In this document: piece by piece, positions 1 to 64,000 of the stretch | Position numbering within the stretch: position 1 is the stretch's first letter | How the letters are laid out: every line of letters starts with the position of its first letter | Origin: Streptomyces sp. NBC_01723 | GTDB lineage: Bacteria > Actinomycetota > Actinomycetes > Streptomycetales > Streptomycetaceae | Length of the DNA: 64,000 nucleotides | Assembly (NCBI RefSeq): GCF_036246005.1 | Contig: NZ_CP109171.1 | Coordinates: 4,390,001-4,454,000, forward strand | Direction: 5' to 3' | Position numbers and translations under genes: made by a program | The notes under the pieces: generated by a model | The model's database searches: none | What the model was told of the DNA's origin: nothing | What the model saw: the letters and a program-made list of their open reading frames with translations, nothing else

Positions 1-23
1 TCGGTGTCACGGTGACTCCTTGA

Positions 24-527
24 TCAGAAGGGGGGTTCGTCGGTGGCCGGGGCGCCCTGCGCGGGCGGGGTGCTGCCCCAGCCGCTGCCCTGCTGCTGGC
101 CGTTGGCGGGCTTCGCGCCGGCCCAGCCGTCATCCGTGGGCGTTCCCCCACGGCTGCCGCCGCCGCTGGCCTTGGTGACCTTGGCGGTGGCGAAGGTGAG
201 GGACGGGCCGACCTCGTCGACGTCCAGCTCGTAGACGGTGCGCTTGACCTGCTCGCGGTCCTCGTAGCTGCGCTGCTTCAGCCGGCCCTGGACGATGACG
301 CGGTGGCCGCGCTGGAGGGACTCGGCGACGTGCTCGGCGGCCTGCCTCCACACCGAGCAGGTGAGGAACAGGGCCTCCCCGTCCTCCCAAGCGTTCGTCG
401 TCTTGTTGAAGGTGCGCGGGGTGGACGCAATGCGGAACTTCGCGACGGCCGCACCGGACGGGGTGAAGCGCAGCTCGGGGTCGTCGACCAGATTGCCGAC
501 GACGGTGATCACGGTCTCGCCTGCCAT
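24..527 (-). CDS. ssb: Single-stranded DNA-binding protein
   Basis: A 167-aa SSB that would coat single-stranded DNA during replication or recombination of element 1. The N-terminal OB fold starts [20 protein letters not shown], has the typical [28 protein letters not shown] segment in two parts, and the C-terminus is the acidic SSB tail ending DEPPF, which normally recruits partner proteins. The start at 527 is chosen because the SSB fold begins exactly there and GAAGGAG lies just upstream; a longer in-frame extension to 791 has no SSB similarity. A further gene appears to start with GTG at position 10, behind AAGGAG, and leaves the window at once. This is an accessory copy, because the chromosomal ssb would sit with rpsF/rpsR. 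Confidence 0.93.
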
Positions 528-628
528 GGCGAACTCCTTCGGGGTCGAGCCGTGACCGTTACGGTCACGGCTGAGATGCTGGGCGGGTGGCCGGCCCGGT
601 TCCCGCGGGCCGGCCGCTGTCGTGCGGG

Positions 629-967
629 TCAGCCGGTGATGTCGCTCAGTTCCCGGAGGATGCGGTCGGCGTCCCAGGGCGTGAGGGGGTTGACGTGGCT
701 CCCGTATCCGGTGATCAGGACGGGGCCGTGCAGGCTGTTGGTGTGGCCGTACCGGTTGACGAGGTTGTCGACGATGGCGTTGTAGCCCCACCGGTCGCGG
801 CCGTCCTCGTCGAGCCAGAGGACGACGCCGGTGGTGAGGTCGAAGGCCTCGATGTCGGAGCAGCGGAGGACCGCGGCTGCGTATTCGGCGAAGTTCTCAG
901 GGGTGGCGGGCAGGTTGAGGAGGACGATGTCGCGGTCCTCGGTGACGAGGATGGCGTCGTGCTGCAT
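629..967 (-). CDS. Small phage-type protein, DUF3846-like
   Basis: A 112-aa acidic protein of unknown function. The segments [19 protein letters not shown] and [11 protein letters not shown] resemble the DUF3846 family found in actinophages and integrative elements, whose role is not established. No signal peptide, membrane segment or catalytic motif is visible. It lies in the same orientation as ssb and the genes upstream, with about 20 bp to the preceding gene, so it is probably part of the same early transcript. The DUF assignment rests on remembered similarity and is tentative. Confidence 0.6.
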
Positions 968-989
968 GAGGGCTCCTTACGCGTGCGGG

Positions 990-1298
990 TCAGCGGGTGA
1001 CGCCGGCGCTGGCGAGGAACTCGGCGCGCCTGGCGGGATCCTGGAGCTTGCGGGCGTCGGCCACCCAGGCGGCGTGCATGCGGGGCGCGGCGTCCTGGTG
1101 GTCGGCGCACAGGGTGATCACGACGGCGCTGGATTCGGCGGGCCGCTGCTGCGAGATGCCGTTGCGGACGGAGAGGACGCCGCGCTTGCCGCAGGCGCCG
1201 TGTTCGGCGGTGCACGCGCCGACGTCGATGCCGGTGGTCTGCACGGTGTACGTGGTGTCGCGGTCGTCGCCCAGGGCGATGACGGTCTCTGTGATCAC
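990..1298 (-). CDS. Hypothetical protein, 102 aa
   Basis: I do not recognise this 102-aa protein. It has four Cys (two in the segment CTAEHGACGKRG, one in the CADHQD segment) and a His that might form a small metal site, and a predicted helical C-terminal half rich in Ala, Arg and Asp. Its start overlaps the stop of the upstream 72-aa ORF by 4 bp (ATGA), which argues for translational coupling and that both are real. It belongs to the minus-strand early operon of element 1. Confidence 0.55.
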   Translation of the reverse strand: MITETVIALGDDRDTTYTVQTTGIDVGACTAEHGACGKRGVLSVRNGISQQRPAESSAVVITLCADHQDAAPRMHAAWVADARKLQDPARRAEFLASAGVTR

Positions 1299-1513
1299 GG
1301 GGTCTCCTCGGTGGTGTCGTTTGTGGGGGACAGGGTGTCCCCCACAGTTCCGTCGGTCGGGCCGACGGAAGCTTGGCGGCGGAGCTTGGCGGCGTGGCGG
1401 TGGGCGAGGCCTCGCTGTCGGGCGGCGTTGAGGGCGGCGCGGCGGGCCTTGGCGGCTTCGATCCGGCGGCGGGCGGCGGCGATCTTCTCCGCCACGACGT
1501 CATCGACGTTCAC
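1295..1513 (-). CDS. Hypothetical basic helical protein, 72 aa
   Basis: A 72-aa protein whose first 50 residues are an Arg/Ala-rich helix (for example AAARRRIEAAKARRAALNAA) followed by a Thr/Asp/Glu-rich tail. This looks like a small nucleic-acid-binding or adaptor protein, but no family is recognised. It sits between the DUF3987 gene and the 102-aa ORF, overlapping the latter by 4 bp. Support is mostly the operon organisation and codon bias. Confidence 0.45.
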   Translation of the reverse strand: MNVDDVVAEKIAAARRRIEAAKARRAALNAARQRGLAHRHAAKLRRQASVGPTDGTVGDTLSPTNDTTEETP

Positions 1514-1555
1514 GGGTGCCGCCTGGGCGGGGTGCCTGGCTTTCTGTCATTTCTG

Positions 1556-3190
1556 TCAGGCACTCCTTAGGTGTGTATCTGAACCTTCTTCTTCTTCTTT
1601 TCGCCATGACTTGTCCCAGATGAGGGGGTGTGGGAGGAATTTGGGCGAGGGGCGTCGCCCTCGCTGTCCCTCTGCACGGGGCTCCTCGGGGACAGGTAGA
1701 GCCCAACCGCGGTCAATCAGCACGCGGATCGCGTCCTGAACGGTTTCAGCGGTCACGCCATCCGGGCCCCAGGCGTTGCCGTCGACGCCGCGCTGGGCAT
1801 CCCGAACGCTGAACGGCTGGGTGATCTGGTCCGGCTTGCGCCGCCGCAGCCACTCCAGGACGTCCCGCGCCGGGGTGAGCTGCCCCTCCCGGTTCGCGCC
1901 CATCAGATCGAGGCAGAGACGGGCGTGCTGAACGAAGTACGGGGCGAGCGCCTTGGCCGCCTCGAACTGCTCGACGGTGACGTGCCTGGCCTGAACGTCG
2001 GCGTACAGGGCGAGCAGGCCGGCGACCCGCGCGATCTTCCCGGGGAGCTTGCTGGCCCAGGAAGCCATCTGGTGGAGGTCGCCGCCGCGCCGCAGCCGCT
2101 CCTGGAGGCTCTCCTGGAAGACGTACATGGCTTCGCTGGCCTCTTCGGTGAAGGTGACCACGCGCACCAGCGGGCTCTTCCACAGCGTGTTGACGAGCGC
2201 CTGTAGCCGCTGCTCGAGGTCCGTCAGCAACTCCTCGGGGATGGCGACGGATGCGCGGGGGTCTTGGTAGCCCAGTCGGGACGGCGGGAAGCTGTACAGG
2301 AAGCGCTGCACGAATCCGTTGTGCAGCATCTCGTCGTCCTTCTTGCGCCCCAACTGCTCGAGGATCACGGGCTGGATGAGCAGGCCGACCGCCAGGTGGG
2401 CGCTCTCCATCTCGATGGAGTCACGGCCGATGCGGTCGACGGGCATGGCCTTGCCGTCGTAGGCGTCGAGAGCGAATCCGGTGTCGGAGGCACCGCTGTT
2501 GTAGAGGCCGCCCATCTGCTTCAGCAGGGTGCCTTCCGAGTGGATGACGGCCATGCGACCGTCCTGCTGGGACGCCTTCTGCGGCATCGCTGCCGGTGTG
2601 ATGTCACCGAACAGCAGCCGCGGCAGGGAGGGAACGGGCCCCAGGTCGGCGAGCGTCCGCCGGGCGAGCTTCGCCTCGTCCATCTTCAGCTTGAACGTGT
2701 CCGGCTTAGCCTTGATCGCGGCCTTCTCGGCGTCGTCGAGGCGGGCTTGCGCGACCTTCAGGGCCTGCTCGGCCTCCTCGATCTCCGGCACAGCCTCCTC
2801 GCGGAGGTGCTTCTCGATCTGCCGGAGCGCGTCGCTGAACGGACCTTCGGCGGCGCTCTTCCGTTCGCCCGCCCCCGCCACGGTTGCTGTCCAGACGGAG
2901 GATGCCTCCGACCAGCCGGGCCGGATCTTGATCTGCGCACGCCCGCCGACAGCCGTCGAAATGGCGGCGAGCGAGATCATGGCCGGGATGTCGGGCGCGA
3001 CCTGCACCTGGTCGGTGACAGCGTCGACGACAGCGCTCAACTCGGGGCCCAGGAGATGGGTGGGGAACGGGGTGAGCTTGGGGCGGTCAATGGAAATGGG
3101 CTCATCCCATCCCCCCGGGAGGTGCCTGACAGAAATGACGGAATCCCCACCCGGGGCCACGTCGTCCGCCCACTGAGGTCCTGCGTTCAC
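1556..3190 (-). CDS. DUF3987 (YfjI-type) ATPase-like replication protein
   Basis: A 544-aa protein of the DUF3987 family, which in phages and mobile elements occurs beside TOPRIM primases and is thought to have a helicase or primase-associated role. Visible signs are an N-terminal lead, a P-loop-like GAGERKSA at about residue 100, a long charged helix around 130-180, and the family-typical GDITPAAMPQKAS and MAVIHSEG segments. The GTG start at 3190 overlaps the stop of the primase gene as GTGA and is far better than the longer reading frame to 3760, which reads antisense-like sequence over the primase. Function in DNA replication of the element is inferred from neighbours. Confidence 0.8.
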   Translation of the reverse strand: MNAGPQWADDVAPGGDSVISVRHLPGGWDEPISIDRPKLTPFPTHLLGPELSAVVDAVTDQVQVAPDIPAMISLAAISTAVGGRAQIKIRPGWSEASSVWTATVAGAGERKSAAEGPFSDALRQIEKHLREEAVPEIEEAEQALKVAQARLDDAEKAAIKAKPDTFKLKMDEAKLARRTLADLGPVPSLPRLLFGDITPAAMPQKASQQDGRMAVIHSEGTLLKQMGGLYNSGASDTGFALDAYDGKAMPVDRIGRDSIEMESAHLAVGLLIQPVILEQLGRKKDDEMLHNGFVQRFLYSFPPSRLGYQDPRASVAIPEELLTDLEQRLQALVNTLWKSPLVRVVTFTEEASEAMYVFQESLQERLRRGGDLHQMASWASKLPGKIARVAGLLALYADVQARHVTVEQFEAAKALAPYFVQHARLCLDLMGANREGQLTPARDVLEWLRRRKPDQITQPFSVRDAQRGVDGNAWGPDGVTAETVQDAIRVLIDRGWALPVPEEPRAEGQRGRRPSPKFLPHPLIWDKSWRKEEEEGSDTHLRSA

Positions 3191-4044
3191 TGGGTCACCG
3201 CCGGATCGCCAGGGCACGGGACCGGCGCCCATACCTGGTTGAACTCGGAGTCGGTGTGGCCGGCGGCGAAGTGGTCGGCGGCGTCCTTGCCGGTACGGGC
3301 CTGGACGACGTACACGGAGTGCGCCAGGTTGCGCAGCGACTCGACGACGGCGGTGGCGTGCTCGCGCCCCTTGGCGTCGCGGTCGGCGACGATGGTGACG
3401 TCGGCGCCTTCGAGGTACTGGGCGTGCTCGGCGGTCCACTTGCCGCTGCCGCCCGCGTTGCAGGTGGCGACCAGGCCGTGGTCGACGAGAGCGTGGACGT
3501 CCTTCTCGCCCTCGGCGATCCAGATCACGCGGTCGGCTTCCTTTGCGGCGAGCAGCTCGGGCAGTCGGTACGGAACCAGCGGCACGAGCCGGTTGCCGTG
3601 CTCGTCGTTGAGGGACCAGCGGCGCCCGGACTTGGTGGTCGGATCGGGTCGCCACTGCGCGAAGTCCTTGGCGTCGCACCGGGTGACGCCGTGGACGGTA
3701 CGGCCGTTGGCGTCGCGGTAGATGTACTGGGCGACCCGCTTGTGGCCGTGGCGCTGGCACGGGATCCAGGTGTCGTCGGCCGGCCGGTCGTCATTGCGCT
3801 CGAGGGGCCTGTCGAAGAGGTCGGCGAGAGTCCAGCCGATCTCGGTCAGGAAGTCCTCGTTGCCCAGGCACTTGTGGCAGTAGACGGCGACGCCCTCGGC
3901 GGTGCGCTTGATGGCGACTGTGTCGGGGGCGTCACCGTCGTGGCAGATACCGCGGGTACGGAGCACGCCGCCCTGGTAGCGCGCGGGCTCGCCACGGCTG
4001 CTGATGAGGTCAGCGAGCCTGTTGTAGGCGATTGCGTCGGTCAC
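3187..4044 (-). CDS. TOPRIM-domain primase
   Basis: A 285-aa primase-like protein. The N-terminal part carries a zinc-binding pattern (RTRGICHDG, then VAVYCHKCLG), and the C-terminal part has a TOPRIM fold with the catalytic Glu in VIWIAEGEKDVHAL and the Asp pair in VTIVADRDAKGREHA. This architecture matches DnaG-like or gp4-like primases of phages and integrative elements. It is coupled by a 4-bp overlap to the DUF3987 gene, a common primase-helicase pairing. Together with ssb it forms a small replication module for element 1. Confidence 0.85.
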   Translation of the reverse strand: MTDAIAYNRLADLISSRGEPARYQGGVLRTRGICHDGDAPDTVAIKRTAEGVAVYCHKCLGNEDFLTEIGWTLADLFDRPLERNDDRPADDTWIPCQRHGHKRVAQYIYRDANGRTVHGVTRCDAKDFAQWRPDPTTKSGRRWSLNDEHGNRLVPLVPYRLPELLAAKEADRVIWIAEGEKDVHALVDHGLVATCNAGGSGKWTAEHAQYLEGADVTIVADRDAKGREHATAVVESLRNLAHSVYVVQARTGKDAADHFAAGHTDSEFNQVWAPVPCPGDPAVTQ

Positions 4045-4126
4045 GAACTGCTCTCTTCTACGAGCTGGATCAGGTGGTTCGTGGTGCGGGCGGGCGCGCC
4101 GGGGGAGTGTCGGCGCCCGCCCGCGG

Positions 4127-4372
4127 TCATGCGGCCTTGCGCTTGGCCTGGGCGATCTCGTCGGCGGCGGCGGTGATGCGGTTGCACCACGTCCGTGCGG
4201 CGGTGATCACGGTCAGCGGGCTGGGCTGCTGCTCGAGGTCGTACCGGATGGAGTCGAAGACCATCTCGTGCAGGGCGCGCTCGGAGGCACGCTGCACGTA
4301 CTGGTCGTCGGCGTCGCCGCCGAGGCCGGCCGGCCGGTCGACAGGCCACTGGCCGACGCTGCGCTCGTTCAC
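4127..4372 (-). CDS. Hypothetical protein, 81 aa
   Basis: An 81-aa helical protein of unknown function, rich in Ala and charged residues, with a central YDLEQQPSPLTVITAARTW segment. The GTG start at 4372 is chosen because AAGGAGG lies directly upstream and because it overlaps the stop of the preceding small ORF by 4 bp. No membrane segment or motif is seen. It precedes the primase gene in the same operon. Confidence 0.55.
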   Translation of the reverse strand: MNERSVGQWPVDRPAGLGGDADDQYVQRASERALHEMVFDSIRYDLEQQPSPLTVITAARTWCNRITAAADEIAQAKRKAA

Positions 4373-4539
4373 GGCGCCTCCTTGTGGTGGATGGGCCAGC
4401 CGGGACCGGCGGGGACCTCGGGCAGGCCCTTCAGGGCGTTGGGGGTGTGCTTGCCGCAGCGCCACCCGCACGGGAACAGCCGGGCGCGGGTCAGGCCGTG
4501 CGGGTGCAGCGGCAGGTCGCAGGCGGGACGGCGCTTCAC
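4369..4539 (-). CDS. Small Cys/His protein, 56 aa
   Basis: A 56-aa ORF with three Cys and several His (RRPACDLPLHPHG, FPCGWRCGKH), suggesting a small zinc-binding module. It starts with GTG behind GGAGG and overlaps both its upstream and downstream neighbours by 4 bp, which supports it as a real coupled gene. Function is unknown. It is shorter than the longer same-frame ORF extending to 5289, whose upstream part reads across the DUF6907-like gene and is a shadow. Confidence 0.5.
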   Translation of the reverse strand: MKRRPACDLPLHPHGLTRARLFPCGWRCGKHTPNALKGLPEVPAGPGWPIHHKEAP

Positions 4540-4748
4540 GCCGCCTCCCGGGTCGCGGCGCGGGAGGCGGGCGCGAAGATCCCTCGCAGGGTGGCGATCT
4601 GTTCGACGGTGAGCGGCGGCGCCGCGGCCGCGTTGCGCTCGACGCGCTCCCAGTAGGCGGCGTTCCGGGCCGGGTCCTCGAAGCGGACCGGGCGGGCCGG
4701 GGGCGTAGCTACACCCCCGGCTGCCGGCGTGCTGTCCGGCGTCGTCAC
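4536..4748 (-). CDS. Hypothetical protein, 70 aa
   Basis: A 70-aa ORF with a Pro/Ala-rich N-terminus and a helical second half (DPARNAAYWERVERNAAA). No family is recognised. It overlaps the stop of the DUF6907-like gene and the GTG of the next ORF by 4 bp each, so it is one link of a tightly coupled chain of small genes in element 1. Confidence 0.5.
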   Translation of the reverse strand: MTTPDSTPAAGGVATPPARPVRFEDPARNAAYWERVERNAAAAPPLTVEQIATLRGIFAPASRAATREAA

Positions 4749-5434
4749 GCCTGCCGCCCGAGGTACTCGTTGCGGGCGCGGACGAGTTCGGCGTGCCGGA
4801 CGCGCATAGCGGCGACGCGCTGCTCGATCTTGTCGATGACGACGGCGAGGCCGTCGGGGTCGAGATCGGTGATGTAGTGGTCCTCGGTGACCTCGACGTC
4901 CGCGGCGGGGATCCGCTTAGCCGGATCCGGGTGGACCGGCCTGGACGTGATCTCCACGCTGAGGAAGTTCCAGTCCTCGCCGTCGTTGCTGCCGCAGCTG
5001 ACCGGCAGGTAGACGGTGTTGGCCCGGTCGTACTGGGTGCAGTTGATTTCGTCGGCGCGGTCGACGCCCCGGTTCCGCTCCCAGTGGGCCGTGTTGCATC
5101 CGGCCATACAGGTGACGTTGAGGGGCAGGCCGGTGTCCTGGTCGGCGATCGTCCAGGCGGGCTTCGCGGTGGGCGCCGGCTGGGTGGCGGCCTCGTAGGC
5201 GAGGGCGAGCCTGGTGCTGCGGCTGATCTGGGCGCGGGCAGCGTCCGCCGCCTTAAGCACGTCGTCCGCGGTGGCCACCTGAAGGTCACCGTGGTTGGCG
5301 TCCGTGCTGAGCAGCAGATCCTGCTGGCCGGTGTCGAGGTCCGTCATCGTCTCGACGTTGAGGACAGTGGAGATGCACTGGTCCTGGAGTGCAGACGTCG
5401 CCGTTGACGTCGCGGGCTGTACCGTTGCGGCCAT
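4745..5434 (-). CDS. DUF6907-like protein (element 1 copy)
   Basis: A 229-aa protein whose C-terminal 130 residues carry a Cys/His-containing core (NVTCMAGCNTAHWE, INCTQYD, LPVSCGSNDGEDW) and end in a helix VIDKIEQRVAAMRVRHAEL. The same order of motifs recurs in the protein at 40,499-41,074 in element 2, so the two elements carry diverged homologues. It resembles the actinobacterial DUF6907 family, whose function is unknown. The ATG at 5434 is preferred because upstream codons in this frame read antisense over the Xre gene. It lies downstream of the Xre gene and may be under its control. Confidence 0.7.
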   Translation of the reverse strand: MAATVQPATSTATSALQDQCISTVLNVETMTDLDTGQQDLLLSTDANHGDLQVATADDVLKAADAARAQISRSTRLALAYEAATQPAPTAKPAWTIADQDTGLPLNVTCMAGCNTAHWERNRGVDRADEINCTQYDRANTVYLPVSCGSNDGEDWNFLSVEITSRPVHPDPAKRIPAADVEVTEDHYITDLDPDGLAVVIDKIEQRVAAMRVRHAELVRARNEYLGRQA

Positions 5435-5448
5435 GAGCTTGCTCACTT

Positions 5449-5727
5449 CTACTGGCTGGTGGATGTGCTGACTGGCTCGACAGGCGCCCCGGGCTCGACC
5501 CCCGGGGCGTCGTCGTTTTCGCGCTCGATCAGTTCGTCGACGCTGACCCCGTAAGCGGCGGCCAGGACGAGCAGAGTTGCGGTGGCCGGCTGGGCGATAC
5601 CGCGACGGAGGCGGGAGAGCGTGGACTGGGCAACGCCGGTGCGCTTGGAGATGGCGTAGCTGCTGTGGTCGCCCTGAGCCGCCGCTGCCGAGCGCAGTCG
5701 CTCGACCTGAAGGCGGTAGTCGGACAT
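5449..5727 (-). CDS. Xre-family repressor, element 1
   Basis: A 92-aa helix-turn-helix protein. The HTH_3 core is YAISKRTGVAQSTLSRLRRG followed by a LLVLAAAYGVSVDELIE helix, with a Pro/Glu-rich tail. It is transcribed away from a second HTH gene at 5,905, with the shared 177-bp intergenic region between them. This is the layout of a phage or element control switch, so it probably acts as a repressor of the early minus-strand genes or of its divergent partner. Which direction it controls is inferred, not shown. Confidence 0.8.
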   Translation of the reverse strand: MSDYRLQVERLRSAAAAQGDHSSYAISKRTGVAQSTLSRLRRGIAQPATATLLVLAAAYGVSVDELIERENDDAPGVEPGAPVEPVSTSTSQ

Positions 5728-5904
5728 GGATGTCTCCTTGCTCGAACGGACTATGTACGTCCGTGCTAGGAAGTACGTTACGCACCCCGTAGCGTTCTCG
5801 CAAGGAAGCTAGTGGCTTGCGTGCGCCCCGTTGCGCCCCTGTGACACGTCGTGCTTCCTCGAGTGCTTCTAGCGGCGCAAGTACTTGCTTGCTAGCGTGT
5901 ACGT
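5728..5904. promoter_or_regulatory. Divergent control region between two Xre genes
   Basis: The 177-bp gap separates two divergent HTH genes. It contains an inverted pair of related sites, GCTAGGAAGTAC at 5765-5776 and GTACTTGCTTGCTAGC at 5881-5896, one near each gene start, plus two more CTAG-containing copies around 5809-5812 and 5869-5872. The hexamer GTACGT occurs three times. These are good candidates for operators of the flanking regulators. The plus-strand gene starts only about 9 bp from its site and may have a leaderless or near-leaderless transcript. The operator reading is inference. Confidence 0.5.
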
Positions 5905-6336
5905 ATGACAACCGAGGGAGACCCCGCCCCCACGCGGGCCCAGAAGTTCGGGGAGTACGTAACAGCAGCGGCTCGCGCCGCCGGCTACGACATCGACAAC
6001 CCCCGAGGCGGAGGCAAGAAGGCCCTCGCCGAGAAGTCGGGCATGTCCCACGCCAGCGTCAGCAGAATGCTGGCCGGCCAGACCATCCCTGACCCCAAGT
6101 TCTTCGAGTCTCTTGCCGGTGCTCTCGGCGTTGAAGTCGGAACCATGCTGGTCCGGGCGGGCGTGATCTCCGAAAGCGCCCTGACTCCCCGCCCGCCCAG
6201 CCCTCCTCAAGTGATCGACCCCAGGGAGGTCGCCCGCAGCTTGGGCATCACCTCGCCAGAGAAGATCGAGGCGTTCGTGGCGATGACGAGAGCACTGGTC
6301 GAACCAGAAGGGCATGCTTCAAGGAGGAGCGCGTGA
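5905..6336 (+). CDS. Xre-family regulator with winged tail
   Basis: A 143-aa DNA-binding protein with an N-terminal HTH (KKALAEKSGMSHASVSRMLAG) and a predicted helical C-terminal extension. It is divergent from the smaller Xre gene and overlaps the next gene by 4 bp (GTGA), so it is co-transcribed with a membrane coiled-coil protein. It may be the opposing partner in a lysis-lysogeny-like switch, or a regulator of its downstream partner. Confidence 0.75.
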   Translation: MTTEGDPAPTRAQKFGEYVTAAARAAGYDIDNPRGGGKKALAEKSGMSHASVSRMLAGQTIPDPKFFESLAGALGVEVGTMLVRAGVISESALTPRPPSPPQVIDPREVARSLGITSPEKIEAFVAMTRALVEPEGHASRRSA

Positions 6337-7019
6337 GGCAAGAGGATGAGTCAGGCGAGGGCGGCGACGCCGGACACCTGTTGATCGGCATTTTCTTCTG
6401 GACCCGAAATGTTGCCGCTGCGGGCACGGCCCTCTGCGCGCTCTACGCCCTGTTCGGTGGAGGAGGGTGGCTGCCGGCCCTTATCGGGCTTGCTGCGACG
6501 GCAGCCTGTGAAGGAGGGTGCTGGGCCCCTGTCCTTTACGCGTGGATAGGGCTCCTCAGGGCCAAGCGCCAGACTCTCAGGAGCGAAGCAAGAGTTCGCC
6601 AACTGGAGCTGTTGCGCGCGCAGAACGAGCTGATTCTTGCGCAGAAGGCTGCCCAGATTGAATTCATCCGGGCGCAGAACGCGGCGCTGAGGGCTGAGAA
6701 AGTGGAGCTAGAGCGACTACTACTCCAGCGGCGCCTCGAGCAGGAAGCCCGCGATGTACGCCAGAGGCTGGACATCGCCGTCGCCTCTGTAGAAGCGGAT
6801 CTACTCGAGGCCGCCGCCTGGCGAATGGACATGACGGCGAAGCAGCTGGAAGTGAAGCTGACGCAAGCCGACTACCTGAGCAAACTCGCGGACGTCGAAG
6901 AAGACGCCCAAGAACGCATCCTGAGAGCGTATGAAAAAGGGGTGGAGCACGGAGAGCGCGGGATCGTCGTCCCGGCCAAATCCTTCCGCCACCTAAGGGT
7001 CGTTGAGGAGTCAGCCTAG
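6333..7019 (+). CDS. Membrane-anchored coiled-coil protein
   Basis: A 228-aa protein with two hydrophobic segments (about residues 15-42 and 44-74) followed by a cytoplasmic coiled coil of roughly 100 residues rich in Gln, Arg, Leu and Ala. The coiled coil contains the imperfect repeat LLRAQNELILAQKAAQIEFIRAQN in pieces of about 11 residues. No enzyme domain is seen. It starts with GTG behind AAGGAGGAG and overlaps the upstream Xre gene, so the two form an operon. The GC content looks lower than in the neighbours. Candidate roles are superinfection exclusion or another element-encoded surface function; this is a guess from position and topology. Confidence 0.6.
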   Translation: MRQEDESGEGGDAGHLLIGIFFWTRNVAAAGTALCALYALFGGGGWLPALIGLAATAACEGGCWAPVLYAWIGLLRAKRQTLRSEARVRQLELLRAQNELILAQKAAQIEFIRAQNAALRAEKVELERLLLQRRLEQEARDVRQRLDIAVASVEADLLEAAAWRMDMTAKQLEVKLTQADYLSKLADVEEDAQERILRAYEKGVEHGERGIVVPAKSFRHLRVVEESA

Positions 7020-8488
7020 GCCGCGCTCGTCCGCTTCCACGTGAACACGACGGCCTCGTAGTCGAAGTACCCCCCGTCGGGCATTCGCCCCGGCCGGGGG
7101 GTTTTCAGTGTCACCTCGACCAGTTCCCGCAGCGCCGCCCGCTTGCGATCCAGCTCGAGCGCCTTCCACGCGGCGCGCACGTCCGGTGCCCCGATCAGGC
7201 CGGCCAGCGGATCCGCGGTCGCCGCGCGCGCCAGCTGCCGCGTGACGCCCTCCAGCTGGCCGCGGGCGGCGTCGGAGGCGATGGCGTACTCCATGTCGCC
7301 CATCTCGCCCGCACCGTACTTCCCCGCCAGGTTCCGCAGCCGCATGCGGATCTGCTCGCCCTCCGCCTGGAGCGCGGCCACGTTCACGCCCTCCGGCGCG
7401 GGCTCCAGCAGCTCGTGCGCGTCCGGCCTCTCCAGCCGCTCGACGATCGTGTCCTCGACGTACTGGTCCACGACCTCGGCGCGCCGGCCGCCGCCGTGCC
7501 CGGTCGGGCACTTGTAGCTGGGGTATCGCCGGCCGCCGGACTGGGTGACGGTCACGTACCCCGTGCAGTCCCCACGGCCGCACCGGTACAGCAGCGATCC
7601 CAGCCACTTCGGCGCCGCCCCGGGCGTCGTCCGGCGGGCGGGGTCCTTCAGGACAGCCACGACGGCCCTGTGCTTCGCCTCGTCGACGATCGGCTCCCAC
7701 TTGCCGCGGCCAACCTCCTCGCCCTTGTAGACGGCGATGCCGGCGTTCCTCGGGCGCATCAGCATGTCCCGCAGCTCGACGTGCGTGACGGGGTTCCCGC
7801 GGGTGGTCACGACGCCTTTGTCGGCGCACCACTTCACCAGCGACCGGAGCGACGCCCCGGACAGGATCTCGTCCACCCAGAAGCGCAGCGCTTCGGCCTC
7901 GTCGGGTACGACCTTGGTCATGTCCAGCTCGGGGACTTCGGTCTCCTCGCCGGTCTTCCGGTCGACGCTCTTCTTCCGCTCGCCGGTGGGGACGCCCCAG
8001 CCGAAGGGGCGGATGCCGCCCGCCCACTCCCCGGCCATCGCCTTCTGCTGCCGGGCGCGGGCCACGCGGTGGCCCTTGTGCTCGGACTCGTAGCGGGCGA
8101 CGTTGCCGAGCATCCGCGCGACCATCCGGCCCGTGGGGGAGGCGAGGTCCAGCTCGCCGGCCTGGACGGTGTGGGTGGTCACGCCGCGCTTCTCGCACAT
8201 GTCGATGTACCCCTCCAGCTCCGTGACGGAGCGGTGGAGGCGGTCGGTGTGCCAGACGATGACGACGGTCGCCTTGCCATCGTCGAGGTCGGCGAGCATC
8301 TGCGTGTACCGGGGCCGCTTCTTGCCCTTGCGGTACGCGGACACGTCGTTGTCGACGTACACCTCGACGACTTCCCAGCCGTTCCGCTCGGCGAGGGCTT
8401 CGCAGTCTTCGCGCTGCCGGTCGACGCCAAGGCCGGCGCCCGTGCGGTCCTGCGAAATTCTGCAATAGATCACGGCTCGGACTGTCAT
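7016..8488 (-). CDS. int: Large serine recombinase (integrase)
   Basis: A 490-aa site-specific recombinase that would insert and excise element 1. The N-terminal resolvase domain begins TVRAVIYCRISQD with the catalytic Ser at residue 12, followed by DRLHRS and the Arg-containing GRMVARMLGNVARYESE segment. A recombinase domain follows, then a zinc-ribbon region (LYRCGRGDCTGYV and YKCPTGHGGG), and a C-terminal helical part. Length fits the phiC31/TG1-type group. ATG at 8488 is used; a GTG one codon earlier is equally possible. The HNH gene and the right attachment site lie just downstream on the other side. Integration without a tRNA target, inside a protein gene, fits this enzyme class. Confidence 0.93.
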   Translation of the reverse strand: MTVRAVIYCRISQDRTGAGLGVDRQREDCEALAERNGWEVVEVYVDNDVSAYRKGKKRPRYTQMLADLDDGKATVVIVWHTDRLHRSVTELEGYIDMCEKRGVTTHTVQAGELDLASPTGRMVARMLGNVARYESEHKGHRVARARQQKAMAGEWAGGIRPFGWGVPTGERKKSVDRKTGEETEVPELDMTKVVPDEAEALRFWVDEILSGASLRSLVKWCADKGVVTTRGNPVTHVELRDMLMRPRNAGIAVYKGEEVGRGKWEPIVDEAKHRAVVAVLKDPARRTTPGAAPKWLGSLLYRCGRGDCTGYVTVTQSGGRRYPSYKCPTGHGGGRRAEVVDQYVEDTIVERLERPDAHELLEPAPEGVNVAALQAEGEQIRMRLRNLAGKYGAGEMGDMEYAIASDAARGQLEGVTRQLARAATADPLAGLIGAPDVRAAWKALELDRKRAALRELVEVTLKTPRPGRMPDGGYFDYEAVVFTWKRTSAA

Positions 8489-8529
8489 CACTCACCTACG
8501 TTCACGGGGGATGGACTGTACAATGAAGC

Positions 8530-9135
8530 ATGCAGAAGACGTGCTCTATCGAGACCTGTGAAGGCGCGGCCGTGGCGCGCGGCTGGTGCCAGACGCACTA
8601 CTCCCGCTGGAAGCGGACAGGTGACCCTGGCGCTACGACTCCGGTGCGCACTCACAACCTGGACGGACCCGAGGCGTCGTTCTGGGCGAAGGTCCGGAAG
8701 ACCGAGACGTGCTGGCTTTGGACTGCCAGCCAGTTCGGCCACAGCGGCTACGGCAGCTTCAGCGTCAAGGTCGATGGCCGGACCCGCAGCGTGCGCGCTC
8801 ACCGCCATTCCTGGGAGCTGGCCAGTGGCCCCATCCCTGAGGGGCAGCACGTCCTCCACCGGTGCGACACCCCGCTGTGTGTGCGCCCCGAACACCTCTT
8901 CCTCGGCGATGCCCTGGCGAACGCCCGGGACAAGGTCGACAAAGGGCGCCTGCGCCGAGGTGACGCCAAAGGCGAGGCGAACGGGCACGCCAAGCTGACG
9001 GCGGCCGCAGTCCGGGCCATCAGGGCGCGCGCGGCGCAGGGAGAACCTCAGGCCTCGCTGGCCCGGGAGTACGGGGTGACGCCCCAGTCCATCAACGACA
9101 TCGTCAAGCTGCGGAGGTGGAAGCACGTCAGGTAG
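8530..9135 (+). CDS. HNH endonuclease with N-terminal zinc finger and C-terminal HTH
   Basis: A 201-aa protein with a small zinc finger at the start (CSIETCEGAAVARGWCQTHY), an HNH nuclease core (RHSWELASGPIP, HRCDTPLCVRPEHLF) and a C-terminal DNA-binding helix-turn-helix (ASLAREYGVTPQSINDIV). This layout is typical of phage HNH homing-type or packaging-associated endonucleases. It is the last element gene before the junction with tadA. It could be a free-standing homing endonuclease that rides on element 1, or part of its excision or packaging machinery; the sequence does not decide. Confidence 0.85.
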   Translation: MQKTCSIETCEGAAVARGWCQTHYSRWKRTGDPGATTPVRTHNLDGPEASFWAKVRKTETCWLWTASQFGHSGYGSFSVKVDGRTRSVRAHRHSWELASGPIPEGQHVLHRCDTPLCVRPEHLFLGDALANARDKVDKGRLRRGDAKGEANGHAKLTAAAVRAIRARAAQGEPQASLAREYGVTPQSINDIVKLRRWKHVR

Positions 9136-9217
9136 GGCGCGCGTCCGGGCGCCCCCCCGTTGGAGTGCTCTTCATGTCCTGAGTGTGCACCAGTAGAGGC
9201 GTCATTGTCCCGAGTTC
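9136..9217. other. Right junction (attR) of element 1 with tadA
   Basis: Non-coding 82 bp between the HNH gene and the point where tadA codons for Gly-Lys-Thr-Thr begin (9,218). The codons just before this (Cys-Pro-Glu-Phe) do not fit the Gly-x-Gly-[ST] normally found before GKTT, so the crossover must lie very close to 9,213-9,222. A weak GC-rich hairpin sits at 9,135-9,154. The partner junction is outside the window. Confidence 0.7.
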
Positions 9218-9898
9218 GGGAAGACGACGCTCCTGAGCGCGCTGCTCGGGCTCGTCGGACCGGACGAGCGCATCGTGCTGGCCGAGGACTCGGCGGAACT
9301 GCGGCCGGATCACCCGCACGTCGTCCGCCTGGAGACCAGACCCGCCAACCAGGAGGCCGCGGGCCTGGTCACCCTTGAGGACCTGGTCCGGCAGGCGCTG
9401 CGAATGCGCCCGGACCGGCTGGTCGTGGGCGAGGTGCGCGGCCCCGAAGTGGTCCATCTGCTCGCGGCGTTGAACACCGGTCACGAAGGCGGGTGCGGGA
9501 CGGTGCACGCCAACGCCGCCGCCGACGTACCGGCCCGGCTGGAGGCGCTCGGCACGGCGGCCGGCCTGGACCGCGCGGCCCTGCACAGCCAGCTCGCCGC
9601 CGCCCTCTCGGTCGTCCTGCACCTGGTCCGTGACCGGACCGGCAGGCGCCGGATCGCCGAGGTGCACGTACTGGAGCGCGATCCGTCGGGGCTGGTGCGG
9701 ACGGTACCGGCTCTGCGGTGGGGCACGGCGGCCTTCGTGGCCGAACGCGGTTGGGAGCGGCTGCGGGAGCTGCTGCGCGGCGAAGGGCTCGGAGGGCTCC
9801 AGGGACTTGACGGTCTCGGAGGGCTCGACGGAGTCGGGGGGCCCGACGAGCTGGACGGGCTCGGCGGGCGAGCCCTCAGGACGGGAGACGAGCGATGA
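9209..9898 (+). pseudogene. Tad pilus ATPase TadA/CpaF, 3' part cut off by element 1
   Basis: C-terminal part of a CpaF/TadA-type secretion ATPase that powers Tad (Flp) pilus assembly at the cytoplasmic face. The reading frame opens at the end of Walker A (GKTTLLSALLG) and continues with IVLAEDSAELR, the Walker B region DRLVVGEVRG, and the His box GTVHANAA. The C-terminus is a Gly/Leu-rich tail. The N-terminal domain and the first half of Walker A are missing, replaced by element 1. As it stands the protein cannot be made in full. If the element excises precisely the gene may be restored. It is followed with a 4-bp overlap by tadB. Confidence 0.88.
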
Positions 9899-10773
9899 CG
9901 GTGACCGGAACGGGCGAGCTGTCGACGGGTGTGGCCCTGGCGTGCCTGGGGAGCGCCGCCTGGCTGGCGGGCGGATGGCACTCCGGGGTACGACGCGCGC
10001 GGGCGGTGCTGGCGGAAGGGGGGAAGGGCGGGGCCGGACCGCCCTCGGTGCGCCGGGTGACGGAGTGGCTGTGGCGGGCCCGCGGCCGGCTGGGGTTCGA
10101 GTGGTGGGCGCCGGCCGCGGGGCTGGTGCTGGCGCTGCTGGGCGCCTCGGTGCTGCCGCTGCTCGCGGGAGCGGCCGGGGTGCCGGTACTGCGGCGGACG
10201 CGGCTGGCCGGCGACGCGAGGCGGGCCCGGGAGCGCCGGCAGGACGCGGTGCTCGCGCTCTGCGGCGCGCTCGCCGGGGAGGTGCGGGCGGGTCGGCAGC
10301 CCGGTGAGGCGCTGTTGTGCGCCGAGCGTGACTCCGGCGGGCTGGGGGACGCGCAGGCCGCCGTGCTGGCGGCGGCCCGGTTCGGCGGCGACGTTCCCGC
10401 GGCGCTCGCGGCGGCGGCGCGACAGCCGGGCGCCGAGGGGCTGAGGGGTCTCGCCGCCTGCTGGCGGGTCGCCGTCGACCAAGGGGCGGGGCTGGCCGCC
10501 GGACTCGACCGGCTGGAGGGCGCGTTGCGTGCAGAACGGGATCAGCGCTCCGACCTGCGCGCCCAGTTGGCGGGCGCCCGGGCCACGGCGGTGATGCTCG
10601 CGGGCCTGCCGGTCCTCGGTCTCCTGCTCGGCGTCGCCCTCGGCTCCGATCCGCTGCACGTGCTGCTGCACACCGGAGCAGGGCTCGGCTGCCTGCTGGC
10701 CGGCGGGCTGCTGGAGGGCCTGGGCGTGTGGTGGGTGACGCGGATCGTGCGCGGAGCGGAGGCGGTCTCGTGA
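9895..10773 (+). CDS. TadB-like type II secretion F family protein
   Basis: A 292-aa inner-membrane platform protein of the Tad pilus (GspF/T2SSF family). It has an N-terminal hydrophobic segment, a pair of membrane helices near residues 72-95, a cytoplasmic Arg/Ala-rich helical core (LALCGALAGEVRAGRQPGEAL), and further membrane helices near the C-terminus (VMLAGLPVLGLLLGVALG). It overlaps the truncated tadA by 4 bp and tadC by 4 bp, so the three form one transcript; with element 1 in place it has lost its original upstream promoter. Confidence 0.8.
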   Translation: MTVTGTGELSTGVALACLGSAAWLAGGWHSGVRRARAVLAEGGKGGAGPPSVRRVTEWLWRARGRLGFEWWAPAAGLVLALLGASVLPLLAGAAGVPVLRRTRLAGDARRARERRQDAVLALCGALAGEVRAGRQPGEALLCAERDSGGLGDAQAAVLAAARFGGDVPAALAAAARQPGAEGLRGLAACWRVAVDQGAGLAAGLDRLEGALRAERDQRSDLRAQLAGARATAVMLAGLPVLGLLLGVALGSDPLHVLLHTGAGLGCLLAGGLLEGLGVWWVTRIVRGAEAVS

Positions 10774-11570
10774 GCGGGGACGTCGTCCACAGGCTGGGGG
10801 TACTGGTGGGGGCTCTGGCGGCGGTCGTCTGGCCGGTGCGGGTGCTCGGAGCCGCGCGGCGCGAGCGGACGCTGCACAGGCGGCTCACGGGGCTGCTGGC
10901 GCAGGTCCCGGCCCCCGCGGCCCCACGACGCACCGAGGAGGTGCGGGCCGTCGCTCGCGCGTGGCTGCCGCTGCTGGGCACGGTGTGTGCCGGCTGGGTC
11001 GTGGTCGGGGGTGCCGCTGGTGCCGTGGTGGGACTGGCGGGCGCGGCGTTGCTGTGGCGGCGACGCTCCCGATGTTCGGCCGCCGGTACGTCCGAGGCGG
11101 GGGTCACCGCCGCACAGGCTGCGCGTCAACTTCCCTTGGCAGCCGATCTGCTGGCGGCCTGTGTCGCGGCGGGCGCGAGTCCGGTGACCGCCGCGCGGGC
11201 GGTGGGGGACGCCTTGGACGGGCCCGTGGGGGAGGCGTTGGGGCGTGGCGCCGCGGAGGTGCGACTCGGCGGTGAACCGGACGGTGCCTGGCGCGGGTTG
11301 GCCGAGATCCCGGGCGCCGGTCCACTGGCGCGGCTGCTGGAACGGGCCGACGTGTCGGGACTGCCCGCGGCAGGTCCGGCCGCCCGGCTCGCCGCCCAGG
11401 CCCGCGCCGACTGGGCCCGCACCACGACGGCTCGGGCCCGCCGGGCGGCCGTCATGGTCACCGCGCCGGTGGGGCTGTGCTTCCTGCCCGCCTTCATCGC
11501 GGTGGGCGTGCTGCCGGTCGTCATCGGGCTGGCCGGCGGTGTGCTGGGGGACGGAGGAGGTGGTCGCTGA
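10770..11570 (+). CDS. TadC-like type II secretion F family protein
   Basis: A 266-aa partner of TadB. Membrane helices are predicted at about residues 5-25, 70-100 and 228-256, with the T2SSF helical core LPLAADLLAACVAAGASPVTAARAV between them. The GTG at 10,770 overlaps the tadB stop as GTGA and is preferred to an upstream ATG in the same frame. TadB and TadC together form the membrane platform on which TadA works. Confidence 0.78.
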   Translation: MSGDVVHRLGVLVGALAAVVWPVRVLGAARRERTLHRRLTGLLAQVPAPAAPRRTEEVRAVARAWLPLLGTVCAGWVVVGGAAGAVVGLAGAALLWRRRSRCSAAGTSEAGVTAAQAARQLPLAADLLAACVAAGASPVTAARAVGDALDGPVGEALGRGAAEVRLGGEPDGAWRGLAEIPGAGPLARLLERADVSGLPAAGPAARLAAQARADWARTTTARARRAAVMVTAPVGLCFLPAFIAVGVLPVVIGLAGGVLGDGGGGR

Positions 11571-11660
11571 CGGAACGGGGTGTACCTGCGGGGAGCCGGA
11601 GAGCGAGTGACCAGAAGGACGAGCGAGTGAACAACGGGACCGAACCTCATGGGGGTTGAG

Positions 11661-11888
11661 ATGTATCAGGCGGTACGGGCACGGCTGAGTGCCCTGGTGT
11701 GCGGAGCACGGACGGCGTTGCGGCGACGGGGCGCGCGGCGGGACGCGGGCATGGTCACGTCGGAGTACGCGATGGGGATCGTCGCGGCGGTGGCCTTCGC
11801 CGTGGTCCTCTACAAGGTCGTGACGAGCGGTACGGTCAGCGCCGAGTTGCAGGGCATCGTGAAGCGGGCGCTCGATGCGCGGATGTGA
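11661..11888 (+). CDS. DUF4244 Flp-pilin-like protein
   Basis: A 75-aa protein with a basic N-terminus, a cleavage-region-like GMVTSEYAMG followed by a single hydrophobic helix (IVAAVAFAVVLYKVVTSG) and a short tail. This is the DUF4244 family that accompanies actinobacterial tad loci and is regarded as the pilin-like subunit. An ATG at 11,649 would add four residues; 11,661 is chosen because GGGGG lies at suitable spacing. The Glu in SEYAMG sits where prepilin substrates have Glu+5. Confidence 0.75.
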   Translation: MYQAVRARLSALVCGARTALRRRGARRDAGMVTSEYAMGIVAAVAFAVVLYKVVTSGTVSAELQGIVKRALDARM

Positions 11889-12288
11889 GCGGACGGCCGG
11901 GACGGAGGCCGTGCCGGGAGCCCGCCGGGGGTGCGGCCGCCGTTCGGACGGAGGGTTCGTGACCGCCGAGACGGCCGTGGTGCTGCCGGTGTTGGTGGTG
12001 TTCGCCATGGCGCTGGTGTGGGGGCTGCTGGTGGTGGCCGCCCAGATCCAGTGCGTGGACGCGGCCCGCACGGGCGCACGCGCGGCGGCACGCCAGGACC
12101 CGGACGGCGCGGTCGTCGAGCTCGCCCGGGAGGCGGCGCCGCGCGGGGCACGCGTCACGGTCGCCCGGGAGGCGGGCCTGGTCCGTGTGGTCGTGGTGGC
12201 CGCGCCACCGGCGTTGCACGGCCTCCCCTTCGAGGTACGGGAGGAAGCCGTGGCGTCGGCCGAGCGAGCGGTGGGGGCGGAGCCGTGA
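11875..12288 (+). CDS. TadE-like pilus assembly protein
   Basis: A protein of up to 137 aa with the TadE signature FVTAETAVVLPVLVVFAMAL, which is an N-terminal membrane anchor typical of pseudopilin-like TadE subunits, followed by a short extracytoplasmic domain. The start is uncertain: the ATG at 11,875 overlaps the DUF4244 gene, while a GTG at 11,911 would begin closer to the membrane helix. It overlaps the next gene by 4 bp. Confidence 0.72.
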   Translation: MRGCERTAGTEAVPGARRGCGRRSDGGFVTAETAVVLPVLVVFAMALVWGLLVVAAQIQCVDAARTGARAAARQDPDGAVVELAREAAPRGARVTVAREAGLVRVVVVAAPPALHGLPFEVREEAVASAERAVGAEP

Positions 12289-12785
12289 GGCGCGCTCGCG
12301 ACGAGGGTTCCGCCACCGTCTGGAGTGTGGGCGCCGTCGCCGTCCTGTGCCTGGTGTTCGGCATCGTGCTGACCCTGGGACAGGCGGTGGTGGCCCGGCA
12401 CCGCGCCGCCGGGGGAGCCGATCTGGCGGCGCTGGCGGCGGCGGACCACTGGGCCCGGGGCGGCTCGGCGGCGTGTGCCGAGGCCGACCGGGTCGCGCGG
12501 GCCCAGGGCGCGCGGTTGGTGCGCTGCGCGCTGACCGGGCAGGTGTCGGACGTGTCGGCGGCGTCGGGCCGGGGCCCGTTCGCGGCGGAGGTCCGTGCGA
12601 GGGCGGGCCCGGGCCTGCCCAGCGGGCGTCAGCCCGCCGAACCCCGTCCCGCCGAACCCCTGCCTACTGAGCCTGCTCCGCTTCAGCCTGTTCCGTCTGT
12701 TCCGTCTGTTCCACCTGCCCCGTCCGAGGCCGTTCTGCCTCCACCGCCGCTGCCGCCGCCTCCGCGCCCCGCAGCAGCACCGTGA
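12285..12785 (+). CDS. TadG/Rv3660c-neighbour type secretion protein with Pro-rich tail
   Basis: A 166-aa TadE/TadG-like protein: RDEGSATVWSVGAVAVLCLV gives a membrane anchor, followed by GADLAALAAADHWARGG, the usual helicase/secretory-locus TadG-like core with paired Cys (about residues 65 and 86). The last 55 residues are a Pro/Glu/Ala-rich low-complexity tail. GTG at 12,285 overlaps the TadE stop. The 3' 122 bp run antisense to the 3' end of the convergent helicase gene, so one or both tails are recent extensions. Confidence 0.65.
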   Translation: MRRARDEGSATVWSVGAVAVLCLVFGIVLTLGQAVVARHRAAGGADLAALAAADHWARGGSAACAEADRVARAQGARLVRCALTGQVSDVSAASGRGPFAAEVRARAGPGLPSGRQPAEPRPAEPLPTEPAPLQPVPSVPSVPPAPSEAVLPPPPLPPPPRPAAAP

Positions 12786-15204
12786 GCAGCCGCACCGCCC
12801 CCCGCTTGTGCAACGGATCGTTGCCGTTGCCGCACTTGGGGGACTGGATGCAGGACGGGCAGCCGGCGTCGCACTCGCAGGAGGCGATGGCCTCCCGGGT
12901 GGCCGTGAGCCATTCGCGGGCCGTGCGGAAGGCGCGCTCGGCGAAACCCGCGCCGCCGGGGTGGCCGTCGTACACGAAGACGGTGGGGAGCAGCGTATCC
13001 GGGTGCAACGGGACCGACACTCCGCCGATGTCCCAGCGGTCGCAGGTCGCGAACAGCGGCAGCATGCCGATGGAGGCGTGCTCGGCGGCGTGCAGGGCGC
13101 CGCCGAGGATCTCCGGGTTGATCCGGGCCGCGTCGAGCTGGTCCTCGGTGACCGTCCACCACACCGCGCGCGTGCGCAGCGTCCGAGGAGGGAGGTCGAG
13201 CTTAGTCTCGCCCAGGACCTCGCCGGTGATGAGGCGCCGGCGCAGGAAGGAGACCACTTGGTTGGTGACCTCGACGGAGCCGTAGCACAGACGCCCGTCG
13301 CCCCAGGGGACCTCGATGTCGGTCTCCAGGATCGAGATCGCCGTCGTGTCGCGGGCGACCGTCGAGTAGGCGGGGGTGGCCTGTTCCACCAGCGCGACGG
13401 AGTCCTCCAGGTCGAGGGAGCGGACGAGATAGGTGCGCCCCTGGTGGAGGTGGACGGCGCCCTCGTGGACGCTGGTGTGGGCGGCACCGGCGTCCACCGT
13501 GCCCAGCAGCCGCCCCGTGCCGGCCTCGACGACCTGGACCGGACGTCCGCCCTCCCCGCGGATGTCCCTCAGGTCGGCGGCCCGCTCCCGGCGTGTCCAG
13601 TGCCAGGCCCGGGTCCGCCGGCGGAGCAGCTTGGCCGCCTCCAGCTGGGGCAGCAGTTCCTCGCAGGCGGGGCCGAAGAGCTTCAGGTCCTCCTCCGTCA
13701 GGGGCAGCTCGGCCGCCGCCGCGCACAGATGGGGGGCGAGTACGTAGGGGTTGTCGGGATCGAGGACGGTCGACTCGACGGGCTGGTCGAACAGCGCCTC
13801 GGGGTGGTGGACGAGGAAGGTGTCCAGCGGGTCGTCCCGGGCGACCAGCACCGCCAGGGCCCCCTGACCCGCGCGACCCGCCCGGCCCGCCTGCTGCCAC
13901 AGCGACGCCCGCGTGCCCGGGTACCCCGCGATCACCACGGCGTCCAGGCCGGAGATGTCGAGGCCGAGTTCGAGGGCGTTCGTCGCCGCGAGCCCCAGGA
14001 GTTCGCCGGAGTGCAGGGCGCGCTCGAGAGCGCGGCGTTCCTCGGGGAGGTAGCCGCCGCGGTACGCCGCCACGCGCCGGGTCAGGGAGCGGTCGACCTC
14101 GGCGAGGCGCTCCTGGGCGATCACCGAGATCAGCTCGGCGCCGCGCCGGGACCGCACGAAGGTGATCGACCGCATGCCCTGGACGGTGAGGTCGGTGAGC
14201 AGGTCGGCGGCCTCGGCGGTGGCCGTGCGGCGCACCGGGGCGCCCTTCTCGCCCTCCAGCTCGGTCAGCGGCGGCTCCCAGAGGGCGAACACCAGTTCAC
14301 CGCGCGGTGAGGCGTCGTCCGCGACCTCGACGACCGGGAGCCCGGTGAGCCGGCGGGCCGCCACCGACGGCTCGGCGGCCGTGGCGGAGGCGAGCAGGAA
14401 CACGGGCGACGCGCCGTAGCGGGCGCACAGTCGGCGCAGCCTGCGCAGCACCTGCGCGACGTGGGAGCCGAAGACGCCGCGGTAGGTGTGGCACTCGTCG
14501 ATGACGACGTACTTCAACGACTTCAGGAAGGAGGACCAGCGGGGGTGGGACGGCAGGATGCCGCGGTGCAGCATGTCCGGGTTGGTCAGCACGTAGGTGC
14601 CGTACTGGCGGATCCACTCGCGTTCCTCGAACGGCGTGTCGCCGTCGTAGACCGCGGCGCGGACGGCCGTGCCGAGAGGTTGTGAAAGTTCCTTCACCGA
14701 CCGGCACTGATCGGCCGCGAGTGCCTTGGTCGGGGCCAGGTAGAGGGTGGTGGCGCCGCGTCCGTTGGGGGCCTCGGAGCCGTCCAGGAGCGTCGACAGC
14801 ACCGGCACCAGATAGGCCAGCGACTTGCCGGAGGCCGTGCCGGTGGCGACCACCACGGAGTCGCCGTCCAGGGCGTGCTCGGCGACACGTGCCTGGTGGG
14901 CCCACGGATGTTCGATACCCGCGGCCTGCACGGCGGCGACGACCTCCGGCCGAATCCGGTCCGGCCAGACGGCATGACGGCCCGCACGCGGGGGCAAGTG
15001 CTCCGTATGAGTGATGCGCGCAGCCCGACTCGGTCCCGCGGCGAGCCGGTCCAGGACCGTGCCTGGTTCCGGCCGGGAGCCGGGCTCCGCCGGGGGTCGA
15101 TCGGGTCGGTGATTCTTGGCCATCGGCACCGAGTCTGTCACTGGCGTGACGGACAATGGGAGCAAGGCGTCGTGCACGCCTGCCGGTAAGTGATTGAATG
15201 CCAT
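12664..15204 (-). CDS. MrfA/YprA-type DEAD/DEAH helicase
   Basis: An 846-aa superfamily 2 helicase. Motif I is VVVATGTASGKSLAYL, motif II VVIDECHTY (DECH), motif III ASATAAEP, and the C-terminal RecA domain has LAATNALELGLDISG and WQQAGRAGRAGQ. Near the end is the four-Cys cluster CECDAGCPSCIQSPKCGNG of the DUF1998/MrfA region. In Bacillus MrfA works in mitomycin-type DNA repair, so a repair role is likely. The first in-frame ATG is used; an internal Met at residue 28 (MAKNHRPD) is an alternative. It is divergent from bldG, matching the Streptomyces locus next to bldG. Its Gln/Glu/Thr tail overlaps the convergent tad gene. Confidence 0.9.
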   Translation of the reverse strand: MAFNHLPAGVHDALLPLSVTPVTDSVPMAKNHRPDRPPAEPGSRPEPGTVLDRLAAGPSRAARITHTEHLPPRAGRHAVWPDRIRPEVVAAVQAAGIEHPWAHQARVAEHALDGDSVVVATGTASGKSLAYLVPVLSTLLDGSEAPNGRGATTLYLAPTKALAADQCRSVKELSQPLGTAVRAAVYDGDTPFEEREWIRQYGTYVLTNPDMLHRGILPSHPRWSSFLKSLKYVVIDECHTYRGVFGSHVAQVLRRLRRLCARYGASPVFLLASATAAEPSVAARRLTGLPVVEVADDASPRGELVFALWEPPLTELEGEKGAPVRRTATAEAADLLTDLTVQGMRSITFVRSRRGAELISVIAQERLAEVDRSLTRRVAAYRGGYLPEERRALERALHSGELLGLAATNALELGLDISGLDAVVIAGYPGTRASLWQQAGRAGRAGQGALAVLVARDDPLDTFLVHHPEALFDQPVESTVLDPDNPYVLAPHLCAAAAELPLTEEDLKLFGPACEELLPQLEAAKLLRRRTRAWHWTRRERAADLRDIRGEGGRPVQVVEAGTGRLLGTVDAGAAHTSVHEGAVHLHQGRTYLVRSLDLEDSVALVEQATPAYSTVARDTTAISILETDIEVPWGDGRLCYGSVEVTNQVVSFLRRRLITGEVLGETKLDLPPRTLRTRAVWWTVTEDQLDAARINPEILGGALHAAEHASIGMLPLFATCDRWDIGGVSVPLHPDTLLPTVFVYDGHPGGAGFAERAFRTAREWLTATREAIASCECDAGCPSCIQSPKCGNGNDPLHKRGAVRLLTVLLRGAEAAAAAVEAERPRTGQVEQTEQTEQAEAEQAQ

Positions 15205-15286
15205 CGCGGCTGGCGTACCGTCCTGGGGGCTTCAAGCCGAGGTGTCCCGATGGACGACCGCTCGATAGCAAGGTGCTGGAGGATCC

Positions 15287-15628
15287 GTGGACCTGTCCCT
15301 GTCGACCCGTACCGTCGGCGATCGTACGGTCGTCGAGGTCGGTGGCGAAATTGACGTATACACCGCGCCCAAGCTGCGTGAGCAGCTGGTCGAGCTCGTG
15401 AACGACGGGAGTTTCCACCTCGTCGTCGACATGGAGGGCGTGGACTTCCTCGACTCCACGGGGCTCGGCGTGCTGGTCGGCGGACTGAAGCGGGTGCGTG
15501 CCCATGAGGGCTCGCTGCGCCTGGTCTGCAACCAGGAGCGCATTCTCAAGATCTTCCGTATCACCGGCCTCACCAAGGTGTTCCCCATTCACACCTCGGT
15601 CGAGGAAGCGGTGGCGGCCACCGACTGA
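15287..15628 (+). CDS. bldG: Anti-anti-sigma factor BldG
   Basis: A 113-aa STAS-domain anti-sigma factor antagonist essential in Streptomyces for aerial hyphae and antibiotic production. The phosphoacceptor is Ser57 in [18 protein letters not shown]; the unphosphorylated form binds and neutralises partner anti-sigma factors. The GTG start follows GGAGGATCC. Gene order (helicase divergent upstream, anti-sigma gene 105 bp downstream) is the known bldG locus, which gives high confidence in the name. Sequence is full length with no damage, so the insertion of element 1 some 6 kb upstream has left it intact. Confidence 0.97.
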
Positions 15629-15733
15629 CGACCGGTCCCGGGCCCGCGGGCCCGGGACGGTGAGAACGAGGGGGGTCCGGGCCGTCGGCGGCCCGGACCC
15701 TCGAAAGCACGCCCGTAGTTCCGAGGGGGATGC

Positions 15734-16165
15734 ATGGCCACCGTTGAACTCCGCTTCAGCGCGCTGCCCGAGCATGTCCGTACCGCACGTCTGGTGGCGG
15801 CCGCCGTGGCACGCAGGGCCGGAGTGGACGAGGCCGTCCTCGACGAGGTCAGGCTCGCCGTCGGTGAGGCATGCACGCGGGCTGTGGGCCTGCATCAGCA
15901 CGTCGGCATCACGGCGCCGGTCAAGGTGTCGCTGATCGAGGAGGAGAAGCAGTTCTCCATCGAGGTCGGTGACGAGGCGCCGCACGCGGTCCCCGGTGAC
16001 CGGACCTCGGGTTCCGGGGCCGACGAACCGGAGGCCGAGGAGGACGAGATGGGTCTCGCGGTCATCAGCGGACTCGTCGACGACGTGGAGGTCAAGGCCG
16101 GTGAGGACGGCGGACTGATCCGCATGACCTGGCCGACCGCGCCGGCGGTGCTGCCGCCGGTCTGA
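15734..16165 (+). CDS. Anti-sigma factor of the bldG locus (HATPase fold)
   Basis: A 143-aa RsbW/SpoIIAB-like protein encoded just after bldG, known in S. coelicolor as the ORF3 product and as a BldG partner. The GHKL features are LDEVRLAVGEACTRAV (N box) and EMGLAVISGLVDDVEV (G1 region). In the N box the Asn that chelates magnesium in SpoIIAB-type kinases is Arg here (EACTRAV), so kinase activity is doubtful although BldG binding may be retained. ATG follows GAGGGGGATGC. It is probably co-transcribed with bldG and is followed by a strong hairpin. Confidence 0.9.
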   Translation: MATVELRFSALPEHVRTARLVAAAVARRAGVDEAVLDEVRLAVGEACTRAVGLHQHVGITAPVKVSLIEEEKQFSIEVGDEAPHAVPGDRTSGSGADEPEAEEDEMGLAVISGLVDDVEVKAGEDGGLIRMTWPTAPAVLPPV

Positions 16166-16195
16166 CCGCTCCCGCCTCACCCACCCGTGTCACTC

Positions 16196-16222
16196 GAAGG
16201 GCCCTACCTCGTAGGGCCCTTC
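16196..16222. terminator. Terminator hairpin after the bldG operon
   Basis: A perfect 12-bp stem, GAAGGGCCCTAC with its complement, closed by a 3-nt loop. It lies 31 bp after the anti-sigma stop codon. There is little U-rich tail, as usual in Streptomyces. Confidence 0.8.
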
Positions 16223-16460
16223 GTCATGCGCGGATCTACAGTGGTGCCGTGCGGACGCCAAGTGAATTCATTCACGATCAATGACGCGGTAAATGGATCA
16301 CGACAGGAAACCGAGATGTTAATGCGGGAAGGGCATTACTACTTCTCGGCTCCTTGTGGTTGACAGGTCATTTCCTTTTGTCGTGCACTGTTTTGATCAG
16401 CTTCCGGTACCTACAATCCCGTCCACATCTTGAGCTCAGCCCAAGCGTCAAGGAGGACGA
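16223..16460 (+). promoter_or_regulatory. Upstream region of the pyrophosphatase gene
   Basis: A 238-bp AT-richer intergenic stretch ahead of hppA. It holds a TTGACA at 16,360-16,365 and a TACAAT at 16,412-16,417; they are too far apart to pair with each other, so they may mark two promoters or only one may be real. The hppA ribosome-binding site CAAGGAGGA lies at its end. Confidence 0.4.
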
Positions 16461-18866
16461 ATGGCGGAGCTTTCCAACCCTCATCAGTTGGGCGACCCCT
16501 CGACCCTCGCGGCCGCCGTGCTCACCGACGGAAACCGTGTCCTGATCGCGGTCATCGCCCTCGTCGCACTGGCCGCCCTGGTGCTCGCGGGCATCCTGGT
16601 GCGCCAGGTGCTCGCGGCGGACGAGGGCACCGAGAGCATGAAAGAGATCGCGGCGGCCGTCCAGGAAGGCGCGAACGCCTATCTGGCCAGGCAGCTTCGC
16701 ACGCTCGGCGTATTCGCCGTCGTCGTGTTCTTTCTGCTCATGCTGCTGCCCGCGGACGACTGGAATCAACGAGCCGGGAGATCGATCTTCTTCCTGATCG
16801 GCGCGGCGTTCTCGGCGGCCACCGGCTATATCGGCATGTGGCTCGCCGTGCGCAGCAATGTGCGCGTCGCCGCGGCGGCGCGGGAAGCGACCCCGGCCCC
16901 GGGCGAACCGGAAAAGGATCTCACTCTCGTCTCGCACAAGGCGACGAAGATCGCTTTTCGCACCGGCGGTGTGGTCGGCATGTTCACGGTGGGGCTCGGC
17001 CTGCTGGGCGCCTGCTGCGTGGTGCTCGTGTACGCGGCCGACGCGCCGAAGGTCCTGGAGGGCTTCGGTCTCGGCGCCGCGCTGATCGCGATGTTCATGC
17101 GGGTCGGCGGCGGCATCTTCACCAAGGCCGCCGACGTCGGCGCCGACCTGGTCGGCAAGGTCGAACAGGGCATTCCGGAGGACGATCCGCGCAATGCCGC
17201 GACCATCGCCGACAACGTGGGCGACAACGTCGGCGACTGCGCGGGCATGGCCGCCGACCTCTTCGAGTCCTACGCCGTCACCCTGGTGGCCGCGCTGATC
17301 CTCGGCAAGGTGGCCTTCGGCGACTCCGGGCTGGCGTTCCCGCTGCTGGTGCCGGCGATCGGTGTGGTCACCGCCATGATCGGCATCTTCGCGGTGGCGC
17401 CCCGGCGCTCCGACCGCAGTGGCATGAGCGCGATCAACCGGGGCTTCTTCATCTCCGCGGTGATCTCGCTCGTCCTGGTCGCGGTGGCCGTCTTCGTCTA
17501 TCTGCCCGGGAAGTACTCGGAGCTGGACGGCGTCACCGACGCGGCGATCGCGGGCAAGAGTGGTGACCCGCGGATCCTCGCGCTGGTCGCGGTGGCCATC
17601 GGCATCGTGCTCGCCGCCCTGATCCAGCAGCTCACCGGCTACTTCACCGAGACCACCAGGCGCCCCGTCAGGGACATCGGCAGGACCTCGCTCACCGGTC
17701 CCGCCACCGTCGTCCTCGCCGGTATCTCCCTCGGTCTCGAATCCGCCGTATACACCGCCCTGTTGATCGGCCTCGGCGTCTACGGGGCGTTCCTGCTGGG
17801 CGGCGCCTCGATCATGCTGGCGCTGTTCGCGGTGGCGCTGGCCGGCACCGGTCTGCTCACCACGGTCGGTGTGATCGTCGCCATGGACACCTTCGGCCCG
17901 GTCTCCGACAACGCGCAGGGCATCGCCGAGATGTCCGGCGACGTCGAGGGTGCCGGCGCCCAGGTGCTCACCGACCTGGACGCCGTCGGCAACACCACGA
18001 AGGCCATCACCAAGGGCATCGCCATCGCCACCGCGGTCCTCGCGGCGGCGGCCCTGTTCGGGTCGTACCGCGACGCCATCACCACGGGCGCGGCGGACGT
18101 GGGCGAGAAACTCAGCGGCGAGGGCGCGCCGATGAGCCTGATGATGGACATCTCGCAGCCCAACAACCTCGTCGGGCTCATCGCGGGCGCGGCGGTCGTC
18201 TTCCTCTTCTCGGGGCTGGCGATCAACGCGGTGTCGCGGTCGGCGGGCGCGGTGGTCTACGAGGTGCGGCGGCAGTTCCGGGAGCGGCCCGGAATCATGG
18301 ACTACAGCGAAAAACCGGAGTACGGCAAGGTCGTCGACATCTGCACCAGGGACGCCCTGCGGGAACTCGCCACGCCCGGACTGCTCGCCGTGCTGGCGCC
18401 GATCTTCATCGGGTTCACGCTCGGCGTGGGCGCGCTCGGCGCGTTCCTCGCGGGCGCCATCGGCGCGGGCACGCTGATGGCGGTGTTCCTCGCCAACTCC
18501 GGCGGCGCCTGGGACAACGCCAAGAAGCTCGTCGAGGACGGCCACCACGGCGGCAAGGGCAGCGAGGCCCACGCCGCCACCGTGATCGGCGACACGGTCG
18601 GCGACCCGTTCAAGGACACCGCGGGACCGGCCATCAACCCGCTGCTGAAGGTCATGAACCTGGTGGCGCTGCTCATCGCGCCCGCCGTCATCAAGTTCTC
18701 CTACGGCGCCGACGAGAGCATCGGCGTGCGGGTGGTGATCGCGGTCCTCGCGTTCCTTGTCATCGCGGGGGCGGTCTACGTGTCCAAGCGGCGTGGGATC
18801 GCGATGGGTGACGAAGACAACGCCGGCCACGAGCCCAAGTCGGCCGATCCGGCCGTGGTTTCGTAG
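16461..18866 (+). CDS. hppA: Membrane-bound proton-translocating pyrophosphatase
   Basis: An 801-aa integral membrane H+-PPase that couples pyrophosphate hydrolysis to proton export, with about 16 membrane helices. The substrate-binding signature DVGADLVGKVE is near residue 225, followed by NVGDNVGDCAGMAADLFESY, and the C-terminal DTVGDPFKDTAGPAINP segment completes the active site. GNTTKAITKG near residue 514 has the Lys that replaces Ala in potassium-dependent enzymes, so this is expected to be potassium-independent. The gene is monocistronic, with its own hairpin after the stop, and matches the Streptomyces gene order after bldG. Confidence 0.97.
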   Translation: MAELSNPHQLGDPSTLAAAVLTDGNRVLIAVIALVALAALVLAGILVRQVLAADEGTESMKEIAAAVQEGANAYLARQLRTLGVFAVVVFFLLMLLPADDWNQRAGRSIFFLIGAAFSAATGYIGMWLAVRSNVRVAAAAREATPAPGEPEKDLTLVSHKATKIAFRTGGVVGMFTVGLGLLGACCVVLVYAADAPKVLEGFGLGAALIAMFMRVGGGIFTKAADVGADLVGKVEQGIPEDDPRNAATIADNVGDNVGDCAGMAADLFESYAVTLVAALILGKVAFGDSGLAFPLLVPAIGVVTAMIGIFAVAPRRSDRSGMSAINRGFFISAVISLVLVAVAVFVYLPGKYSELDGVTDAAIAGKSGDPRILALVAVAIGIVLAALIQQLTGYFTETTRRPVRDIGRTSLTGPATVVLAGISLGLESAVYTALLIGLGVYGAFLLGGASIMLALFAVALAGTGLLTTVGVIVAMDTFGPVSDNAQGIAEMSGDVEGAGAQVLTDLDAVGNTTKAITKGIAIATAVLAAAALFGSYRDAITTGAADVGEKLSGEGAPMSLMMDISQPNNLVGLIAGAAVVFLFSGLAINAVSRSAGAVVYEVRRQFRERPGIMDYSEKPEYGKVVDICTRDALRELATPGLLAVLAPIFIGFTLGVGALGAFLAGAIGAGTLMAVFLANSGGAWDNAKKLVEDGHHGGKGSEAHAATVIGDTVGDPFKDTAGPAINPLLKVMNLVALLIAPAVIKFSYGADESIGVRVVIAVLAFLVIAGAVYVSKRRGIAMGDEDNAGHEPKSADPAVVS

Positions 18867-18900
18867 CGGCCGGCGCGGAGCCCTCGTAGGAGGTGCAGCT

Positions 18901-18950
18901 CAAGGGCCGGGCGGACGGCGCGTGTTGGCGCGTCGTCCGCCCGGCCCTTG
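18901..18950. terminator. Terminator hairpin after hppA
   Basis: A long hairpin whose outer 17 bp (starting CAAGGGCCGGGCGGACG) are perfectly complementary, with a further GCGC-containing inner stem and small loop. It begins 35 bp after the hppA stop. Confidence 0.88.
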
Positions 18951-19091
18951 TCCGTGCGCTTCCTTCGCCGTGACCCTTCTCTCTCTTGGTGCAAATGGCT
19001 GCAATACGGTCTTAACGGATGTTCGTCCGGCTGATGTCCTCCATCCGGCGTGTATGTTCCGGGGCCGAGAGCCATGGAAGGGACCAAACCG

Positions 19092-19664
19092 GTGAACAAG
19101 AAGCTCGCGGTCGCACTGTCCGGCGGTGCGGTACTGGCACTGGCGCTGACGGGATGCGGTGGCAGCGACGACAACGAGAAGCTGAACTCCTGGGCGAAGG
19201 ACGTCTGCGACGGCGTGCAGCCGCAGGCCAAGAAGATCGAGGCGGCCAACGCGGCGATCCAGAAGGAGACCTCGGACAACAGCACTCCGGCGGAGGTCCA
19301 GAAGACCGACGCGAAGGCGTTCCAGGACATGTCCGACGCCTACAAGGCGATGGGCGCCACCGTCCAGAAGGCCGGCGCTCCGGACGTCGAGGACGGCGAG
19401 AAGAAGCAGAAGGACGCGGTCACCGAGCTGAACGGCCTCTCCACGTCGTACGCCTCCCTCAGGAAGCAGGTGGAGGACCTCGACACCAAGGACCAGGCGA
19501 AGTTCGCCGACGGCCTCAAGGACATCGCCACCGAGCTGAACAAGCTCAGCAAGAGCGGCAGCGACGCGCTGAAGACCCTGGAGGAGGGTGAGGTCGGCCA
19601 GGCGATGGCGAAGCAGGAGAGCTGCAAGGCGGCTTCCGTGACACCGTCGGCCACGGCGGGCTGA
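19092..19664 (+). CDS. Small secreted lipoprotein
   Basis: A 190-aa lipoprotein. From the GTG at 19,092 the product starts with Lys-Lys, a hydrophobic stretch and the lipobox LALTGCGGS, which gives a mature N-terminal Cys near residue 21. The rest is Lys/Ala/Glu-rich and mostly helical, with one further Cys near each end, consistent with an extracellular coiled domain. GGAAGGGACC precedes this start; longer starts at 19,050 or 19,074 would spoil the signal peptide. The function is unknown; it is a conserved neighbour of hppA in Streptomyces. Confidence 0.82.
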   Translation: MNKKLAVALSGGAVLALALTGCGGSDDNEKLNSWAKDVCDGVQPQAKKIEAANAAIQKETSDNSTPAEVQKTDAKAFQDMSDAYKAMGATVQKAGAPDVEDGEKKQKDAVTELNGLSTSYASLRKQVEDLDTKDQAKFADGLKDIATELNKLSKSGSDALKTLEEGEVGQAMAKQESCKAASVTPSATAG

Positions 19665-19717
19665 TCCTCCCGGGCGGACACGGGGCGGAGGGCGGAGAGC
19701 GGGGCCACAATGGGGGT

Positions 19718-21232
19718 GTGAGTAACGCCAGCCTGTCCCCCCTGCCCTCCGCCGACCGCCCCGACGTCACCGCCCGGCTGCGGGACGCCCTGCTCGGGGC
19801 CTCCTTCACCGCCGACGGACTGCTGGAGCTGCTCGGCGCCCCCGCCTACGCGGCACTGTCGCGCAGCGAGACCGTGCCCGCGCTCCGGGCCACCCGCGGC
19901 GACACGCCGCTCGAGCTGCTCGTCCGGCTGTTCCTGCTCCAGCAACCCGTGCCCCACGCGCGCGTGACGGACGTTCTGCCCGTCGACGCCTGCCTGGAGA
20001 CCGGCTGGCTGGTCCGGGCGGACGACGAGGTGGCGGCCACCGTGGACGTACGGCCCTACGGCGGACCCGGCGGCGAGGACTGGTTCATCGTCTCCGACCT
20101 GGGCTGCGCGGTCGGCGGCGCCAGAGGCATCGGCAACCACGCCCAGGGCGTCGTCCTCGGCGTCGGCGGCGCCTCCACGACCCTCGCGGGCCTCACCGTG
20201 CGCACGCCCGTCTCCGCCGCCCTCGACCTCGGCACCGGCTCCGGCATCCAGGCACTGCACGCCGCCGCGCACGCCACGCGCGTGACCGCGACCGACGTCA
20301 ACCCGCGCGCGCTGCACATCACCGCGCTCACGCTCGCCCTGTCCGGGGCCCCGGCCGCCGAGCTGCGCGAGGGCTCGCTGTACGAGCCGGTCGACGAGGA
20401 CGCGACGTACGACCTGATCGTCTCCAACCCGCCCTTCGTGATCTCGCCCGGCGCCCGCCTCACCTACCGCGACGGCGGCATGGGCGGGGACGATCTGTGC
20501 CGCCGGCTCGTTCAGGAGACGGGGGAGCGGCTGAACCCGGGCGGGTTCGCGCACTTCCTCGCCAACTGGCAGCACGTGGAGGGAGAGGACTGGACGGACC
20601 GGCTGCGCTCCTGGGTGCCGCGCGGCTGCGACGCCTGGATCGTGCAGCGCGAGGTGCAGGACATCACGCAGTACGCCGAGCTGTGGCTCAGGGACGCGGG
20701 CGACCACCGCGGTGACGCGGGCGAGTACCAGGCGCGGTACGACGCGTGGCTGGACGAGTTCGAGGCGCGCAAGGTCAAGGCCGTCGGCTTCGGCTGGATC
20801 ACGCTGCGCCGGACCGGGGCCGCCGAGCCCTCGGTCGTCGCCGAGGAGTGGCCGCACCCGATCGAGCAGCCGCTCGGCGAGACGGTGCGCGCGCACTTCG
20901 ACCGCGTCGACTACCTCCGCGCCCACGACGACGCCGCCCTGCTCGAAGCGCACTTCACGCTGGCCGGCGAGGTCGTCCAGGAGCAGGTCGGGCTGCCCGG
21001 CGCCGAGGACCCGGAGCACGTCGTCCTGCGCCAGAACCGCGGCATGCGCCGGGCCACCCGGGTCGACACGGTCGGCGCCGGTTTCGCCGGCGTCTGCGAC
21101 GGCACCATGAGCGCGGGCCGCATCCTGGACGCCATCGCCCAGCTGGTCGGCGAGGACCCGGTGGCGCTGCGCGACCGCACGCCCGCCCAGATCCGGCTGC
21201 TGGTGGAGCAGGGCTTCCTCGAACCGGCGTAG
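19718..21232 (+). CDS. Class I SAM-dependent methyltransferase (HemK/RsmC-like)
   Basis: A 504-aa protein with a Rossmann methyltransferase domain in the middle: motif I is AALDLGTGSGIQALHAA, the acidic strand VTATDVNPRAL follows, and motif IV is DLIVSNPPFVISPG. An NPPF motif is usual for N-methylation of nitrogen in nucleic acids or protein Gln. About 150 N-terminal residues form a helical domain of the DUF7059 type and the C-terminal 200 residues have no familiar fold. GTG start behind GGAGAGCGGGG. Substrate unknown; rRNA or protein are both possible. Confidence 0.82.
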   Translation: MSNASLSPLPSADRPDVTARLRDALLGASFTADGLLELLGAPAYAALSRSETVPALRATRGDTPLELLVRLFLLQQPVPHARVTDVLPVDACLETGWLVRADDEVAATVDVRPYGGPGGEDWFIVSDLGCAVGGARGIGNHAQGVVLGVGGASTTLAGLTVRTPVSAALDLGTGSGIQALHAAAHATRVTATDVNPRALHITALTLALSGAPAAELREGSLYEPVDEDATYDLIVSNPPFVISPGARLTYRDGGMGGDDLCRRLVQETGERLNPGGFAHFLANWQHVEGEDWTDRLRSWVPRGCDAWIVQREVQDITQYAELWLRDAGDHRGDAGEYQARYDAWLDEFEARKVKAVGFGWITLRRTGAAEPSVVAEEWPHPIEQPLGETVRAHFDRVDYLRAHDDAALLEAHFTLAGEVVQEQVGLPGAEDPEHVVLRQNRGMRRATRVDTVGAGFAGVCDGTMSAGRILDAIAQLVGEDPVALRDRTPAQIRLLVEQGFLEPA

Positions 21233-21436
21233 AGACATGCCACGCGGAGACGTGTCTTCCAGAGACATGTCTCACCGGTCCCGGCCCCCGTCGCCGAACG
21301 GGAAGAACGAGCCACGCGCGGTGGCCGGCAGCCCGTCGGCTCCCCGTTCACCTCGGGTTCGCCTGACCGCCGCCCACGCGTGACAGCGTCCCCGATGCTG
21401 CACACGCGCGGGCTGGAGGAAAGGGGCACGGAGACC

Positions 21437-21634
21437 ATGGAGAGCGGGCCGGCGATCTTCGCGGGATTGGTGTTCGCCCTGTTCGGGGCCGGTCTGCTGG
21501 TGTGGACCACGACGCGGGTGCGGCACGGCCGACCCGTCGCGCACGGTGTGAGCCCCGTCGCATCGGCGACCGCCGCGAGCGTGGCCGCCGTGGTCGCGCT
21601 GGCCCTCGGGGCATGGTGCCTGTCGCACGTGTGA
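21437..21634 (+). CDS. Small two-helix membrane protein
   Basis: A 65-aa protein with two membrane segments (about residues 5-24 and 43-63) separated by a short basic loop. ATG at 21,437 has GGAG close upstream and is preferred to the longer frame beginning at 21,380. The function is unknown. It lies alone between the methyltransferase and topA. Confidence 0.55.
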   Translation: MESGPAIFAGLVFALFGAGLLVWTTTRVRHGRPVAHGVSPVASATAASVAAVVALALGAWCLSHV

Positions 21635-21904
21635 GAGGCCGGTTCCGGTCCCCTGCCGCACTCTCCCCCGCGTAATCGGGGGATCGCGCTCCGGATATCC
21701 GGATCGGGGCCCGTGACCACTCCGGGCGGCAGGAACAGGGTTCGTCGGGTTACCGTTCGAGTGGCCGTTGCGGGCTTTTCCCGTTTGACACGGGGGCGGG
21801 AGGTACCGTCACACTCCGCAGCGTCACGACCGAAACGCAGTACGACCCGACCCCGGGGACCACGGCCCGGGGAGGCCCAGCGTCGACCGGAGAGAAGAGC
21901 GAAG

Positions 21905-24748
21905 TTGTCCCCGACCAGCGAGACCGCGAACGGCGGCCGCCGACTCGTCATCGTCGAGTCGCCTGCCAAGGCGAAGACGATCAAGGGCTATCTCGGCCCT
22001 GGCTACGTCGTCGAGGCGAGCGTCGGGCACATTCGCGACCTTCCCAGCGGCGCCGCCGAGGTGCCCGAGAAGTACACCGGTGAGGTCCGCCGCCTCGGTG
22101 TGGACGTCGAACACGACTTCCAGCCGATCTATGTGGTCAACGCCGACAAAAAGGCGCAGGTCAGGAAGCTCAAGGACCTGCTGAAGGACTCCGACGAGCT
22201 CTTCCTCGCCACCGATGAGGACCGCGAGGGCGAGGCCATCGCCTGGCACCTCCAGGAAGTCCTCAAGCCGAAGATCCCCGTCAAGCGCATGGTGTTCCAC
22301 GAGATCACCAAGGACGCGATCCGGGCCGCCGTGGCCAACCCGCGCCAGCTCAACCAGAAGCTGGTCGACGCCCAGGAGACCCGCCGCATCCTCGACCGCC
22401 TCTACGGCTACGAGGTCTCGCCGGTCCTGTGGAAGAAGGTCATGCCGAAGCTGTCGGCGGGCCGCGTCCAGTCCGTCGCCACCCGCCTCGTCGTCGAGCG
22501 GGAACGCGAGCGCATCGCGTTCCGCTCCGCCGAGTACTGGGACCTCACCGGCACCTTCGCCACCGGCCGCGCGGGCGACGCCTCCGACCCGTCGTCGCTG
22601 GTCGCCCGCCTCCAGACGGTCGACGGTCGGCGTGTCGCGCAGGGCCGCGACTTCGACTCCCTGGGGCAGCTCAAGAGCGCCAACACCCTCCACCTCGACG
22701 AGGCGAACGCCCGCGCGCTCGCCGCCGCCCTGGAGAACACGCGCTTCGCCGTCCGCTCGGTCGAGTCCAAGCCGTACCGCCGCTCGCCGTACGCCCCGTT
22801 CCGTACGACGACCCTCCAGCAGGAGGCGAGCCGCAAGCTCGGCTTCGGCGCCAAGGCGACCATGCAGATCGCCCAGAAGCTGTACGAGAACGGCTACATC
22901 ACCTACATGCGTACGGACTCGACGACCCTGAGCGACACGGCGGTCTCCGCCGCCCGCGCCCAGGTCACGCAGCTGTACGGCGCCGACTACCTGCCGCCCC
23001 AGCCGCGCACGTACGCCGGCAAGGTCAAGAACGCCCAGGAGGCGCACGAGGCGATCCGTCCCTCGGGTGATCGTTTCCGCACGCCCGCCGAGACCGGGCT
23101 GACCGGCGACCAGTTCAAGCTGTACGAGCTGATCTGGAAGCGGACCGTCGCCTCCCAGATGAAGGACGCGACCGGCAACAGCGTCACCGTGAAGATCGGG
23201 GGCGCGGCCTCCGACGGGCGCGACGTCGAGTTCAGCGCGTCCGGCAAGACCATCACGTTCCACGGCTTCCTCAAGGCCTACGTCGAGGGTGCCGACGACC
23301 CGAACGCCGAGCTGGACGACCGCGAGCGCCGGCTGCCGCAGGTCGCCCAGGGCGACGCGCTGACGGCCGAGGAGATCACGGTCGACGGCCACGCCACCAA
23401 GCCCCCGGCCCGCTACACCGAGGCGTCGCTGGTCAAGGAGCTGGAAGAGCGCGAGATCGGCCGCCCGTCGACGTACGCGTCGATCATCGGCACCATCCTG
23501 GACCGCGGCTACGTCTTCAAGAAGGGCACGGCACTCGTCCCGTCCTTCCTCTCCTTCGCCGTGGTCAACCTCCTGGAGAAGCACTTCGGTCGGCTCGTCG
23601 ACTACGACTTCACCGCCAAGATGGAGGACGACCTCGACGCCATCGCGCGCGGCGAGGCGCAGGCGGTGCCGTGGCTGCGGCGCTTCTACTTCGGCGAGGG
23701 CAGCGGGACCGGCGGCGCGGCCGAGGCCGGCAACGGCGACGGCGACCACCTCGGCGGCCTCAAGGAACTGGTCACCGACCTCGGCGCGATCGACGCCCGC
23801 GAGGTGTCCTCCTTCCCCGTCGGCAACGACATCGTGCTGCGCGTCGGGCGCTACGGCCCCTACATCGAGCGCGGCGAGAAGGACTCCGAGAACCACCAGC
23901 GCGCCGACGTCCCCGAGGACCTGGCACCGGACGAGCTGTCCGTCGAGCTGTCGGAGGAACTGCTCGCCAAGCCGAGCGGCGACTTCGAGCTGGGCGCCGA
24001 CCCGGCCACCGGCCACACCATCGTCGCCAAGGACGGCCGCTACGGCCCGTACGTCACCGAGGTGCTCCCCGAGGGCACCCCGAAGACCGGCAAGAACGCC
24101 GTGAAGCCGCGGACGGCCTCGCTGTTCAAGTCGATGGCGCTGGACACCGTCACGCTGGACGACGCCCTGAAGCTCATGTCGCTGCCGCGCGTCGTCGGTG
24201 CCGACGCCGAGGGCGTCGAGATCACCGCGCAGAACGGCCGCTACGGGCCCTACCTGAAGAAGGGCACCGACTCGCGGTCCCTCCAGGCCGAGGAGCAGCT
24301 CTTCACGATCACGCTGGAGGAGGCGCTGGCGATCTACGCCCAGCCCAAGCAGCGTGGCCGGGCCGCGGCCAAGCCGCCGCTGAAGGAGCTGGGCACCGAC
24401 CCGGTCAGCGAGAAGCCGGTCGTGGTCAAGGACGGCCGCTTCGGCGCGTACGTCACCGACGGCGAGACCAACGCGACCCTGCGCTCCGGCGACAGCGTCG
24501 AGGAGATCACGCCGGAGCGCGGCTACGAGCTGCTCGCCGAGAAGCGCGCCAAGGGGCCCGCCAAGAAGACGGCGAAGAAGGCCACCAAGAAGACGGCCGC
24601 CAAGAAGGCCCCGGCCAAGAAGGCGGCGGCGACCAAGAAGACGGCCGCGGCGAAGACCACGGCCGCCAAGAAGACCACCGCCGCCAAGAGCACCGCGAAG
24701 AAGACGGTCACCAAGAAGGCGACCGCCTCGCGGGCGTCGGAGGACTGA
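21905..24748 (+). CDS. topA: DNA topoisomerase I
   Basis: A 947-aa type IA topoisomerase that relaxes negative supercoils. The TOPRIM domain opens RRLVIVESPAKAKTIKGYLG with DEDREGEAIAWHL; the catalytic Tyr is near residue 334 in TYMRTDSTTLS. The C-terminal half has repeated Topo-C modules marked by GRYGPYIERG, GRYGPYVTE, GRYGPYLKKG and GRFGAYVTDG, and the protein ends in a Lys/Ala/Thr-rich tail of about 65 residues typical of Streptomyces TopA. TTG at 21,905 is chosen because the conserved N-terminus begins there and GGAGAGAAGAG precedes it. Essential housekeeping gene. Confidence 0.96.
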   Translation: MSPTSETANGGRRLVIVESPAKAKTIKGYLGPGYVVEASVGHIRDLPSGAAEVPEKYTGEVRRLGVDVEHDFQPIYVVNADKKAQVRKLKDLLKDSDELFLATDEDREGEAIAWHLQEVLKPKIPVKRMVFHEITKDAIRAAVANPRQLNQKLVDAQETRRILDRLYGYEVSPVLWKKVMPKLSAGRVQSVATRLVVERERERIAFRSAEYWDLTGTFATGRAGDASDPSSLVARLQTVDGRRVAQGRDFDSLGQLKSANTLHLDEANARALAAALENTRFAVRSVESKPYRRSPYAPFRTTTLQQEASRKLGFGAKATMQIAQKLYENGYITYMRTDSTTLSDTAVSAARAQVTQLYGADYLPPQPRTYAGKVKNAQEAHEAIRPSGDRFRTPAETGLTGDQFKLYELIWKRTVASQMKDATGNSVTVKIGGAASDGRDVEFSASGKTITFHGFLKAYVEGADDPNAELDDRERRLPQVAQGDALTAEEITVDGHATKPPARYTEASLVKELEEREIGRPSTYASIIGTILDRGYVFKKGTALVPSFLSFAVVNLLEKHFGRLVDYDFTAKMEDDLDAIARGEAQAVPWLRRFYFGEGSGTGGAAEAGNGDGDHLGGLKELVTDLGAIDAREVSSFPVGNDIVLRVGRYGPYIERGEKDSENHQRADVPEDLAPDELSVELSEELLAKPSGDFELGADPATGHTIVAKDGRYGPYVTEVLPEGTPKTGKNAVKPRTASLFKSMALDTVTLDDALKLMSLPRVVGADAEGVEITAQNGRYGPYLKKGTDSRSLQAEEQLFTITLEEALAIYAQPKQRGRAAAKPPLKELGTDPVSEKPVVVKDGRFGAYVTDGETNATLRSGDSVEEITPERGYELLAEKRAKGPAKKTAKKATKKTAAKKAPAKKAAATKKTAAAKTTAAKKTTAAKSTAKKTVTKKATASRASED

Positions 24749-24823
24749 GCCCGGCTCGGAACCGGGAGCGGACCGGGAGAGCACCGCGGGCGGACGGGTT
24801 GGACCGCGCGCACCTTCGCAAAA

Positions 24824-24860
24824 CGAACGCCCCGGCATCATTCGGATGCCGGGGCGTTCG
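24824..24860. terminator. Terminator hairpin after topA
   Basis: A perfect 16-bp stem (CGAACGCCCCGGCATC and complement) with a 5-nt loop, 76 bp past the topA stop and ahead of the tmk start. Confidence 0.88.
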
Positions 24861-24912
24861 TACGTGCCGCCGGGCATGCCGGACTGTCGGCGGCGACCGA
24901 TAGGCTGAACGC

Positions 24913-27900
24913 ATGACGCGAGCCGAGCAACCAACGGCCCCTCACCCCGCCCCGGACGACGCCCTGGTCGCGGACTCCCGCGAGCGCGCCGTCCGCGCCC
25001 TGCTGCGCCGGCCGCAGCTGCGGCGTTTGTGGAGCGCACAGCTCGTGGGGGGTGTCGGCGACATCCTCGCCCTGCTGGTGCTGGTCCTCCTCGCCGTCCA
25101 GGCCGCGATCGGCGCGGGCTCCTTCGGCGGGGGCTACCGGGGCGTGGCGTTCGCAGTGGCGACCGTCTTCGGCGTCCGCATCCTGGCGACGCTGCTCTTC
25201 GGCGCCGTCCTGCTGGGGCCCCTCACCTCACTCACTTCGCAGGACGGCCCGCTCGACCGCCGCTGGACCATGGTCGGCGCCGACGGCCTGCGGGCCGCCC
25301 TGCTGATCGTCGCCCCCCTGTGGATCGACTGGACGCCGGACAACGCCCTGGCCGTTCTCCTGGTGACCGCCTTCGTGACCGGCGTCGCCGAGCGCTTCTG
25401 GACGGTGTGCCGCGAGAGCGCGGCCCCCGCGCTGCTGCCGGCGCCGCCCCTGGAGGGCGCGACCGTACGGCCGCTGCCCGACCACATGGACACGCTGCGC
25501 CGCCTGTCGCTGCGTACGGGCTTCGTCGCGATCCCCCTCGCCGGTGCCGTACTGGTCGTCGCGGCACTGGTGAACAACCTGCTGGGCGCCGGTATCGACT
25601 GGTTCGCCGAGCACCAGGCGGCGCTCGCCTCGTACGTCGCGGCCGGTCTCTTCGCCGCGTCCCTGTCCGTGGTGACCTTCCTGGAGCTGCCCGGCGTCCG
25701 CACCCCGCGCGCGCGGTCGCCGCTGGAGGGTCTGCGCCGTCCCAAGAGCGGCACCGGCGTCGACAAGGGCCGCACCGGCGTCCTGCCCCTGCTGGTCTTC
25801 GCCTGCGCGGCGGTCGCCGCCGTCGTGGCCGCCGTGGTCGCCGTGGCGGTGCTGCACGCCAAGGACCTGGGCGGCGGCCCCGTGCTGTACGGGCTGATGG
25901 TGGGCGCGCTCACCGGCGGAGTCGTCGTCGGCATCCGTACGGCCCCGGCCCTGCTGCCATCCCTGTCGCGCCGCCGCCTGCTCGCGCTGGCGATCGCCTT
26001 CGCGGGCGTCGCCCTGCTGGCCGCCGGGCTGGTCCCGGACGACACCACCGTGCTGCTGCTCCTCGTGCTGGCCGGTGTCGGCGCGGGCGTGACCGCGAAC
26101 ACCGGGCACGCGCTGCTCGACCAGGAGACCGAGGACGGCCGCCGGGCCCGCACGACCGAGCACCTGCACGCGGTCGTCCGGGTCTGCGTGGCCCTCGGCG
26201 CGGTCGTCGCGCCCGTGGTCGCCGCGGCGATCGGCCCGCACCGCCTGGAGAGCGGCAAGTTCGTCTTCGCGCACGGGGGCGCCGCGTTCGTCCTGATGCT
26301 GGTCGGCGCGCTGCTGCTTCCGATGGCCGCGCTGGTGCTGGCCAAGGTCGACGACCGGTCCGGCGTTCCGCTCCGGCACGACCTGCGGGACGCGCTGCTC
26401 GGCGGCGACGACCCGGTGCCGACGCCCGCGACGGGCGGCTTCTTCATCGCCCTGGAGGGCGGCGACGGCGCCGGGAAGTCCACCCAGGCCGAGGCCCTCG
26501 CCGAGTGGATCCGGGGCAAGGGGCACGAAGTCGTGCTCACGCGCGAGCCGGGGGCGACCCCGGTGGGCAAGCGCCTGCGCTCCATCCTGCTCGACGTCTC
26601 CAGCGCCGGCCTGTCGCACCGCGCGGAGGCGCTGCTGTACGCCGCCGACCGCGCGGAGCACGTCGACACCGTGGTGCGGCCCGCGCTGGAGCGCGGCGCC
26701 GTGGTCATCTCCGACCGGTACATCGACTCCTCGGTCGCCTACCAGGGCGCCGGACGCGACCTGTCGCCGACCGAGATCGCCCGCATCAACCGCTGGGCCA
26801 CCAACGGGCTCGTACCGCACCTGACCGTCCTGCTGGACGTCTCCCCGGAGACCGCGCGCGAGCGGTTCACCGAGGCGCCGGACCGGCTGGAGTCGGAGCC
26901 CGCGGAGTTCCACGCGCGTGTCCGCTCCGGTTTCCTCACCCTCGCCGCCGCCGACCCCGGGCGCTACCTCGTCGTCGACGCGGGCCAGGAGCCCGAGGCC
27001 GTCGGCACCGTCGTACGCCACCGGCTCGACCAGGTGCTGCCGCTGTCCGAGGCCGAGATCAAGGCCCGGGAGGAGGCGCGCCGCAAGGCCGAGGAGGAGG
27101 CCCGCCGCAAGGCCGAGGAAGAGGCCGCGCGCAAGGCCGAGGAGGAGCGCCTGGAGCGCGAGCGCCTCGAACAGCTGGAGCGGCTGCGCGCCGAGGAGGA
27201 GGAGCGCAAGCGGCGCGAGCTGGAGGAGGCGCAGCGGCGCGAGGCCGAGCGGCAGGCGGAGGAGGCCCGGCTCCGGGCCGAGGAAGCGAGCCGGAAGGCC
27301 GAGGAGGAGCGGGTACGGCTGCTCGCCGAGGAGAAGGCACGCGCCGAGGAGGAGGCGCGGCTGCGCGCCGAGGAGGAGCGCCGCCGCAAGCAGGCCGAGG
27401 AGGAGGCCCGGCTGCACGCCGAGGCAGAGGCCCGGCGGCTGGAGAAGCAGCGCAAGGCCGAGGAGGCCCTGCTGCGGGCCGAGGAGGCGCGCCGGGCGGC
27501 GGAGGCGGCGGCTGCCGCAGCCTCCGCGGGCCCGAAGGCGTCGGCGCCGCCCGCTGCCGACGCGCCCCGGCCCAAGCGGACCGCGGCCCCTGCTGCGGAC
27601 GCCGCGACCGTGCCGACGCCGGTGGTGACGCCGACGAACGCCTCCGGCGGCCCCGTGGAGGACACGGCCGTCCTGCGGCCGGTGCGGGACACGCGGGACG
27701 GCGACACCGAGGACGGATCGGGACACGGATCCCGGGCCGACGGGTCGTCCGGAGCATCCGCGGCGTCCGGGTCCCGGGAGTCCGAGTCCGAGGTGACGGC
27801 CGAGCTGCCCAAGCCGCCCGAGCCGGCCGGTTCGTCGGACGAGACGACGGTGCTGCCGGCCGTGGAGCCGCGGGACGTCGACGAGACGGCGGTCCTGCCC

Positions 27901-28254
27901 CCGGTGACGCCGGGCGCCGCGGACGAGACGGCGGTGCTGCCGCCCGTACGCGGCGACGACCCCGCCGACCGGGTCCCGCCTGGCTACTTCCGCGAGGACG
28001 GCCCCGGTGACGGTTCCGTCGACCGCACCCGGGAGGCCGAGGCACGGGACCGTACGCGCGAGCTGCCTCAGATCGACCCGGACCAGGCGCCGCCCCGCCG
28101 GCGCCGTTCCGACTGGGCCGAGGAGACGCCGCTCGACGACCTGCCGACCCTGGCGGACGAACTGCTCGGGCCGCGCGAGGACGAGGACGGCCGGGGCGAC
28201 GAGGGCCGGGACGGAGACGGTGGCCGCCGGGGCAAGGGCCGCGGACGCCGCTGA
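24913..28254 (+). CDS. tmk: MFS-like membrane domain fused to thymidylate kinase
   Basis: A 1,113-aa three-part protein. Residues about 30-480 form a 12-helix MFS-like membrane domain. Residues about 508-715 are a complete thymidylate kinase (dTMP to dTDP): P-loop LEGGDGAGKSTQAEAL, DRY motif VVISDRYIDSSVAYQGAG. Residues about 711-876 are a charged Glu/Arg/Lys/Ala coiled coil, and the remaining 230 are disordered with repeats of DETAVLPPV. This fusion is normal in Streptomyces at this locus (I recall the S. coelicolor neighbour of topA as such), though strange relative to other bacteria. What the membrane domain carries is unknown. Confidence 0.92.
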   Translation: MTRAEQPTAPHPAPDDALVADSRERAVRALLRRPQLRRLWSAQLVGGVGDILALLVLVLLAVQAAIGAGSFGGGYRGVAFAVATVFGVRILATLLFGAVLLGPLTSLTSQDGPLDRRWTMVGADGLRAALLIVAPLWIDWTPDNALAVLLVTAFVTGVAERFWTVCRESAAPALLPAPPLEGATVRPLPDHMDTLRRLSLRTGFVAIPLAGAVLVVAALVNNLLGAGIDWFAEHQAALASYVAAGLFAASLSVVTFLELPGVRTPRARSPLEGLRRPKSGTGVDKGRTGVLPLLVFACAAVAAVVAAVVAVAVLHAKDLGGGPVLYGLMVGALTGGVVVGIRTAPALLPSLSRRRLLALAIAFAGVALLAAGLVPDDTTVLLLLVLAGVGAGVTANTGHALLDQETEDGRRARTTEHLHAVVRVCVALGAVVAPVVAAAIGPHRLESGKFVFAHGGAAFVLMLVGALLLPMAALVLAKVDDRSGVPLRHDLRDALLGGDDPVPTPATGGFFIALEGGDGAGKSTQAEALAEWIRGKGHEVVLTREPGATPVGKRLRSILLDVSSAGLSHRAEALLYAADRAEHVDTVVRPALERGAVVISDRYIDSSVAYQGAGRDLSPTEIARINRWATNGLVPHLTVLLDVSPETARERFTEAPDRLESEPAEFHARVRSGFLTLAAADPGRYLVVDAGQEPEAVGTVVRHRLDQVLPLSEAEIKAREEARRKAEEEARRKAEEEAARKAEEERLERERLEQLERLRAEEEERKRRELEEAQRREAERQAEEARLRAEEASRKAEEERVRLLAEEKARAEEEARLRAEEERRRKQAEEEARLHAEAEARRLEKQRKAEEALLRAEEARRAAEAAAAAASAGPKASAPPAADAPRPKRTAAPAADAATVPTPVVTPTNASGGPVEDTAVLRPVRDTRDGDTEDGSGHGSRADGSSGASAASGSRESESEVTAELPKPPEPAGSSDETTVLPAVEPRDVDETAVLPPVTPGAADETAVLPPVRGDDPADRVPPGYFREDGPGDGSVDRTREAEARDRTRELPQIDPDQAPPRRRRSDWAEETPLDDLPTLADELLGPREDEDGRGDEGRDGDGGRRGKGRGRR

Positions 28255-28386
28255 GTACCGGGGCCCGGGTCCGTCGGTCGCGGGGCCCGGCCTCGTTGTC
28301 AGTGCCGCCCCGCACAATGGAAGGCGCGACGCGGACGGGTGCGGCGCGGTGCGACGGCGGAGCGTGACGGAAGGACGGCGTGACCC

Positions 28387-29592
28387 ATGACCGTGTGGGA
28401 CGACCTCGTCGGGCAGGCGAAGGTGAGCGAGCAGCTCACCACCGCTGCCCGGGACGCCGACGCCTTCGTCACCGCCGCCGCGGCGGCGGGCCCGCTGCCG
28501 GAGGCGTCGAGCATGACGCACGCCTGGCTGTTCACCGGCCCGCCCGGCGCGGGAGTCACACAGACGGCGCGGGCCTTCGCCGCCGCGCTCCAGTGCGTGA
28601 GCCCCGACCGCGCCCTCGGGGGCGTACCCGGCTGCGGCTTCTGCGACGGCTGCCACACGGCACTCCTCGGCACCCACGCGGACGTCAGCACGGTGAGCGC
28701 GGTGGGCGCAGAGATCCTGGTGCGGGACATGCGGGACACGGTCCGCAAGTCGTTCACCTCGCCGGCGAACGGCCGCTGGCAGATCATCCTCGTCGAGGAC
28801 GCCGAGCGGCTGAACGAGAAGTCGGCCAACGCCGTCCTGAAGGCCGTCGAGGAGCCCGCCCCGCGGACCGTCTGGATGCTGTGCGCCCCGTCCATCGAGG
28901 ACGTTCTGCCCACCATCCGCTCCCGCTGCCGCCACCTGAATCTGCGCACACCGTCGGTGGACGCCGTCGCCGACATGCTCGTACGCCGGGAGGGCATCGA
29001 ACCGGACCTCGCCGCCGCGGCGGCCCGTGCCACCCAGGGCCACGTCGAGCACGCCCGGCGCCTGGCCACCGACCCGGCCGCCCGGGAGCGCCGCGCCGCC
29101 GTGCTGAAGATGCCGCTGCGGGTCGAGGACGTCGGCGGCGCGCTCCGGGCGGCCCAGGAACTGGTGGACGCGGCGGCGGAGGACGCCAAGCAGCTCGCCG
29201 AGGAGATCGAGACCAAGGAGACCGAGGAGCTGAAGGCGGCGCTGGGCGCGGCCCAGGGCGGCCGCCTGCCACGCGGCACGGCAGGCGTGATCAAGGATCT
29301 GGAGGCCGACCAGAAGCGCCGCAGAACGCGCACGCAACGCAACAGCCTCGACCTCGCCCTGACCGACCTCACCGCCTTCTACCGCGACGTCCTCGCCCTC
29401 CAGCTCGGCTCCCGCGTGGCGATCGCCAACGCCGACGCGCAGGACGCCCTGGACCGGCTGGCCCACGGCAGCTCACCCGAAGCGACCCTCCGCCGCATCG
29501 AGGCGATCGCCGCCTGCGGTGACGCCCTGGACCGCAATGTGCCGCCGCTGCTGGCGGTGGAGGCGATGACGATGGCGCTCAGAGCGGGCTGA
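28387..29592 (+). CDS. holB: DNA polymerase III delta-prime subunit
   Basis: A 401-aa clamp-loader subunit. It has a zinc module with four Cys (around CVSPDR and CGFCDGCHT), the strand IILVEDAERLNEKSANAVLKAVEEP, and an SRC motif in TIRSRCRHL that acts as arginine finger. The P-loop is GPPGAGVTQ, lacking the Lys needed for ATP hydrolysis, as expected for delta-prime. It follows tmk with 132 bp spacing, an arrangement shared with many bacteria. Confidence 0.94.
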   Translation: MTVWDDLVGQAKVSEQLTTAARDADAFVTAAAAAGPLPEASSMTHAWLFTGPPGAGVTQTARAFAAALQCVSPDRALGGVPGCGFCDGCHTALLGTHADVSTVSAVGAEILVRDMRDTVRKSFTSPANGRWQIILVEDAERLNEKSANAVLKAVEEPAPRTVWMLCAPSIEDVLPTIRSRCRHLNLRTPSVDAVADMLVRREGIEPDLAAAAARATQGHVEHARRLATDPAARERRAAVLKMPLRVEDVGGALRAAQELVDAAAEDAKQLAEEIETKETEELKAALGAAQGGRLPRGTAGVIKDLEADQKRRRTRTQRNSLDLALTDLTAFYRDVLALQLGSRVAIANADAQDALDRLAHGSSPEATLRRIEAIAACGDALDRNVPPLLAVEAMTMALRAG

Positions 29593-29697
29593 GCCCGGCC
29601 GCCGTCCTGGCGCCGCATCCGCTTGACGGGGTAACACGAACGAGGCACGCGATCCACGCACCGCATCAGTGTCGTCGCGGAGAGTTACGCTCGCTGA

Positions 29698-31314
29698 ATG
29701 CACACAAGGCGCACTCACCGCAGGACCCGCATCGGCGGCAACCGGATCCGAGCCACGTTCCTCGCCGCCGCGCTGCTCGCCACCGCCTGCTCGGCGGGGG
29801 GCGCGTCGACGTCCGCCGGTCCGGCGGCGGAGGCGGCAGGGGCGACGGAGGCGGCGACGGCGTCCCTGGCCCCGCTGCCGAAGGCCACGCCCGCCGAGCT
29901 GTCGCCGTACTACGAGCAGAAGCTCGGCTGGCGCGACTGCGGTGTCCCCGGCTTCCAGTGCGCGACCATGAAGGCCCCGCTCGACTACGCGAAACCGGCC
30001 GAGGGCGACGTCCGCCTCGCGGTGGCCCGCAAGAAGGCCACCGGCCCCGGCAAGCGCCTCGGCTCCCTTCTGGTCAACCCGGGCGGACCGGGCGGCTCGG
30101 CCATCGGCTACCTCCAGCAGTACGCGGGCATCGGCTACCCGGAAAAGGTCCGCGCCCAGTACGACATGGTGGCGGTCGATCCGCGTGGCGTGGCCCGCAG
30201 CGAGCCCATCGAGTGCCTGGACGGCCGCGAGATGGACGCGTACACGCGGACCGACGTCACCCCGGACGACCAGGACGAGACGGACGAGCTGGTCGACGCG
30301 TACAAGGAGTTCGCCGAGGGCTGCGGGGCGGACGCGCCGAAGCTGCTGCGCCACGTCTCGACGGTCGAGGCCGCCCGCGACATGGACGTCCTGCGCGCGG
30401 TGCTGGGCGACGACAAGCTGACCTATGTCGGAGCCTCGTACGGCACGCTCCTCGGTGCGACGTACGCCGGACTCTTCCCGGACCGGGCCGGGCGCCTGGT
30501 CCTGGACGGCGCGATGGACCCGTCCCTGCCCGCCCGCCGGCTGAACCTGGAACAGACGGCGGGCTTCGAGACCGCCTTCCAGTCCTTCGCGAAGGACTGC
30601 GTGCGCCGTGCCGACTGCCCCCTCGGCGACCGGGACACCACCCCCGGCCAGGTCGGCAAGAACCTCACGGCGTTCTTCGACGACCTGGACGCCAGGCCGA
30701 TCCCCGCCGGCGACGCCGACGGCCGCAAGCTCACCGAGTCCCTGGCCACCACCGGCGTGATCGCGGCGATGTACGACGAGGGCGCCTGGCAGCAGCTGCG
30801 CAAGTCGCTGACCTCGGCGATGAAGGAGAACGACGGCGCCGGTCTGCTCGCCCTGTCCGACAGCTACTACGAGCGCGAGTCCGACGGCGCCTACAGCAAC
30901 CTGATGTTCGCGAACGCCGCCGTGAACTGCCTCGACCTCCCCGCCGCCTTCTCCTCGCCCGACGAGGTCCGCGACGCCCTCCCCGACTTCGAGAAGGCGT
31001 CCCCCGTCTTTGGCGAGGGCCTGGCCTGGGCCTCCCTGAACTGCACGTACTGGCCGGTGCAGGCATCGGGCGAGCCGCACCGCATCGAGGCCGCCGGTGC
31101 CACCCCGATCGTCGTGGTCGGCACCACCCGCGACCCGGCCACCCCCTACCGCTGGGCCGAGGCCCTGGCCGACCAGCTCTCCTCCGGGCGCCTCCTCACC
31201 TACGAGGGAGACGGCCACACCGCGTACGGCCGCGGCAGCACCTGCATCGACTCCGCGATCGACACGTACCTGCTCCGCGGCACCGCCCCCGAGGACGGCA
31301 AGCGCTGCTCGTAG
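29698..31314 (+). CDS. Secreted alpha/beta hydrolase, tripeptidyl aminopeptidase-like
   Basis: A 538-aa exported serine hydrolase of the SlpD/SlpE/TAP group. The twin-Arg-rich start and LLATACSAGG lipobox predict a lipoprotein with mature Cys near residue 31. The oxyanion segment is LVNPGGPGGSA, the nucleophile elbow GASYGTLLG, and the C-terminal TAP-type domain carries an Asp in TTRDPATPY and the catalytic His in YEGDGHTAYG. It would remove short peptides from extracellular substrates or process secreted proteins. It lies just upstream of tRNA-Thr. Confidence 0.9.
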   Translation: MHTRRTHRRTRIGGNRIRATFLAAALLATACSAGGASTSAGPAAEAAGATEAATASLAPLPKATPAELSPYYEQKLGWRDCGVPGFQCATMKAPLDYAKPAEGDVRLAVARKKATGPGKRLGSLLVNPGGPGGSAIGYLQQYAGIGYPEKVRAQYDMVAVDPRGVARSEPIECLDGREMDAYTRTDVTPDDQDETDELVDAYKEFAEGCGADAPKLLRHVSTVEAARDMDVLRAVLGDDKLTYVGASYGTLLGATYAGLFPDRAGRLVLDGAMDPSLPARRLNLEQTAGFETAFQSFAKDCVRRADCPLGDRDTTPGQVGKNLTAFFDDLDARPIPAGDADGRKLTESLATTGVIAAMYDEGAWQQLRKSLTSAMKENDGAGLLALSDSYYERESDGAYSNLMFANAAVNCLDLPAAFSSPDEVRDALPDFEKASPVFGEGLAWASLNCTYWPVQASGEPHRIEAAGATPIVVVGTTRDPATPYRWAEALADQLSSGRLLTYEGDGHTAYGRGSTCIDSAIDTYLLRGTAPEDGKRCS

Positions 31315-31432
31315 CGACCCCTCCGCCACCCCATCCGCCTCGGAACCCTGGCCTCCGGGGCGGGTACGGAGCACCCCCGGAAACTGTGTAGACTTACCGA
31401 CGTCGCTGATCGCACCATGGTGCCCAGCACAA

Positions 31433-31509
31433 GCCGCCTTAGCTCAGATGGCCAGAGCAACGCACTCGTAATGCGTAGGTCTCGGGTTCGAATCCCGAAG
31501 GCGGCTCCA
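31433..31509 (+). tRNA. tRNA-Thr (anticodon CGT), 3' end supplied by element 2
   Basis: A full cloverleaf: acceptor GCCGCCT pairs with AGGCGGC, the D stem and loop hold GCTCAGATGGCCAGAGC, the anticodon arm is ACGCA-CTCGTAA-TGCGT, and the T arm is TCGGGTTCGAATCCCGA. Anticodon CGT reads ACG. CCA is encoded at 31,507-31,509. Bases from 31,465 to 31,507 are repeated at the far end of element 2, so the 3' half now comes from the element and the function is preserved. Confidence 0.97.
31465..31507 (+). repeat. attL core repeat, 43 bp
   Basis: Identical to 60,875-60,917. It starts CTCGTAATGCGTAGG and ends in GGCGGCTC, covering the anticodon loop through the acceptor end of tRNA-Thr, the usual target of tyrosine integrases. 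Confidence 0.93.
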
Positions 31510-31511
31510 TT

Positions 31512-31546
31512 AAACCCCAGGTCACATAGCCCGTGACCTGGGGTTT
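31512..31546 (+). terminator. tRNA terminator carried by element 2
   Basis: A 14-bp stem AAACCCCAGGTCAC and complement around a 7-nt loop, followed by a short T run. It would end tRNA-Thr transcription. A closely similar hairpin with a different loop follows attR, so the element brings its own look-alike terminator. Confidence 0.85.
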
Positions 31547-31600
31547 TCTGTTGCTCGGGGCGTGACGGGTCTCACGGCCGGGTTGCCGTGACTTTGCCTG

Positions 31601-31621
31601 CGTGAGCGATGCGTGAGCGGA
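31601..31621 (+). repeat. Left arm-type repeat (probable integrase arm site)
   Basis: A 21-bp sequence identical to 60,739-60,759 in direct orientation. It holds two copies of GCGTGAGCG-like 9-mers (the first partly overlapping the edge) separated by AT. It lies 94 bp inside the attL core and ahead of the integrase stop codon, the position expected of a P-arm binding site. Confidence 0.7.
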
Positions 31622-31634
31622 GCCGCCCGGGAAC

Positions 31635-33293
31635 CTACTTCTGGGACTTGCCGCGCTTGGGCTTCTTGGTGCCCTTGCCTGGGGCGTTCGCCTTGGTCTT
31701 CGGCTTGCCGCCCTTCGCCTTGCCGGCGTTCTTGGCCGCAGCCTTCTTGGCCTTCTCCTTCTTCGCGGCCTTCCGTGCCGCCTTCTCGGCCTCGGCCTTG
31801 CGCTGAAGGGGGACCAGCTTCGCGGTCGCCTCGGCGGCGCTCCTGCCGACCTGGGGCAGGACGCTCTGGTAGATGTCCCGAGTGATCCGGGTATCACTGT
31901 GACCGAGGGTGTCCGACACGATCTTGATGTCGATGTCAGCGGCGAGCATCAGGGTGGCGGCGCCGTGGCGGAGGTCGTGCAGACGGATCGGCGGAAGTCC
32001 GGATGCGGCGACGAGACGCTCGAAGAGATCGGTCACCTTGCCCGGGTGGAGCCAGGACCCGTCCTCCTGGGTGAAGACGTTCCCCGTCTCGACCCAGGCG
32101 GTGCCCCACTCCTGGCGGTCGGCCTCCTGCCGCGCACGGTGCCGCTTCAGAACGTCCACGGTGTCGTCGTCGAGGGCGACCACGCGATACCCGCTGTCCG
32201 TCTTGGGATCGGACGCCTCGACCCCCCAGCCGTCCTGCACGAGTTGGGAGGAGACGGTCAGGGCGTGCGTGTCGAGGTTCGTCTCCGACCACGGCTGCCC
32301 GCACGCCTCGCCACGGCGAAGGCCACGGAAGGCGATCAGGTGCCACATCGCGTACAGCCGGTCTTCGGCGACGAAGTCGAGGAACGCTCCTGTCTGCTGC
32401 GGCGTCCAGACCATCACCGGCGACGGCTTCTCGCCCGTCTGCTCCCACTTGGCGACCCGCTCGTCCGTCCACACGAGCGCCTTCGGCTTGCGCACGGGAT
32501 CGATCTCGACGTGGGCGGCGGGGTTGAAGGTGATGATCTGCTGCCCGATCGCGTCGTTCAGGGCCGCGCGGAGGGTGGCCTTGACGTGCTGGCGCGTGGC
32601 GGGGCCGGTGACGCGGCGGAAGGGCGGCATCTCATCGATCGCGATCTTCATCGTCTTCCGGCGGGCGCGATTCTCCCCGCCCTTCCACGGTATGGTCGCC
32701 AGCTCGTCGAGTGCGGCGCGCCGTTGAGCGTTGTCCTCCAGGATCTGGGCGTTCGCGTCGCGGATGTCGGTGAACATCTCGCTGAGGTGGCTCACGCGGA
32801 GCCGGTCCAGGCGGCGGTTCCCGATGTGAGGCTTCAGGTGCACGCGGATGTCGGTCTCGTAGCGGTTGAGGCCGGACTTGCGTATGCGCTTGCCAGCCAG
32901 CCACCGGTCGAGCCACTCGGCCACGGTCAAGCTGCCGATGAGGTCCTGGCCGGAGTGGAGACGCCGCCTCGTCTCCTCGACCTCGGGCAGAGGCGACCGT
33001 TCGCGGCTGACCTCGGCCAGCATCTCGGCGATGAGTTCGGTGCCCTCCGGGTCGTCCGATTCGGCCAGCCCGAGGAGGGCGCGCACGTGGTCGAGGTCGG
33101 CCTGGGCCGCCTTGAGGCTGCTGTACCCGCCTCGGGCGAAGGAGCGCCGACTGCCGTCCTCGCGGGGCGAGAGCTCCTGGCGTACGGAGTAGGTGCAGTG
33201 GTTCCTGCTGTTGCGCTTGGGGCAGGAGGTGCCGAGTTCCTTGCCGGTCTTCGGGTCGCGACAGGAGCAGCGGCGGTAGGTGGAGCCCTTCAA
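31635..33293 (-). CDS. int: Tyrosine recombinase (integrase)
   Basis: A 552-aa phage-type integrase for insertion at tRNA-Thr. After an N-terminal Cys-containing arm-binding region (RRCSCRDPKTGKELGTSCPKR) and a SAM-like core-binding domain around 120-220, the catalytic domain shows Arg in AFRGLRRGEAC (about 322), HxxR in RLHDLRHGAATL (about 439), GHSD, and the Tyr nucleophile in RDIYQSV (about 473). The last 50 residues are a Lys/Ala-rich tail, unusual for the family and possibly DNA-binding. It overlaps the Xre gene by 4 bp, so int expression depends on that promoter. Its 3' end lies next to attL, as in most tRNA-targeted elements. Confidence 0.95.
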   Translation of the reverse strand: MKGSTYRRCSCRDPKTGKELGTSCPKRNSRNHCTYSVRQELSPREDGSRRSFARGGYSSLKAAQADLDHVRALLGLAESDDPEGTELIAEMLAEVSRERSPLPEVEETRRRLHSGQDLIGSLTVAEWLDRWLAGKRIRKSGLNRYETDIRVHLKPHIGNRRLDRLRVSHLSEMFTDIRDANAQILEDNAQRRAALDELATIPWKGGENRARRKTMKIAIDEMPPFRRVTGPATRQHVKATLRAALNDAIGQQIITFNPAAHVEIDPVRKPKALVWTDERVAKWEQTGEKPSPVMVWTPQQTGAFLDFVAEDRLYAMWHLIAFRGLRRGEACGQPWSETNLDTHALTVSSQLVQDGWGVEASDPKTDSGYRVVALDDDTVDVLKRHRARQEADRQEWGTAWVETGNVFTQEDGSWLHPGKVTDLFERLVAASGLPPIRLHDLRHGAATLMLAADIDIKIVSDTLGHSDTRITRDIYQSVLPQVGRSAAEATAKLVPLQRKAEAEKAARKAAKKEKAKKAAAKNAGKAKGGKPKTKANAPGKGTKKPKRGKSQK

Positions 33294-33991
33294 AGATCAT
33301 TCTCCTCGGTGGTCTCGGGATCGCTCCCGGATGAGTCGATCGCGGTGGCCACGTCTGGCCACAGGGACGGGGGAGTGACGCCCTCTTCCCGGATGAACGC
33401 GCGGATTCTGCGCAGGTGGCTGGCGGCGTCGTCGGCCGCCTCGGCGGCACGGGCCTGAGAGCGGAGGGCCTCGGCTTTACGGTCGGCGTTCGGGGCGGTC
33501 TCGGCGTGGTAGCGCGCGTGGTCCTCGTCGCGGCGCGCCTTCCGTAGTTGCTCCTCGGCGGCGTGGTGGGCGCGGAAGTAGCGGAGCATGTCGTCGTCCG
33601 TGCCGAGGTCGGTCTCCTCCCCGGTGAAGCGGCGCAGCGCGTCCAGCGAAGTGGTGGGGTGCTGAAGCGGGAGTCGCTGCACGTCGTCGACGTAGCCGAC
33701 CGGGTAGACGAGGCAGATGGGCGGGGTGTTCAGGGCTTCGGCCAAGACGATGACGTCGACCAAGGGCAGGTTGGAGCGGCGTCCGGACTCCATGTTGGCG
33801 ATGACGTTGCGTGGGATCGGGTGGCCGATCTCCTCGCACTTGTCGGCCAAGTCCTGTGCACTCCAACCCAGTTCCTTCCGTCGTCTGCGGACTTCGGCGG
33901 CCACGGTGGCCATTACCCGATCCACCCACTCCGGGACGTCGTCCTCGTCGTCGACCTTCTTGGATCCAGGATCGCTACGGCGCTGTGTCAT
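33290..33991 (-). CDS. Xre-family repressor controlling the integrase
   Basis: A 233-aa protein with an HTH_3 domain at about residues 30-90 (LGWSAQDLADKCEEIG, RNVIANMESGRRSNLP, VIVLAEALNTPP) and a long charged helical C-terminal half of about 100 residues probably used for oligomerisation. It is the first gene of the xre-int operon. A 19-bp palindrome covers its own start codon, suggesting autorepression. Divergent from the excisionase-like gene. It looks like the switch between maintenance and excision. Confidence 0.82.
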   Translation of the reverse strand: MTQRRSDPGSKKVDDEDDVPEWVDRVMATVAAEVRRRRKELGWSAQDLADKCEEIGHPIPRNVIANMESGRRSNLPLVDVIVLAEALNTPPICLVYPVGYVDDVQRLPLQHPTTSLDALRRFTGEETDLGTDDDMLRYFRAHHAAEEQLRKARRDEDHARYHAETAPNADRKAEALRSQARAAEAADDAASHLRRIRAFIREEGVTPPSLWPDVATAIDSSGSDPETTEENDL

Positions 33992-34001
33992 TTAGACACA
34001 G
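33983..34001. promoter_or_regulatory. Palindromic operator over the Xre start codon
   Basis: CTGTGTC-ATTTA-GACACAG, a perfect 7-bp inverted repeat with 5-bp spacer, overlapping the ATG of the Xre gene (33,989-33,991). It sits in the divergent promoter region of xre-int and xis and is the best candidate for the Xre binding site. Confidence 0.6.
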
Positions 34002-34085
34002 TAGCTCGCTTAGCGTTGATTCCAAGACCTGGAGACGGACGCGATGGGCGCGTTCGCCGTGGGCTCAGTCATGGATGGAGCACGC

Positions 34086-34316
34086 ATGCGCGAGAACGAA
34101 GAGGCCGGCCGAGCGAAGGGGATGAGCCGCGAGGAGCTCCTTGAGCTCCCCGCAGCCGTTGACCTGGAGACGGGAAACCGGGCGCTGGGACTGGGCCGGA
34201 GCAAGGGGTACGAGCTGGCCAAGCGCGGCCAGTACCCGTGCAAGGTGCTCCGTCTCGGAAACGCCTACCGAGTGGTGACCGCAGACTTGTTGGCCCTGCT
34301 GGGGCTGGCAGCGTGA
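34086..34316 (+). CDS. Excisionase-like helix-turn-helix protein
   Basis: A 76-aa protein with a winged helix-turn-helix of the AlpA/MerR/Xis type (LETGNRALGLGRSKGYELAKRGQYPCKVLRLGNAYRVV in outline). Such proteins bend attachment-site DNA and drive excision. ATG at 34,086 is preferred because GGAG lies 6 bp upstream; two earlier starts exist at 34,044 and 34,071. It is divergent from the repressor-integrase operon. Confidence 0.75.
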   Translation: MRENEEAGRAKGMSREELLELPAAVDLETGNRALGLGRSKGYELAKRGQYPCKVLRLGNAYRVVTADLLALLGLAA

Positions 34317-34549
34317 AGCGCCTGACGCGTAGCAGATGGTTCTGCGCTGAGCTGACACAGAAACGCTGGACTGTGGCACGGCGTGGACGTACTGTCCGTG
34401 GTCGCTCGCGGTGCCGAGAGACCCGCGAGCAGAGAGGCAGCCTCCGGCGGTGCAACGCCGGAGGCCCCGAGACTCCCCAGCAATCCCGTGAGAACCGACC
34501 CGGCGGCAGGGGTGTGCAAACCCGAAACCGCCAGACGAGGAGCCGCCCA
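34317..34549. other. Intergenic region with hairpin, between xis-like and DUF3631 genes
   Basis: The 233-bp gap has a perfect 10-bp hairpin at 34,440-34,465 (GCCTCCGGCG and complement, 6-nt loop), which could be a terminator or attenuator. The DUF3631 ribosome-binding site GAGGAG lies at the end. I see no gene in it. Confidence 0.5.
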
Positions 34550-35851
34550 GTGCAACCCGAGAACTCCGAGTCCTATTCCGCCCCCGTACGAGCGGCTTGG
34601 CCCGCCACAGCCATCCCCGGCCGGCCCGGCGCCCACCTGAGTCCCGCGCAGGCCGACGGCAGGGTGGACCCGAGCGACGGTACGGACGATGACAGCGCCA
34701 ACGAGGCGGACCCGGCGATCGGCCTGGAGGCCATGCCCGACGCGGAGCCGACGGTCAGCTCGAAGGCTCTGGACGAGCTGCGCTCGCAGATAGCCCGGTT
34801 CGTGATCCCGCCCTCCTCTGAGGCACTGGACGCGATCACTCTGTGGGTGGCAGCGACACATCTCCAGCCGGCGTGGCAGCACGCCCCTCGGTTGGCAGTG
34901 GTGGGGCCGGCGAAGCGCTGCGGCAAGTCGCGGTTGCTGGACGTGCTGACCGAGACGGTCCACGAGCCCATGCTCACCATCAACACCACACCGGCGGCCA
35001 TCTTCCGCTCGATCCACGAGGACGAGCCGCCGACGTTGCTGGTGGACGAGGCCGACACCATCTTCGGCCCCAAGGTCGCGGAGAAGAACGAGGAGACGCG
35101 CGGCCTGCTCAACGCCGGCCATCAGCGCGGCCGGTACGTCACCCGGGTCGTCGGCAACGACCACACCCCGCACAAGTTCGCCACCTTCGCGATGGCGGCC
35201 ATCGCGGGAATCGGGGACCTGCCCGACACGGTCATGGACCGGTCGGTGGTCATCCGCATGCGGCGCCGGGCCGAGGGCGAGAAGGTCAAGCCCTTCCGCT
35301 CCCGCCGGGACATCCCCGCCCTGCACGAGCTGCGCGACCGCATCCACGCACTGGCCAGGCCGCTGCTGGAAGACGCCGCGAACCTGGAGCCGGACATGCC
35401 GGTCGAAGACCGCGCCGCCGACACGTGGGAGCCCTTGGTGATCGTCGCCGACCTGGCGGGCGGCCGCTGGCCCCGGCTGGCGCGGATCGCCTGCGCGCGG
35501 ATGGTCGCCGCCGAAGTGGCGGCAGAAGAGGACCACCCCAGCGGGGCGCGCATCCTCGCCGACATCCGTCGGGTCTTCTTCGCCCAGAGGGAGGCGGACA
35601 GCCTCTCCACCGAGGATCTTCTGCACTACCTGAACGCGGACGCCGAAGCCCCGTGGGGAGAGCGAGGCCGCTACGGCCTGACCGCCCGCGAACTCGGCGC
35701 AATGCTGCGCGACTACGACATCCGGCCCGGCAATGTACGCATGGCCGACCGGACTCAGCGCAAGGGCTACATGCGCCACAAGTTCCTCGACGCGTGGCGG
35801 CGGTACTGTCCGGCCGTCCACCCAGTCGACGCCCGCCGCGGCGAGAGCTGA
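34550..35851 (+). CDS. DUF3631 P-loop ATPase, probable replication protein
   Basis: A 433-aa protein with an N-terminal low-complexity region of about 75 residues and a P-loop domain: Walker A VGPAKRCGKSRLLDVL, Walker B PPTLLVDEADTIF, then HKFATFAMAAIAGIGDLPDTV and RSVVIRMRRR, which are characteristic of DUF3631. The C-terminal 120 residues form a helical DNA-binding-like domain. DUF3631 proteins occur in actinobacterial integrative elements, often with primases, and are likely helicases. Here no primase accompanies it. GTG at 34,550 follows GAGGAG; longer starts read the repeat-rich upstream region. Confidence 0.8.
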   Translation: MQPENSESYSAPVRAAWPATAIPGRPGAHLSPAQADGRVDPSDGTDDDSANEADPAIGLEAMPDAEPTVSSKALDELRSQIARFVIPPSSEALDAITLWVAATHLQPAWQHAPRLAVVGPAKRCGKSRLLDVLTETVHEPMLTINTTPAAIFRSIHEDEPPTLLVDEADTIFGPKVAEKNEETRGLLNAGHQRGRYVTRVVGNDHTPHKFATFAMAAIAGIGDLPDTVMDRSVVIRMRRRAEGEKVKPFRSRRDIPALHELRDRIHALARPLLEDAANLEPDMPVEDRAADTWEPLVIVADLAGGRWPRLARIACARMVAAEVAAEEDHPSGARILADIRRVFFAQREADSLSTEDLLHYLNADAEAPWGERGRYGLTARELGAMLRDYDIRPGNVRMADRTQRKGYMRHKFLDAWRRYCPAVHPVDARRGES

Positions 35852-36296
35852 TCCGCGCCTCCTGGTTGCCGTACTTGCCGTCCCTGCCGTGATCTCGCAG
35901 GTCAGACAGCACACCGGCAAGACGTCAGCCAGGGGCAAGACGGCAACGCAGGCGTTTCCAGGAGTGCTGCCCGCCGGAGACGCTGCCGAGATCCGTCTTG
36001 CCACGTCCCAGGCGTCCATGCCGTATCGCCGCAGCTCACAGCCTTGCCTATTGGGACGGACGGTGCTGCGCAGCCGTCCCTTCACGGGACACACCGACCC
36101 AAGCAAGCCCGCCCCGACGGCGCCTTTCTTGTCCCGAGTCGGGACAAGAACGCCGCACATCTGTCCCGACTCGGGACAAGACGCCAGCACCCGCCGGGAC
36201 GGCACATCAGGAGAGCTGCCGTCCCGCCATGACCTGCACGTGCAACGGCCGAGACGGCAAAGACGCCGCACACCGCTACCCCCAGGAGCCTTCCGC
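35852..36296. promoter_or_regulatory. Non-coding region with clustered GGGAC/GTCCC inverted repeats
   Basis: A 445-bp gap with no convincing gene. It contains a perfect 25-bp palindrome at 36,126-36,150 (half-site TTCTTGTCCCGA), a second 17-bp palindrome at 36,162-36,178 (TGTCCCGA-C-TCGGGACA) 32 bp away centre to centre, and two hairpins with the same core, 36,053-36,080 (GGGACGG arms) and 36,195-36,226 (CGGGACGGCA arms). Four dyads with a shared GGGAC/GTCCC core suggest a repressor-bound region, an origin of replication or an oriT. Confidence 0.65.
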
Positions 36297-37148
36297 TTGA
36301 CCACTCCGCCCCTCACGCAAGCCCCACAGCCGCACGATGACGTCCCCAGCGAAGGGCGACCGAAAAGGAAGGCTGACGCCGAGCAGTTCGCGCTCGGCGC
36401 GGCCGGCATCGTCATCGTCGCCCTGACCGCCGGAGCGTTCTGGCTCTCCTACGCGCACCTGGCTGACGTCGCCGGCCAGCACGGGCTCGGAGCGTCGCCC
36501 ATTCGCCGCTGGGCCTGGCCTGCCACCCTGGACGCGTTCATCGTCGCGGGCGAACTGCTCATGCTGCGCGCGGCACTGCGCCGCGTCACGGACCCGTGGG
36601 CGATCGCCGTGACCGCCGTCGGATCGGTCGGCTCCATAGCGCTGAACGTCGCCGGGGTCAGCGGCACGGGCAACGCACACCCTGTCCCGTTCCTCGACTA
36701 CGTGGTCGCCGCCGTCCCTCCGGCCGCCGCGATGGTCGCCTTCGGTGTCCTCATGCGACAGATCCACCAGCTCGTCGCGCCGTCCGACGACTCCCCGAAC
36801 ACCGGTTCCGTACAGACGCCGGAGCAAGCGGTCGGCGACTTCAGTCACAGCCACCTGCCAGACGCCGCTCCTGCCGGTTCACGAGCCGCCGGCGGTGAGC
36901 GGACGGAACCCGCGGCACAGGTTCCGGAGGGCAGACCGAGCGGTGGCCGTCCGGCGAAGGCGACCATCGCGGAGCTGGCGGATATCGGCCGGGCCGCCGG
37001 TCACCAGCACGGCAAACTCACGCGCGGCCTGCTCCGAGCGGCAGTGAAGGACCGGGACCTGACGATCGGCAGTGAGCGGCAGACCGAGGTGATGGAACTG
37101 CTTCGGCCGGAACTCGAAGCCGCCGGGATCGAGGTCTCCAGGCGCTGA
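36297..37148 (+). CDS. DUF2637 membrane protein (Spd-like)
   Basis: A 283-aa protein with four predicted membrane helices between about residues 30 and 150 (LGAAGIVIVALTAGAFWLSY, ATLDAFIVAGELLMLRAAL and later ones), then a disordered linker and a C-terminal helical domain (TIAELADIGRAAGHQHGKLTRG). It matches the DUF2637 family common on Streptomyces plasmids and integrative elements, where it is associated with transfer and spread. TTG at 36,297 follows AGGAG with good spacing; the longer same-frame ORF upstream crosses the repeat region and is not credible. A strong terminator follows. Confidence 0.75.
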   Translation: MTTPPLTQAPQPHDDVPSEGRPKRKADAEQFALGAAGIVIVALTAGAFWLSYAHLADVAGQHGLGASPIRRWAWPATLDAFIVAGELLMLRAALRRVTDPWAIAVTAVGSVGSIALNVAGVSGTGNAHPVPFLDYVVAAVPPAAAMVAFGVLMRQIHQLVAPSDDSPNTGSVQTPEQAVGDFSHSHLPDAAPAGSRAAGGERTEPAAQVPEGRPSGGRPAKATIAELADIGRAAGHQHGKLTRGLLRAAVKDRDLTIGSERQTEVMELLRPELEAAGIEVSRR

Positions 37149-37157
37149 CTGCCATGT

Positions 37158-37192
37158 GCTCGGGTGACCGGAACCCTTCCGGTCACCCGAGC
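37158..37192 (+). terminator. Terminator after the DUF2637 gene
   Basis: A perfect 16-bp stem, GCTCGGGTGACCGGAA and complement, around a CCC loop, 9 bp after the stop codon. Confidence 0.85.
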
Positions 37193-37210
37193 TCCGCCAG
37201 CCGCCCCGCA

Positions 37211-37231
37211 GATTTCCACACCTGTGGACAA
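37211..37231 (-). promoter_or_regulatory. DnaA-box-like sequence upstream of mobC
   Basis: Contains TTGTCCACA on the minus strand (37,223-37,231), the Streptomyces DnaA-box consensus, with an overlapping TTTCCACA on the plus strand at 37,213-37,220. Single site; could be chance, or mark a replication or transfer origin near mobC. Confidence 0.3.
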
Positions 37232-37296
37232 CACGACGACCACCGCCGGGCAGGCATCCTCGCCCCCGCCTGCCAGCCGTACCTGGAGCATCTTCC

Positions 37297-38031
37297 TTGA
37301 CGCACGACGAGCACCCGCCTGAAGACACCCATGATGAGACACCTGTGTCGTCGCATTCCCTGACGCTGCTGGGACGTCTACGGCGGGCGTTCGGACGGAC
37401 GGCCCCTGGCGGAGCCAGTAGTACCCCGAGTCCGACTCAAGGCCGGTCTTCGGGGGTCTCCGCCCCGGGGGTGGCGGAGACGGCCCGACGCCAGGGGGCG
37501 CCGGACCAGGGGGTCGGCGCCGAGGGCGGCCCCGACCCGGACACTCTGCACGCTGCCCAGCAGCAGATTCTCCGCCCCGAGCCCGCAGCCACCCCGGCGG
37601 CCGTTGAGCGAGACGTGCAGAGCGTCCAGCCAGCGATCCGTCGTTTCACCGGCACGAAGCGGACCATCCGTGTCGGTCCAATGCGGTTCACCAGCGACGA
37701 GCACGTCAGGCTCCAGGAGGCCGCCGCCGAGCACGGCTACAAGGGGGAGTCCGGTTTCGCCGCCGACATCGTCCTCGCCTTCATCAGCGGCCGGTTCACG
37801 GCGAACCTGCCGCTGTCCGAAGACCGCCGCCGCACTCATATGTTCCGCGCCCAGGTGCTGCGCGAGCTCAACCGCATCGGCGTCAACGTCAACCAGATCG
37901 CCCGCGCCCTCAACAGCGACCTGACTCCGCCCGACATCCGTCACCGTCTCGACGAACTGGACCGCCTGCTGGAGCTGATCGCCGAGGCCCTGCGTGAACC
38001 CGCTGGTGACAGGAAGGACCAGGCCGCGTGA
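37297..38031 (+). CDS. mobC: MobC-type relaxosome protein
   Basis: A 244-aa protein. The first 105 residues are low-complexity. The C-terminal domain (KRTIRVGPMRFTSDEHVRLQ, then MFRAQVLRELNRIGVNVNQIARALN) is a MobC-type domain with a ribbon-helix-helix-like DNA-binding start, which nicks or melts oriT together with a relaxase. The C-terminal HRLDELDRLLELIAEAL helix is typical. TTG start behind GGAG. It overlaps the relaxase gene by 4 bp, the usual MobC-MobA order. Confidence 0.85.
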   Translation: MTHDEHPPEDTHDETPVSSHSLTLLGRLRRAFGRTAPGGASSTPSPTQGRSSGVSAPGVAETARRQGAPDQGVGAEGGPDPDTLHAAQQQILRPEPAATPAAVERDVQSVQPAIRRFTGTKRTIRVGPMRFTSDEHVRLQEAAAEHGYKGESGFAADIVLAFISGRFTANLPLSEDRRRTHMFRAQVLRELNRIGVNVNQIARALNSDLTPPDIRHRLDELDRLLELIAEALREPAGDRKDQAA

Positions 38032-39740
38032 TCGCCGCCATCAAACCGGCCGGGTCCAACACCCGTGGCCTACTCGCCTACCTCTACGGCCCCGGCCGTC
38101 ACGACGAGCACACCGACCCGCACATCGTCGCCAGCTTTGCCATGCTCGGCATGCCCGACCCTGGCCGCGACGAGGACGCCACCCTCACCCAGCTCGCCCG
38201 CCACCTTGACGAGCCTGTCCAGCTCCGGAACAGCGAGTTCGGCAAGAAGGTCACCGACCACGTCTGGCACTGCCCCGTCCGCGCAGCCCCCGAAGACAGT
38301 CGCCTCTCGGACGCCGAGTGGGCCAAGATAGCCCAGCGGATCGTCGAAGCCGCCGACATCGCCCCCGCCGGAGACGACCTCGGCTGCCGTTGGATCGCCG
38401 TACGCCACGCCGACGACCACATCCACATCCTCGCCACCACCGTCCGCGAAGACGGCCGCCGCCCCAGGCTCCACGACAGCGGCGTCCGCGTCGGCGACGC
38501 CTGCCGCCAGATCGAGAAGGACTACGGCCTGCGCCAGCTGAAGAAGGGCGACCTCACGGCCGGACGCCGGTCCACCCAGGCCGAGATGCACAAGGCCGAA
38601 CGGCTCGGCTGGGAACAGACCAGCCGCGACTGGCTCCAGGACCGCATCCGTGCCGCCATTCCCCACGCCAGCAGCGCCGAGGAACTTCTCGCCTACCTCG
38701 AAGCAGACAACATCGCGGTCAAACCCCGCCGCGGACCGTCCGGAGACCTCCTCGGCTACGCCGTCGGCCGACCGGGCGACCTCAACAACGACGGCGAACA
38801 GATCTTCCACCCTGGTGGAAAGATCGCCCCCGACCTCACGCTTCCCAAACTCAAGGCCCGCCTCGAAACCACCGTGCTGGAGGAGCACCCCACCGCCCGC
38901 CGCGACCAACCTGCCACCCCCTGGCACCAGGCCACCGACGCCCTCGACACCCTCCGCACCGACATGGCCGACGACACTCATGCCCAGGCCCACATCACCG
39001 CGCTCGGCGAACTCATCGAAGCGACTGCCCAGAAAGCCCCCGCCCACCTCCAGGCCGAACTCCGAGCCGCGTCACGAGCTTTCGCCCGTGCCCAGCGCTC
39101 CCAGATCCGCGCCGAGAACCAGGCCGCCCACACCCTGCGCACTGCCGCCCGCGACATCGCCCACACCGCCACCGGTCCCGACGCAAGCGTCCTGGCCACC
39201 CTGCTCGCCGCCCTCGTTTGGGCTACGGTCCTCGCCGCCCACTGGCACGACGCGAAGAGCCACGCTCACCAGACCGAAGCCGCCTGCCAGGCCCTTCACC
39301 ACGTTCAGGTGGCAGCCGATCAGGCCCTCACACCTGTTCTCGACGGCCTCGCCACCCGTCAACCGAGCGAGCAGGCTCGCCGGACCCTCGTCCACGACGT
39401 CTGCGCCGCCATCCCCAACCACGCCGACCGCATTCTCAGCGATCCCGCCTGGCCCGCCCTCGCCGCCGTCCTCGCCGATGCCGAAGCCGGCGGCCACGAG
39501 CCCCACCAGCTCCTCAAGGAAGCCGCCGCCCAACGTGAACTCACCACCGCCCGCCAACCCGCACGGGTCCTGATCACACGCATCCAGCACACGAGCCGCA
39601 ACCCGGCGCCGAACCTCCGAGCCGAAGCCGCCCGCCGACGGACCACCATGCGGCTATCCGCGCTTGGACCCGCACTGGATGGGACACAGCCCGCCTCGCC
39701 ATTGGTGTCCGTGCACCCGAACAACCGCCCACGGCGGTGA
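38028..39740 (+). CDS. mobA: Relaxase/mobilization nuclease
   Basis: A 570-aa relaxase that would nick oriT and lead single-stranded transfer. Motif III, the metal-binding HxDxxHxH, is seen as RHADDHIHILA near residues 127-134; a Tyr-containing N-terminal segment (RGLLAYLYGPG) could hold the nucleophile of motif I. The remaining two thirds is a helical region with a hydrophobic patch (LATLLAALVWATVLAAHW). Family is MOBP-like, the class partnered with MobC. GTG start overlaps the mobC stop. Relaxase-driven transfer is uncommon in Streptomyces, where TraB-mediated double-strand transfer dominates. Confidence 0.87.
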   Translation: MIAAIKPAGSNTRGLLAYLYGPGRHDEHTDPHIVASFAMLGMPDPGRDEDATLTQLARHLDEPVQLRNSEFGKKVTDHVWHCPVRAAPEDSRLSDAEWAKIAQRIVEAADIAPAGDDLGCRWIAVRHADDHIHILATTVREDGRRPRLHDSGVRVGDACRQIEKDYGLRQLKKGDLTAGRRSTQAEMHKAERLGWEQTSRDWLQDRIRAAIPHASSAEELLAYLEADNIAVKPRRGPSGDLLGYAVGRPGDLNNDGEQIFHPGGKIAPDLTLPKLKARLETTVLEEHPTARRDQPATPWHQATDALDTLRTDMADDTHAQAHITALGELIEATAQKAPAHLQAELRAASRAFARAQRSQIRAENQAAHTLRTAARDIAHTATGPDASVLATLLAALVWATVLAAHWHDAKSHAHQTEAACQALHHVQVAADQALTPVLDGLATRQPSEQARRTLVHDVCAAIPNHADRILSDPAWPALAAVLADAEAGGHEPHQLLKEAAAQRELTTARQPARVLITRIQHTSRNPAPNLRAEAARRRTTMRLSALGPALDGTQPASPLVSVHPNNRPRR

Positions 39741-39876
39741 GGGCGCTGGCTCAGCCATCAAGCCCGGTCCGCGCACTTTTCCCTGAGAGGCTTGCCGTCA
39801 GATGCGGGCCGGGCGGCGCGGCCGGGGCTGTCCAGGAACCGCACACCCCCGACCACCGCGGTCTTCGCGGTCGTCC

Positions 39877-40299
39877 TCACGCGGCCGTTGGCTTGGTTTT
39901 CGTGCGGGCCTGTTGCAGCAGCTCCCGTAGCCAGCCCATCACACCCGCAGAATCCTGGGTGCGGTCGATCTCGCTGAGGACGATCTCCAAAATTTCCCGA
40001 ACGCCCGCCACGTCTTCCTTGTAGTAGGCGTCGCGGACGCCCTCGCGGATCGAGTCCTCGGTGAAGGTCGCGTAGATACCGAGGAACTGGCGCACCATGA
40101 GCCCGCTGGTCTGCCGTGGGTCGTAGACGATGTGGTGGCCGCCGTTGTCGAGCCGGTGATTGAAGTACTCATCCGGGCCGAGCGGGGCCTGTTCGATGTG
40201 GAGGTGCTGGCTGCCAAGCCCGTCGGGCAGCCGCCCGAAGTGGTCGCGCATGCGGTCGCGGAAGGCGTCGAAGCCAGCACGCGTGGTCAACGTCGTCAT
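39877..40299 (-). CDS. Hypothetical protein, 140 aa
   Basis: A 140-aa protein with a His-rich middle (SQHLHIEQAPLG, NRLDNGGHHIVYDP in part) and a helical C-terminal half (VAGVREILEIVLSEID). No family recognised. It is the last gene of a three-gene operon with 4-bp ATGA overlaps, downstream of the DUF6907-like gene, separated from the convergent relaxase by 136 bp. Confidence 0.6.
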   Translation of the reverse strand: MTTLTTRAGFDAFRDRMRDHFGRLPDGLGSQHLHIEQAPLGPDEYFNHRLDNGGHHIVYDPRQTSGLMVRQFLGIYATFTEDSIREGVRDAYYKEDVAGVREILEIVLSEIDRTQDSAGVMGWLRELLQQARTKTKPTAA

Positions 40300-40502
40300 A
40301 CCGTCACCTCCGTCGACTCGCTGAGGACGTTACGCATCGCCGCTTCGACGGCGGCCCTCGGGGATTCGCAGACGATGATGCGGACGATCACCTCGTCGGC
40401 GAACTTCTCCACGGCAGGGGGGCACGAGCCGATTTCCTGCATCTTGGTACGGAACGCTTCCACCTCGGCGATGGCGCGTTCGGTGACGGACGTGGCCTTC
40501 AT
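40296..40502 (-). CDS. Hypothetical protein, 68 aa
   Basis: A 68-aa alpha/beta-looking protein (VIVRIIVCESPRAAVEAAMRNVL) with no recognised family. Start and stop codons overlap both neighbours by 4 bp, which supports it as a coupled gene. Confidence 0.55.
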   Translation of the reverse strand: MKATSVTERAIAEVEAFRTKMQEIGSCPPAVEKFADEVIVRIIVCESPRAAVEAAMRNVLSESTEVTV

Positions 40503-41074
40503 GCTGCCACCCCCGGAAGGTTGACGTACTCGGTGCGGACGTTGACGAGCTGGGCGTGGGCCTCGCGCAGGGAATCGACCCGCTTCTGCAGGCGGCCGAT
40601 GATCACCTGCAGTGTGTCCGGTTCGAGGTACTCGATGTAGTGGTCATCGAAGACCTCAATGGCCACGAAGGGCAGCCTCTCCGCTGGCCGTGCCGAGAAG
40701 GGGTAGGACTCGATCTGCCAGTTGAGGAAGCGGAAGTCCTCCGGGCCCCGCGTGTTGCACAGCGGGCCATAGAGGGGCAGCTCGTCGGCTGTGCCGGGGA
40801 TGCTGCAGTAGATGTCGTGCGGGTGTGTGGGCGTGTTGCTGTCTGCCCTATGGTCGACTGTGCAACCGGGCATGCAGGCCACGGTCACATTTTCACCTGT
40901 GACGGTGGTGAAGGTGAATGCCCGCTGGACAGGGGCCCCTCCCACGGCGGGCTCGCTGTCGGCCGGGGCTGTGGGGACGGGCTGAAGCCGGGCAGCCCGG
41001 CCAGCGCTCCCGAGAGGCTGGCTGATGTGGCCCTCGTGACCGTTGCCGCTGGTGGTCGTTGGCGTGTTTTCCAT
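40499..41074 (-). CDS. DUF6907-like protein (element 2 copy)
   Basis: A 191-aa protein homologous to the 229-aa protein of element 1 at 4,745-5,434. Shared order: NVTVACMPGCTVDH (versus NVTCMAGCNTAHWE), a central Cys (IYCSIPG), a PLCNTRGPEDFRFLNWQIE segment, the FDDHYIEYLEPDTLQVIIGRLQ helix, and a final REAHAQLVNVRTEYV helix. The motif with two Cys and a His may bind zinc. Function unknown. First gene of its operon, with 284 bp of non-coding DNA ahead. Confidence 0.72.
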   Translation of the reverse strand: MENTPTTTSGNGHEGHISQPLGSAGRAARLQPVPTAPADSEPAVGGAPVQRAFTFTTVTGENVTVACMPGCTVDHRADSNTPTHPHDIYCSIPGTADELPLYGPLCNTRGPEDFRFLNWQIESYPFSARPAERLPFVAIEVFDDHYIEYLEPDTLQVIIGRLQKRVDSLREAHAQLVNVRTEYVNLPGVAA

Positions 41075-41358
41075 GCTTTGTCTCCTCTGTTACGGGAGCC
41101 GGGCTTTGGCCTCACCTCCGGTGTTGAACCCACCGGCCGGGGCCCTCCCTTTGGTGATACGCGCCCTGCCGAACGGGGTCGAGGAAGCTGTCCCGTTCGA
41201 GGGGTCCAGGCACGGACCAGGTCTTCTCGAGGCAACTGGTGCGTAGAATGCGCCGTTTCAGTTGGCGGGGTGACTCACTGGGTACCTCCTCGGCCAGGGC
41301 CTGCAGGAGCGACCGGGATCGCTTACGTCTCAGGCGAGACGTCAACCTCCTCGTGGCC

Positions 41359-42312
41359 TCACTCGCTTGCGAGCAGCTCATAAGCTTCCCCGGCACAACC
41401 CCATGACAGCGTGACGCCAGTGCCCCCGTGCCCATAGTTGTGCACGACCAAGGCGCCGTCCTCCCGCCGGTCAGCGCCCACCCGGACCGTAGCCCGGGTG
41501 GGCCGGGTACCGATCCGATGCTCCAGAACGTTGGCGGTGGTGAGACGGGGTTCGACCTCGGCGCAGCGGGCCAGGATGCTGGCCGCCGCCCTGTCGTCGG
41601 AGGCTTGGCCACCTTCACCGTCGATGGCCGTGCCGCCCAGGACGACGGTGTCGCCGTGTGGGTAGAAGCACAGCAGGTCCGGTGAGAGGCCGGTGTCCTC
41701 GGAAAAGAACTCGGTCAACCCTGGGTTGGTGACGACGACGTGCTGGCCGCGGATGGGCCGCAGGTCAGGGTCAGGGAGTAGATCCTTGGCACCGAGGCCC
41801 GTACAGTTGACGATCACGGTGGCCGGGCCGGCGTCCGAGAGTGAGGCCAGTCGTCGCCGCTCGACTGTTCCCCCAGCGGCATCAAACCGATGCAGGAGGT
41901 AGTCGAGGTAGGTGGGCATGTCGATCAGCGGCACGGTGAACCGGTAGCCGGCCGAGAAACCGGCCGGTAGTTCAGCTGGCCCACACGGCCGGAAGCCGGG
42001 CAGGGCGGTCGCCCAGTCTGGTGGCGCCTCGGCCGTGCGGGATGCCTCGATGCCGCTGGTGAGCCGGACGCCCGTGGCCGGATCCTCGGCCAGCTCACGG
42101 AAGATTTCCAGCGACCGTTGTCCCCACTGGTTGACCTTGTCCCTCGGTTCGACCAGGTACGGACCCCACATCGCCCCGGCCGCCAGCGAGGTGACGCCCG
42201 GCACCTCCTCGGCGAAGACATGCACCGAGACGCCGGCCTCGGCGAGAACGACGGCGGTGGTGAGCCCTGCCACCCCAGCCCCGACAACAACAACACGTTC
42301 CCCTGCGGCCAT
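41359..42312 (-). CDS. D-amino-acid-oxidase-like FAD oxidoreductase
   Basis: A 317-aa flavoprotein with the dinucleotide-binding start RVVVVGAGVAGLTTAVVLAE, and the C-terminal FAD-binding VVHNYGHGGTGVTLSWGCA. IRGQHVVV and the RVGADRRED region fit the DAAO fold, which deaminates D-amino acids with hydrogen peroxide release. The closest alternative is a glycine-oxidase-like enzyme. It stands alone, with no amino-acid transport or racemase nearby. Possible uses are D-amino-acid catabolism or peroxide production; neither is supported directly. Confidence 0.85.
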   Translation of the reverse strand: MAAGERVVVVGAGVAGLTTAVVLAEAGVSVHVFAEEVPGVTSLAAGAMWGPYLVEPRDKVNQWGQRSLEIFRELAEDPATGVRLTSGIEASRTAEAPPDWATALPGFRPCGPAELPAGFSAGYRFTVPLIDMPTYLDYLLHRFDAAGGTVERRRLASLSDAGPATVIVNCTGLGAKDLLPDPDLRPIRGQHVVVTNPGLTEFFSEDTGLSPDLLCFYPHGDTVVLGGTAIDGEGGQASDDRAAASILARCAEVEPRLTTANVLEHRIGTRPTRATVRVGADRREDGALVVHNYGHGGTGVTLSWGCAGEAYELLASE

Positions 42313-42633
42313 GATCCTGACCGTAACGGCCCCGGTGACGTCGACGCGGCGTGTCAGCGGGGCGCGCCCAGCACATCGGGCGCAATCCTGCCCACATCCC
42401 GCGAGCCGAAGCCGCCCGCTGGCACACCACCCGTGGCGTCGTCAACGATCTCGGTCATCCCCCGCGCTCTCCGCAGACTGAGCCGCCGCTCTGTCCGATC
42501 CGAGTCGCTGGCACCGCAGGCAGAGGGAAGCGTTCGGGCCTTCGTCTTGGGGAAGGCCCGGACGCCGTGACCCGCCCTAGCCGCCAGCGCTCACACCGCG
42601 GGGGACGGCGGGCGCCTGCGACCAGGGCGGGAG
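42313..42633. other. Intergenic region with relaxase 3' remnant
   Basis: The 321-bp gap has no complete gene. On the plus strand at about 42,370-42,460, one frame reads IGRNPAHIPRAEAARWHTTR, which resembles the C-terminus of the relaxase in this element (SRNPAPNLRAEAARRRTTM). A 17-bp exact match (GAGCCGAAGCCGCCCGC) occurs at 42,403-42,419 and 39,619-39,635. It is likely a decayed relaxase end left by recombination. It is also the upstream region of the DAAO-like gene. Confidence 0.5.
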
Positions 42634-43008
42634 CTAACCTCTGCGGAGGAACCTGCTCTGGCCTCGGTGCTTGCCCGGCCTCCGGCCAGCCGTCGGTTGT
42701 CCCACCACAGAGTCTTCGCTCGGCTGGGTGGAGCGGCCCGGGCAGTCCTTGCTGAGGAGGGATTGCCAGACCCTTTCCTGGAGTGCTCGGATGCAGGGTC
42801 CGCATGCGTACATCGGTGCCTGGGCGCCCGCGACACGGGCGGGGCCGATCCACAGGACGCGAGTCCACCGCTGTCCGCAGTAGAGCCAGCAGGGCCCGTC
42901 GACCCATTCGTTGCCGTCGTCCGTGGCCGCTGGTGCGGGTAGTCCACCGCGTGCGAACTCGGCTATCCCGGGGATCACCCTGTGCCGTAATGCGGCTTCC
43001 GTGAGCAT
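42634..43008 (-). CDS. Small four-Cys protein, probable zinc ribbon
   Basis: A 124-aa protein with two Cys pairs (GPCWLYCGQRW and YACGPCIRAL) spaced like a zinc ribbon, and a basic, low-complexity C-terminus. No family recognised. It starts 19 bp after the CYTH gene, so it is the last gene of the operon that begins at the HAD gene. Confidence 0.55.
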   Translation of the reverse strand: MLTEAALRHRVIPGIAEFARGGLPAPAATDDGNEWVDGPCWLYCGQRWTRVLWIGPARVAGAQAPMYACGPCIRALQERVWQSLLSKDCPGRSTQPSEDSVVGQPTAGRRPGKHRGQSRFLRRG

Positions 43009-43027
43009 GGTTTGTCCGCTTCCCTGG

Positions 43028-43615
43028 TCAGTGGTTTCGGACCGCCGAGGAAGCGTCCTCCTGCTTCTCGGCGTCGGAGAACAGGAGGGTGGGCTCGGCG
43101 AGGATGTCGCGGCCGGCCTCGCTCTTGTAGATCTCGTCGACGCTGCCGAATCGGGCTTCGGAGTAGTCGAGGTTCAGCAGCGCGGCGGCCTGCCGGACCG
43201 ATGCCTCGTCGGGCCCCTCGATCTCCAGGAAGGTGGGGAGGTCGGGCCAGGTGTCGAAGTCGAAGGCGACCTCGCCCAGGCGCCACTCCTCGCGGTAGTT
43301 CTCCTGGTAGCGCACTTCGGTGAGGCCGACCCGGCGCAGGATGTCGGCCATGGCGTGCAGGTCGGATACTTCGGTCTCGATTTCCTTGGTGCCGTCGATC
43401 GTGGTGGCGTCGGTGACTTGCTTGAGCGTGAGGGTCGATCGGGTGCCTTCGTCCCGAAGGCGGACCCAGGCCCCGCCGTCGAGGGAGTCGTTCTCGAAGA
43501 TCTTGCGGGTGAGGAGGGTGCGGGGGAACGCCTGGACGGCTCCGAGGGCGGTCAGCTTGGCCTGGAGGCCGGTGGCGTCGACGGCCAGGAACTTCGCCTC
43601 GTACTCGTGATCCAT
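43028..43615 (-). CDS. CYTH-domain protein (class IV adenylate cyclase/triphosphatase fold)
   Basis: A 195-aa protein of the CYTH superfamily, triphosphate-tunnel metalloenzymes that include class IV adenylate cyclases, thiamine triphosphatases and polyphosphatases. The ExExK signature is HEYEAKF at residues 3-9; further charged strands are AWVRLRDEG, LTLKQ, KEIETEV, RREEWRLGEVAFDFD in part and FLEIEGPDE. The tunnel residues look complete, so it is probably active on a nucleotide or organic triphosphate. It is 12 bp downstream of the methyltransferase gene. Substrate is unknown. Confidence 0.85.
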   Translation of the reverse strand: MDHEYEAKFLAVDATGLQAKLTALGAVQAFPRTLLTRKIFENDSLDGGAWVRLRDEGTRSTLTLKQVTDATTIDGTKEIETEVSDLHAMADILRRVGLTEVRYQENYREEWRLGEVAFDFDTWPDLPTFLEIEGPDEASVRQAAALLNLDYSEARFGSVDEIYKSEAGRDILAEPTLLFSDAEKQEDASSAVRNH

Positions 43616-43627
43616 GGGGTCCTTCTC

Positions 43628-44290
43628 TCAGAAGTGGTCGGTGAAGGGGGACGTTCGGGCTGCCATGAGCAGGCCCATGCGGTGGGTGTGGTCCTCAGGC
43701 TGGCCGACGTGGGCCCGTTCCGTGAACTCGTTCGTGCGCAGGGTGAGCAGGATTTCCCAGTCACCGATGAAGTGAGGGAGCAGGCGCTCGGGGGAGGTGT
43801 AGTGCTCGGTCATGTGGTGGCGTCTTTCGACGGGCATCATGAACTCCGCACCGAACACACCGCCCGGGCGGACCAGGCGTTGCATGCGGTGGACGAACTC
43901 GGCGAGCGGGCGGTGGTGGTTGGCACTGTAGTGCCACGAGCAGCTCGTCCAGATTGCCTCGCACTGCACGCCCAGGGGCTTGCCCTCGAGGAAGTCGTCC
44001 TCAACCACGTGGACACGGGAATGGAGTTCTTCGAGCTTCAGCCGGTCGATCAGGCCCATCGCGTGGGCCTCGCTGTCACCCGGAAGGCGTACCTCGCCTC
44101 CGTGCAGGGCGAGCGCGTCGCGTTCGATGGCGACCACGTGGTAGCCGGCGGCGGCCAGCGGCAGGACGAACTTGCCGTCGCTCGCGCCGACGACCGCGAC
44201 GGTGGCGTCAGGGGCGACTCGCTCGCGCAGTGTGCTGAGGAACTGGGGGAAGAAGGTGAGGGTGTGCTCCCACAGGCTCTGGGTCTGCAT
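43628..44290 (-). CDS. Class I SAM methyltransferase
   Basis: A 220-aa methyltransferase-fold protein. Motif I is AVVGASDGKFVLPLAAAG, the acidic strand HVVAIERDAL follows, and a VVEDDFLEG segment plays motif III. Cys and Trp occur in IWTSCSWHYSANHHRP where the catalytic motif IV would be, so it is not an NPPY amino-methylase. GFMxP-type C-terminal strands follow. It has its own AAGGAGC site but its 5' 83 bp overlap the kinase gene. Small-molecule O-, N- or C-methylation is plausible. Confidence 0.75.
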   Translation of the reverse strand: MQTQSLWEHTLTFFPQFLSTLRERVAPDATVAVVGASDGKFVLPLAAAGYHVVAIERDALALHGGEVRLPGDSEAHAMGLIDRLKLEELHSRVHVVEDDFLEGKPLGVQCEAIWTSCSWHYSANHHRPLAEFVHRMQRLVRPGGVFGAEFMMPVERRHHMTEHYTSPERLLPHFIGDWEILLTLRTNEFTERAHVGQPEDHTHRMGLLMAARTSPFTDHF

Positions 44291-44849
44291 GGGAGTTCGC
44301 TCCTTGCCTGTCGGTTTCTGTGATCACACGGAGGACCTCTTCGGGGCTGCGCCCCGTGGTGTCGATGCGGCGCATCGGGAACGAGGCGTAGGCGTCGGCC
44401 ACCTGGTCCGGGACGGTTTCGATCAGTGCGTCCCACTGCGTCGCTGGCTTGTCCCGGGCGGCCAGACGACGGCGGCGTTCGTCGTCGCCGCAGACGAGGT
44501 AGTACGTGACCGGTGTCGGGAGCCGGCGCGGCAGCGTGACGCCGAGCCGAGCCCCCATGGCCTGGTGGGTGGCGAGGCACCGGGCGAAGTAGCTCTCGAC
44601 GACCACGGGGACGCCGGCGTCGAGGTGGCTCTGAATTTCCTCGGCCGCGGTGAACAGCGCGGAGAGGTAGAGGCACATCCGCGCGTCGGCGTTGGTCCGC
44701 TGGTCCACGGCCGCCCTGAGGGGCTGGTACAGGGCGGGCACGGTCGGGACGAGGACGGCTTGCCGGGCGGCGGCGAGCATCGGGGCGACGGTCGACTTGC
44801 CGGTGCCCCGTAAGCCCTCCAGGCTCTCGAATCGCGGGTGGTCAGGCAC
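44208..44849 (-). CDS. P-loop kinase, dTMP-kinase-like
   Basis: A 213-aa P-loop protein starting SLEGLRGTGKSTVAPMLA, with the catalytic-side YFARCLATHQAMGARLG segment and a lid-like GDDERRRRLAARDKP. It resembles thymidylate/deoxynucleoside kinases but is divergent, so the substrate cannot be named. The GTG start overlaps the end of the radical SAM gene by 8 bp and the C-terminus runs 83 bp into the methyltransferase gene. The chromosomal tmk sits in the core at 24,913, so this is not the housekeeping copy. Confidence 0.75.
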   Translation of the reverse strand: MPDHPRFESLEGLRGTGKSTVAPMLAAARQAVLVPTVPALYQPLRAAVDQRTNADARMCLYLSALFTAAEEIQSHLDAGVPVVVESYFARCLATHQAMGARLGVTLPRRLPTPVTYYLVCGDDERRRRLAARDKPATQWDALIETVPDQVADAYASFPMRRIDTTGRSPEEVLRVITETDRQGANSHADPEPVGAHPHLLPPVPQHTARASRP

Positions 44850-45744
44850 GGGCGTACACCACGTCCGGCACCGCGAGCGTGAGCTCGTCCGCGGGCGAGG
44901 GCTGGTGGACGATGCGGCCAGCGCTCTTCTCGTACCAGAAGGCGTGAGAGTCCTTGCCCACGGCCTTGCAGGACATGGTCAGGGCACCACGCGGGTCGGC
45001 CTCGATGCGGTCGATCTCGCGGGGCCCGCCGGTCGGGGCGCAGAGCTGTGGGGCGCCGTGCTCGGAGAGGTCCTCGTCGACGATCACTTCCAGGGGTAGG
45101 TCGGCCGCCGCGAGCTCTTCGCGGAGCCGGCCGTAGGCGGCAGGCTCGGTGACCAGTAGCTCGGGGTGGTTGGCGGCGTTGCCTACGGGCCGCAGGTGGT
45201 GGAGCTTGAGTTGCTGGACCCCGAGTCGGGCCAGGATGCCGGCGAGGGCGAGTACCTCACCGATGTTTCGTGAAGTCACGGTCATGGTCGCACCGGTCGG
45301 AACTCCGAGGTCCCGTGCCAGGCTCAGTGCGTCGAGGGCACTCTGGTAGCTGCCGTGCCTGCGGATGCCGTCGTTGGTCGATCCGACGCCCTCCAGGGAC
45401 ACCCTGAGGAGGTCCAGGTGCGGCGCGATCTCTGTCAGGCGGCGCTCGATCCGGTACCCGTTGGTGCAGATCTCGACGCGCTGGCCCAGTTCCTCCTTGG
45501 CGTGGCGGACGACCTGCGGGAGGTCCCGGTGGACGAAGGGCTCCCCGCCGAGCAGGGTGACTTCCTCCGTGCCGTACTCGTCCCGCATCAGGGTGAGGAG
45601 GCGACTGGCTTCGTCGGCGGTAAAGGCGTCCGCGTACTGAAGCCGCTTGCCGTGGAAGCAGTGCAGGCACGTGAAGTTGCAGCGGTAGAGCAGCTGCAGG
45701 TACAGCATCCGGATCTTCCTGATCCCGGTGACTTCCCTGATCAC
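44842..45744 (-). CDS. Radical SAM enzyme
   Basis: A 300-aa radical SAM protein. The [4Fe-4S] motif CxxxCxxC is YRCNFTCLHCFHG at residues 22, 26 and 29, and the SAM-binding GGEP follows in TLLGGEPF (66-69). A C-terminal LCAPTGG and MSCKAVG supply two more Cys but there is no clear SPASM domain. Such enzymes catalyse radical modification of peptides, nucleosides or cofactors. No precursor peptide is visible nearby; given kinase, HAD and NUDIX neighbours, a nucleotide-like substrate is a reasonable guess. GTG follows GAAGGAGCC. Confidence 0.88.
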   Translation of the reverse strand: MIREVTGIRKIRMLYLQLLYRCNFTCLHCFHGKRLQYADAFTADEASRLLTLMRDEYGTEEVTLLGGEPFVHRDLPQVVRHAKEELGQRVEICTNGYRIERRLTEIAPHLDLLRVSLEGVGSTNDGIRRHGSYQSALDALSLARDLGVPTGATMTVTSRNIGEVLALAGILARLGVQQLKLHHLRPVGNAANHPELLVTEPAAYGRLREELAAADLPLEVIVDEDLSEHGAPQLCAPTGGPREIDRIEADPRGALTMSCKAVGKDSHAFWYEKSAGRIVHQPSPADELTLAVPDVVYARA

Positions 45745-45816
45745 TTGGGCTCCTTCGGCTGGCTGCCTTTCGGGAACCCGATCCTGGCTGTCTGCCCGGG
45801 GACCTCGTCACCGCGT

Positions 45817-46542
45817 TCAGGGACGGCCCGAGGACGTCCTGGGACGTTTTCCGTCACCTGCGAGCGACTCCAGGACGCTTAGAAGGCGCTTGGCGTCTGC
45901 CAGGTCCTGAAGGACCTCGGGGGCGCCGGCCGCTGCGAGTTCCGCGTGATCGTGCAGACCGGAGGCGACGGCGACGATCCCGCACCCCGTGGCCAGGGCA
46001 GCCTCCACATCACGAGGGGTGTCCCCGACCAGGACGATGGGCGTGTCGACCCGGATGCCACGAAGCCGCTGCACTCGCTCGCGGGCGACCGCGACCAGAT
46101 CGGAGCGGAGATCGGCGTCCGCTCCGTAGGCGCCCACCGGCAGGTCCAGCAAGGAGTCGAGGCCGAACGCGGAGAGCTTCACGCGGGCGTTGGCCGCGAT
46201 GTTGCCGGTCAGGACAGAGGAGACCCAGCCGCTCCGTGCCGAGGCGACCTTCAGCGCTTCATGGGCTCCTGGCAGGGCCCATCCGCGCGAACGCAGCGCG
46301 TCCCGGCGCTCACTTCCTGCCCGTTCGAGGGCGGCCTCGATGCCGGGCCAGTCGGGTACGGGCAGCCCGTCCCGAACGAACATGTCGCGCATGATCAGTC
46401 GGTCCGTACGCCCCTCGGTGCGTGCTGGCTCCGACGGCTCAAACCCCGCAAGCTCCGAGAAGGCGGCGGCGTAGATCTCCTTGCTCACCCCCGCGTTCTC
46501 GATGAGGGTGTGGTCGATGTCCCACAGGACGATGAGCTCCAT
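45817..46542 (-). CDS. HAD-superfamily phosphatase
   Basis: A 241-aa HAD hydrolase. Motif I is IVLWDIDHTLIENAG (DxD nucleophile and acid), motif II TGN in SSVLTGNIA, motif III Lys in ARVKLSAFG, and motif IV VLVGDTPRDVEAA. A helical cap between residues 15 and 90 fits the phosphoglycolate-phosphatase-like C1 subfamily. ATG at 46,542 is chosen at the start of the motif I strand. It is the first gene of the six-gene minus-strand operon and is divergent from the Xre/PLD-like regulator. Confidence 0.83.
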   Translation of the reverse strand: MELIVLWDIDHTLIENAGVSKEIYAAAFSELAGFEPSEPARTEGRTDRLIMRDMFVRDGLPVPDWPGIEAALERAGSERRDALRSRGWALPGAHEALKVASARSGWVSSVLTGNIAANARVKLSAFGLDSLLDLPVGAYGADADLRSDLVAVARERVQRLRGIRVDTPIVLVGDTPRDVEAALATGCGIVAVASGLHDHAELAAAGAPEVLQDLADAKRLLSVLESLAGDGKRPRTSSGRP

Positions 46543-46631
46543 GCCGCCAGCGTAAGCAGCCATCGGCAGCACCGTGATTCCGCGACAACGTCCCACAACG
46601 TCCTTGCGCGATCACGCGTTGCACCGCTTGC

Positions 46632-47414
46632 ATGGTTTCTGTGAACGACCGACTGCATACCGTGCTCGCCCAACGCGGGGTCTCACCCGACGCGCTCGCC
46701 GAGATCTGCGAGGTCGACCCCAAGACAGTGAGCCGGTGGCTGGGAGGACGGGTTCCTCACGCGCGGCATCGCTTTCGCGTGGCCGGTCATCTGCGCGTGG
46801 AGGAGACCTTCCTCTGGCCGACGCCCTCCAAGCGGCCCGGTCCACCCCGCGACGGATTAGGCACCGAACTGGTCGGCACCTACCAGAACCGAGCCAGCGT
46901 GCCGCGGGACGTATGGCTCTCGCTGCTGCGGGAGGCCCGGCAGGAGATCAGCGTCCTCGTCTTCTCCGGCACGTTCTTCGCACAGTCCAACCCGCACGTC
47001 GCCAAGATGCTCTCCGAACGCGCCGCCGAGGGCGTCCGGGTCCGCCTGTGCTTCGGTGACCCCGACGGACAGGCGGTCGCCGTCCGGGGCCGCGAAGAGG
47101 GAATCGGCGACACACTCGCCGCCAAGATCCGCGCCTCGCTGACGTACTACCGCCCCCTGCTGGGCGAGGCCGGGTGCGCGGTGCGTCTGCATGACACCAC
47201 GCTCTACACGTCCATGTTCCGCTACGACGACGACCTCCTCGTCAATCCCCACATCTGGGGGCAGCCGGCCAGCGCCAACCCCCTCCTCCACCTCAGGAGA
47301 GCCGACGGCATGGGGTGGTTCGACAACTACGCTCAGAGCTTCGACGCCGTCTGGGCCGCCGCACGGCCATGGGCACCCGACCAGGAGAGGACCGCCGACC
47401 ATGGGCAGGACTGA
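46632..47414 (+). CDS. Xre HTH fused to phospholipase-D-like (DUF5919-type) domain
   Basis: A 260-aa regulator. Residues about 5-50 are a helix-turn-helix (LAEICEVDPKTVSRWLGGRVP), and the rest is an alpha/beta domain like DUF5919/PLD families (NRASVPRDVWLSLLREAR, EISVLVFSGTFFAQSNPHV, VRVRLCFGDPDG). There is no full HxKxxxxD motif, so nuclease activity is unlikely and it may bind a nucleotide effector. It is divergent from the HAD operon across 89 bp and overlaps the NUDIX gene by 14 bp. It probably controls the whole cluster. Confidence 0.78.
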   Translation: MVSVNDRLHTVLAQRGVSPDALAEICEVDPKTVSRWLGGRVPHARHRFRVAGHLRVEETFLWPTPSKRPGPPRDGLGTELVGTYQNRASVPRDVWLSLLREARQEISVLVFSGTFFAQSNPHVAKMLSERAAEGVRVRLCFGDPDGQAVAVRGREEGIGDTLAAKIRASLTYYRPLLGEAGCAVRLHDTTLYTSMFRYDDDLLVNPHIWGQPASANPLLHLRRADGMGWFDNYAQSFDAVWAAARPWAPDQERTADHGQD

Positions 47415-47868
47415 GTACTACAACGACCCGGCCGCGCCGAAAGCGAACACCCTTATCCCGGCCAGCAACCTGCTCGTCGCCGACGAGACGGGCGCCATCC
47501 TCCTCCAGCGCCGCCGCGATACCGGACAGTGGGCACTCCCCGGCGGAGCCCAGGACATCGGCGAGACCGCGGCCCAGTGTGCGGTCCGCGAGTGCCTGGA
47601 GGAGACCGGCATCATCGCGGAGATCACCGGCTTCCTCGGCGTCTACACCAACCCGAACCACATCGTCGCCTACACCGACGGCGAGATCCGCCAGCAGTAC
47701 GAGAACACCTACATCGGCCGCCCTGTCGGCGGTGAGCCCACAATCAACGACGAGGCCGACGGCGTCCGCTTCGTCCAGCCCGCAGACCTGGACCAGTACG
47801 ACATCCACCCGAGTATGCGCCAGCAGATCGGCGATTATCTCGCCGGCACTTATCCCTACCTCGGCTGA
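47401..47868 (+). CDS. NUDIX hydrolase
   Basis: A 155-aa NUDIX enzyme that would hydrolyse a nucleoside diphosphate linked to another moiety. The NUDIX box GGAQDIGETAAQCAVRECLEETG has all key residues (Gly49, Glu55, Arg63, Glu64, Glu67, Glu68, Gly70). It is translationally coupled to the upstream regulator. NUDIX genes next to activators are known in pSAM2-like actinomycete elements, where they are thought to influence element activation; here the link is suggestive only. It ends in a 13-bp convergent overlap with the HD gene. Confidence 0.9.
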   Translation: MGRTEYYNDPAAPKANTLIPASNLLVADETGAILLQRRRDTGQWALPGGAQDIGETAAQCAVRECLEETGIIAEITGFLGVYTNPNHIVAYTDGEIRQQYENTYIGRPVGGEPTINDEADGVRFVQPADLDQYDIHPSMRQQIGDYLAGTYPYLG

Positions 47869-48419
47869 GCCGCCAGAGCGGCCTCGATCCTCTCGACAGA
47901 GGAGAAGATCTCCGGCGCCGCCCGCCGGATGAACCGACCGACCACGCTGTCCGCGCCGTAGCGGTCGACGATCTCCGTAACCCGCTCCCGCGCGGTCGTC
48001 CGACCGCCATCGGGCGTCGTCGTCATGTCGCAGTACACGAGGGCGTCCACCAGCAACGGCTCCTCCAGCAGTGGGAACTCCTGCATCAGCTCCTCCTGCA
48101 ACCCGCGCTCCTCCGCCTCCAGCAGTGCGAACGAATGGTTCGCCACCAGCCGCGTCAGCCTCTCGTCGGCACCGTGCTCGTCTCGGAGGAAGCGCGCTCC
48201 GTCAAGTGGATGGAATCCCGTGATCGCCAGGCGAGGCGCGTACCCGACGTCATGAAGCGTTGCGGCGGCAAGGAGCAGGCCAGCATCTCCGCCGAGAACC
48301 TGACGCACTTCAACAGCGCGAGTAGCCACGCCTTGTGTATGTGTCCACCGCCGTGGAAGCGGACCGCTGAGTTCGGCTTCCGCTGTCTGCACTGCCCACT
48401 CACCGAACAAGTCATCCAT
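47856..48419 (-). CDS. HD-domain phosphohydrolase
   Basis: A 187-aa HD-superfamily protein. The metal residues are His27 (RRWTHTQGVATRA), His56-Asp57 (AATLHDVGYAP), His in FHPLDGARFL and Asp in LVYCDMTTTPDG. HD proteins hydrolyse phosphate esters such as dNTPs or cyclic nucleotides. It faces the NUDIX gene. ATG at 48,419 is preferred over an upstream start at 48,449. Confidence 0.85.
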   Translation of the reverse strand: MDDLFGEWAVQTAEAELSGPLPRRWTHTQGVATRAVEVRQVLGGDAGLLLAAATLHDVGYAPRLAITGFHPLDGARFLRDEHGADERLTRLVANHSFALLEAEERGLQEELMQEFPLLEEPLLVDALVYCDMTTTPDGGRTTARERVTEIVDRYGADSVVGRFIRRAAPEIFSSVERIEAALAAQPR

Positions 48420-48571
48420 GGCGTGCTCTGTGCCCCGGACGCTTCTCACTCAAGCCTCACCGGGGGGCGACGCTCGGCGGTTCGAAGCGGTCTCGACAGG
48501 CGCGGACTGGAGGAAAGACCAGGGACGAGAGCCTGGCGCGCGAGTAGGGCTGTGCCAGCAGGCATGCCTGG

Positions 48572-51500
48572 ATGACAATGGTCGACGGGACCGAACGTCC
48601 CCTCGTTTGTCCTATCCGTTCTGATGCTCTTGGAGCTCTCGCCGTGACGCTCTCCGTCCCGCCTTCGCCGACCGCGCTCGAAACCGTGTTCAATCGGGTC
48701 GTCGAGCGCAAGGCTGTCCGAGCCGAAGCGACACTGCAGGCGGACATCCGCCAGTTTCTGCTGGATGCGGACCTCAACCTCGGCGAGCAGGATCTCCTCA
48801 CACCCGTGCTGGAAGCGCAGGTGGGCGGTGGCACCGGTCACCGCATCGATATTGAGATGGGCGCGACCGTCATCGAGGTCAAGAAGGACATCAGCCGCCC
48901 AAAGATCCGCAAGGACGCGGTCGCGCAGCTAGCGAAGTATGTGCGTGCCCGAACAGAGCAGCGCGAGCGGCGGCACGTCGGGATCCTCACTGACGGCGCG
49001 GACTGGCGCGCCTACACGCTGGTCAACAACGAGCTGAATGAGGTCAACCATTTCGATGCCCGGGAGCGCAACGTCAGGTCGCTGGACTTGGTCCGGTGGC
49101 TCGAAGGCGTCCTAGCAACGTCCGAGGGTGCCGCACCTACACCAGATGCCATTGCAACCCGCCTCGGAGCGGACAGCGTCGCACACTCCATCGACAAGGC
49201 GGTTCTGGCTGCGCTGTACGAGGAGAACAAGAGTCTGCCGACCGTTCAGCTGAAGCGCGACCTGTGGTCTCGGTTGCTGCGCAGTGCACTGGGCGCCCAG
49301 TTCGAGGACAGCGACGATCTGTTCATCGAGCACACGCTCCTCGTGAATACCGCCTCGATCATCGCCCACGCGGTGATGGGCATCCCCGTGAAGGACACCC
49401 CGCCCGCTTCCTTGGTCAACGGTCAGCTGTTCACCCAGGCGCGGATCTCGGGTGTTGTCGAGTCGGACTTCTTCGGCTGGCCGCTGGAGATTGAGGGCGG
49501 CGAGGGGTTCATTCAAGACTTGTCTCGTCGCCTCGCCGGCTTCGACTGGTCGAGGGTCGAGCACGACGTACTGAAGGTTCTGTACGAGTCGGTGATCGCC
49601 GCCGAGACCCGTAAAAAGCAAGGAGAGTACTACACGCCAGACTGGCTGGCGGAAGCGACGGTGACCGAGGCAGTCCCCGATCCGCTGAACCTGCGGATCA
49701 TGGACCCGTCGTGTGGTTCCGGCACGTTTCTCTTCCACGGCGTCCGCCGCTATCTGGCAGCCGCACGGGACATCGGGCTGCCGCTGCGAGAGGCGCTGGA
49801 TGGGCTCCATGACCATGTCGCCGGCATCGACCTCCACCCGGTTGCTGTGGCGCTGGCCCGCGTCACGTACCTCCTCGCCATCGGCCGCGAGACGCTTACC
49901 TCTGAGGAGCGCGGCCCGATAAACGTCCCTGTCTACCTGGGAGACAGCCTCCAGTGGGACCAGCGCACCGACCTCATCGACCACGGCCACCTCGTCATCC
50001 AGACCGGCACAGGGAACCAGCTTTTCACTAACGAACTGCGCTTCTCCGAAGACTTGCTGCGCGACGCCGGCCGCTTCGACGCGATCGTGAACGAGCTCGC
50101 CGACAAGGCCGCCGACCCGTACCGGGTTAAAGGAAAGCTGCCCTCTCTCGTTGCGCTCTTCAATCGGCATGGGATCTCTAACGCAGACGACCGTGAAGAG
50201 CTGACAGACAACTTCCGCGTCCTGTGCGACCTGGTTGACGAGGGGCGCAACCACATCTGGTCCTATTACGTACGCAACTTGGCTCGCCCTATGTGGCTTT
50301 CCCGTGCTGAGAACCGTGTTGACATTCTCGTCGGCAATCCGCCCTGGCTGTCCTACAGGCACATGCCAGGCGACATGCAGAAGACCTTCAAAGACATGAT
50401 GCAGGCCCGCGGTCTGTGGAAGGGTTTTGAGGTCGCCACCCACCAGGACCTTTCTGGTCTGTTTATCGCTCGCGCTGTCCAGCAGTACCTACGGGAGGGC
50501 GGTTCTTTTGCCTTCGTCGTCCCCAATCCCGTGCTGGATCGCCCCTACTGGACCGGTTTCCGCAGCGGAGAATGGACTGATCCCGACCACCCCGTCAAGG
50601 TCAACTTCACCGGTTCCTGGGATTTGCGCCGGCTACGTCCTCACTTCTTCCCTCGCGCTGCCGCCGTCATTTTTGGCCGCCGCCGCCCTCTCGCCATCGG
50701 TCAGCAGGGCAACAATGCCGTTGCGTTGCCCAAGGCAACCGAGATCTGGACCGGAAAGATCGCCAAGAGTGCGGCTCATTGGGAACGCGCCAAGGGCTGG
50801 ATCACGCGGAAGTCGGGTGAGTTGCGTTACCCAAAGGAAGGGCTGATCAACTCGCCGTACCGGGACCGTTTTGCGCAAGGGGCTATCGTTGTCCCCAAGG
50901 TGCTCTTCTTCGTCAAGGAACAGGCTGCCAGCCCGCTCGGTCTCGGCGGCGGCCGAGTCTCGGTCCGTTCACAGCGCAGCGCTTTGGAGAAGAAACCCTG
51001 GAAGGAACTTCCCGACCGGGAAGGATCGGTGGAGAAGGAGTTTGTCCGGCCCGTCCTGCTCGGAGAGCACGTCGTTCCCTATCGGGTCATGGGCGCAGAC
51101 AAGGTAGTCCTGCCCATCGAGGGGGCGAATACCCTCATGGACGGTGAGCATGACCACCTCGATCGCTATCCGGACCTGGCGAAGTGGTGGCGAGACGCCG
51201 AACGACTCTGGGATGACAACCGCTCCAGCGAACGACTTTCCTTGATCGAGCAACTCAACTTCAGAAAGAAGCTGACTGATCAGCTCCCCGGTGCTCCCCT
51301 CCGGGTGGTGTACGCGAAGGCTGCCATGTACGTCACCGCAGCGCTGGTGGACGATCCGAATGCGATCATCGATCACAAGTTGTACTGGGGAACTGTCGCC
51401 ACTCGCGAGGAGGGCATGTACCTGCTGGCGGTATTGAACTCGGCCTACACCACTGAAGTCGTGCGTCCACTCATGTCCTACGGCAAGGACGAACGGGACA

Positions 51501-51724
51501 TCGACAAAGCCGTCTGGGAGCTACCCATCCCGGACTTCGATCCGGCTGACGCCAAGCACGCACGAATCGCTGAGATTGGTGAGGCCGAGCATCAGCGGAT
51601 CGCGGAGCTGAAGTTCGAAGACGGCAAGAGCTACATCCAGATCCGTCGGACCCTGCGCGACTTCCTTCTCAGCTCCCCCGACGCCGAGGAACTGGATCAA
51701 CTGGTCACTGAACTACTCGGCTGA
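48572..51724 (+). CDS. Type IIG-like restriction-modification protein (nuclease plus N6-adenine methyltransferase)
   Basis: A 1,050-aa protein with three parts. The N-terminal 220 residues hold a PD-(D/E)xK-like pattern (HRIDIEMGATVIEVKKDIS, residues about 91-106). Residues about 330-650 are an N6-adenine methyltransferase with motif I IMDPSCGSGTFLFHG (about 377) and motif IV DILVGNPPWLSY (about 588). The C-terminal 350 residues look like target recognition and end EELDQLVTELLG. Layout fits type IIG or PglX-like enzymes. The start is uncertain between 48,572 and about 48,644. It faces the pPIWI operon across a bidirectional hairpin, and its GC content looks lower than the flanks, suggesting separate acquisition. 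Confidence 0.82.
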   Translation: MTMVDGTERPLVCPIRSDALGALAVTLSVPPSPTALETVFNRVVERKAVRAEATLQADIRQFLLDADLNLGEQDLLTPVLEAQVGGGTGHRIDIEMGATVIEVKKDISRPKIRKDAVAQLAKYVRARTEQRERRHVGILTDGADWRAYTLVNNELNEVNHFDARERNVRSLDLVRWLEGVLATSEGAAPTPDAIATRLGADSVAHSIDKAVLAALYEENKSLPTVQLKRDLWSRLLRSALGAQFEDSDDLFIEHTLLVNTASIIAHAVMGIPVKDTPPASLVNGQLFTQARISGVVESDFFGWPLEIEGGEGFIQDLSRRLAGFDWSRVEHDVLKVLYESVIAAETRKKQGEYYTPDWLAEATVTEAVPDPLNLRIMDPSCGSGTFLFHGVRRYLAAARDIGLPLREALDGLHDHVAGIDLHPVAVALARVTYLLAIGRETLTSEERGPINVPVYLGDSLQWDQRTDLIDHGHLVIQTGTGNQLFTNELRFSEDLLRDAGRFDAIVNELADKAADPYRVKGKLPSLVALFNRHGISNADDREELTDNFRVLCDLVDEGRNHIWSYYVRNLARPMWLSRAENRVDILVGNPPWLSYRHMPGDMQKTFKDMMQARGLWKGFEVATHQDLSGLFIARAVQQYLREGGSFAFVVPNPVLDRPYWTGFRSGEWTDPDHPVKVNFTGSWDLRRLRPHFFPRAAAVIFGRRRPLAIGQQGNNAVALPKATEIWTGKIAKSAAHWERAKGWITRKSGELRYPKEGLINSPYRDRFAQGAIVVPKVLFFVKEQAASPLGLGGGRVSVRSQRSALEKKPWKELPDREGSVEKEFVRPVLLGEHVVPYRVMGADKVVLPIEGANTLMDGEHDHLDRYPDLAKWWRDAERLWDDNRSSERLSLIEQLNFRKKLTDQLPGAPLRVVYAKAAMYVTAALVDDPNAIIDHKLYWGTVATREEGMYLLAVLNSAYTTEVVRPLMSYGKDERDIDKAVWELPIPDFDPADAKHARIAEIGEAEHQRIAELKFEDGKSYIQIRRTLRDFLLSSPDAEELDQLVTELLG

Positions 51725-51750
51725 GAAGCCCTGCGCTTCAATCGGTCGGT

Positions 51751-51782
51751 TCCCTTCCCCGCCTCTGGAGGCGGGGAAGGGA
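51751..51782. terminator. Bidirectional terminator between the methyltransferase and pPIWI genes
   Basis: A perfect 14-bp stem (TCCCTTCCCCGCCT and complement) with a CTGG loop, between two convergent stop codons. Confidence 0.85.
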
Positions 51783-51871
51783 CGGTCCGCGGATTGGACC
51801 CCGTCATGCCCACCGATCACCGACAGGGTGGCGCGGACGGTGATGTTAAGCGGCACCCAACGCCGACCCCT

Positions 51872-54691
51872 CTAATCTGCGGCTCCTGCCTCCGCTCCTT
51901 CTCCGTCTCCAGTCCCTGGCTCCGCATCGACTGCCTCACGCCGGTACTGCGGATGGTCAAGGTCCATTTGCCGTGCCGCATGCAGCGACACCGGATAGCG
52001 GGCGCGGTCGGACCAGAACAGCGTCTGGTGGCACAGGCGTGCGGTCATGGCCGCTAGCGCCTCACGCGCCCCGTCTGACGGGCCCCCGATGGGGAGGATC
52101 TCGGTGGCGGTCATGGCGTAGAAGTTCTGCGGCATCTCGCCTTTGCGGCGCTTCGACCGGTCCTCTGACTGCACGGATTTCTCCGCCTCCCACCGGGTTC
52201 GCTTGGAGCCCAGTCGGCCGGCGCCGCTGCCGTCGTAGGCGCGAGGCACATTGCACAGCAGCCATACTGGCGTTCCGAAGTCCGTGTCGACTTCGAAGAG
52301 CAGCGTCGAGGTGTCCTTCTCAGCGGGTTCGGCGCCGTCCTTCTTGCCCAGGTGGGTGACGCTGACGGGCTGTGGCACTTCTTCGTCGTCCGTGTTGAGG
52401 CGGATGACGGCCAGCGGGGCGTCCTGGCCGAGGCGTGCTCCGGGGAGCTGGTATCGGCTGCGGTTGCCGTCAGTTCCTGCCTGCGCGAGATGTTCGCCGA
52501 GGCGAAGGTTCTGCAAGCCGTCCCACATGCGTCGCGCGGACTGCGCGTCCACGGTGACTGTGTAGGGCAAGCCGTCCAGCTCGTCGGTGAGGTCGCCGAG
52601 GGCGCGCTCCACCATATCGGCTGCACCGTCCCACTTCTGCCGATAACTCGTGGTCTCCGCGGAAGGTTCGGGATATGGGTGGGTGTGGAAGGCGTTCTGA
52701 GCCGAGCGGTACGGCCGCCATACCGGTGCCGTGGAACTCCAGCCGAGTAGGGACCATGCCCCTTCCGGGGACTGGGGCGGGACCAACGCGGTGGCCGTAA
52801 TGACGATCTTGGGTTCGCCCTTCTCGCCGTAGCGTCGGTTCTGCTGTCGTACATGCACGCCGACATGGGCCAGCCGGTCGACCGGGAATCCGCTCGTGCC
52901 CTGAAGAGCATTGGAGATCCGCTCGTCAGTGATGCCGAGGGAGCGGTACAGGTCGAGCAGAGCCATCTGCGCCGGGTGATCTTCGCGGGGCGGCTCGATG
53001 ACACCTTCCTTTCCGCGGCCCATCAGGTACTGCGACGAAACGTCGAGGCGAGCCAGGATCGCCTTCGTCTGCGGCTTGGCATCCAGATCGTCCAGGTCAC
53101 GAGTGTCGATGCCAGGGAAGTCATCGGCGTGCGGCAATTCGGTCTCGCACCACGCGCCGATCAGGACACCGTCACGGGGCCTGAGCGAGGCGCTCACAGC
53201 CCCCAGCGCTTCTGCCCGGTCCCGCCCGCGACCCGGCCGCAGGAAGTCCGGCACGTAATGGAAGGCGGCTGTGATGCGGCCCTGGTAGAGGTCGAGCTCG
53301 ACGCCCTCCTGGGTGTCAAGGCCGACGGGGCTGAGTTCGAACGCGTGGCAGAACGTCTGCAGCATGCGCTGCCGGGTCTCGTCCCGATACCACAGGCAAG
53401 CGATGCGGAGCTTCTTGAAGCCGGCCTCGGCGACGGAGACGCAGAGCGACTCTGCTGACGGGAAGAGGCTGCCCCGCGGGCGCAGTGGCTCCTTGCTGCC
53501 GGTGCGCTCGCGCTCCTCCTTGCGGCGCTTATACTCCTGGGCCGAGACCTTTTCAGGGTCGGTGGGGCGTCGCGGCAGGGTCATCGCGGACTGGCGCAGG
53601 GACAGCCGCTGGGCATCATCGCCGAAGACAGCGTCTGCGTGAGCACGCAGGAGCCTCAGGTGGTGCATGCCCACGCCCGTTCCGATGGGGTGTTGGTAGT
53701 TCTTCGCGGGGATGGGCCAGATCTGGCCCGGGTGCTCGCGGGGGAACTGAAGCTTCTCCTTGAAAGCCCTGGCCCGCTCGCGAAGCTTCTGCTCGCGCTC
53801 GGAACGCTTGGCGATGGACTGCAGAATCGAGTAGTCCATCTCCAGTCGGCCGAGCGCTTGCAGGGTCTGCCGCGGGATCGTCTTTGTGCCGCCGCGCCCG
53901 TTGAGCTTGACTTCCAGGATCGGGCGGCCCTCTCCGGGCTGGACGGCAAGTGCTGTGGAGCTGAAGATCAGCGAGGACGAGATGCGGGAGACGCGCGCGT
54001 CCAAGAGCAGCACGGGATGCTGCACGTTCGGCAGGGTCTTGAGACGCACCGCCGTTCGGCACACGGCGTAGCGACCGCCGCTCTCGTTCTCCCAGGGATC
54101 GTCCAACGCCACCAGGCCACCGGTGATATCGGGACGCAGTGTGATCTCTCGGCCGTTGGAGAGCTGGAAGGGAACGGCTGCGAGACGCTCTGCCAGCCCC
54201 CACCCCACGCTCTTGTAGAGCCAGTTAGGGGCATCCGGTTGTGCTCCCTTGGCCCCCGCCAAGTGCTCCCCCAGAGCGAATTCCTGCTCCGGAGTCCTCG
54301 CGATGCGCACCGCGAGAGCGGGCGGCTGCCTCAGGTCGATCACCTCTACCTGTTCACCGAGGGCGAGGCCGTACGTCAGGGTGAAGGCTTTGCACAGCAG
54401 ATCGCTGTCGATCGGCTGCCGGGATACCAGGAACGGCGCCGCGCCCTTGGGCTCGAAGTACACATACCCGCCAGTGATCACCTGGAGCACGGTCGTGGCG
54501 ATGGTGTACGGAGCTTGGGCCTCCTCCTTGCCGAAGCGCTTCCTGCACTGAGCGGTGAAGGTGGCCCACAGCTTGGCCGTCTCCGTGTCCAGCTGGCGCA
54601 CGTGAACCGTCGCGTCGCCCACCAGAGCGGGAGTGCAGCGGTAAGCCAGTGTGTGCAGGTACTTGCCCGGCTCGAGGTTCTGGTCGTTCAC
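51872..54691 (-). CDS. Prokaryotic PIWI protein of the pPIWI-RE family
   Basis: A 939-aa protein with the layout of pPIWI-RE proteins: an N-terminal region (about 1-330), a MID-like part from about 400 with TAAFHYVPDFL and KLRIACLWYRDETRQRM, and a C-terminal RNase-H-like domain of about 350 residues. Family-type features I see are LIGAWCETELPHADDFP, AILARLDVSSQYLMG, KIVITATALV, YTVTVDAQSARRMWDGL, an Arg-Glu segment AVIRLNTDDEEVPQPV and the late strand NFYAMTATEILPIGG that may supply the signature Glu. It is preceded in the operon by an Fe-S helicase and a nuclease, the three-protein set predicted as a nucleic-acid-guided defence. GTG start behind AAGAGAAGAGACG, 15 bp after the helicase. Family call is by recognition; guide use is unproven. 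Confidence 0.85.
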   Translation of the reverse strand: MNDQNLEPGKYLHTLAYRCTPALVGDATVHVRQLDTETAKLWATFTAQCRKRFGKEEAQAPYTIATTVLQVITGGYVYFEPKGAAPFLVSRQPIDSDLLCKAFTLTYGLALGEQVEVIDLRQPPALAVRIARTPEQEFALGEHLAGAKGAQPDAPNWLYKSVGWGLAERLAAVPFQLSNGREITLRPDITGGLVALDDPWENESGGRYAVCRTAVRLKTLPNVQHPVLLLDARVSRISSSLIFSSTALAVQPGEGRPILEVKLNGRGGTKTIPRQTLQALGRLEMDYSILQSIAKRSEREQKLRERARAFKEKLQFPREHPGQIWPIPAKNYQHPIGTGVGMHHLRLLRAHADAVFGDDAQRLSLRQSAMTLPRRPTDPEKVSAQEYKRRKEERERTGSKEPLRPRGSLFPSAESLCVSVAEAGFKKLRIACLWYRDETRQRMLQTFCHAFELSPVGLDTQEGVELDLYQGRITAAFHYVPDFLRPGRGRDRAEALGAVSASLRPRDGVLIGAWCETELPHADDFPGIDTRDLDDLDAKPQTKAILARLDVSSQYLMGRGKEGVIEPPREDHPAQMALLDLYRSLGITDERISNALQGTSGFPVDRLAHVGVHVRQQNRRYGEKGEPKIVITATALVPPQSPEGAWSLLGWSSTAPVWRPYRSAQNAFHTHPYPEPSAETTSYRQKWDGAADMVERALGDLTDELDGLPYTVTVDAQSARRMWDGLQNLRLGEHLAQAGTDGNRSRYQLPGARLGQDAPLAVIRLNTDDEEVPQPVSVTHLGKKDGAEPAEKDTSTLLFEVDTDFGTPVWLLCNVPRAYDGSGAGRLGSKRTRWEAEKSVQSEDRSKRRKGEMPQNFYAMTATEILPIGGPSDGAREALAAMTARLCHQTLFWSDRARYPVSLHAARQMDLDHPQYRREAVDAEPGTGDGEGAEAGAAD

Positions 54692-54706
54692 TCGTCTCTT
54701 CTCTTT

Positions 54707-57700
54707 TCAGTGGGTGAGGGTCGGGTCGATGCCCGCGTAGGACAGGAAGGCATTGAGGGCTTCCCCGTACAGGTCGTTCATCTGCCGCTTCACCGCCGGC
54801 GGCCACTGCTCGTGGATGCGACGCAGGACGGTTTCCAGGTCGGAGCTCCAGGTGTCCTCGTGGAAGGCGTAGTCGACCAGGTGCAGGACGGCCTCGGTAC
54901 CACCACGACGGGCCCGTCCGGCCAGCTGGATCAGGTCGACGACGACACCCGCGACAACCTCCTCCTGGAGCGACTTGGGCATGGAGGTGAACTGGGGTGT
55001 CGCGCGCAGGATCAGTTCGAGCCGTTGCCATGCGGCGGTGCGTGCCTTCTCCCACGCGTCGTCGGGGTTGGCGGTGCCGCCCTCTGGGAGTGCGTGCAGC
55101 CCGGCGGCGTTGACACTGGCGTACATCTCCGCGGGTTCGGCGAACAGCGCCAAGGGCCGGACGCAGAGGTAGACCGAGCGCACGGCGGAACGGATACCGA
55201 CCACGATGTTCAGACCGCGGGCGATCAGGGCCAGGGGGACGACCAGGACGTTGCCGTACTGCGGGAAGTCCTCGAACTGCTCGGCCGTGAGGCGAGTGGC
55301 GATGTTCTCCCGAGGTAGGTCGGGGTCGGGGCTGTGCCGGTCGCCGTCCCGCACGGCCACGCAAAGCCCTTCGCGGTAGGTGCCGGCCTGGGCGATGCCT
55401 CGGGCCAGCCAGGCACACTGCTGGTAGGAGTTGGCCACGACCAGGACGTGCGCGCGGTCCTTGTCCTTGGCACGCTGTCGCTCCAGCTCTCGGTAGATGT
55501 ACTGGTCGTACAGCTCCGTGCCGAGCTCGATCAAGGCGCCCTTCTTGCGGCTCGGATGCTGGCCCGAGATCTTGATCGGCTCGCCGTACATGGGGTGACC
55601 CTCGCCGTACTCGATACGGTGGCGTCGAGCGCGGATCGAACGGGCCTGGGCATCAGTCATCCACCAGCGCACGGGCGCGTGGACGTGCTCGCGTACCGCC
55701 TGGGGAAAGTACGCCGTGGCGGACAGGCCCATGACGGGACGCTCGACCCCAGCCAGGCACAGCGAGACAAGACCGCCCAGCTCGGCGGTGAAGGTGTGCG
55801 GGTCGCCCGCGATGCTCTGCGCGACAAGTTCGGCGTCGCTCTCCCTCTTGTCCAGGCCGGTTACGCGATATCCCGTGATTGAGCGCCCCAACAGGCCAAG
55901 CGGGAGGACGGCCGAGACGGCACTCGGGCTGAGCGTCTCGGCGATCCGCTGCGCGGAGCGAAGGCCGGAGGGGCGGTAGTGCTGCACGCAGGTGCGCAGT
56001 TCGGAGAGCGCCTCGTCCAGCTCGGTCAGGGTCGCCCGGGTGACGAGCAGGTTCACCGCCTGGGCACGCTGGTGCGGGTCCTTCACCCGTGACTCCAGCA
56101 GCCGGTGCAGATCGAGCTTCACAGCGTCGAGCAGTTGTTGGCCACGCGGGGCCACCAGCGCCTCCAGAGCGCGGCGCATCTCGTCCCACCCCACCTCCGT
56201 CGGATCGCTCTCCGTGGCGCGTGGCTGCAGGTAGCGGGCGGGCATGAGGCCCTGGAGGCGTCGAGCGAGGTCGGCTGGAAGATCAGTCTCCCCGGAGGTG
56301 GCCAGGTCCGGCCAGAGCAGACGGATCAGCTGCCGGTCACGGCCACGGGCCAGGTGCCAGCGCAGCCCGGTGCGGTCCGGCACACGATTCTCCGCGCGCT
56401 CGTCCTCCCTGACATCCAGACGCAGCGCGTTGCTGCATACGGCGAGCAGCAGGAACTCCGCCATCAGACGTACCTGGCCGACCGACGGCAGCAGGTCGGC
56501 CTCGGCCGAGATCGGCAGCCGCTTCGCGTCCGTGTCCATCTCCTGCGGGGCCGCCGTCCAGTGCCTGCGTGAGTGCAGGACGACCTCGCCGGCGCATCGA
56601 TCCACCGCCCTCGACTGGAACTGGTCGACCTCGTCGACGAGGACGGCGTGGCAGGTGCGCAACGCGAATTCGGCAACGCTCACCCCCTGAACGGGGCGCC
56701 CGTCAAGGTTCACGCCGATGCGCAGGTTGCCCTGGAGAAAGGCGAAGTGATTCGTCACGACCACGTGCGCCGAACAGGCTTCGTATACGGGGGCAAACTT
56801 GCCGCAGGTGGGAATCCAGGGACAGGCGGACGCACCCAAGTTCTGCCGGTACAGGGACAGGCAAGGCTCACGGCCGGGCGGATAGTCGGCGTTGGACTCC
56901 AGCAGTGGTCGCTGGGCGCACCCGTAGGAGAGCGGATCCACGTCCCGTTCGCCGCTCTCTCCCCACTCTCCCGGTGCCTGCGGGTCCTCGTCGATGAGAC
57001 GGGCCAGCTTGTGCGCGCGCTCGTGCATGCCTGATGACGACATCAGGTGCGCACAGCCGGTCTCGTGCTTGATGACGCCGAGGCCCTGCAGGACGCGCAG
57101 GTCGGACCGGATCTTGCGGGTGATGGCCAGGCACGCCTTGATGTCGGGCAGCACGATGGCCACCCGGTGGCCCTGCTGGGCGAACCATGCGGCCAGGACG
57201 CGCACCAAGACGCTCTTGCCCGTCCCGGTTGGCGCGTGGAAGATCTCCAGGCCGCCGGCCGTCATCCGCAGCGCTTCCTGTGGGCTGATGGAGTCGGACG
57301 TCTGCAGGACGGAGAACAGGCCCTTGAGGACCGCGTGGAGGTACCGCTTCTCCTCCGGCTCACCGCTCTCGATCTGCGCCGCCAGTTCGAGCAGGTCCTC
57401 CGTAGGGATACGGAGGTTGTCCAGCGGGGGTGCGGTGGCGATGTGCGGCAGGCGGTCGTGGCCGAACGCCTCGGTGAAGCCGGGATACGTGGGGATCGTC
57501 AGCTGGCCATGTACCTGCCCGACGCCCCGCACGCTGATCTCCCCCGTCTTCCAGACTCCGGGGCCGGCGAACTCAGGGGGCTTCACCCGCGCGCTGGGCC
57601 GCCGATACCGGGCGATCTGCCGATCGACGTAGGCCAGCAGGTCACCGCCGACCCGGGGGATGGCTGCCTCGGCAGTGAGCGGGTCTCCACCTGCGGGTTC

Positions 57701-58018
57701 GAAAGTGAGCAGCTTCTGGGGCTCACCAGGGTCCTCGTCACCGAGGGCTGTGAGCAGTGCGCGGGCGGCGGGAGTGAAGTTGCGTACGTCGCCGAACTTG
57801 CTGGGGGCGGTGCGGTACACGTCGACGATGCGTCGGCGTTCTTCGCTCGTCAGCTCCGGCCAACGGTCCCAGGCCCGGAACTGGCCGGACAGCAGGAAGG
57901 CCGCCTTCCGGAAGGGGGCAGCGGGCGCATCGTTGTCCACGGACGTGGCAGGGAAGTAGTAGGCAGCCAGTGCGAGTGAGGCGCACAGGGCTGTTTGTTC
58001 CACGGATGGCTCGCTCAC
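54707..58018 (-). CDS. DinG/XPD-type Fe-S helicase of the pPIWI-RE module
   Basis: A 1,103-aa superfamily 2 helicase. Walker A is FHAPTGTGKSVLVRVLA near 268, then four Cys in an XPD-like insert (CAQRPLLE about 364, REPCLSLY about 383, ACPWIPTCGKF about 400) that should bind an Fe-S cluster, VVVTNHFAFLQ, and Walker B CHAVLVDEVDQF near 462. The C-terminal RecA domain holds VPLALIARGLNIV and VVVDLIQLAGRARRGG, the motif VI arginines. The N-terminal 240 residues are an extra module not found in DinG. GTG at 58,018 overlaps the nuclease stop (GTGA). It would unwind DNA or R-loops for the PIWI protein; inferred from the family. Confidence 0.85.
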   Translation of the reverse strand: MSEPSVEQTALCASLALAAYYFPATSVDNDAPAAPFRKAAFLLSGQFRAWDRWPELTSEERRRIVDVYRTAPSKFGDVRNFTPAARALLTALGDEDPGEPQKLLTFEPAGGDPLTAEAAIPRVGGDLLAYVDRQIARYRRPSARVKPPEFAGPGVWKTGEISVRGVGQVHGQLTIPTYPGFTEAFGHDRLPHIATAPPLDNLRIPTEDLLELAAQIESGEPEEKRYLHAVLKGLFSVLQTSDSISPQEALRMTAGGLEIFHAPTGTGKSVLVRVLAAWFAQQGHRVAIVLPDIKACLAITRKIRSDLRVLQGLGVIKHETGCAHLMSSSGMHERAHKLARLIDEDPQAPGEWGESGERDVDPLSYGCAQRPLLESNADYPPGREPCLSLYRQNLGASACPWIPTCGKFAPVYEACSAHVVVTNHFAFLQGNLRIGVNLDGRPVQGVSVAEFALRTCHAVLVDEVDQFQSRAVDRCAGEVVLHSRRHWTAAPQEMDTDAKRLPISAEADLLPSVGQVRLMAEFLLLAVCSNALRLDVREDERAENRVPDRTGLRWHLARGRDRQLIRLLWPDLATSGETDLPADLARRLQGLMPARYLQPRATESDPTEVGWDEMRRALEALVAPRGQQLLDAVKLDLHRLLESRVKDPHQRAQAVNLLVTRATLTELDEALSELRTCVQHYRPSGLRSAQRIAETLSPSAVSAVLPLGLLGRSITGYRVTGLDKRESDAELVAQSIAGDPHTFTAELGGLVSLCLAGVERPVMGLSATAYFPQAVREHVHAPVRWWMTDAQARSIRARRHRIEYGEGHPMYGEPIKISGQHPSRKKGALIELGTELYDQYIYRELERQRAKDKDRAHVLVVANSYQQCAWLARGIAQAGTYREGLCVAVRDGDRHSPDPDLPRENIATRLTAEQFEDFPQYGNVLVVPLALIARGLNIVVGIRSAVRSVYLCVRPLALFAEPAEMYASVNAAGLHALPEGGTANPDDAWEKARTAAWQRLELILRATPQFTSMPKSLQEEVVAGVVVDLIQLAGRARRGGTEAVLHLVDYAFHEDTWSSDLETVLRRIHEQWPPAVKRQMNDLYGEALNAFLSYAGIDPTLTH

Positions 58019-59262
58019 GACCAGGCCACCCCCGAACGCTCGCAGACCATCTCGCCGAACTCGGACGCCGTGGCTACCTTCAGCCCGTACTTCGCCCCCA
58101 CTCCCGACAGCAGGTGCACCTGGCTGGCGCGCTGGTCTGGAACCACCAGCCACTCTGCTCCCCCGCTATCGCCTTCCTGTGCGTGGATCAGTTGCGCGAG
58201 CGCGGTGCCCGAGGTGTAGTCCTTCACGTCCACGCGCACAGGCTCCTTCTTCCGCGCCCGCTTGCGCCCGACGTGTACACACAGGTCGTAGGCGTCCAGG
58301 GCGGGCCACAGCTCCACCTTGAGGCCACGTTCGACCAACCGGTCCCGCAGCGCCAGCTCCGCCAGCCCGGGGACGCAGGTGTACCGCCACACACCCCGCA
58401 CCAGAGCCTTATGCCCCTCCACGGGTTTCGCCTCCGGGACGTACTCCAGGTCGGGCCAGAGGACTGCTTCCCGCTCGTCCGGGGGAGGCGGAGGCGGCCC
58501 CGGCAGTAGCTCGGGCGGAACAATCCCCTCGACCGGGCGGAAGCGATACGTGGCGCCCATTTCCTGGTGCGGCGTGTGCCAGCAGGCGACCACCCCGATC
58601 TGCTGCCCCGCCTCACGACGCAGTGCGACGCGCATCGGCCACCGGCATACGGGGCACGCGAACCACCAGTCCCGGTACCTCGAGGCATAGGGGATGTCCT
58701 CGTACAGATCCGCGACCATCGGAGGCAGCCTCAGTTCACTCAGCTCGCTCACCGGGCCCGCCGGGTAGCGGATCAGATCGGTACGTCCGCTCTCGTAGAC
58801 CTTCTGATTACCCGCCTTGCACAACTGGGCGAAGGCCGTTTCCTGCGCAACCTCGTCGTCCAGGTCCTGCCCACTGAGCAGGCCGGCACCTCGGCCGCCC
58901 TTCTGCAGGATGCGGAGCACCAGGCGCTGCTCCGCGGCGATATCGAAGGCGTCCTCCGTCACGTGCCCGTCGGCATCGACCGCGCGCAGTTCGTCGACGT
59001 CCCACCCAGGGACACCTTCGGGCAAGAGCCGGGAGGGATCACCGCGCACCTGACGCCGGAAGTCCGCAAAAGACAGCTCACTGCCCGGTCCGCGCGCCGC
59101 CAGCAGCGCGCCGTGGCACTCCATCAAGACCCCGAGGCGAGCGGAAGGACTCACGCCGGGCGCCGTCATCGCGTTGGCCGCACGCAACACCGAGCGTGCC
59201 ACCAGGGACTTCACCCATAGCTCATCGGTCGGCCGAACGCCATTGTTCGTCGCGTTCCTCAT
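58015..59262 (-). CDS. PD-(D/E)xK nuclease of the pPIWI-RE module
   Basis: A 415-aa protein with a central zinc ribbon (FACPVCRWPMRV, VVACWHTPHQ) and a C-terminal restriction-endonuclease fold: Asp in WPALDAYDLCVHVG (about 324) and the DxK strand VRVDVKDYTSG (about 346). This fits the REase that accompanies pPIWI-RE genes. The first 180 residues are helical and may contact its partners. It is probably the effector that cuts invader DNA. It overlaps the helicase gene by 4 bp, and 60 bp separate it from the upstream Xre gene. Confidence 0.85.
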   Translation of the reverse strand: MRNATNNGVRPTDELWVKSLVARSVLRAANAMTAPGVSPSARLGVLMECHGALLAARGPGSELSFADFRRQVRGDPSRLLPEGVPGWDVDELRAVDADGHVTEDAFDIAAEQRLVLRILQKGGRGAGLLSGQDLDDEVAQETAFAQLCKAGNQKVYESGRTDLIRYPAGPVSELSELRLPPMVADLYEDIPYASRYRDWWFACPVCRWPMRVALRREAGQQIGVVACWHTPHQEMGATYRFRPVEGIVPPELLPGPPPPPPDEREAVLWPDLEYVPEAKPVEGHKALVRGVWRYTCVPGLAELALRDRLVERGLKVELWPALDAYDLCVHVGRKRARKKEPVRVDVKDYTSGTALAQLIHAQEGDSGGAEWLVVPDQRASQVHLLSGVGAKYGLKVATASEFGEMVCERSGVAWS

Positions 59263-59322
59263 GAGCCCAGAGGGTAAGAGCTGCCACTGACAATTCGTCG
59301 GGCGTCGTACGGAAGAGACGGA

Positions 59323-60615
59323 TTATGAGTGTTCGCCAGCGAGCGCCGCGACGCCCGTGGTATCAACCTGCGGATACCGACGGCGGTACTCGTCCAAGTA
59401 CTCAACTGCGTGCCGCAGCCCGACCGGGGTCAGCTTCCACCGGTATCCGACGACGTGACTCCCGTCGTCGGCAACTACCGGCACATCGTCGATGAATCCC
59501 CGGCTCGGCCGCCCTGCAGACCGGTTCTTGTAGCCGACGCCCAGATAGAACGGAGCCCGGCCAGACAGTGCATCCCGCTCCAGCCCTTCCGGGCCCGCCT
59601 CGGCCACCCGGGCCATGACGCCCCACAGCCACTCAGACAGCAGAGGCATGTCCGGCTGCTGCTTCGCGCGCTCGCCCAGTCCAGCGCGGGCGGCTGCCCT
59701 GCCCCGCCTCGTCATCTCCACCCGAACCCTGGTCACCTCGCCAGCTTCAGCGTGATGCACCACATCAGTGCTGGTCACCAGGAGTCCTCGGCGTGCCAAA
59801 GCGTGCAGCGTTGCGCCGGCTCCAGGGTCGTGGACTCCATTGCGCCGCAAGCGTTCCTGCAGCCGCGTGTAGCCCACGACATCCGCTGGCGCGTGGAGAG
59901 CGAGGGGAAGCTTGCGCCACTCCGCTGGGCGAGGCACGGGCAGATGATGCGTTCGGCGCATCCACATTTCCGTCTCCGTCATGCGCTCGTCCCGCAGGAT
60001 CTCACCGAGGTAGACCTGCTGCCGTTCGTTCAACGATCGCCAGGCAACCTCGGCCGAGTCGCTCGAACGCCTCTGTGGCTGACGCCTCGGACGTACGGGC
60101 GCCGATTCATTTGGACGGGAACGCATCCAAGCGTCTACGACCATGCGCACAGGCACGCCATAAATCTTGGCGAGCGCGGCGGGAAATCGCCCCACCACGT
60201 CGCGATCACGCCAATTCCGCCCCACCATGGGGCGCCCCTGTTCCAAGGCGGAGAGCCTAGGCGCCGACAGGCACAGGTCGCGCCCGACGGGCATCCGACG
60301 GAGCATCTCCACCGCCTGATCGAGCGTCAGCCCAGCAGTGAATCTCAGGTCGACGAGCCCCTCTTCGCCACGGCGAACCCCAGTGAGCTCCTCCACATCG
60401 CAGTGCAGCGCCGCCGCCATCCTCTGTAGCCGCTGCGGAGTGGGCGTGTGTCGCCCCTGCTCGTAGAAGAACACCATGCGTGTCGAGACCCCGATTCGCC
60501 GGGCAAGTTCAGCCTTCGACATCCCCGCACGCTCCCGCAGCGCCACGAGGCGGCTGGGAGTTATCACGCGAACAGGCAAGGGCATCTCTCCATGAAACTG
60601 CAATGAAGACTTCAT
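59323..60615 (-). CDS. Xre-family regulator of the pPIWI-RE operon
   Basis: A 430-aa regulator. The first HTH is at about residues 22-78 (MSKAELARRIGVSTRMVFFYEQGRHTP in parts). A second, degenerate HTH-like unit follows (LCLSAPRLSALEQGRPMVG), then a winged-helix-like domain (LHALARRGLLVTS) and a C-terminal HTH/wing. First gene of the operon, 60 bp from the nuclease gene. A 13-bp palindrome covers its start codon, consistent with autorepression. An alternative ATG at residue 11 is possible. Such length and domain number are unusual for a simple repressor, so it may also sense a ligand. Confidence 0.78.
   Translation of the reverse strand: MKSSLQFHGEMPLPVRVITPSRLVALRERAGMSKAELARRIGVSTRMVFFYEQGRHTPTPQRLQRMAAALHCDVEELTGVRRGEEGLVDLRFTAGLTLDQAVEMLRRMPVGRDLCLSAPRLSALEQGRPMVGRNWRDRDVVGRFPAALAKIYGVPVRMVVDAWMRSRPNESAPVRPRRQPQRRSSDSAEVAWRSLNERQQVYLGEILRDERMTETEMWMRRTHHLPVPRPAEWRKLPLALHAPADVVGYTRLQERLRRNGVHDPGAGATLHALARRGLLVTSTDVVHHAEAGEVTRVRVEMTRRGRAAARAGLGERAKQQPDMPLLSEWLWGVMARVAEAGPEGLERDALSGRAPFYLGVGYKNRSAGRPSRGFIDDVPVVADDGSHVVGYRWKLTPVGLRHAVEYLDEYRRRYPQVDTTGVAALAGEHS
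60603..60615. promoter_or_regulatory. Palindrome over the start codon of the defence regulator
   Basis: ATGAAG-A-CTTCAT, a perfect 6-bp inverted repeat including the ATG of the Xre gene. It probably is the operator of that protein. The other Xre gene of the element (33,991) has the same arrangement with a different sequence. Confidence 0.5.
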
Positions 60616-60738
60616 GGCAATGGACCTACCGCCGTCGACTGCGAACGGATGCTTCGCCAGCCTGTGACCGACCCGGTCCGTGGGTTCCCTGTGATCGACT
60701 CTGCAGGTGCTCCTTGCTGAGCTACAGCCTGGAATCTA

Positions 60739-60759
60739 CGTGAGCGATGCGTGAGCGGA
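60739..60759 (+). repeat. Right arm-type repeat
   Basis: Identical 21 bp to 31,601-31,621, in direct orientation, 115 bp inside the attR core. The circular form of the element would place these two sites on either side of the attP core at similar distances. The 259 bp between the regulator and attR otherwise hold no clear gene. Confidence 0.7.
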
Positions 60760-60874
60760 CGGGGCGGCATGTGGTGGAAGGAGCAGCACGAGCGGATCCG
60801 GCACCACTTTGCTGACCTGCGACAAAAGGATCTGACGGCGGCTGGCGACACCCGCTGTCACGATCTTGCAGGCC

Positions 60875-60917
60875 CTCGTAATGCGTAGGTCTCGGGTTCG
60901 AATCCCGAAGGCGGCTC
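60875..60917 (+). repeat. attR core repeat, 43 bp
   Basis: Identical to 31,465-31,507 (tRNA-Thr anticodon loop to acceptor end). It is not a tRNA: the 5' half is missing. This is the displaced chromosomal 3' end. Confidence 0.93.
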
Positions 60918-60923
60918 AGCGGT

Positions 60924-60955
60924 AAACCCCAGGTCAGGCTTCTGACCTGGGGTTT
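60924..60955 (+). terminator. Displaced native terminator of tRNA-Thr
   Basis: A 14-bp stem AAACCCCAGGTCAG and complement with a GCTT loop, followed by T-rich sequence. It differs from the copy after attL in the loop and one stem base pair, so this is most likely the original chromosomal terminator. Confidence 0.8.
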
Positions 60956-61765
60956 CTTGTTTCTGATGACCTTTGGAACGAGATAAGTCGGGCACAGTTC
61001 GGCTCTGGCCGTGATGCGTAGGTCGCGAGCTTCGCTTTGCTGCCGCCTATGAGCTCCGGCAAGGCTCTGACCTGCTGTTCTGGTGCAGTCCAATCCTTCG
61101 GTGACTGCTTGGTCGCTTGCTCCGGTGGACAGATGGTGGACAGCCGGTGGACAGGCGTGCTCGGCGGCAGGGAAGGGGAAGGTACGCCTTCCGAGGAGAG
61201 GAGGGGGAGGCTTCGGATGCCTGCTGGGAAGCGCCCGGCCGGAGCACTTCCTGTGCTGGTCCGACATAGGGAAGAGCTCTGAAATAGCAGCTGTCTGACG
61301 CTGATCGACCAGCAGCCTGCTGCTCGGCTTCGGTCGTTATGCCGAGAGCGTGCTCGTCAGGCCGCACATACCCGGAGGAAGGCGCAGGCGGGCGTGGGCC
61401 AGTAGCGAGAGCAGGGGCGGACCACTACGAGCCGGGCCGCCTGGCGTGGGGCCGGGTTCTCAACTCGTGTCATCGATGGATGTCGAACCATATGGTCGGC
61501 ACAGTCTGGCTGATCCTGTCCCTGATGCCGACACCGAGGATCGCACCTTGCTGACTGGGGTGTGTTGCGCCATGTCTCCGAGCCTGCGCCGAACGGACAG
61601 CGCGCCGCCAGTACTGAGACCTCGGCGTCAATATCAAGGTGCGCTGGCGTCAGCGTCCCGAGGTGCGGTCGCCTCCTCCATCTGAGAACTGGTCGGCTTT
61701 GTCCCCTCGATCAGAAAAGGACCCTGCAACGCAGGGGAGGGAGGGGGGAGGCACCTTGCGGATGA
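60956..61765. other. Non-coding stretch right of element 2
   Basis: About 810 bp with only short, overlapping ORFs on both strands, none with a recognised domain, good start signals or coding-like codon bias. It may hold an old boundary of the tRNA locus or regulatory DNA. I see no gene, repeat array or strong hairpin that I can support. Confidence 0.5.
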
Positions 61766-63550
61766 TCAGTTCGGAAGCCGAACTGTGAACACGGTTTCCG
61801 TGCCTGGGCTGCTCACCACGGTTACCTCTCCGCCGTGCGCTTGCACGAGGTGTCTGACTATGGAGAGTCCGAGACCGCTGCCCCCGGTATTCCTGCTGCG
61901 GGACTGTTCGGCTCGCCAGAAGCGGTCGAATATCCGGGGAAGATCGTCAGGTTGGATGCCGCCGCCGGTGTCGGCGACGTGGAGCTCGACGCCGCCTTTC
62001 ACCCGATAGGCGCTGACTGTGATGGAGCCGTTCGGCGGTGTGTGGCGTATCGCGTTCGACAGGAGGTTGCCCAGTACCTGGCGTAGGCGGACGGGGTCGC
62101 CTTCGATGGTGAGATCGTCTGTGAAGTAGCCGGTCAGTGCGACTCGGCCTGCCTGCGCGGCTGTTTGGTGGGCGTCGAGTGACTGTTCGGCCAGCTCCCG
62201 CAGGTTCAGCTTGCGGAAGTTGAGGCGCAGGGAGCCGGCGTCGGCCGCAGCGAGCACTTGGAGGTCGTCGATGATGTGCTGCAACAGGCCCGCTTCCTCC
62301 TGGAGCGAGGCCACGAGCGACGAGTCCGGATCTGCCAGACCGTCCTGGGCTGCGTCCAGCCAGCCGCGTATGTTGCTGAGCGGGGTCCGCAGCTCGTGCG
62401 CGATGTCGCTGACCATGACCCTGCGCTGTTCGTCGGTGCGTTCGCGCCGTTCCGAGAGCTCGTTGAGGGCCGCGGCCAGATAGCCGATCTCGTCCTTGGT
62501 GGTGATGGGGATCCGGAGGTGCTGGCCCGAGGGGGCGCGGGCTGCTTTGGTCAACGTCCGCAACGGACGTATGAGCCGGATCGCGATGACGGCGGTGATG
62601 GTGATGGTCACGGTGAGGATGAGGCTGGTGGTTCCCAGTACGCGCAGGGTTCCGGCCCTGGACAGATCGAAAACGGGAGTGGCCGACTGGGCGGGGCTGG
62701 TGACGAACAGCAGTGCAGCCGGGGCGACATGGGGCGCCAGCTGTTCGCGTCGACCCTCCTCCACGCAATCGTCGAGGGCGGAGGCGCCTTGCTCGAAGCC
62801 GGCCTGGCCCAACCGGAACTGCCTATCGATGGTCAGGGGTTCTTCGATGTGTATGCGGTTGCGTTCGGCGCAGGTTCGGACGAGCGCGGTGAGTTCGGTG
62901 AGAGCCTTCGCCTCGGTCGGGGTGGGAGCGAGCAGTTCCTTGGTCGCGCAGGTCTGAAGGGTGACCGCTCCGGAGCGGAGAGCCCGGATGGCGGGCCTGC
63001 CGCTCGGTTCCTCGACTATCTGCGTGCGCAGCCCCTGGGTGTCGTAGAAACAGGAGGCCTCCTGATGGGCGAGTTGCCTCAGCTTCTTCCGTTCCGCTGT
63101 GGGAAGTAGGTAGGGGCCGACCGCCCGTGGGTCGATTCGGGAGACCTGCTCCGACGGGCCGGCGCCCTGGGCCGGAGGCGGACTGAGGTGCAGAGGATCG
63201 ATGACGGCGCTCGCGTTGAGGGGCAGCCGGTCGACGTCCGCCCGGTCGGAGGCGGTGATGACCTCGCGTGCCCGCGTGGTGATGACGATGCCGCGCCCGG
63301 TTCTGCGGGCGAGCTCCTGGACGGTGTGTTCGGCCTCGTCCCAGTTCCGGTGCACGGCCGCGAAGCCTTCGAGCGTGTTCTGGATGGTGGCGTCGTCCGC
63401 GAGGATCTGGCCCCGTTCCTGCTTGATGGCGAGCGTGGTGCTACGTGCCGTGAGCCAGGCCGTGGCGGCGATGGAGACCAGGGAGATCGCAAAGGAGGCG
63501 ATCAGGAGGCGGAGTAGCAGGCTGTTGCGCAGCGGCACTTCAGGCGCCAT
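61766..63550 (-). CDS. Two-component sensor histidine kinase
   Basis: A 594-aa membrane kinase. Two membrane helices (about residues 10-33 and 308-330) enclose a periplasm-facing domain of about 270 residues. A HAMP follows (RLIRPLRTLTKAARAPSG), then HisKA with the phosphoacceptor His in DIAHELRTPLSNIRGW (about 383), and HATPase_c with N box NLLSNAIRHTPP and G boxes VADTGGGIQPDD and GGSGLGLSIVRHL. The sensor domain has four Cys (ASCFYD, LQTCATKE, VRTCAERN, LDDCVEEG), which could form disulfides. Overlaps the regulator gene by 11 bp. The signal is unknown. Confidence 0.92.
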   Translation of the reverse strand: MAPEVPLRNSLLLRLLIASFAISLVSIAATAWLTARSTTLAIKQERGQILADDATIQNTLEGFAAVHRNWDEAEHTVQELARRTGRGIVITTRAREVITASDRADVDRLPLNASAVIDPLHLSPPPAQGAGPSEQVSRIDPRAVGPYLLPTAERKKLRQLAHQEASCFYDTQGLRTQIVEEPSGRPAIRALRSGAVTLQTCATKELLAPTPTEAKALTELTALVRTCAERNRIHIEEPLTIDRQFRLGQAGFEQGASALDDCVEEGRREQLAPHVAPAALLFVTSPAQSATPVFDLSRAGTLRVLGTTSLILTVTITITAVIAIRLIRPLRTLTKAARAPSGQHLRIPITTKDEIGYLAAALNELSERRERTDEQRRVMVSDIAHELRTPLSNIRGWLDAAQDGLADPDSSLVASLQEEAGLLQHIIDDLQVLAAADAGSLRLNFRKLNLRELAEQSLDAHQTAAQAGRVALTGYFTDDLTIEGDPVRLRQVLGNLLSNAIRHTPPNGSITVSAYRVKGGVELHVADTGGGIQPDDLPRIFDRFWRAEQSRSRNTGGSGLGLSIVRHLVQAHGGEVTVVSSPGTETVFTVRLPN

Positions 63551-64000
63551 GGTCGCCGCTGGCCAGTTTGTATCCGATGCCGTGGACCGTGAGTAGGTGC
63601 TGGGGTCTGCGGGGTGAGGTCTCGATCTTCTTCCGCAGGTTCAGTATGTGTACGTCCACGGTGCGTTCGGAGACGGTTCTGCCGTGGTCCGTCAGGCAGT
63701 CCAGCAGTTGGGATCTGGTGAAGACCCGATCGGGAGAGGCGGCCATCGTGCTGAGTATCCGGAATTCGCCAGGGGTGCAGTTCACCGGGCGATCGTGGAC
63801 GAATACCTGGTGCTGAGCCGCATTCACGGTCAGTCGGCCGACCGTGAGAACTGCTCGGTTCCCGGACGCCGCAGGGGCCGCAGGAGATACGGCGGCTACG
63901 GAGGCCGGACGGACCGTGTGGTGGCTGCGGCGCAGCAGTGTGCGGATGCGTGCGACCAGTTCGCGCGGCCTGAAGGGTTTTGTCATGTAGTCATCCGCTC
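63540..64000 (-). CDS. OmpR-family response regulator, partial
   Basis: The C-terminal part of a response regulator, cut off by the window edge. The end of the receiver domain is visible as ADDYMTKPFRPRELVARIRTLLRR with the conserved Lys, followed by an Ala/Val/Ser-rich linker and a winged helix (TPGEFRILSTMAASPDRVFT, RSQLLDCL, RTVDVHILNLRKKIE, VHGIGYKLA). It is co-transcribed with the kinase. The phosphoacceptor Asp lies outside the window. Confidence 0.9.
   Translation of the reverse strand, partial: ADDYMTKPFRPRELVARIRTLLRRSHHTVRPASVAAVSPAAPAASGNRAVLTVGRLTVNAAQHQVFVHDRPVNCTPGEFRILSTMAASPDRVFTRSQLLDCLTDHGRTVSERTVDVHILNLRKKIETSPRRPQHLLTVHGIGYKLASGDHGA

Follow-up and report, generated by a model that had tools for sequence, protein, structure and literature searches.

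Do four tightly spaced genes of Streptomyces sp. NBC_01723 form a complete pPIWI-RE system, and which of their products would find an invader, cut it and control the response? The prediction of pPIWI-RE systems dates from 2013, and a search of openly licensed PMC papers found one biochemical study since. The present locus offers a complete and compact cassette in a tractable genus, together with a candidate operator on which regulation could be tested.

The ORF listing of the 64-kb stretch of DNA analyzed here (the window) gives four minus-strand genes at the coordinates of the initial annotation, encoding an Xre regulator, a REase, a DinG-type helicase and a pPIWI-RE protein. The close packing described there also stands, but the gaps of 4-60 bp become 60, −4 and 15 nt with refined starts. 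A blastn comparison of window positions 48001-64000 with six named relatives revealed the operon as one block (81-97% DNA identity) in five of them (L003-L007) and in two pieces in the sixth (L008). In the five, the left edge of the block falls at 51867-51901 and the right edge at 60621-60653, the widest common block being 51867..60653 (minus strand); the rest of the compared interval has no match to any of the six at 1e-6. Pfam (PIWI protein and REase) and PADLOC (helicase) assign the parts to pPIWI-RE families, and the PIWI and REase family matches, from 1e-22 to 1e-64, are well outside chance. Positions 51867-60653 are a real and complete four-gene pPIWI-RE operon, which upholds the module initially read there.

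The gene order REase, DinG, PIWI, tightly spaced here, is the same throughout 34 loci: the window, 27 Streptomyces loci and the six named relatives. For this set, 28 of the 36 other PIWI-matching Streptomyces genomes were taken; eight with short partial PIWI matches (G013, G046, G055, G089, G090, G175, G262 and G284) were left out, and L074 was dropped because it is the same contig as L004 (S. glomeratus DSM 41457). By nearly all tested features, the operon belongs to the known pPIWI-RE family. It shares with the three-gene system, as described in the sections available of Burroughs et al. (PMC3702460): (i) the order REase, DinG, pPIWI-RE with overlapping or close ends, and (ii) the zinc ribbon, the Fe-S cysteines, the added helix after the beta-meander and the R and E positions. 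Unlike that system, it is headed by a separate Xre gene, whereas the main text of that paper, as far as it was available, does not use the term Xre and has an HTH fused to the REase. Furthermore, the Y (REase) and Z (DinG) domains gave no match here at Pfam E 0.01, although upstream regions of fitting length are present and both domains were detected in another system of the same genome. This second, very different pPIWI-RE system (L045:2793-13771; G000:C1 ~2316.8-2327.8 kb) comprises a PprPDDEXK nuclease, a REase with a Y domain, a DinG with a Z domain and a 1015-aa PIWI protein; a 286-aa protein encoded downstream had no match in Pfam (E 0.01) or PADLOC (1e-5).

Which protein could cut DNA? 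The REase (58015..59262, minus strand, 415 aa) matches PF18154 (pPIWI_RE_REase) at 1.7e-22. Its zinc-ribbon-like residues C203, C206, C227 and H232 and its PD-(D/E)xK residues D326, D345 and K347 are kept in all 34 loci, as are R160 and D323, bearing out the earlier call of a PD-(D/E)xK nuclease with a zinc ribbon. The REase family was found in 30 of the 31 PIWI-bearing genomes searched, the exception, G089, carrying no more than a broken PIWI fragment. Given this conservation of residues and family, the REase is the sole predicted working nuclease of the operon. The helicase (54707..58018, minus strand, in an ORF extending to 58153) matches PADLOC PprDinG at 1e-96 across residues 237-1137 and has no Pfam match above any cut-off. 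Its start is most likely GTG 58018, which overlaps the REase stop by 4 nt, rather than 58153; this gives 1103 aa, a form that the relative L005 also carries. The P-loop Lys and the four Cys are kept in 31/31 usable ORFs (L005, L008 and L058 excluded from the 34) and the DE-x-D motif is also conserved, in agreement with the XPD/DinG-type helicase with four cysteines recognized at first.

The pPIWI-RE protein (51872..54691, minus strand, GTG start) has the 939 aa and the PIWI-like nature initially ascribed to it. It comprises an X/N-terminal domain, a putative MID domain and a PIWI domain of RNase H type: PF13032 (RNaseH_pPIWI_RE) matches at 3.1e-64 (218 bits, cut-off 25) and PF13111 (pPIWI_RE_X) at 1.8e-34 (120 bits, cut-off 30.5), whereas the MID domain PF18157 (1.5e-4, 22.5 bits) lies under its cut-off of 26.6 in a region spanned by the Argonaute alignment range. 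A PDB sequence search with the single protein and with its profile matched no Argonaute; by fold comparison, its AF2 model is Argonaute-like and matches Argonaute structures. In this model, strands 608-617, 628-637 and 647-652 are followed by a helix (661-669), corresponding to the extra helix after a three-stranded meander. Residue counts were made on 140 rows: the window, 115 relatives (those of 860-1060 aa among 120 listed, out of 147 matched in all) and ORFs from 24 of 25 loci, L001 having yielded none. The R and E of the sheet extension, assigned by strand order and not by alignment to the published pPIWI-RE set, would be R764 (139/140 rows) and E864 (114/140). H613 appears to occupy the position of the first catalytic Asp, with Asp there in 0/140 rows, whereas the second, D715, is kept in 130/140. 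By strand order, the RNase H site thus holds H613 and D715 and not the two Asp of the active PIWI-RE type. As one acidic residue for cutting appears to be missing, the protein is predicted to be nuclease-dead.

In Pseudomonas stutzeri, the gene of the PIWI-RE protein (PsPIWI-RE) likewise adjoins genes for DinG and a nuclease. PsPIWI-RE is active as a nuclease, and deleting it gives a ciprofloxacin phenotype; defence is not shown in the sections available of that study (PMC10991935). It has both catalytic Asp, whereas the first is predicted to be His here; H613 appears to correspond to its D525, as read from strand order and not from an alignment with PsPIWI-RE. It is very improbable that the present protein still cuts through other residues while the REase merely processes guides. 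Such activity would fit the retention of D715 and the cutting of ssDNA with RNA guides by PsPIWI-RE, but the first Asp is absent from every row, the REase residues are invariant in the 34 loci, and changing either Asp of PsPIWI-RE abolished cutting according to the text, or significantly reduced it according to the abstract (PMC10991935, as far as available). Judged from sequence, the operon is a distinct subtype within pPIWI-RE, led by Xre and with a PIWI protein predicted to be nuclease-dead.

What would control it? The Xre regulator (59323..60585, minus strand) carries an N-terminal Cro/C1 HTH (Pfam HTH_3, 4.9e-14), so its initial identification holds, but its length may be 420 aa, from ATG 60585, instead of the 430 aa given from ATG 60615. 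The former start is favoured because ATG 60615 lies inside a palindrome and because many relatives have 419-422 aa. The predicted model of this protein, with a pTM of 0.36, gives no assignment for its C-terminal part, and its VIA rows mostly span residues 15-82 and so hardly probe the remainder. By tblastn, an Xre gene lies directly upstream of the REase in 21/34 loci; inspection by eye of the upstream ORFs of the 13 other loci revealed no apparent common regulator. In a PIWI tree of 33 rows, excluding L008 (broken PIWI frame) and rooted for drawing only, the 20 Xre-bearing rows lie on one side of a single branch (100/100; 0/500 shuffles as low), with a warning that long branches may have falsely joined the Xre-less L052, L057 and L065-L067. 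The six named relatives are close by construction since they were fetched with the PIWI protein of the window. L008 (Allosalinactinospora lopnorensis) keeps open REase and Xre frames.

Searching 291 Streptomyces genomes with an Xre profile gave matches in 19 at 1e-20. Sixteen are strong (at least 266 bits) and each adjoins a pPIWI-RE REase: 14 are near full length, one is shortened (G079) and one is in two pieces (G080; locus L059, with stops). The three others are partial (79-108 bits) and lie in genomes outside the PIWI-matching set. Among the matches listed, 25 contigs are common to the PIWI and Xre lists, compared to a mean of 0.13 after jittering, in a coarse check that equated contigs by size and took in 120 PIWI and 117 of 118 Xre entries; contigs with both, among these matches, include Nocardia, Frankia, Kribbella, Saccharothrix and Micromonospora. 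A literature search (openly licensed PMC papers, no preprints) found no paper on an Xre regulator of pPIWI-RE.

The candidate operator is a 23-bp imperfect palindrome, TTGCCATGAAG-T-CTTCATTGCAG (60598..60620, minus strand), proposed from its conserved place and covariation. With up to three mismatches allowed, its 22-bp core has a single occurrence in the genome. The palindrome of the window scores at least 9 of 11 pairs, which 43 of 2000 shuffles also do, so that it is the covariation that bears the operator claim. The palindrome upstream of the operon covaries among loci (L055, L058 and L059 omitted from the count), with the tool's warning that rows that are related can score above shuffles even when no constraint acts. 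It is weak in L051, L053, L068, L007 and L008, where it scores 6-7 of 11 pairs or is outscored by one elsewhere, and different in L055; L058 and L059, in both of which the Xre match is shortened, have none at the corresponding place.

Taken together, how would these proteins act? We moderately favour a system of guide-directed restriction: the PIWI protein, nuclease-dead by prediction, would locate the invader, and cutting would fall to the REase. Xre would bind the palindrome and hold the operon low until an invader comes; PIWI, loaded with a short guide, would pair either with the DNA of the invader or with an R-loop formed by transcription; DinG would unwind the hybrid or travel along it; and the REase would then cleave the DNA. 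The roles of finder, unwinder and cutter are drawn from motifs, and that of switch from the palindrome. Burroughs et al. had proposed R-loop-directed restriction for pPIWI-RE (PMC3702460, sections available), a proposal sharpened here for this clade into a non-cutting PIWI finder and a REase cutter. This prediction separates guided restriction from slicing by an Argonaute. A more tentative extension is that the immunity is gated by a repressor: Xre might silence the operon through a private palindrome, an invader might lift this silence and the predicted nuclease-dead PIWI might then direct helicase and nuclease. If true, sensing, guiding, unwinding and cutting would be divided among four separate proteins in an actinobacterial subtype.

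Alternatively, recognition of a target by PIWI could free the REase on all DNA, including that of the host, and kill the cell (abortive infection). We hold this to be rather unlikely, since a helicase of DinG type points to the target being unwound and restricted locally. To our knowledge, long-B pAgo systems have no DinG helicase. These systems, whose Argonaute belongs to a different family, resemble the present one in joining a full-length, catalytically inactive Argonaute (inactivity being predicted here) to a separate effector, and they act by abortive infection, which speaks for this alternative (PMC10620215, sections available). Guide-directed restriction also recalls the antiplasmid systems ApsAB, which removes plasmids, and DdmDE, where an Argonaute-like protein is paired with helicase and nuclease activities; according to the available text (PMC11096173), both activities reside in one protein there, whereas they are split between two genes here, with a helicase of DinG type.

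How is the operon carried? The initial annotation placed it on a mobile element, which is supported by identical 43-bp direct repeats at 31465..31507 (plus strand, in the 3′ part of a tRNA-Thr gene, 31433-31509) and 60875..60917 (plus strand) and by three gene families: a tyrosine integrase (31635..33293, minus strand; Phage_integrase, 3.1e-16), a MobC-like mobilisation protein (37297..38031, plus strand; MobC, 8e-9) and a relaxase (38028..39740, plus strand; Relaxase, 6.6e-10). By its gene content, established from 10 scanned ORFs, this element is probably mobilisable at most; as its cargo, the operon would also protect it against competing plasmids and phages. The conspecific genome G277 aligns at 94-97% with window positions 26111 (left of the tRNA gene) to 48456 and then carries ~19.6 kb of other DNA until the same att site, where five of nine scanned ORFs match DndA/SspA, DndB, DndC, DndD/PbeC and a second PbeC-type ATPase (L047:5111-20000, L048). 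The presence of Dnd-type genes there and of pPIWI-RE here indicates that this slot (48457..60917) swaps defence-type genes. If the gated reading is true, a distinct repressor-gated subtype would spread as interchangeable cargo of mobilisable elements.

This distribution bears on a role in DNA repair or replication, such as clearing R-loops or stalled forks, as proposed for PsPIWI-RE. The greater ciprofloxacin sensitivity and the filaments of the P. stutzeri piwi-re deletion mutant (PMC10991935) and the action of DinG helicases on R-loops (PMC3702460), both as given in the sections available, would suit such a role. However, presence is patchy (any PIWI match in 37/295 Streptomyces genomes, none in the conspecific G277), relatives share the operon as a block amid unrelated flanks, and it occupies a slot holding Dnd-type genes elsewhere; a repair role instead of defence is therefore improbable. 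Plasmid matches came from 15 records, all Streptomyces, at 25-32% identity. A phage origin was also considered: no phage record matched, and the 15 pattern matches obtained by scanning viral contigs with a profile include no relative.

Besides the operon, the slot carries a type IIG restriction-methylation enzyme (48572..51724, plus strand, 1050 aa; PADLOC REase_MTase_IIG, 5.9e-78), which converges on the operon and shows by eye an N-terminal D..EVK-like nuclease motif. It is unlikely to be a fifth component, since tblastn found no match in L003-L008, flanks included up to 10 kb, and it would be separate defence cargo. In two relatives, the operon is flanked by other genes of defence type: an OLD-family ATPase-TOPRIM protein and a second ATPase (L006:13373-17681), and type I HsdM/HsdS (L007:660-3579). 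A third att copy with two mismatches (84365-84407 in window numbering) bounds a second tandem stretch (60918 to 84407; L049, L050) that has a sensor kinase gene near its start, and the sequence common with the G277 chromosome resumes past it. Finally, a short direct repeat, CGTGAGCGATGCGTGAGCGGA, lies near both ends of the element (31601-31621 and 60739-60759) and possibly represents integrase arm sites.
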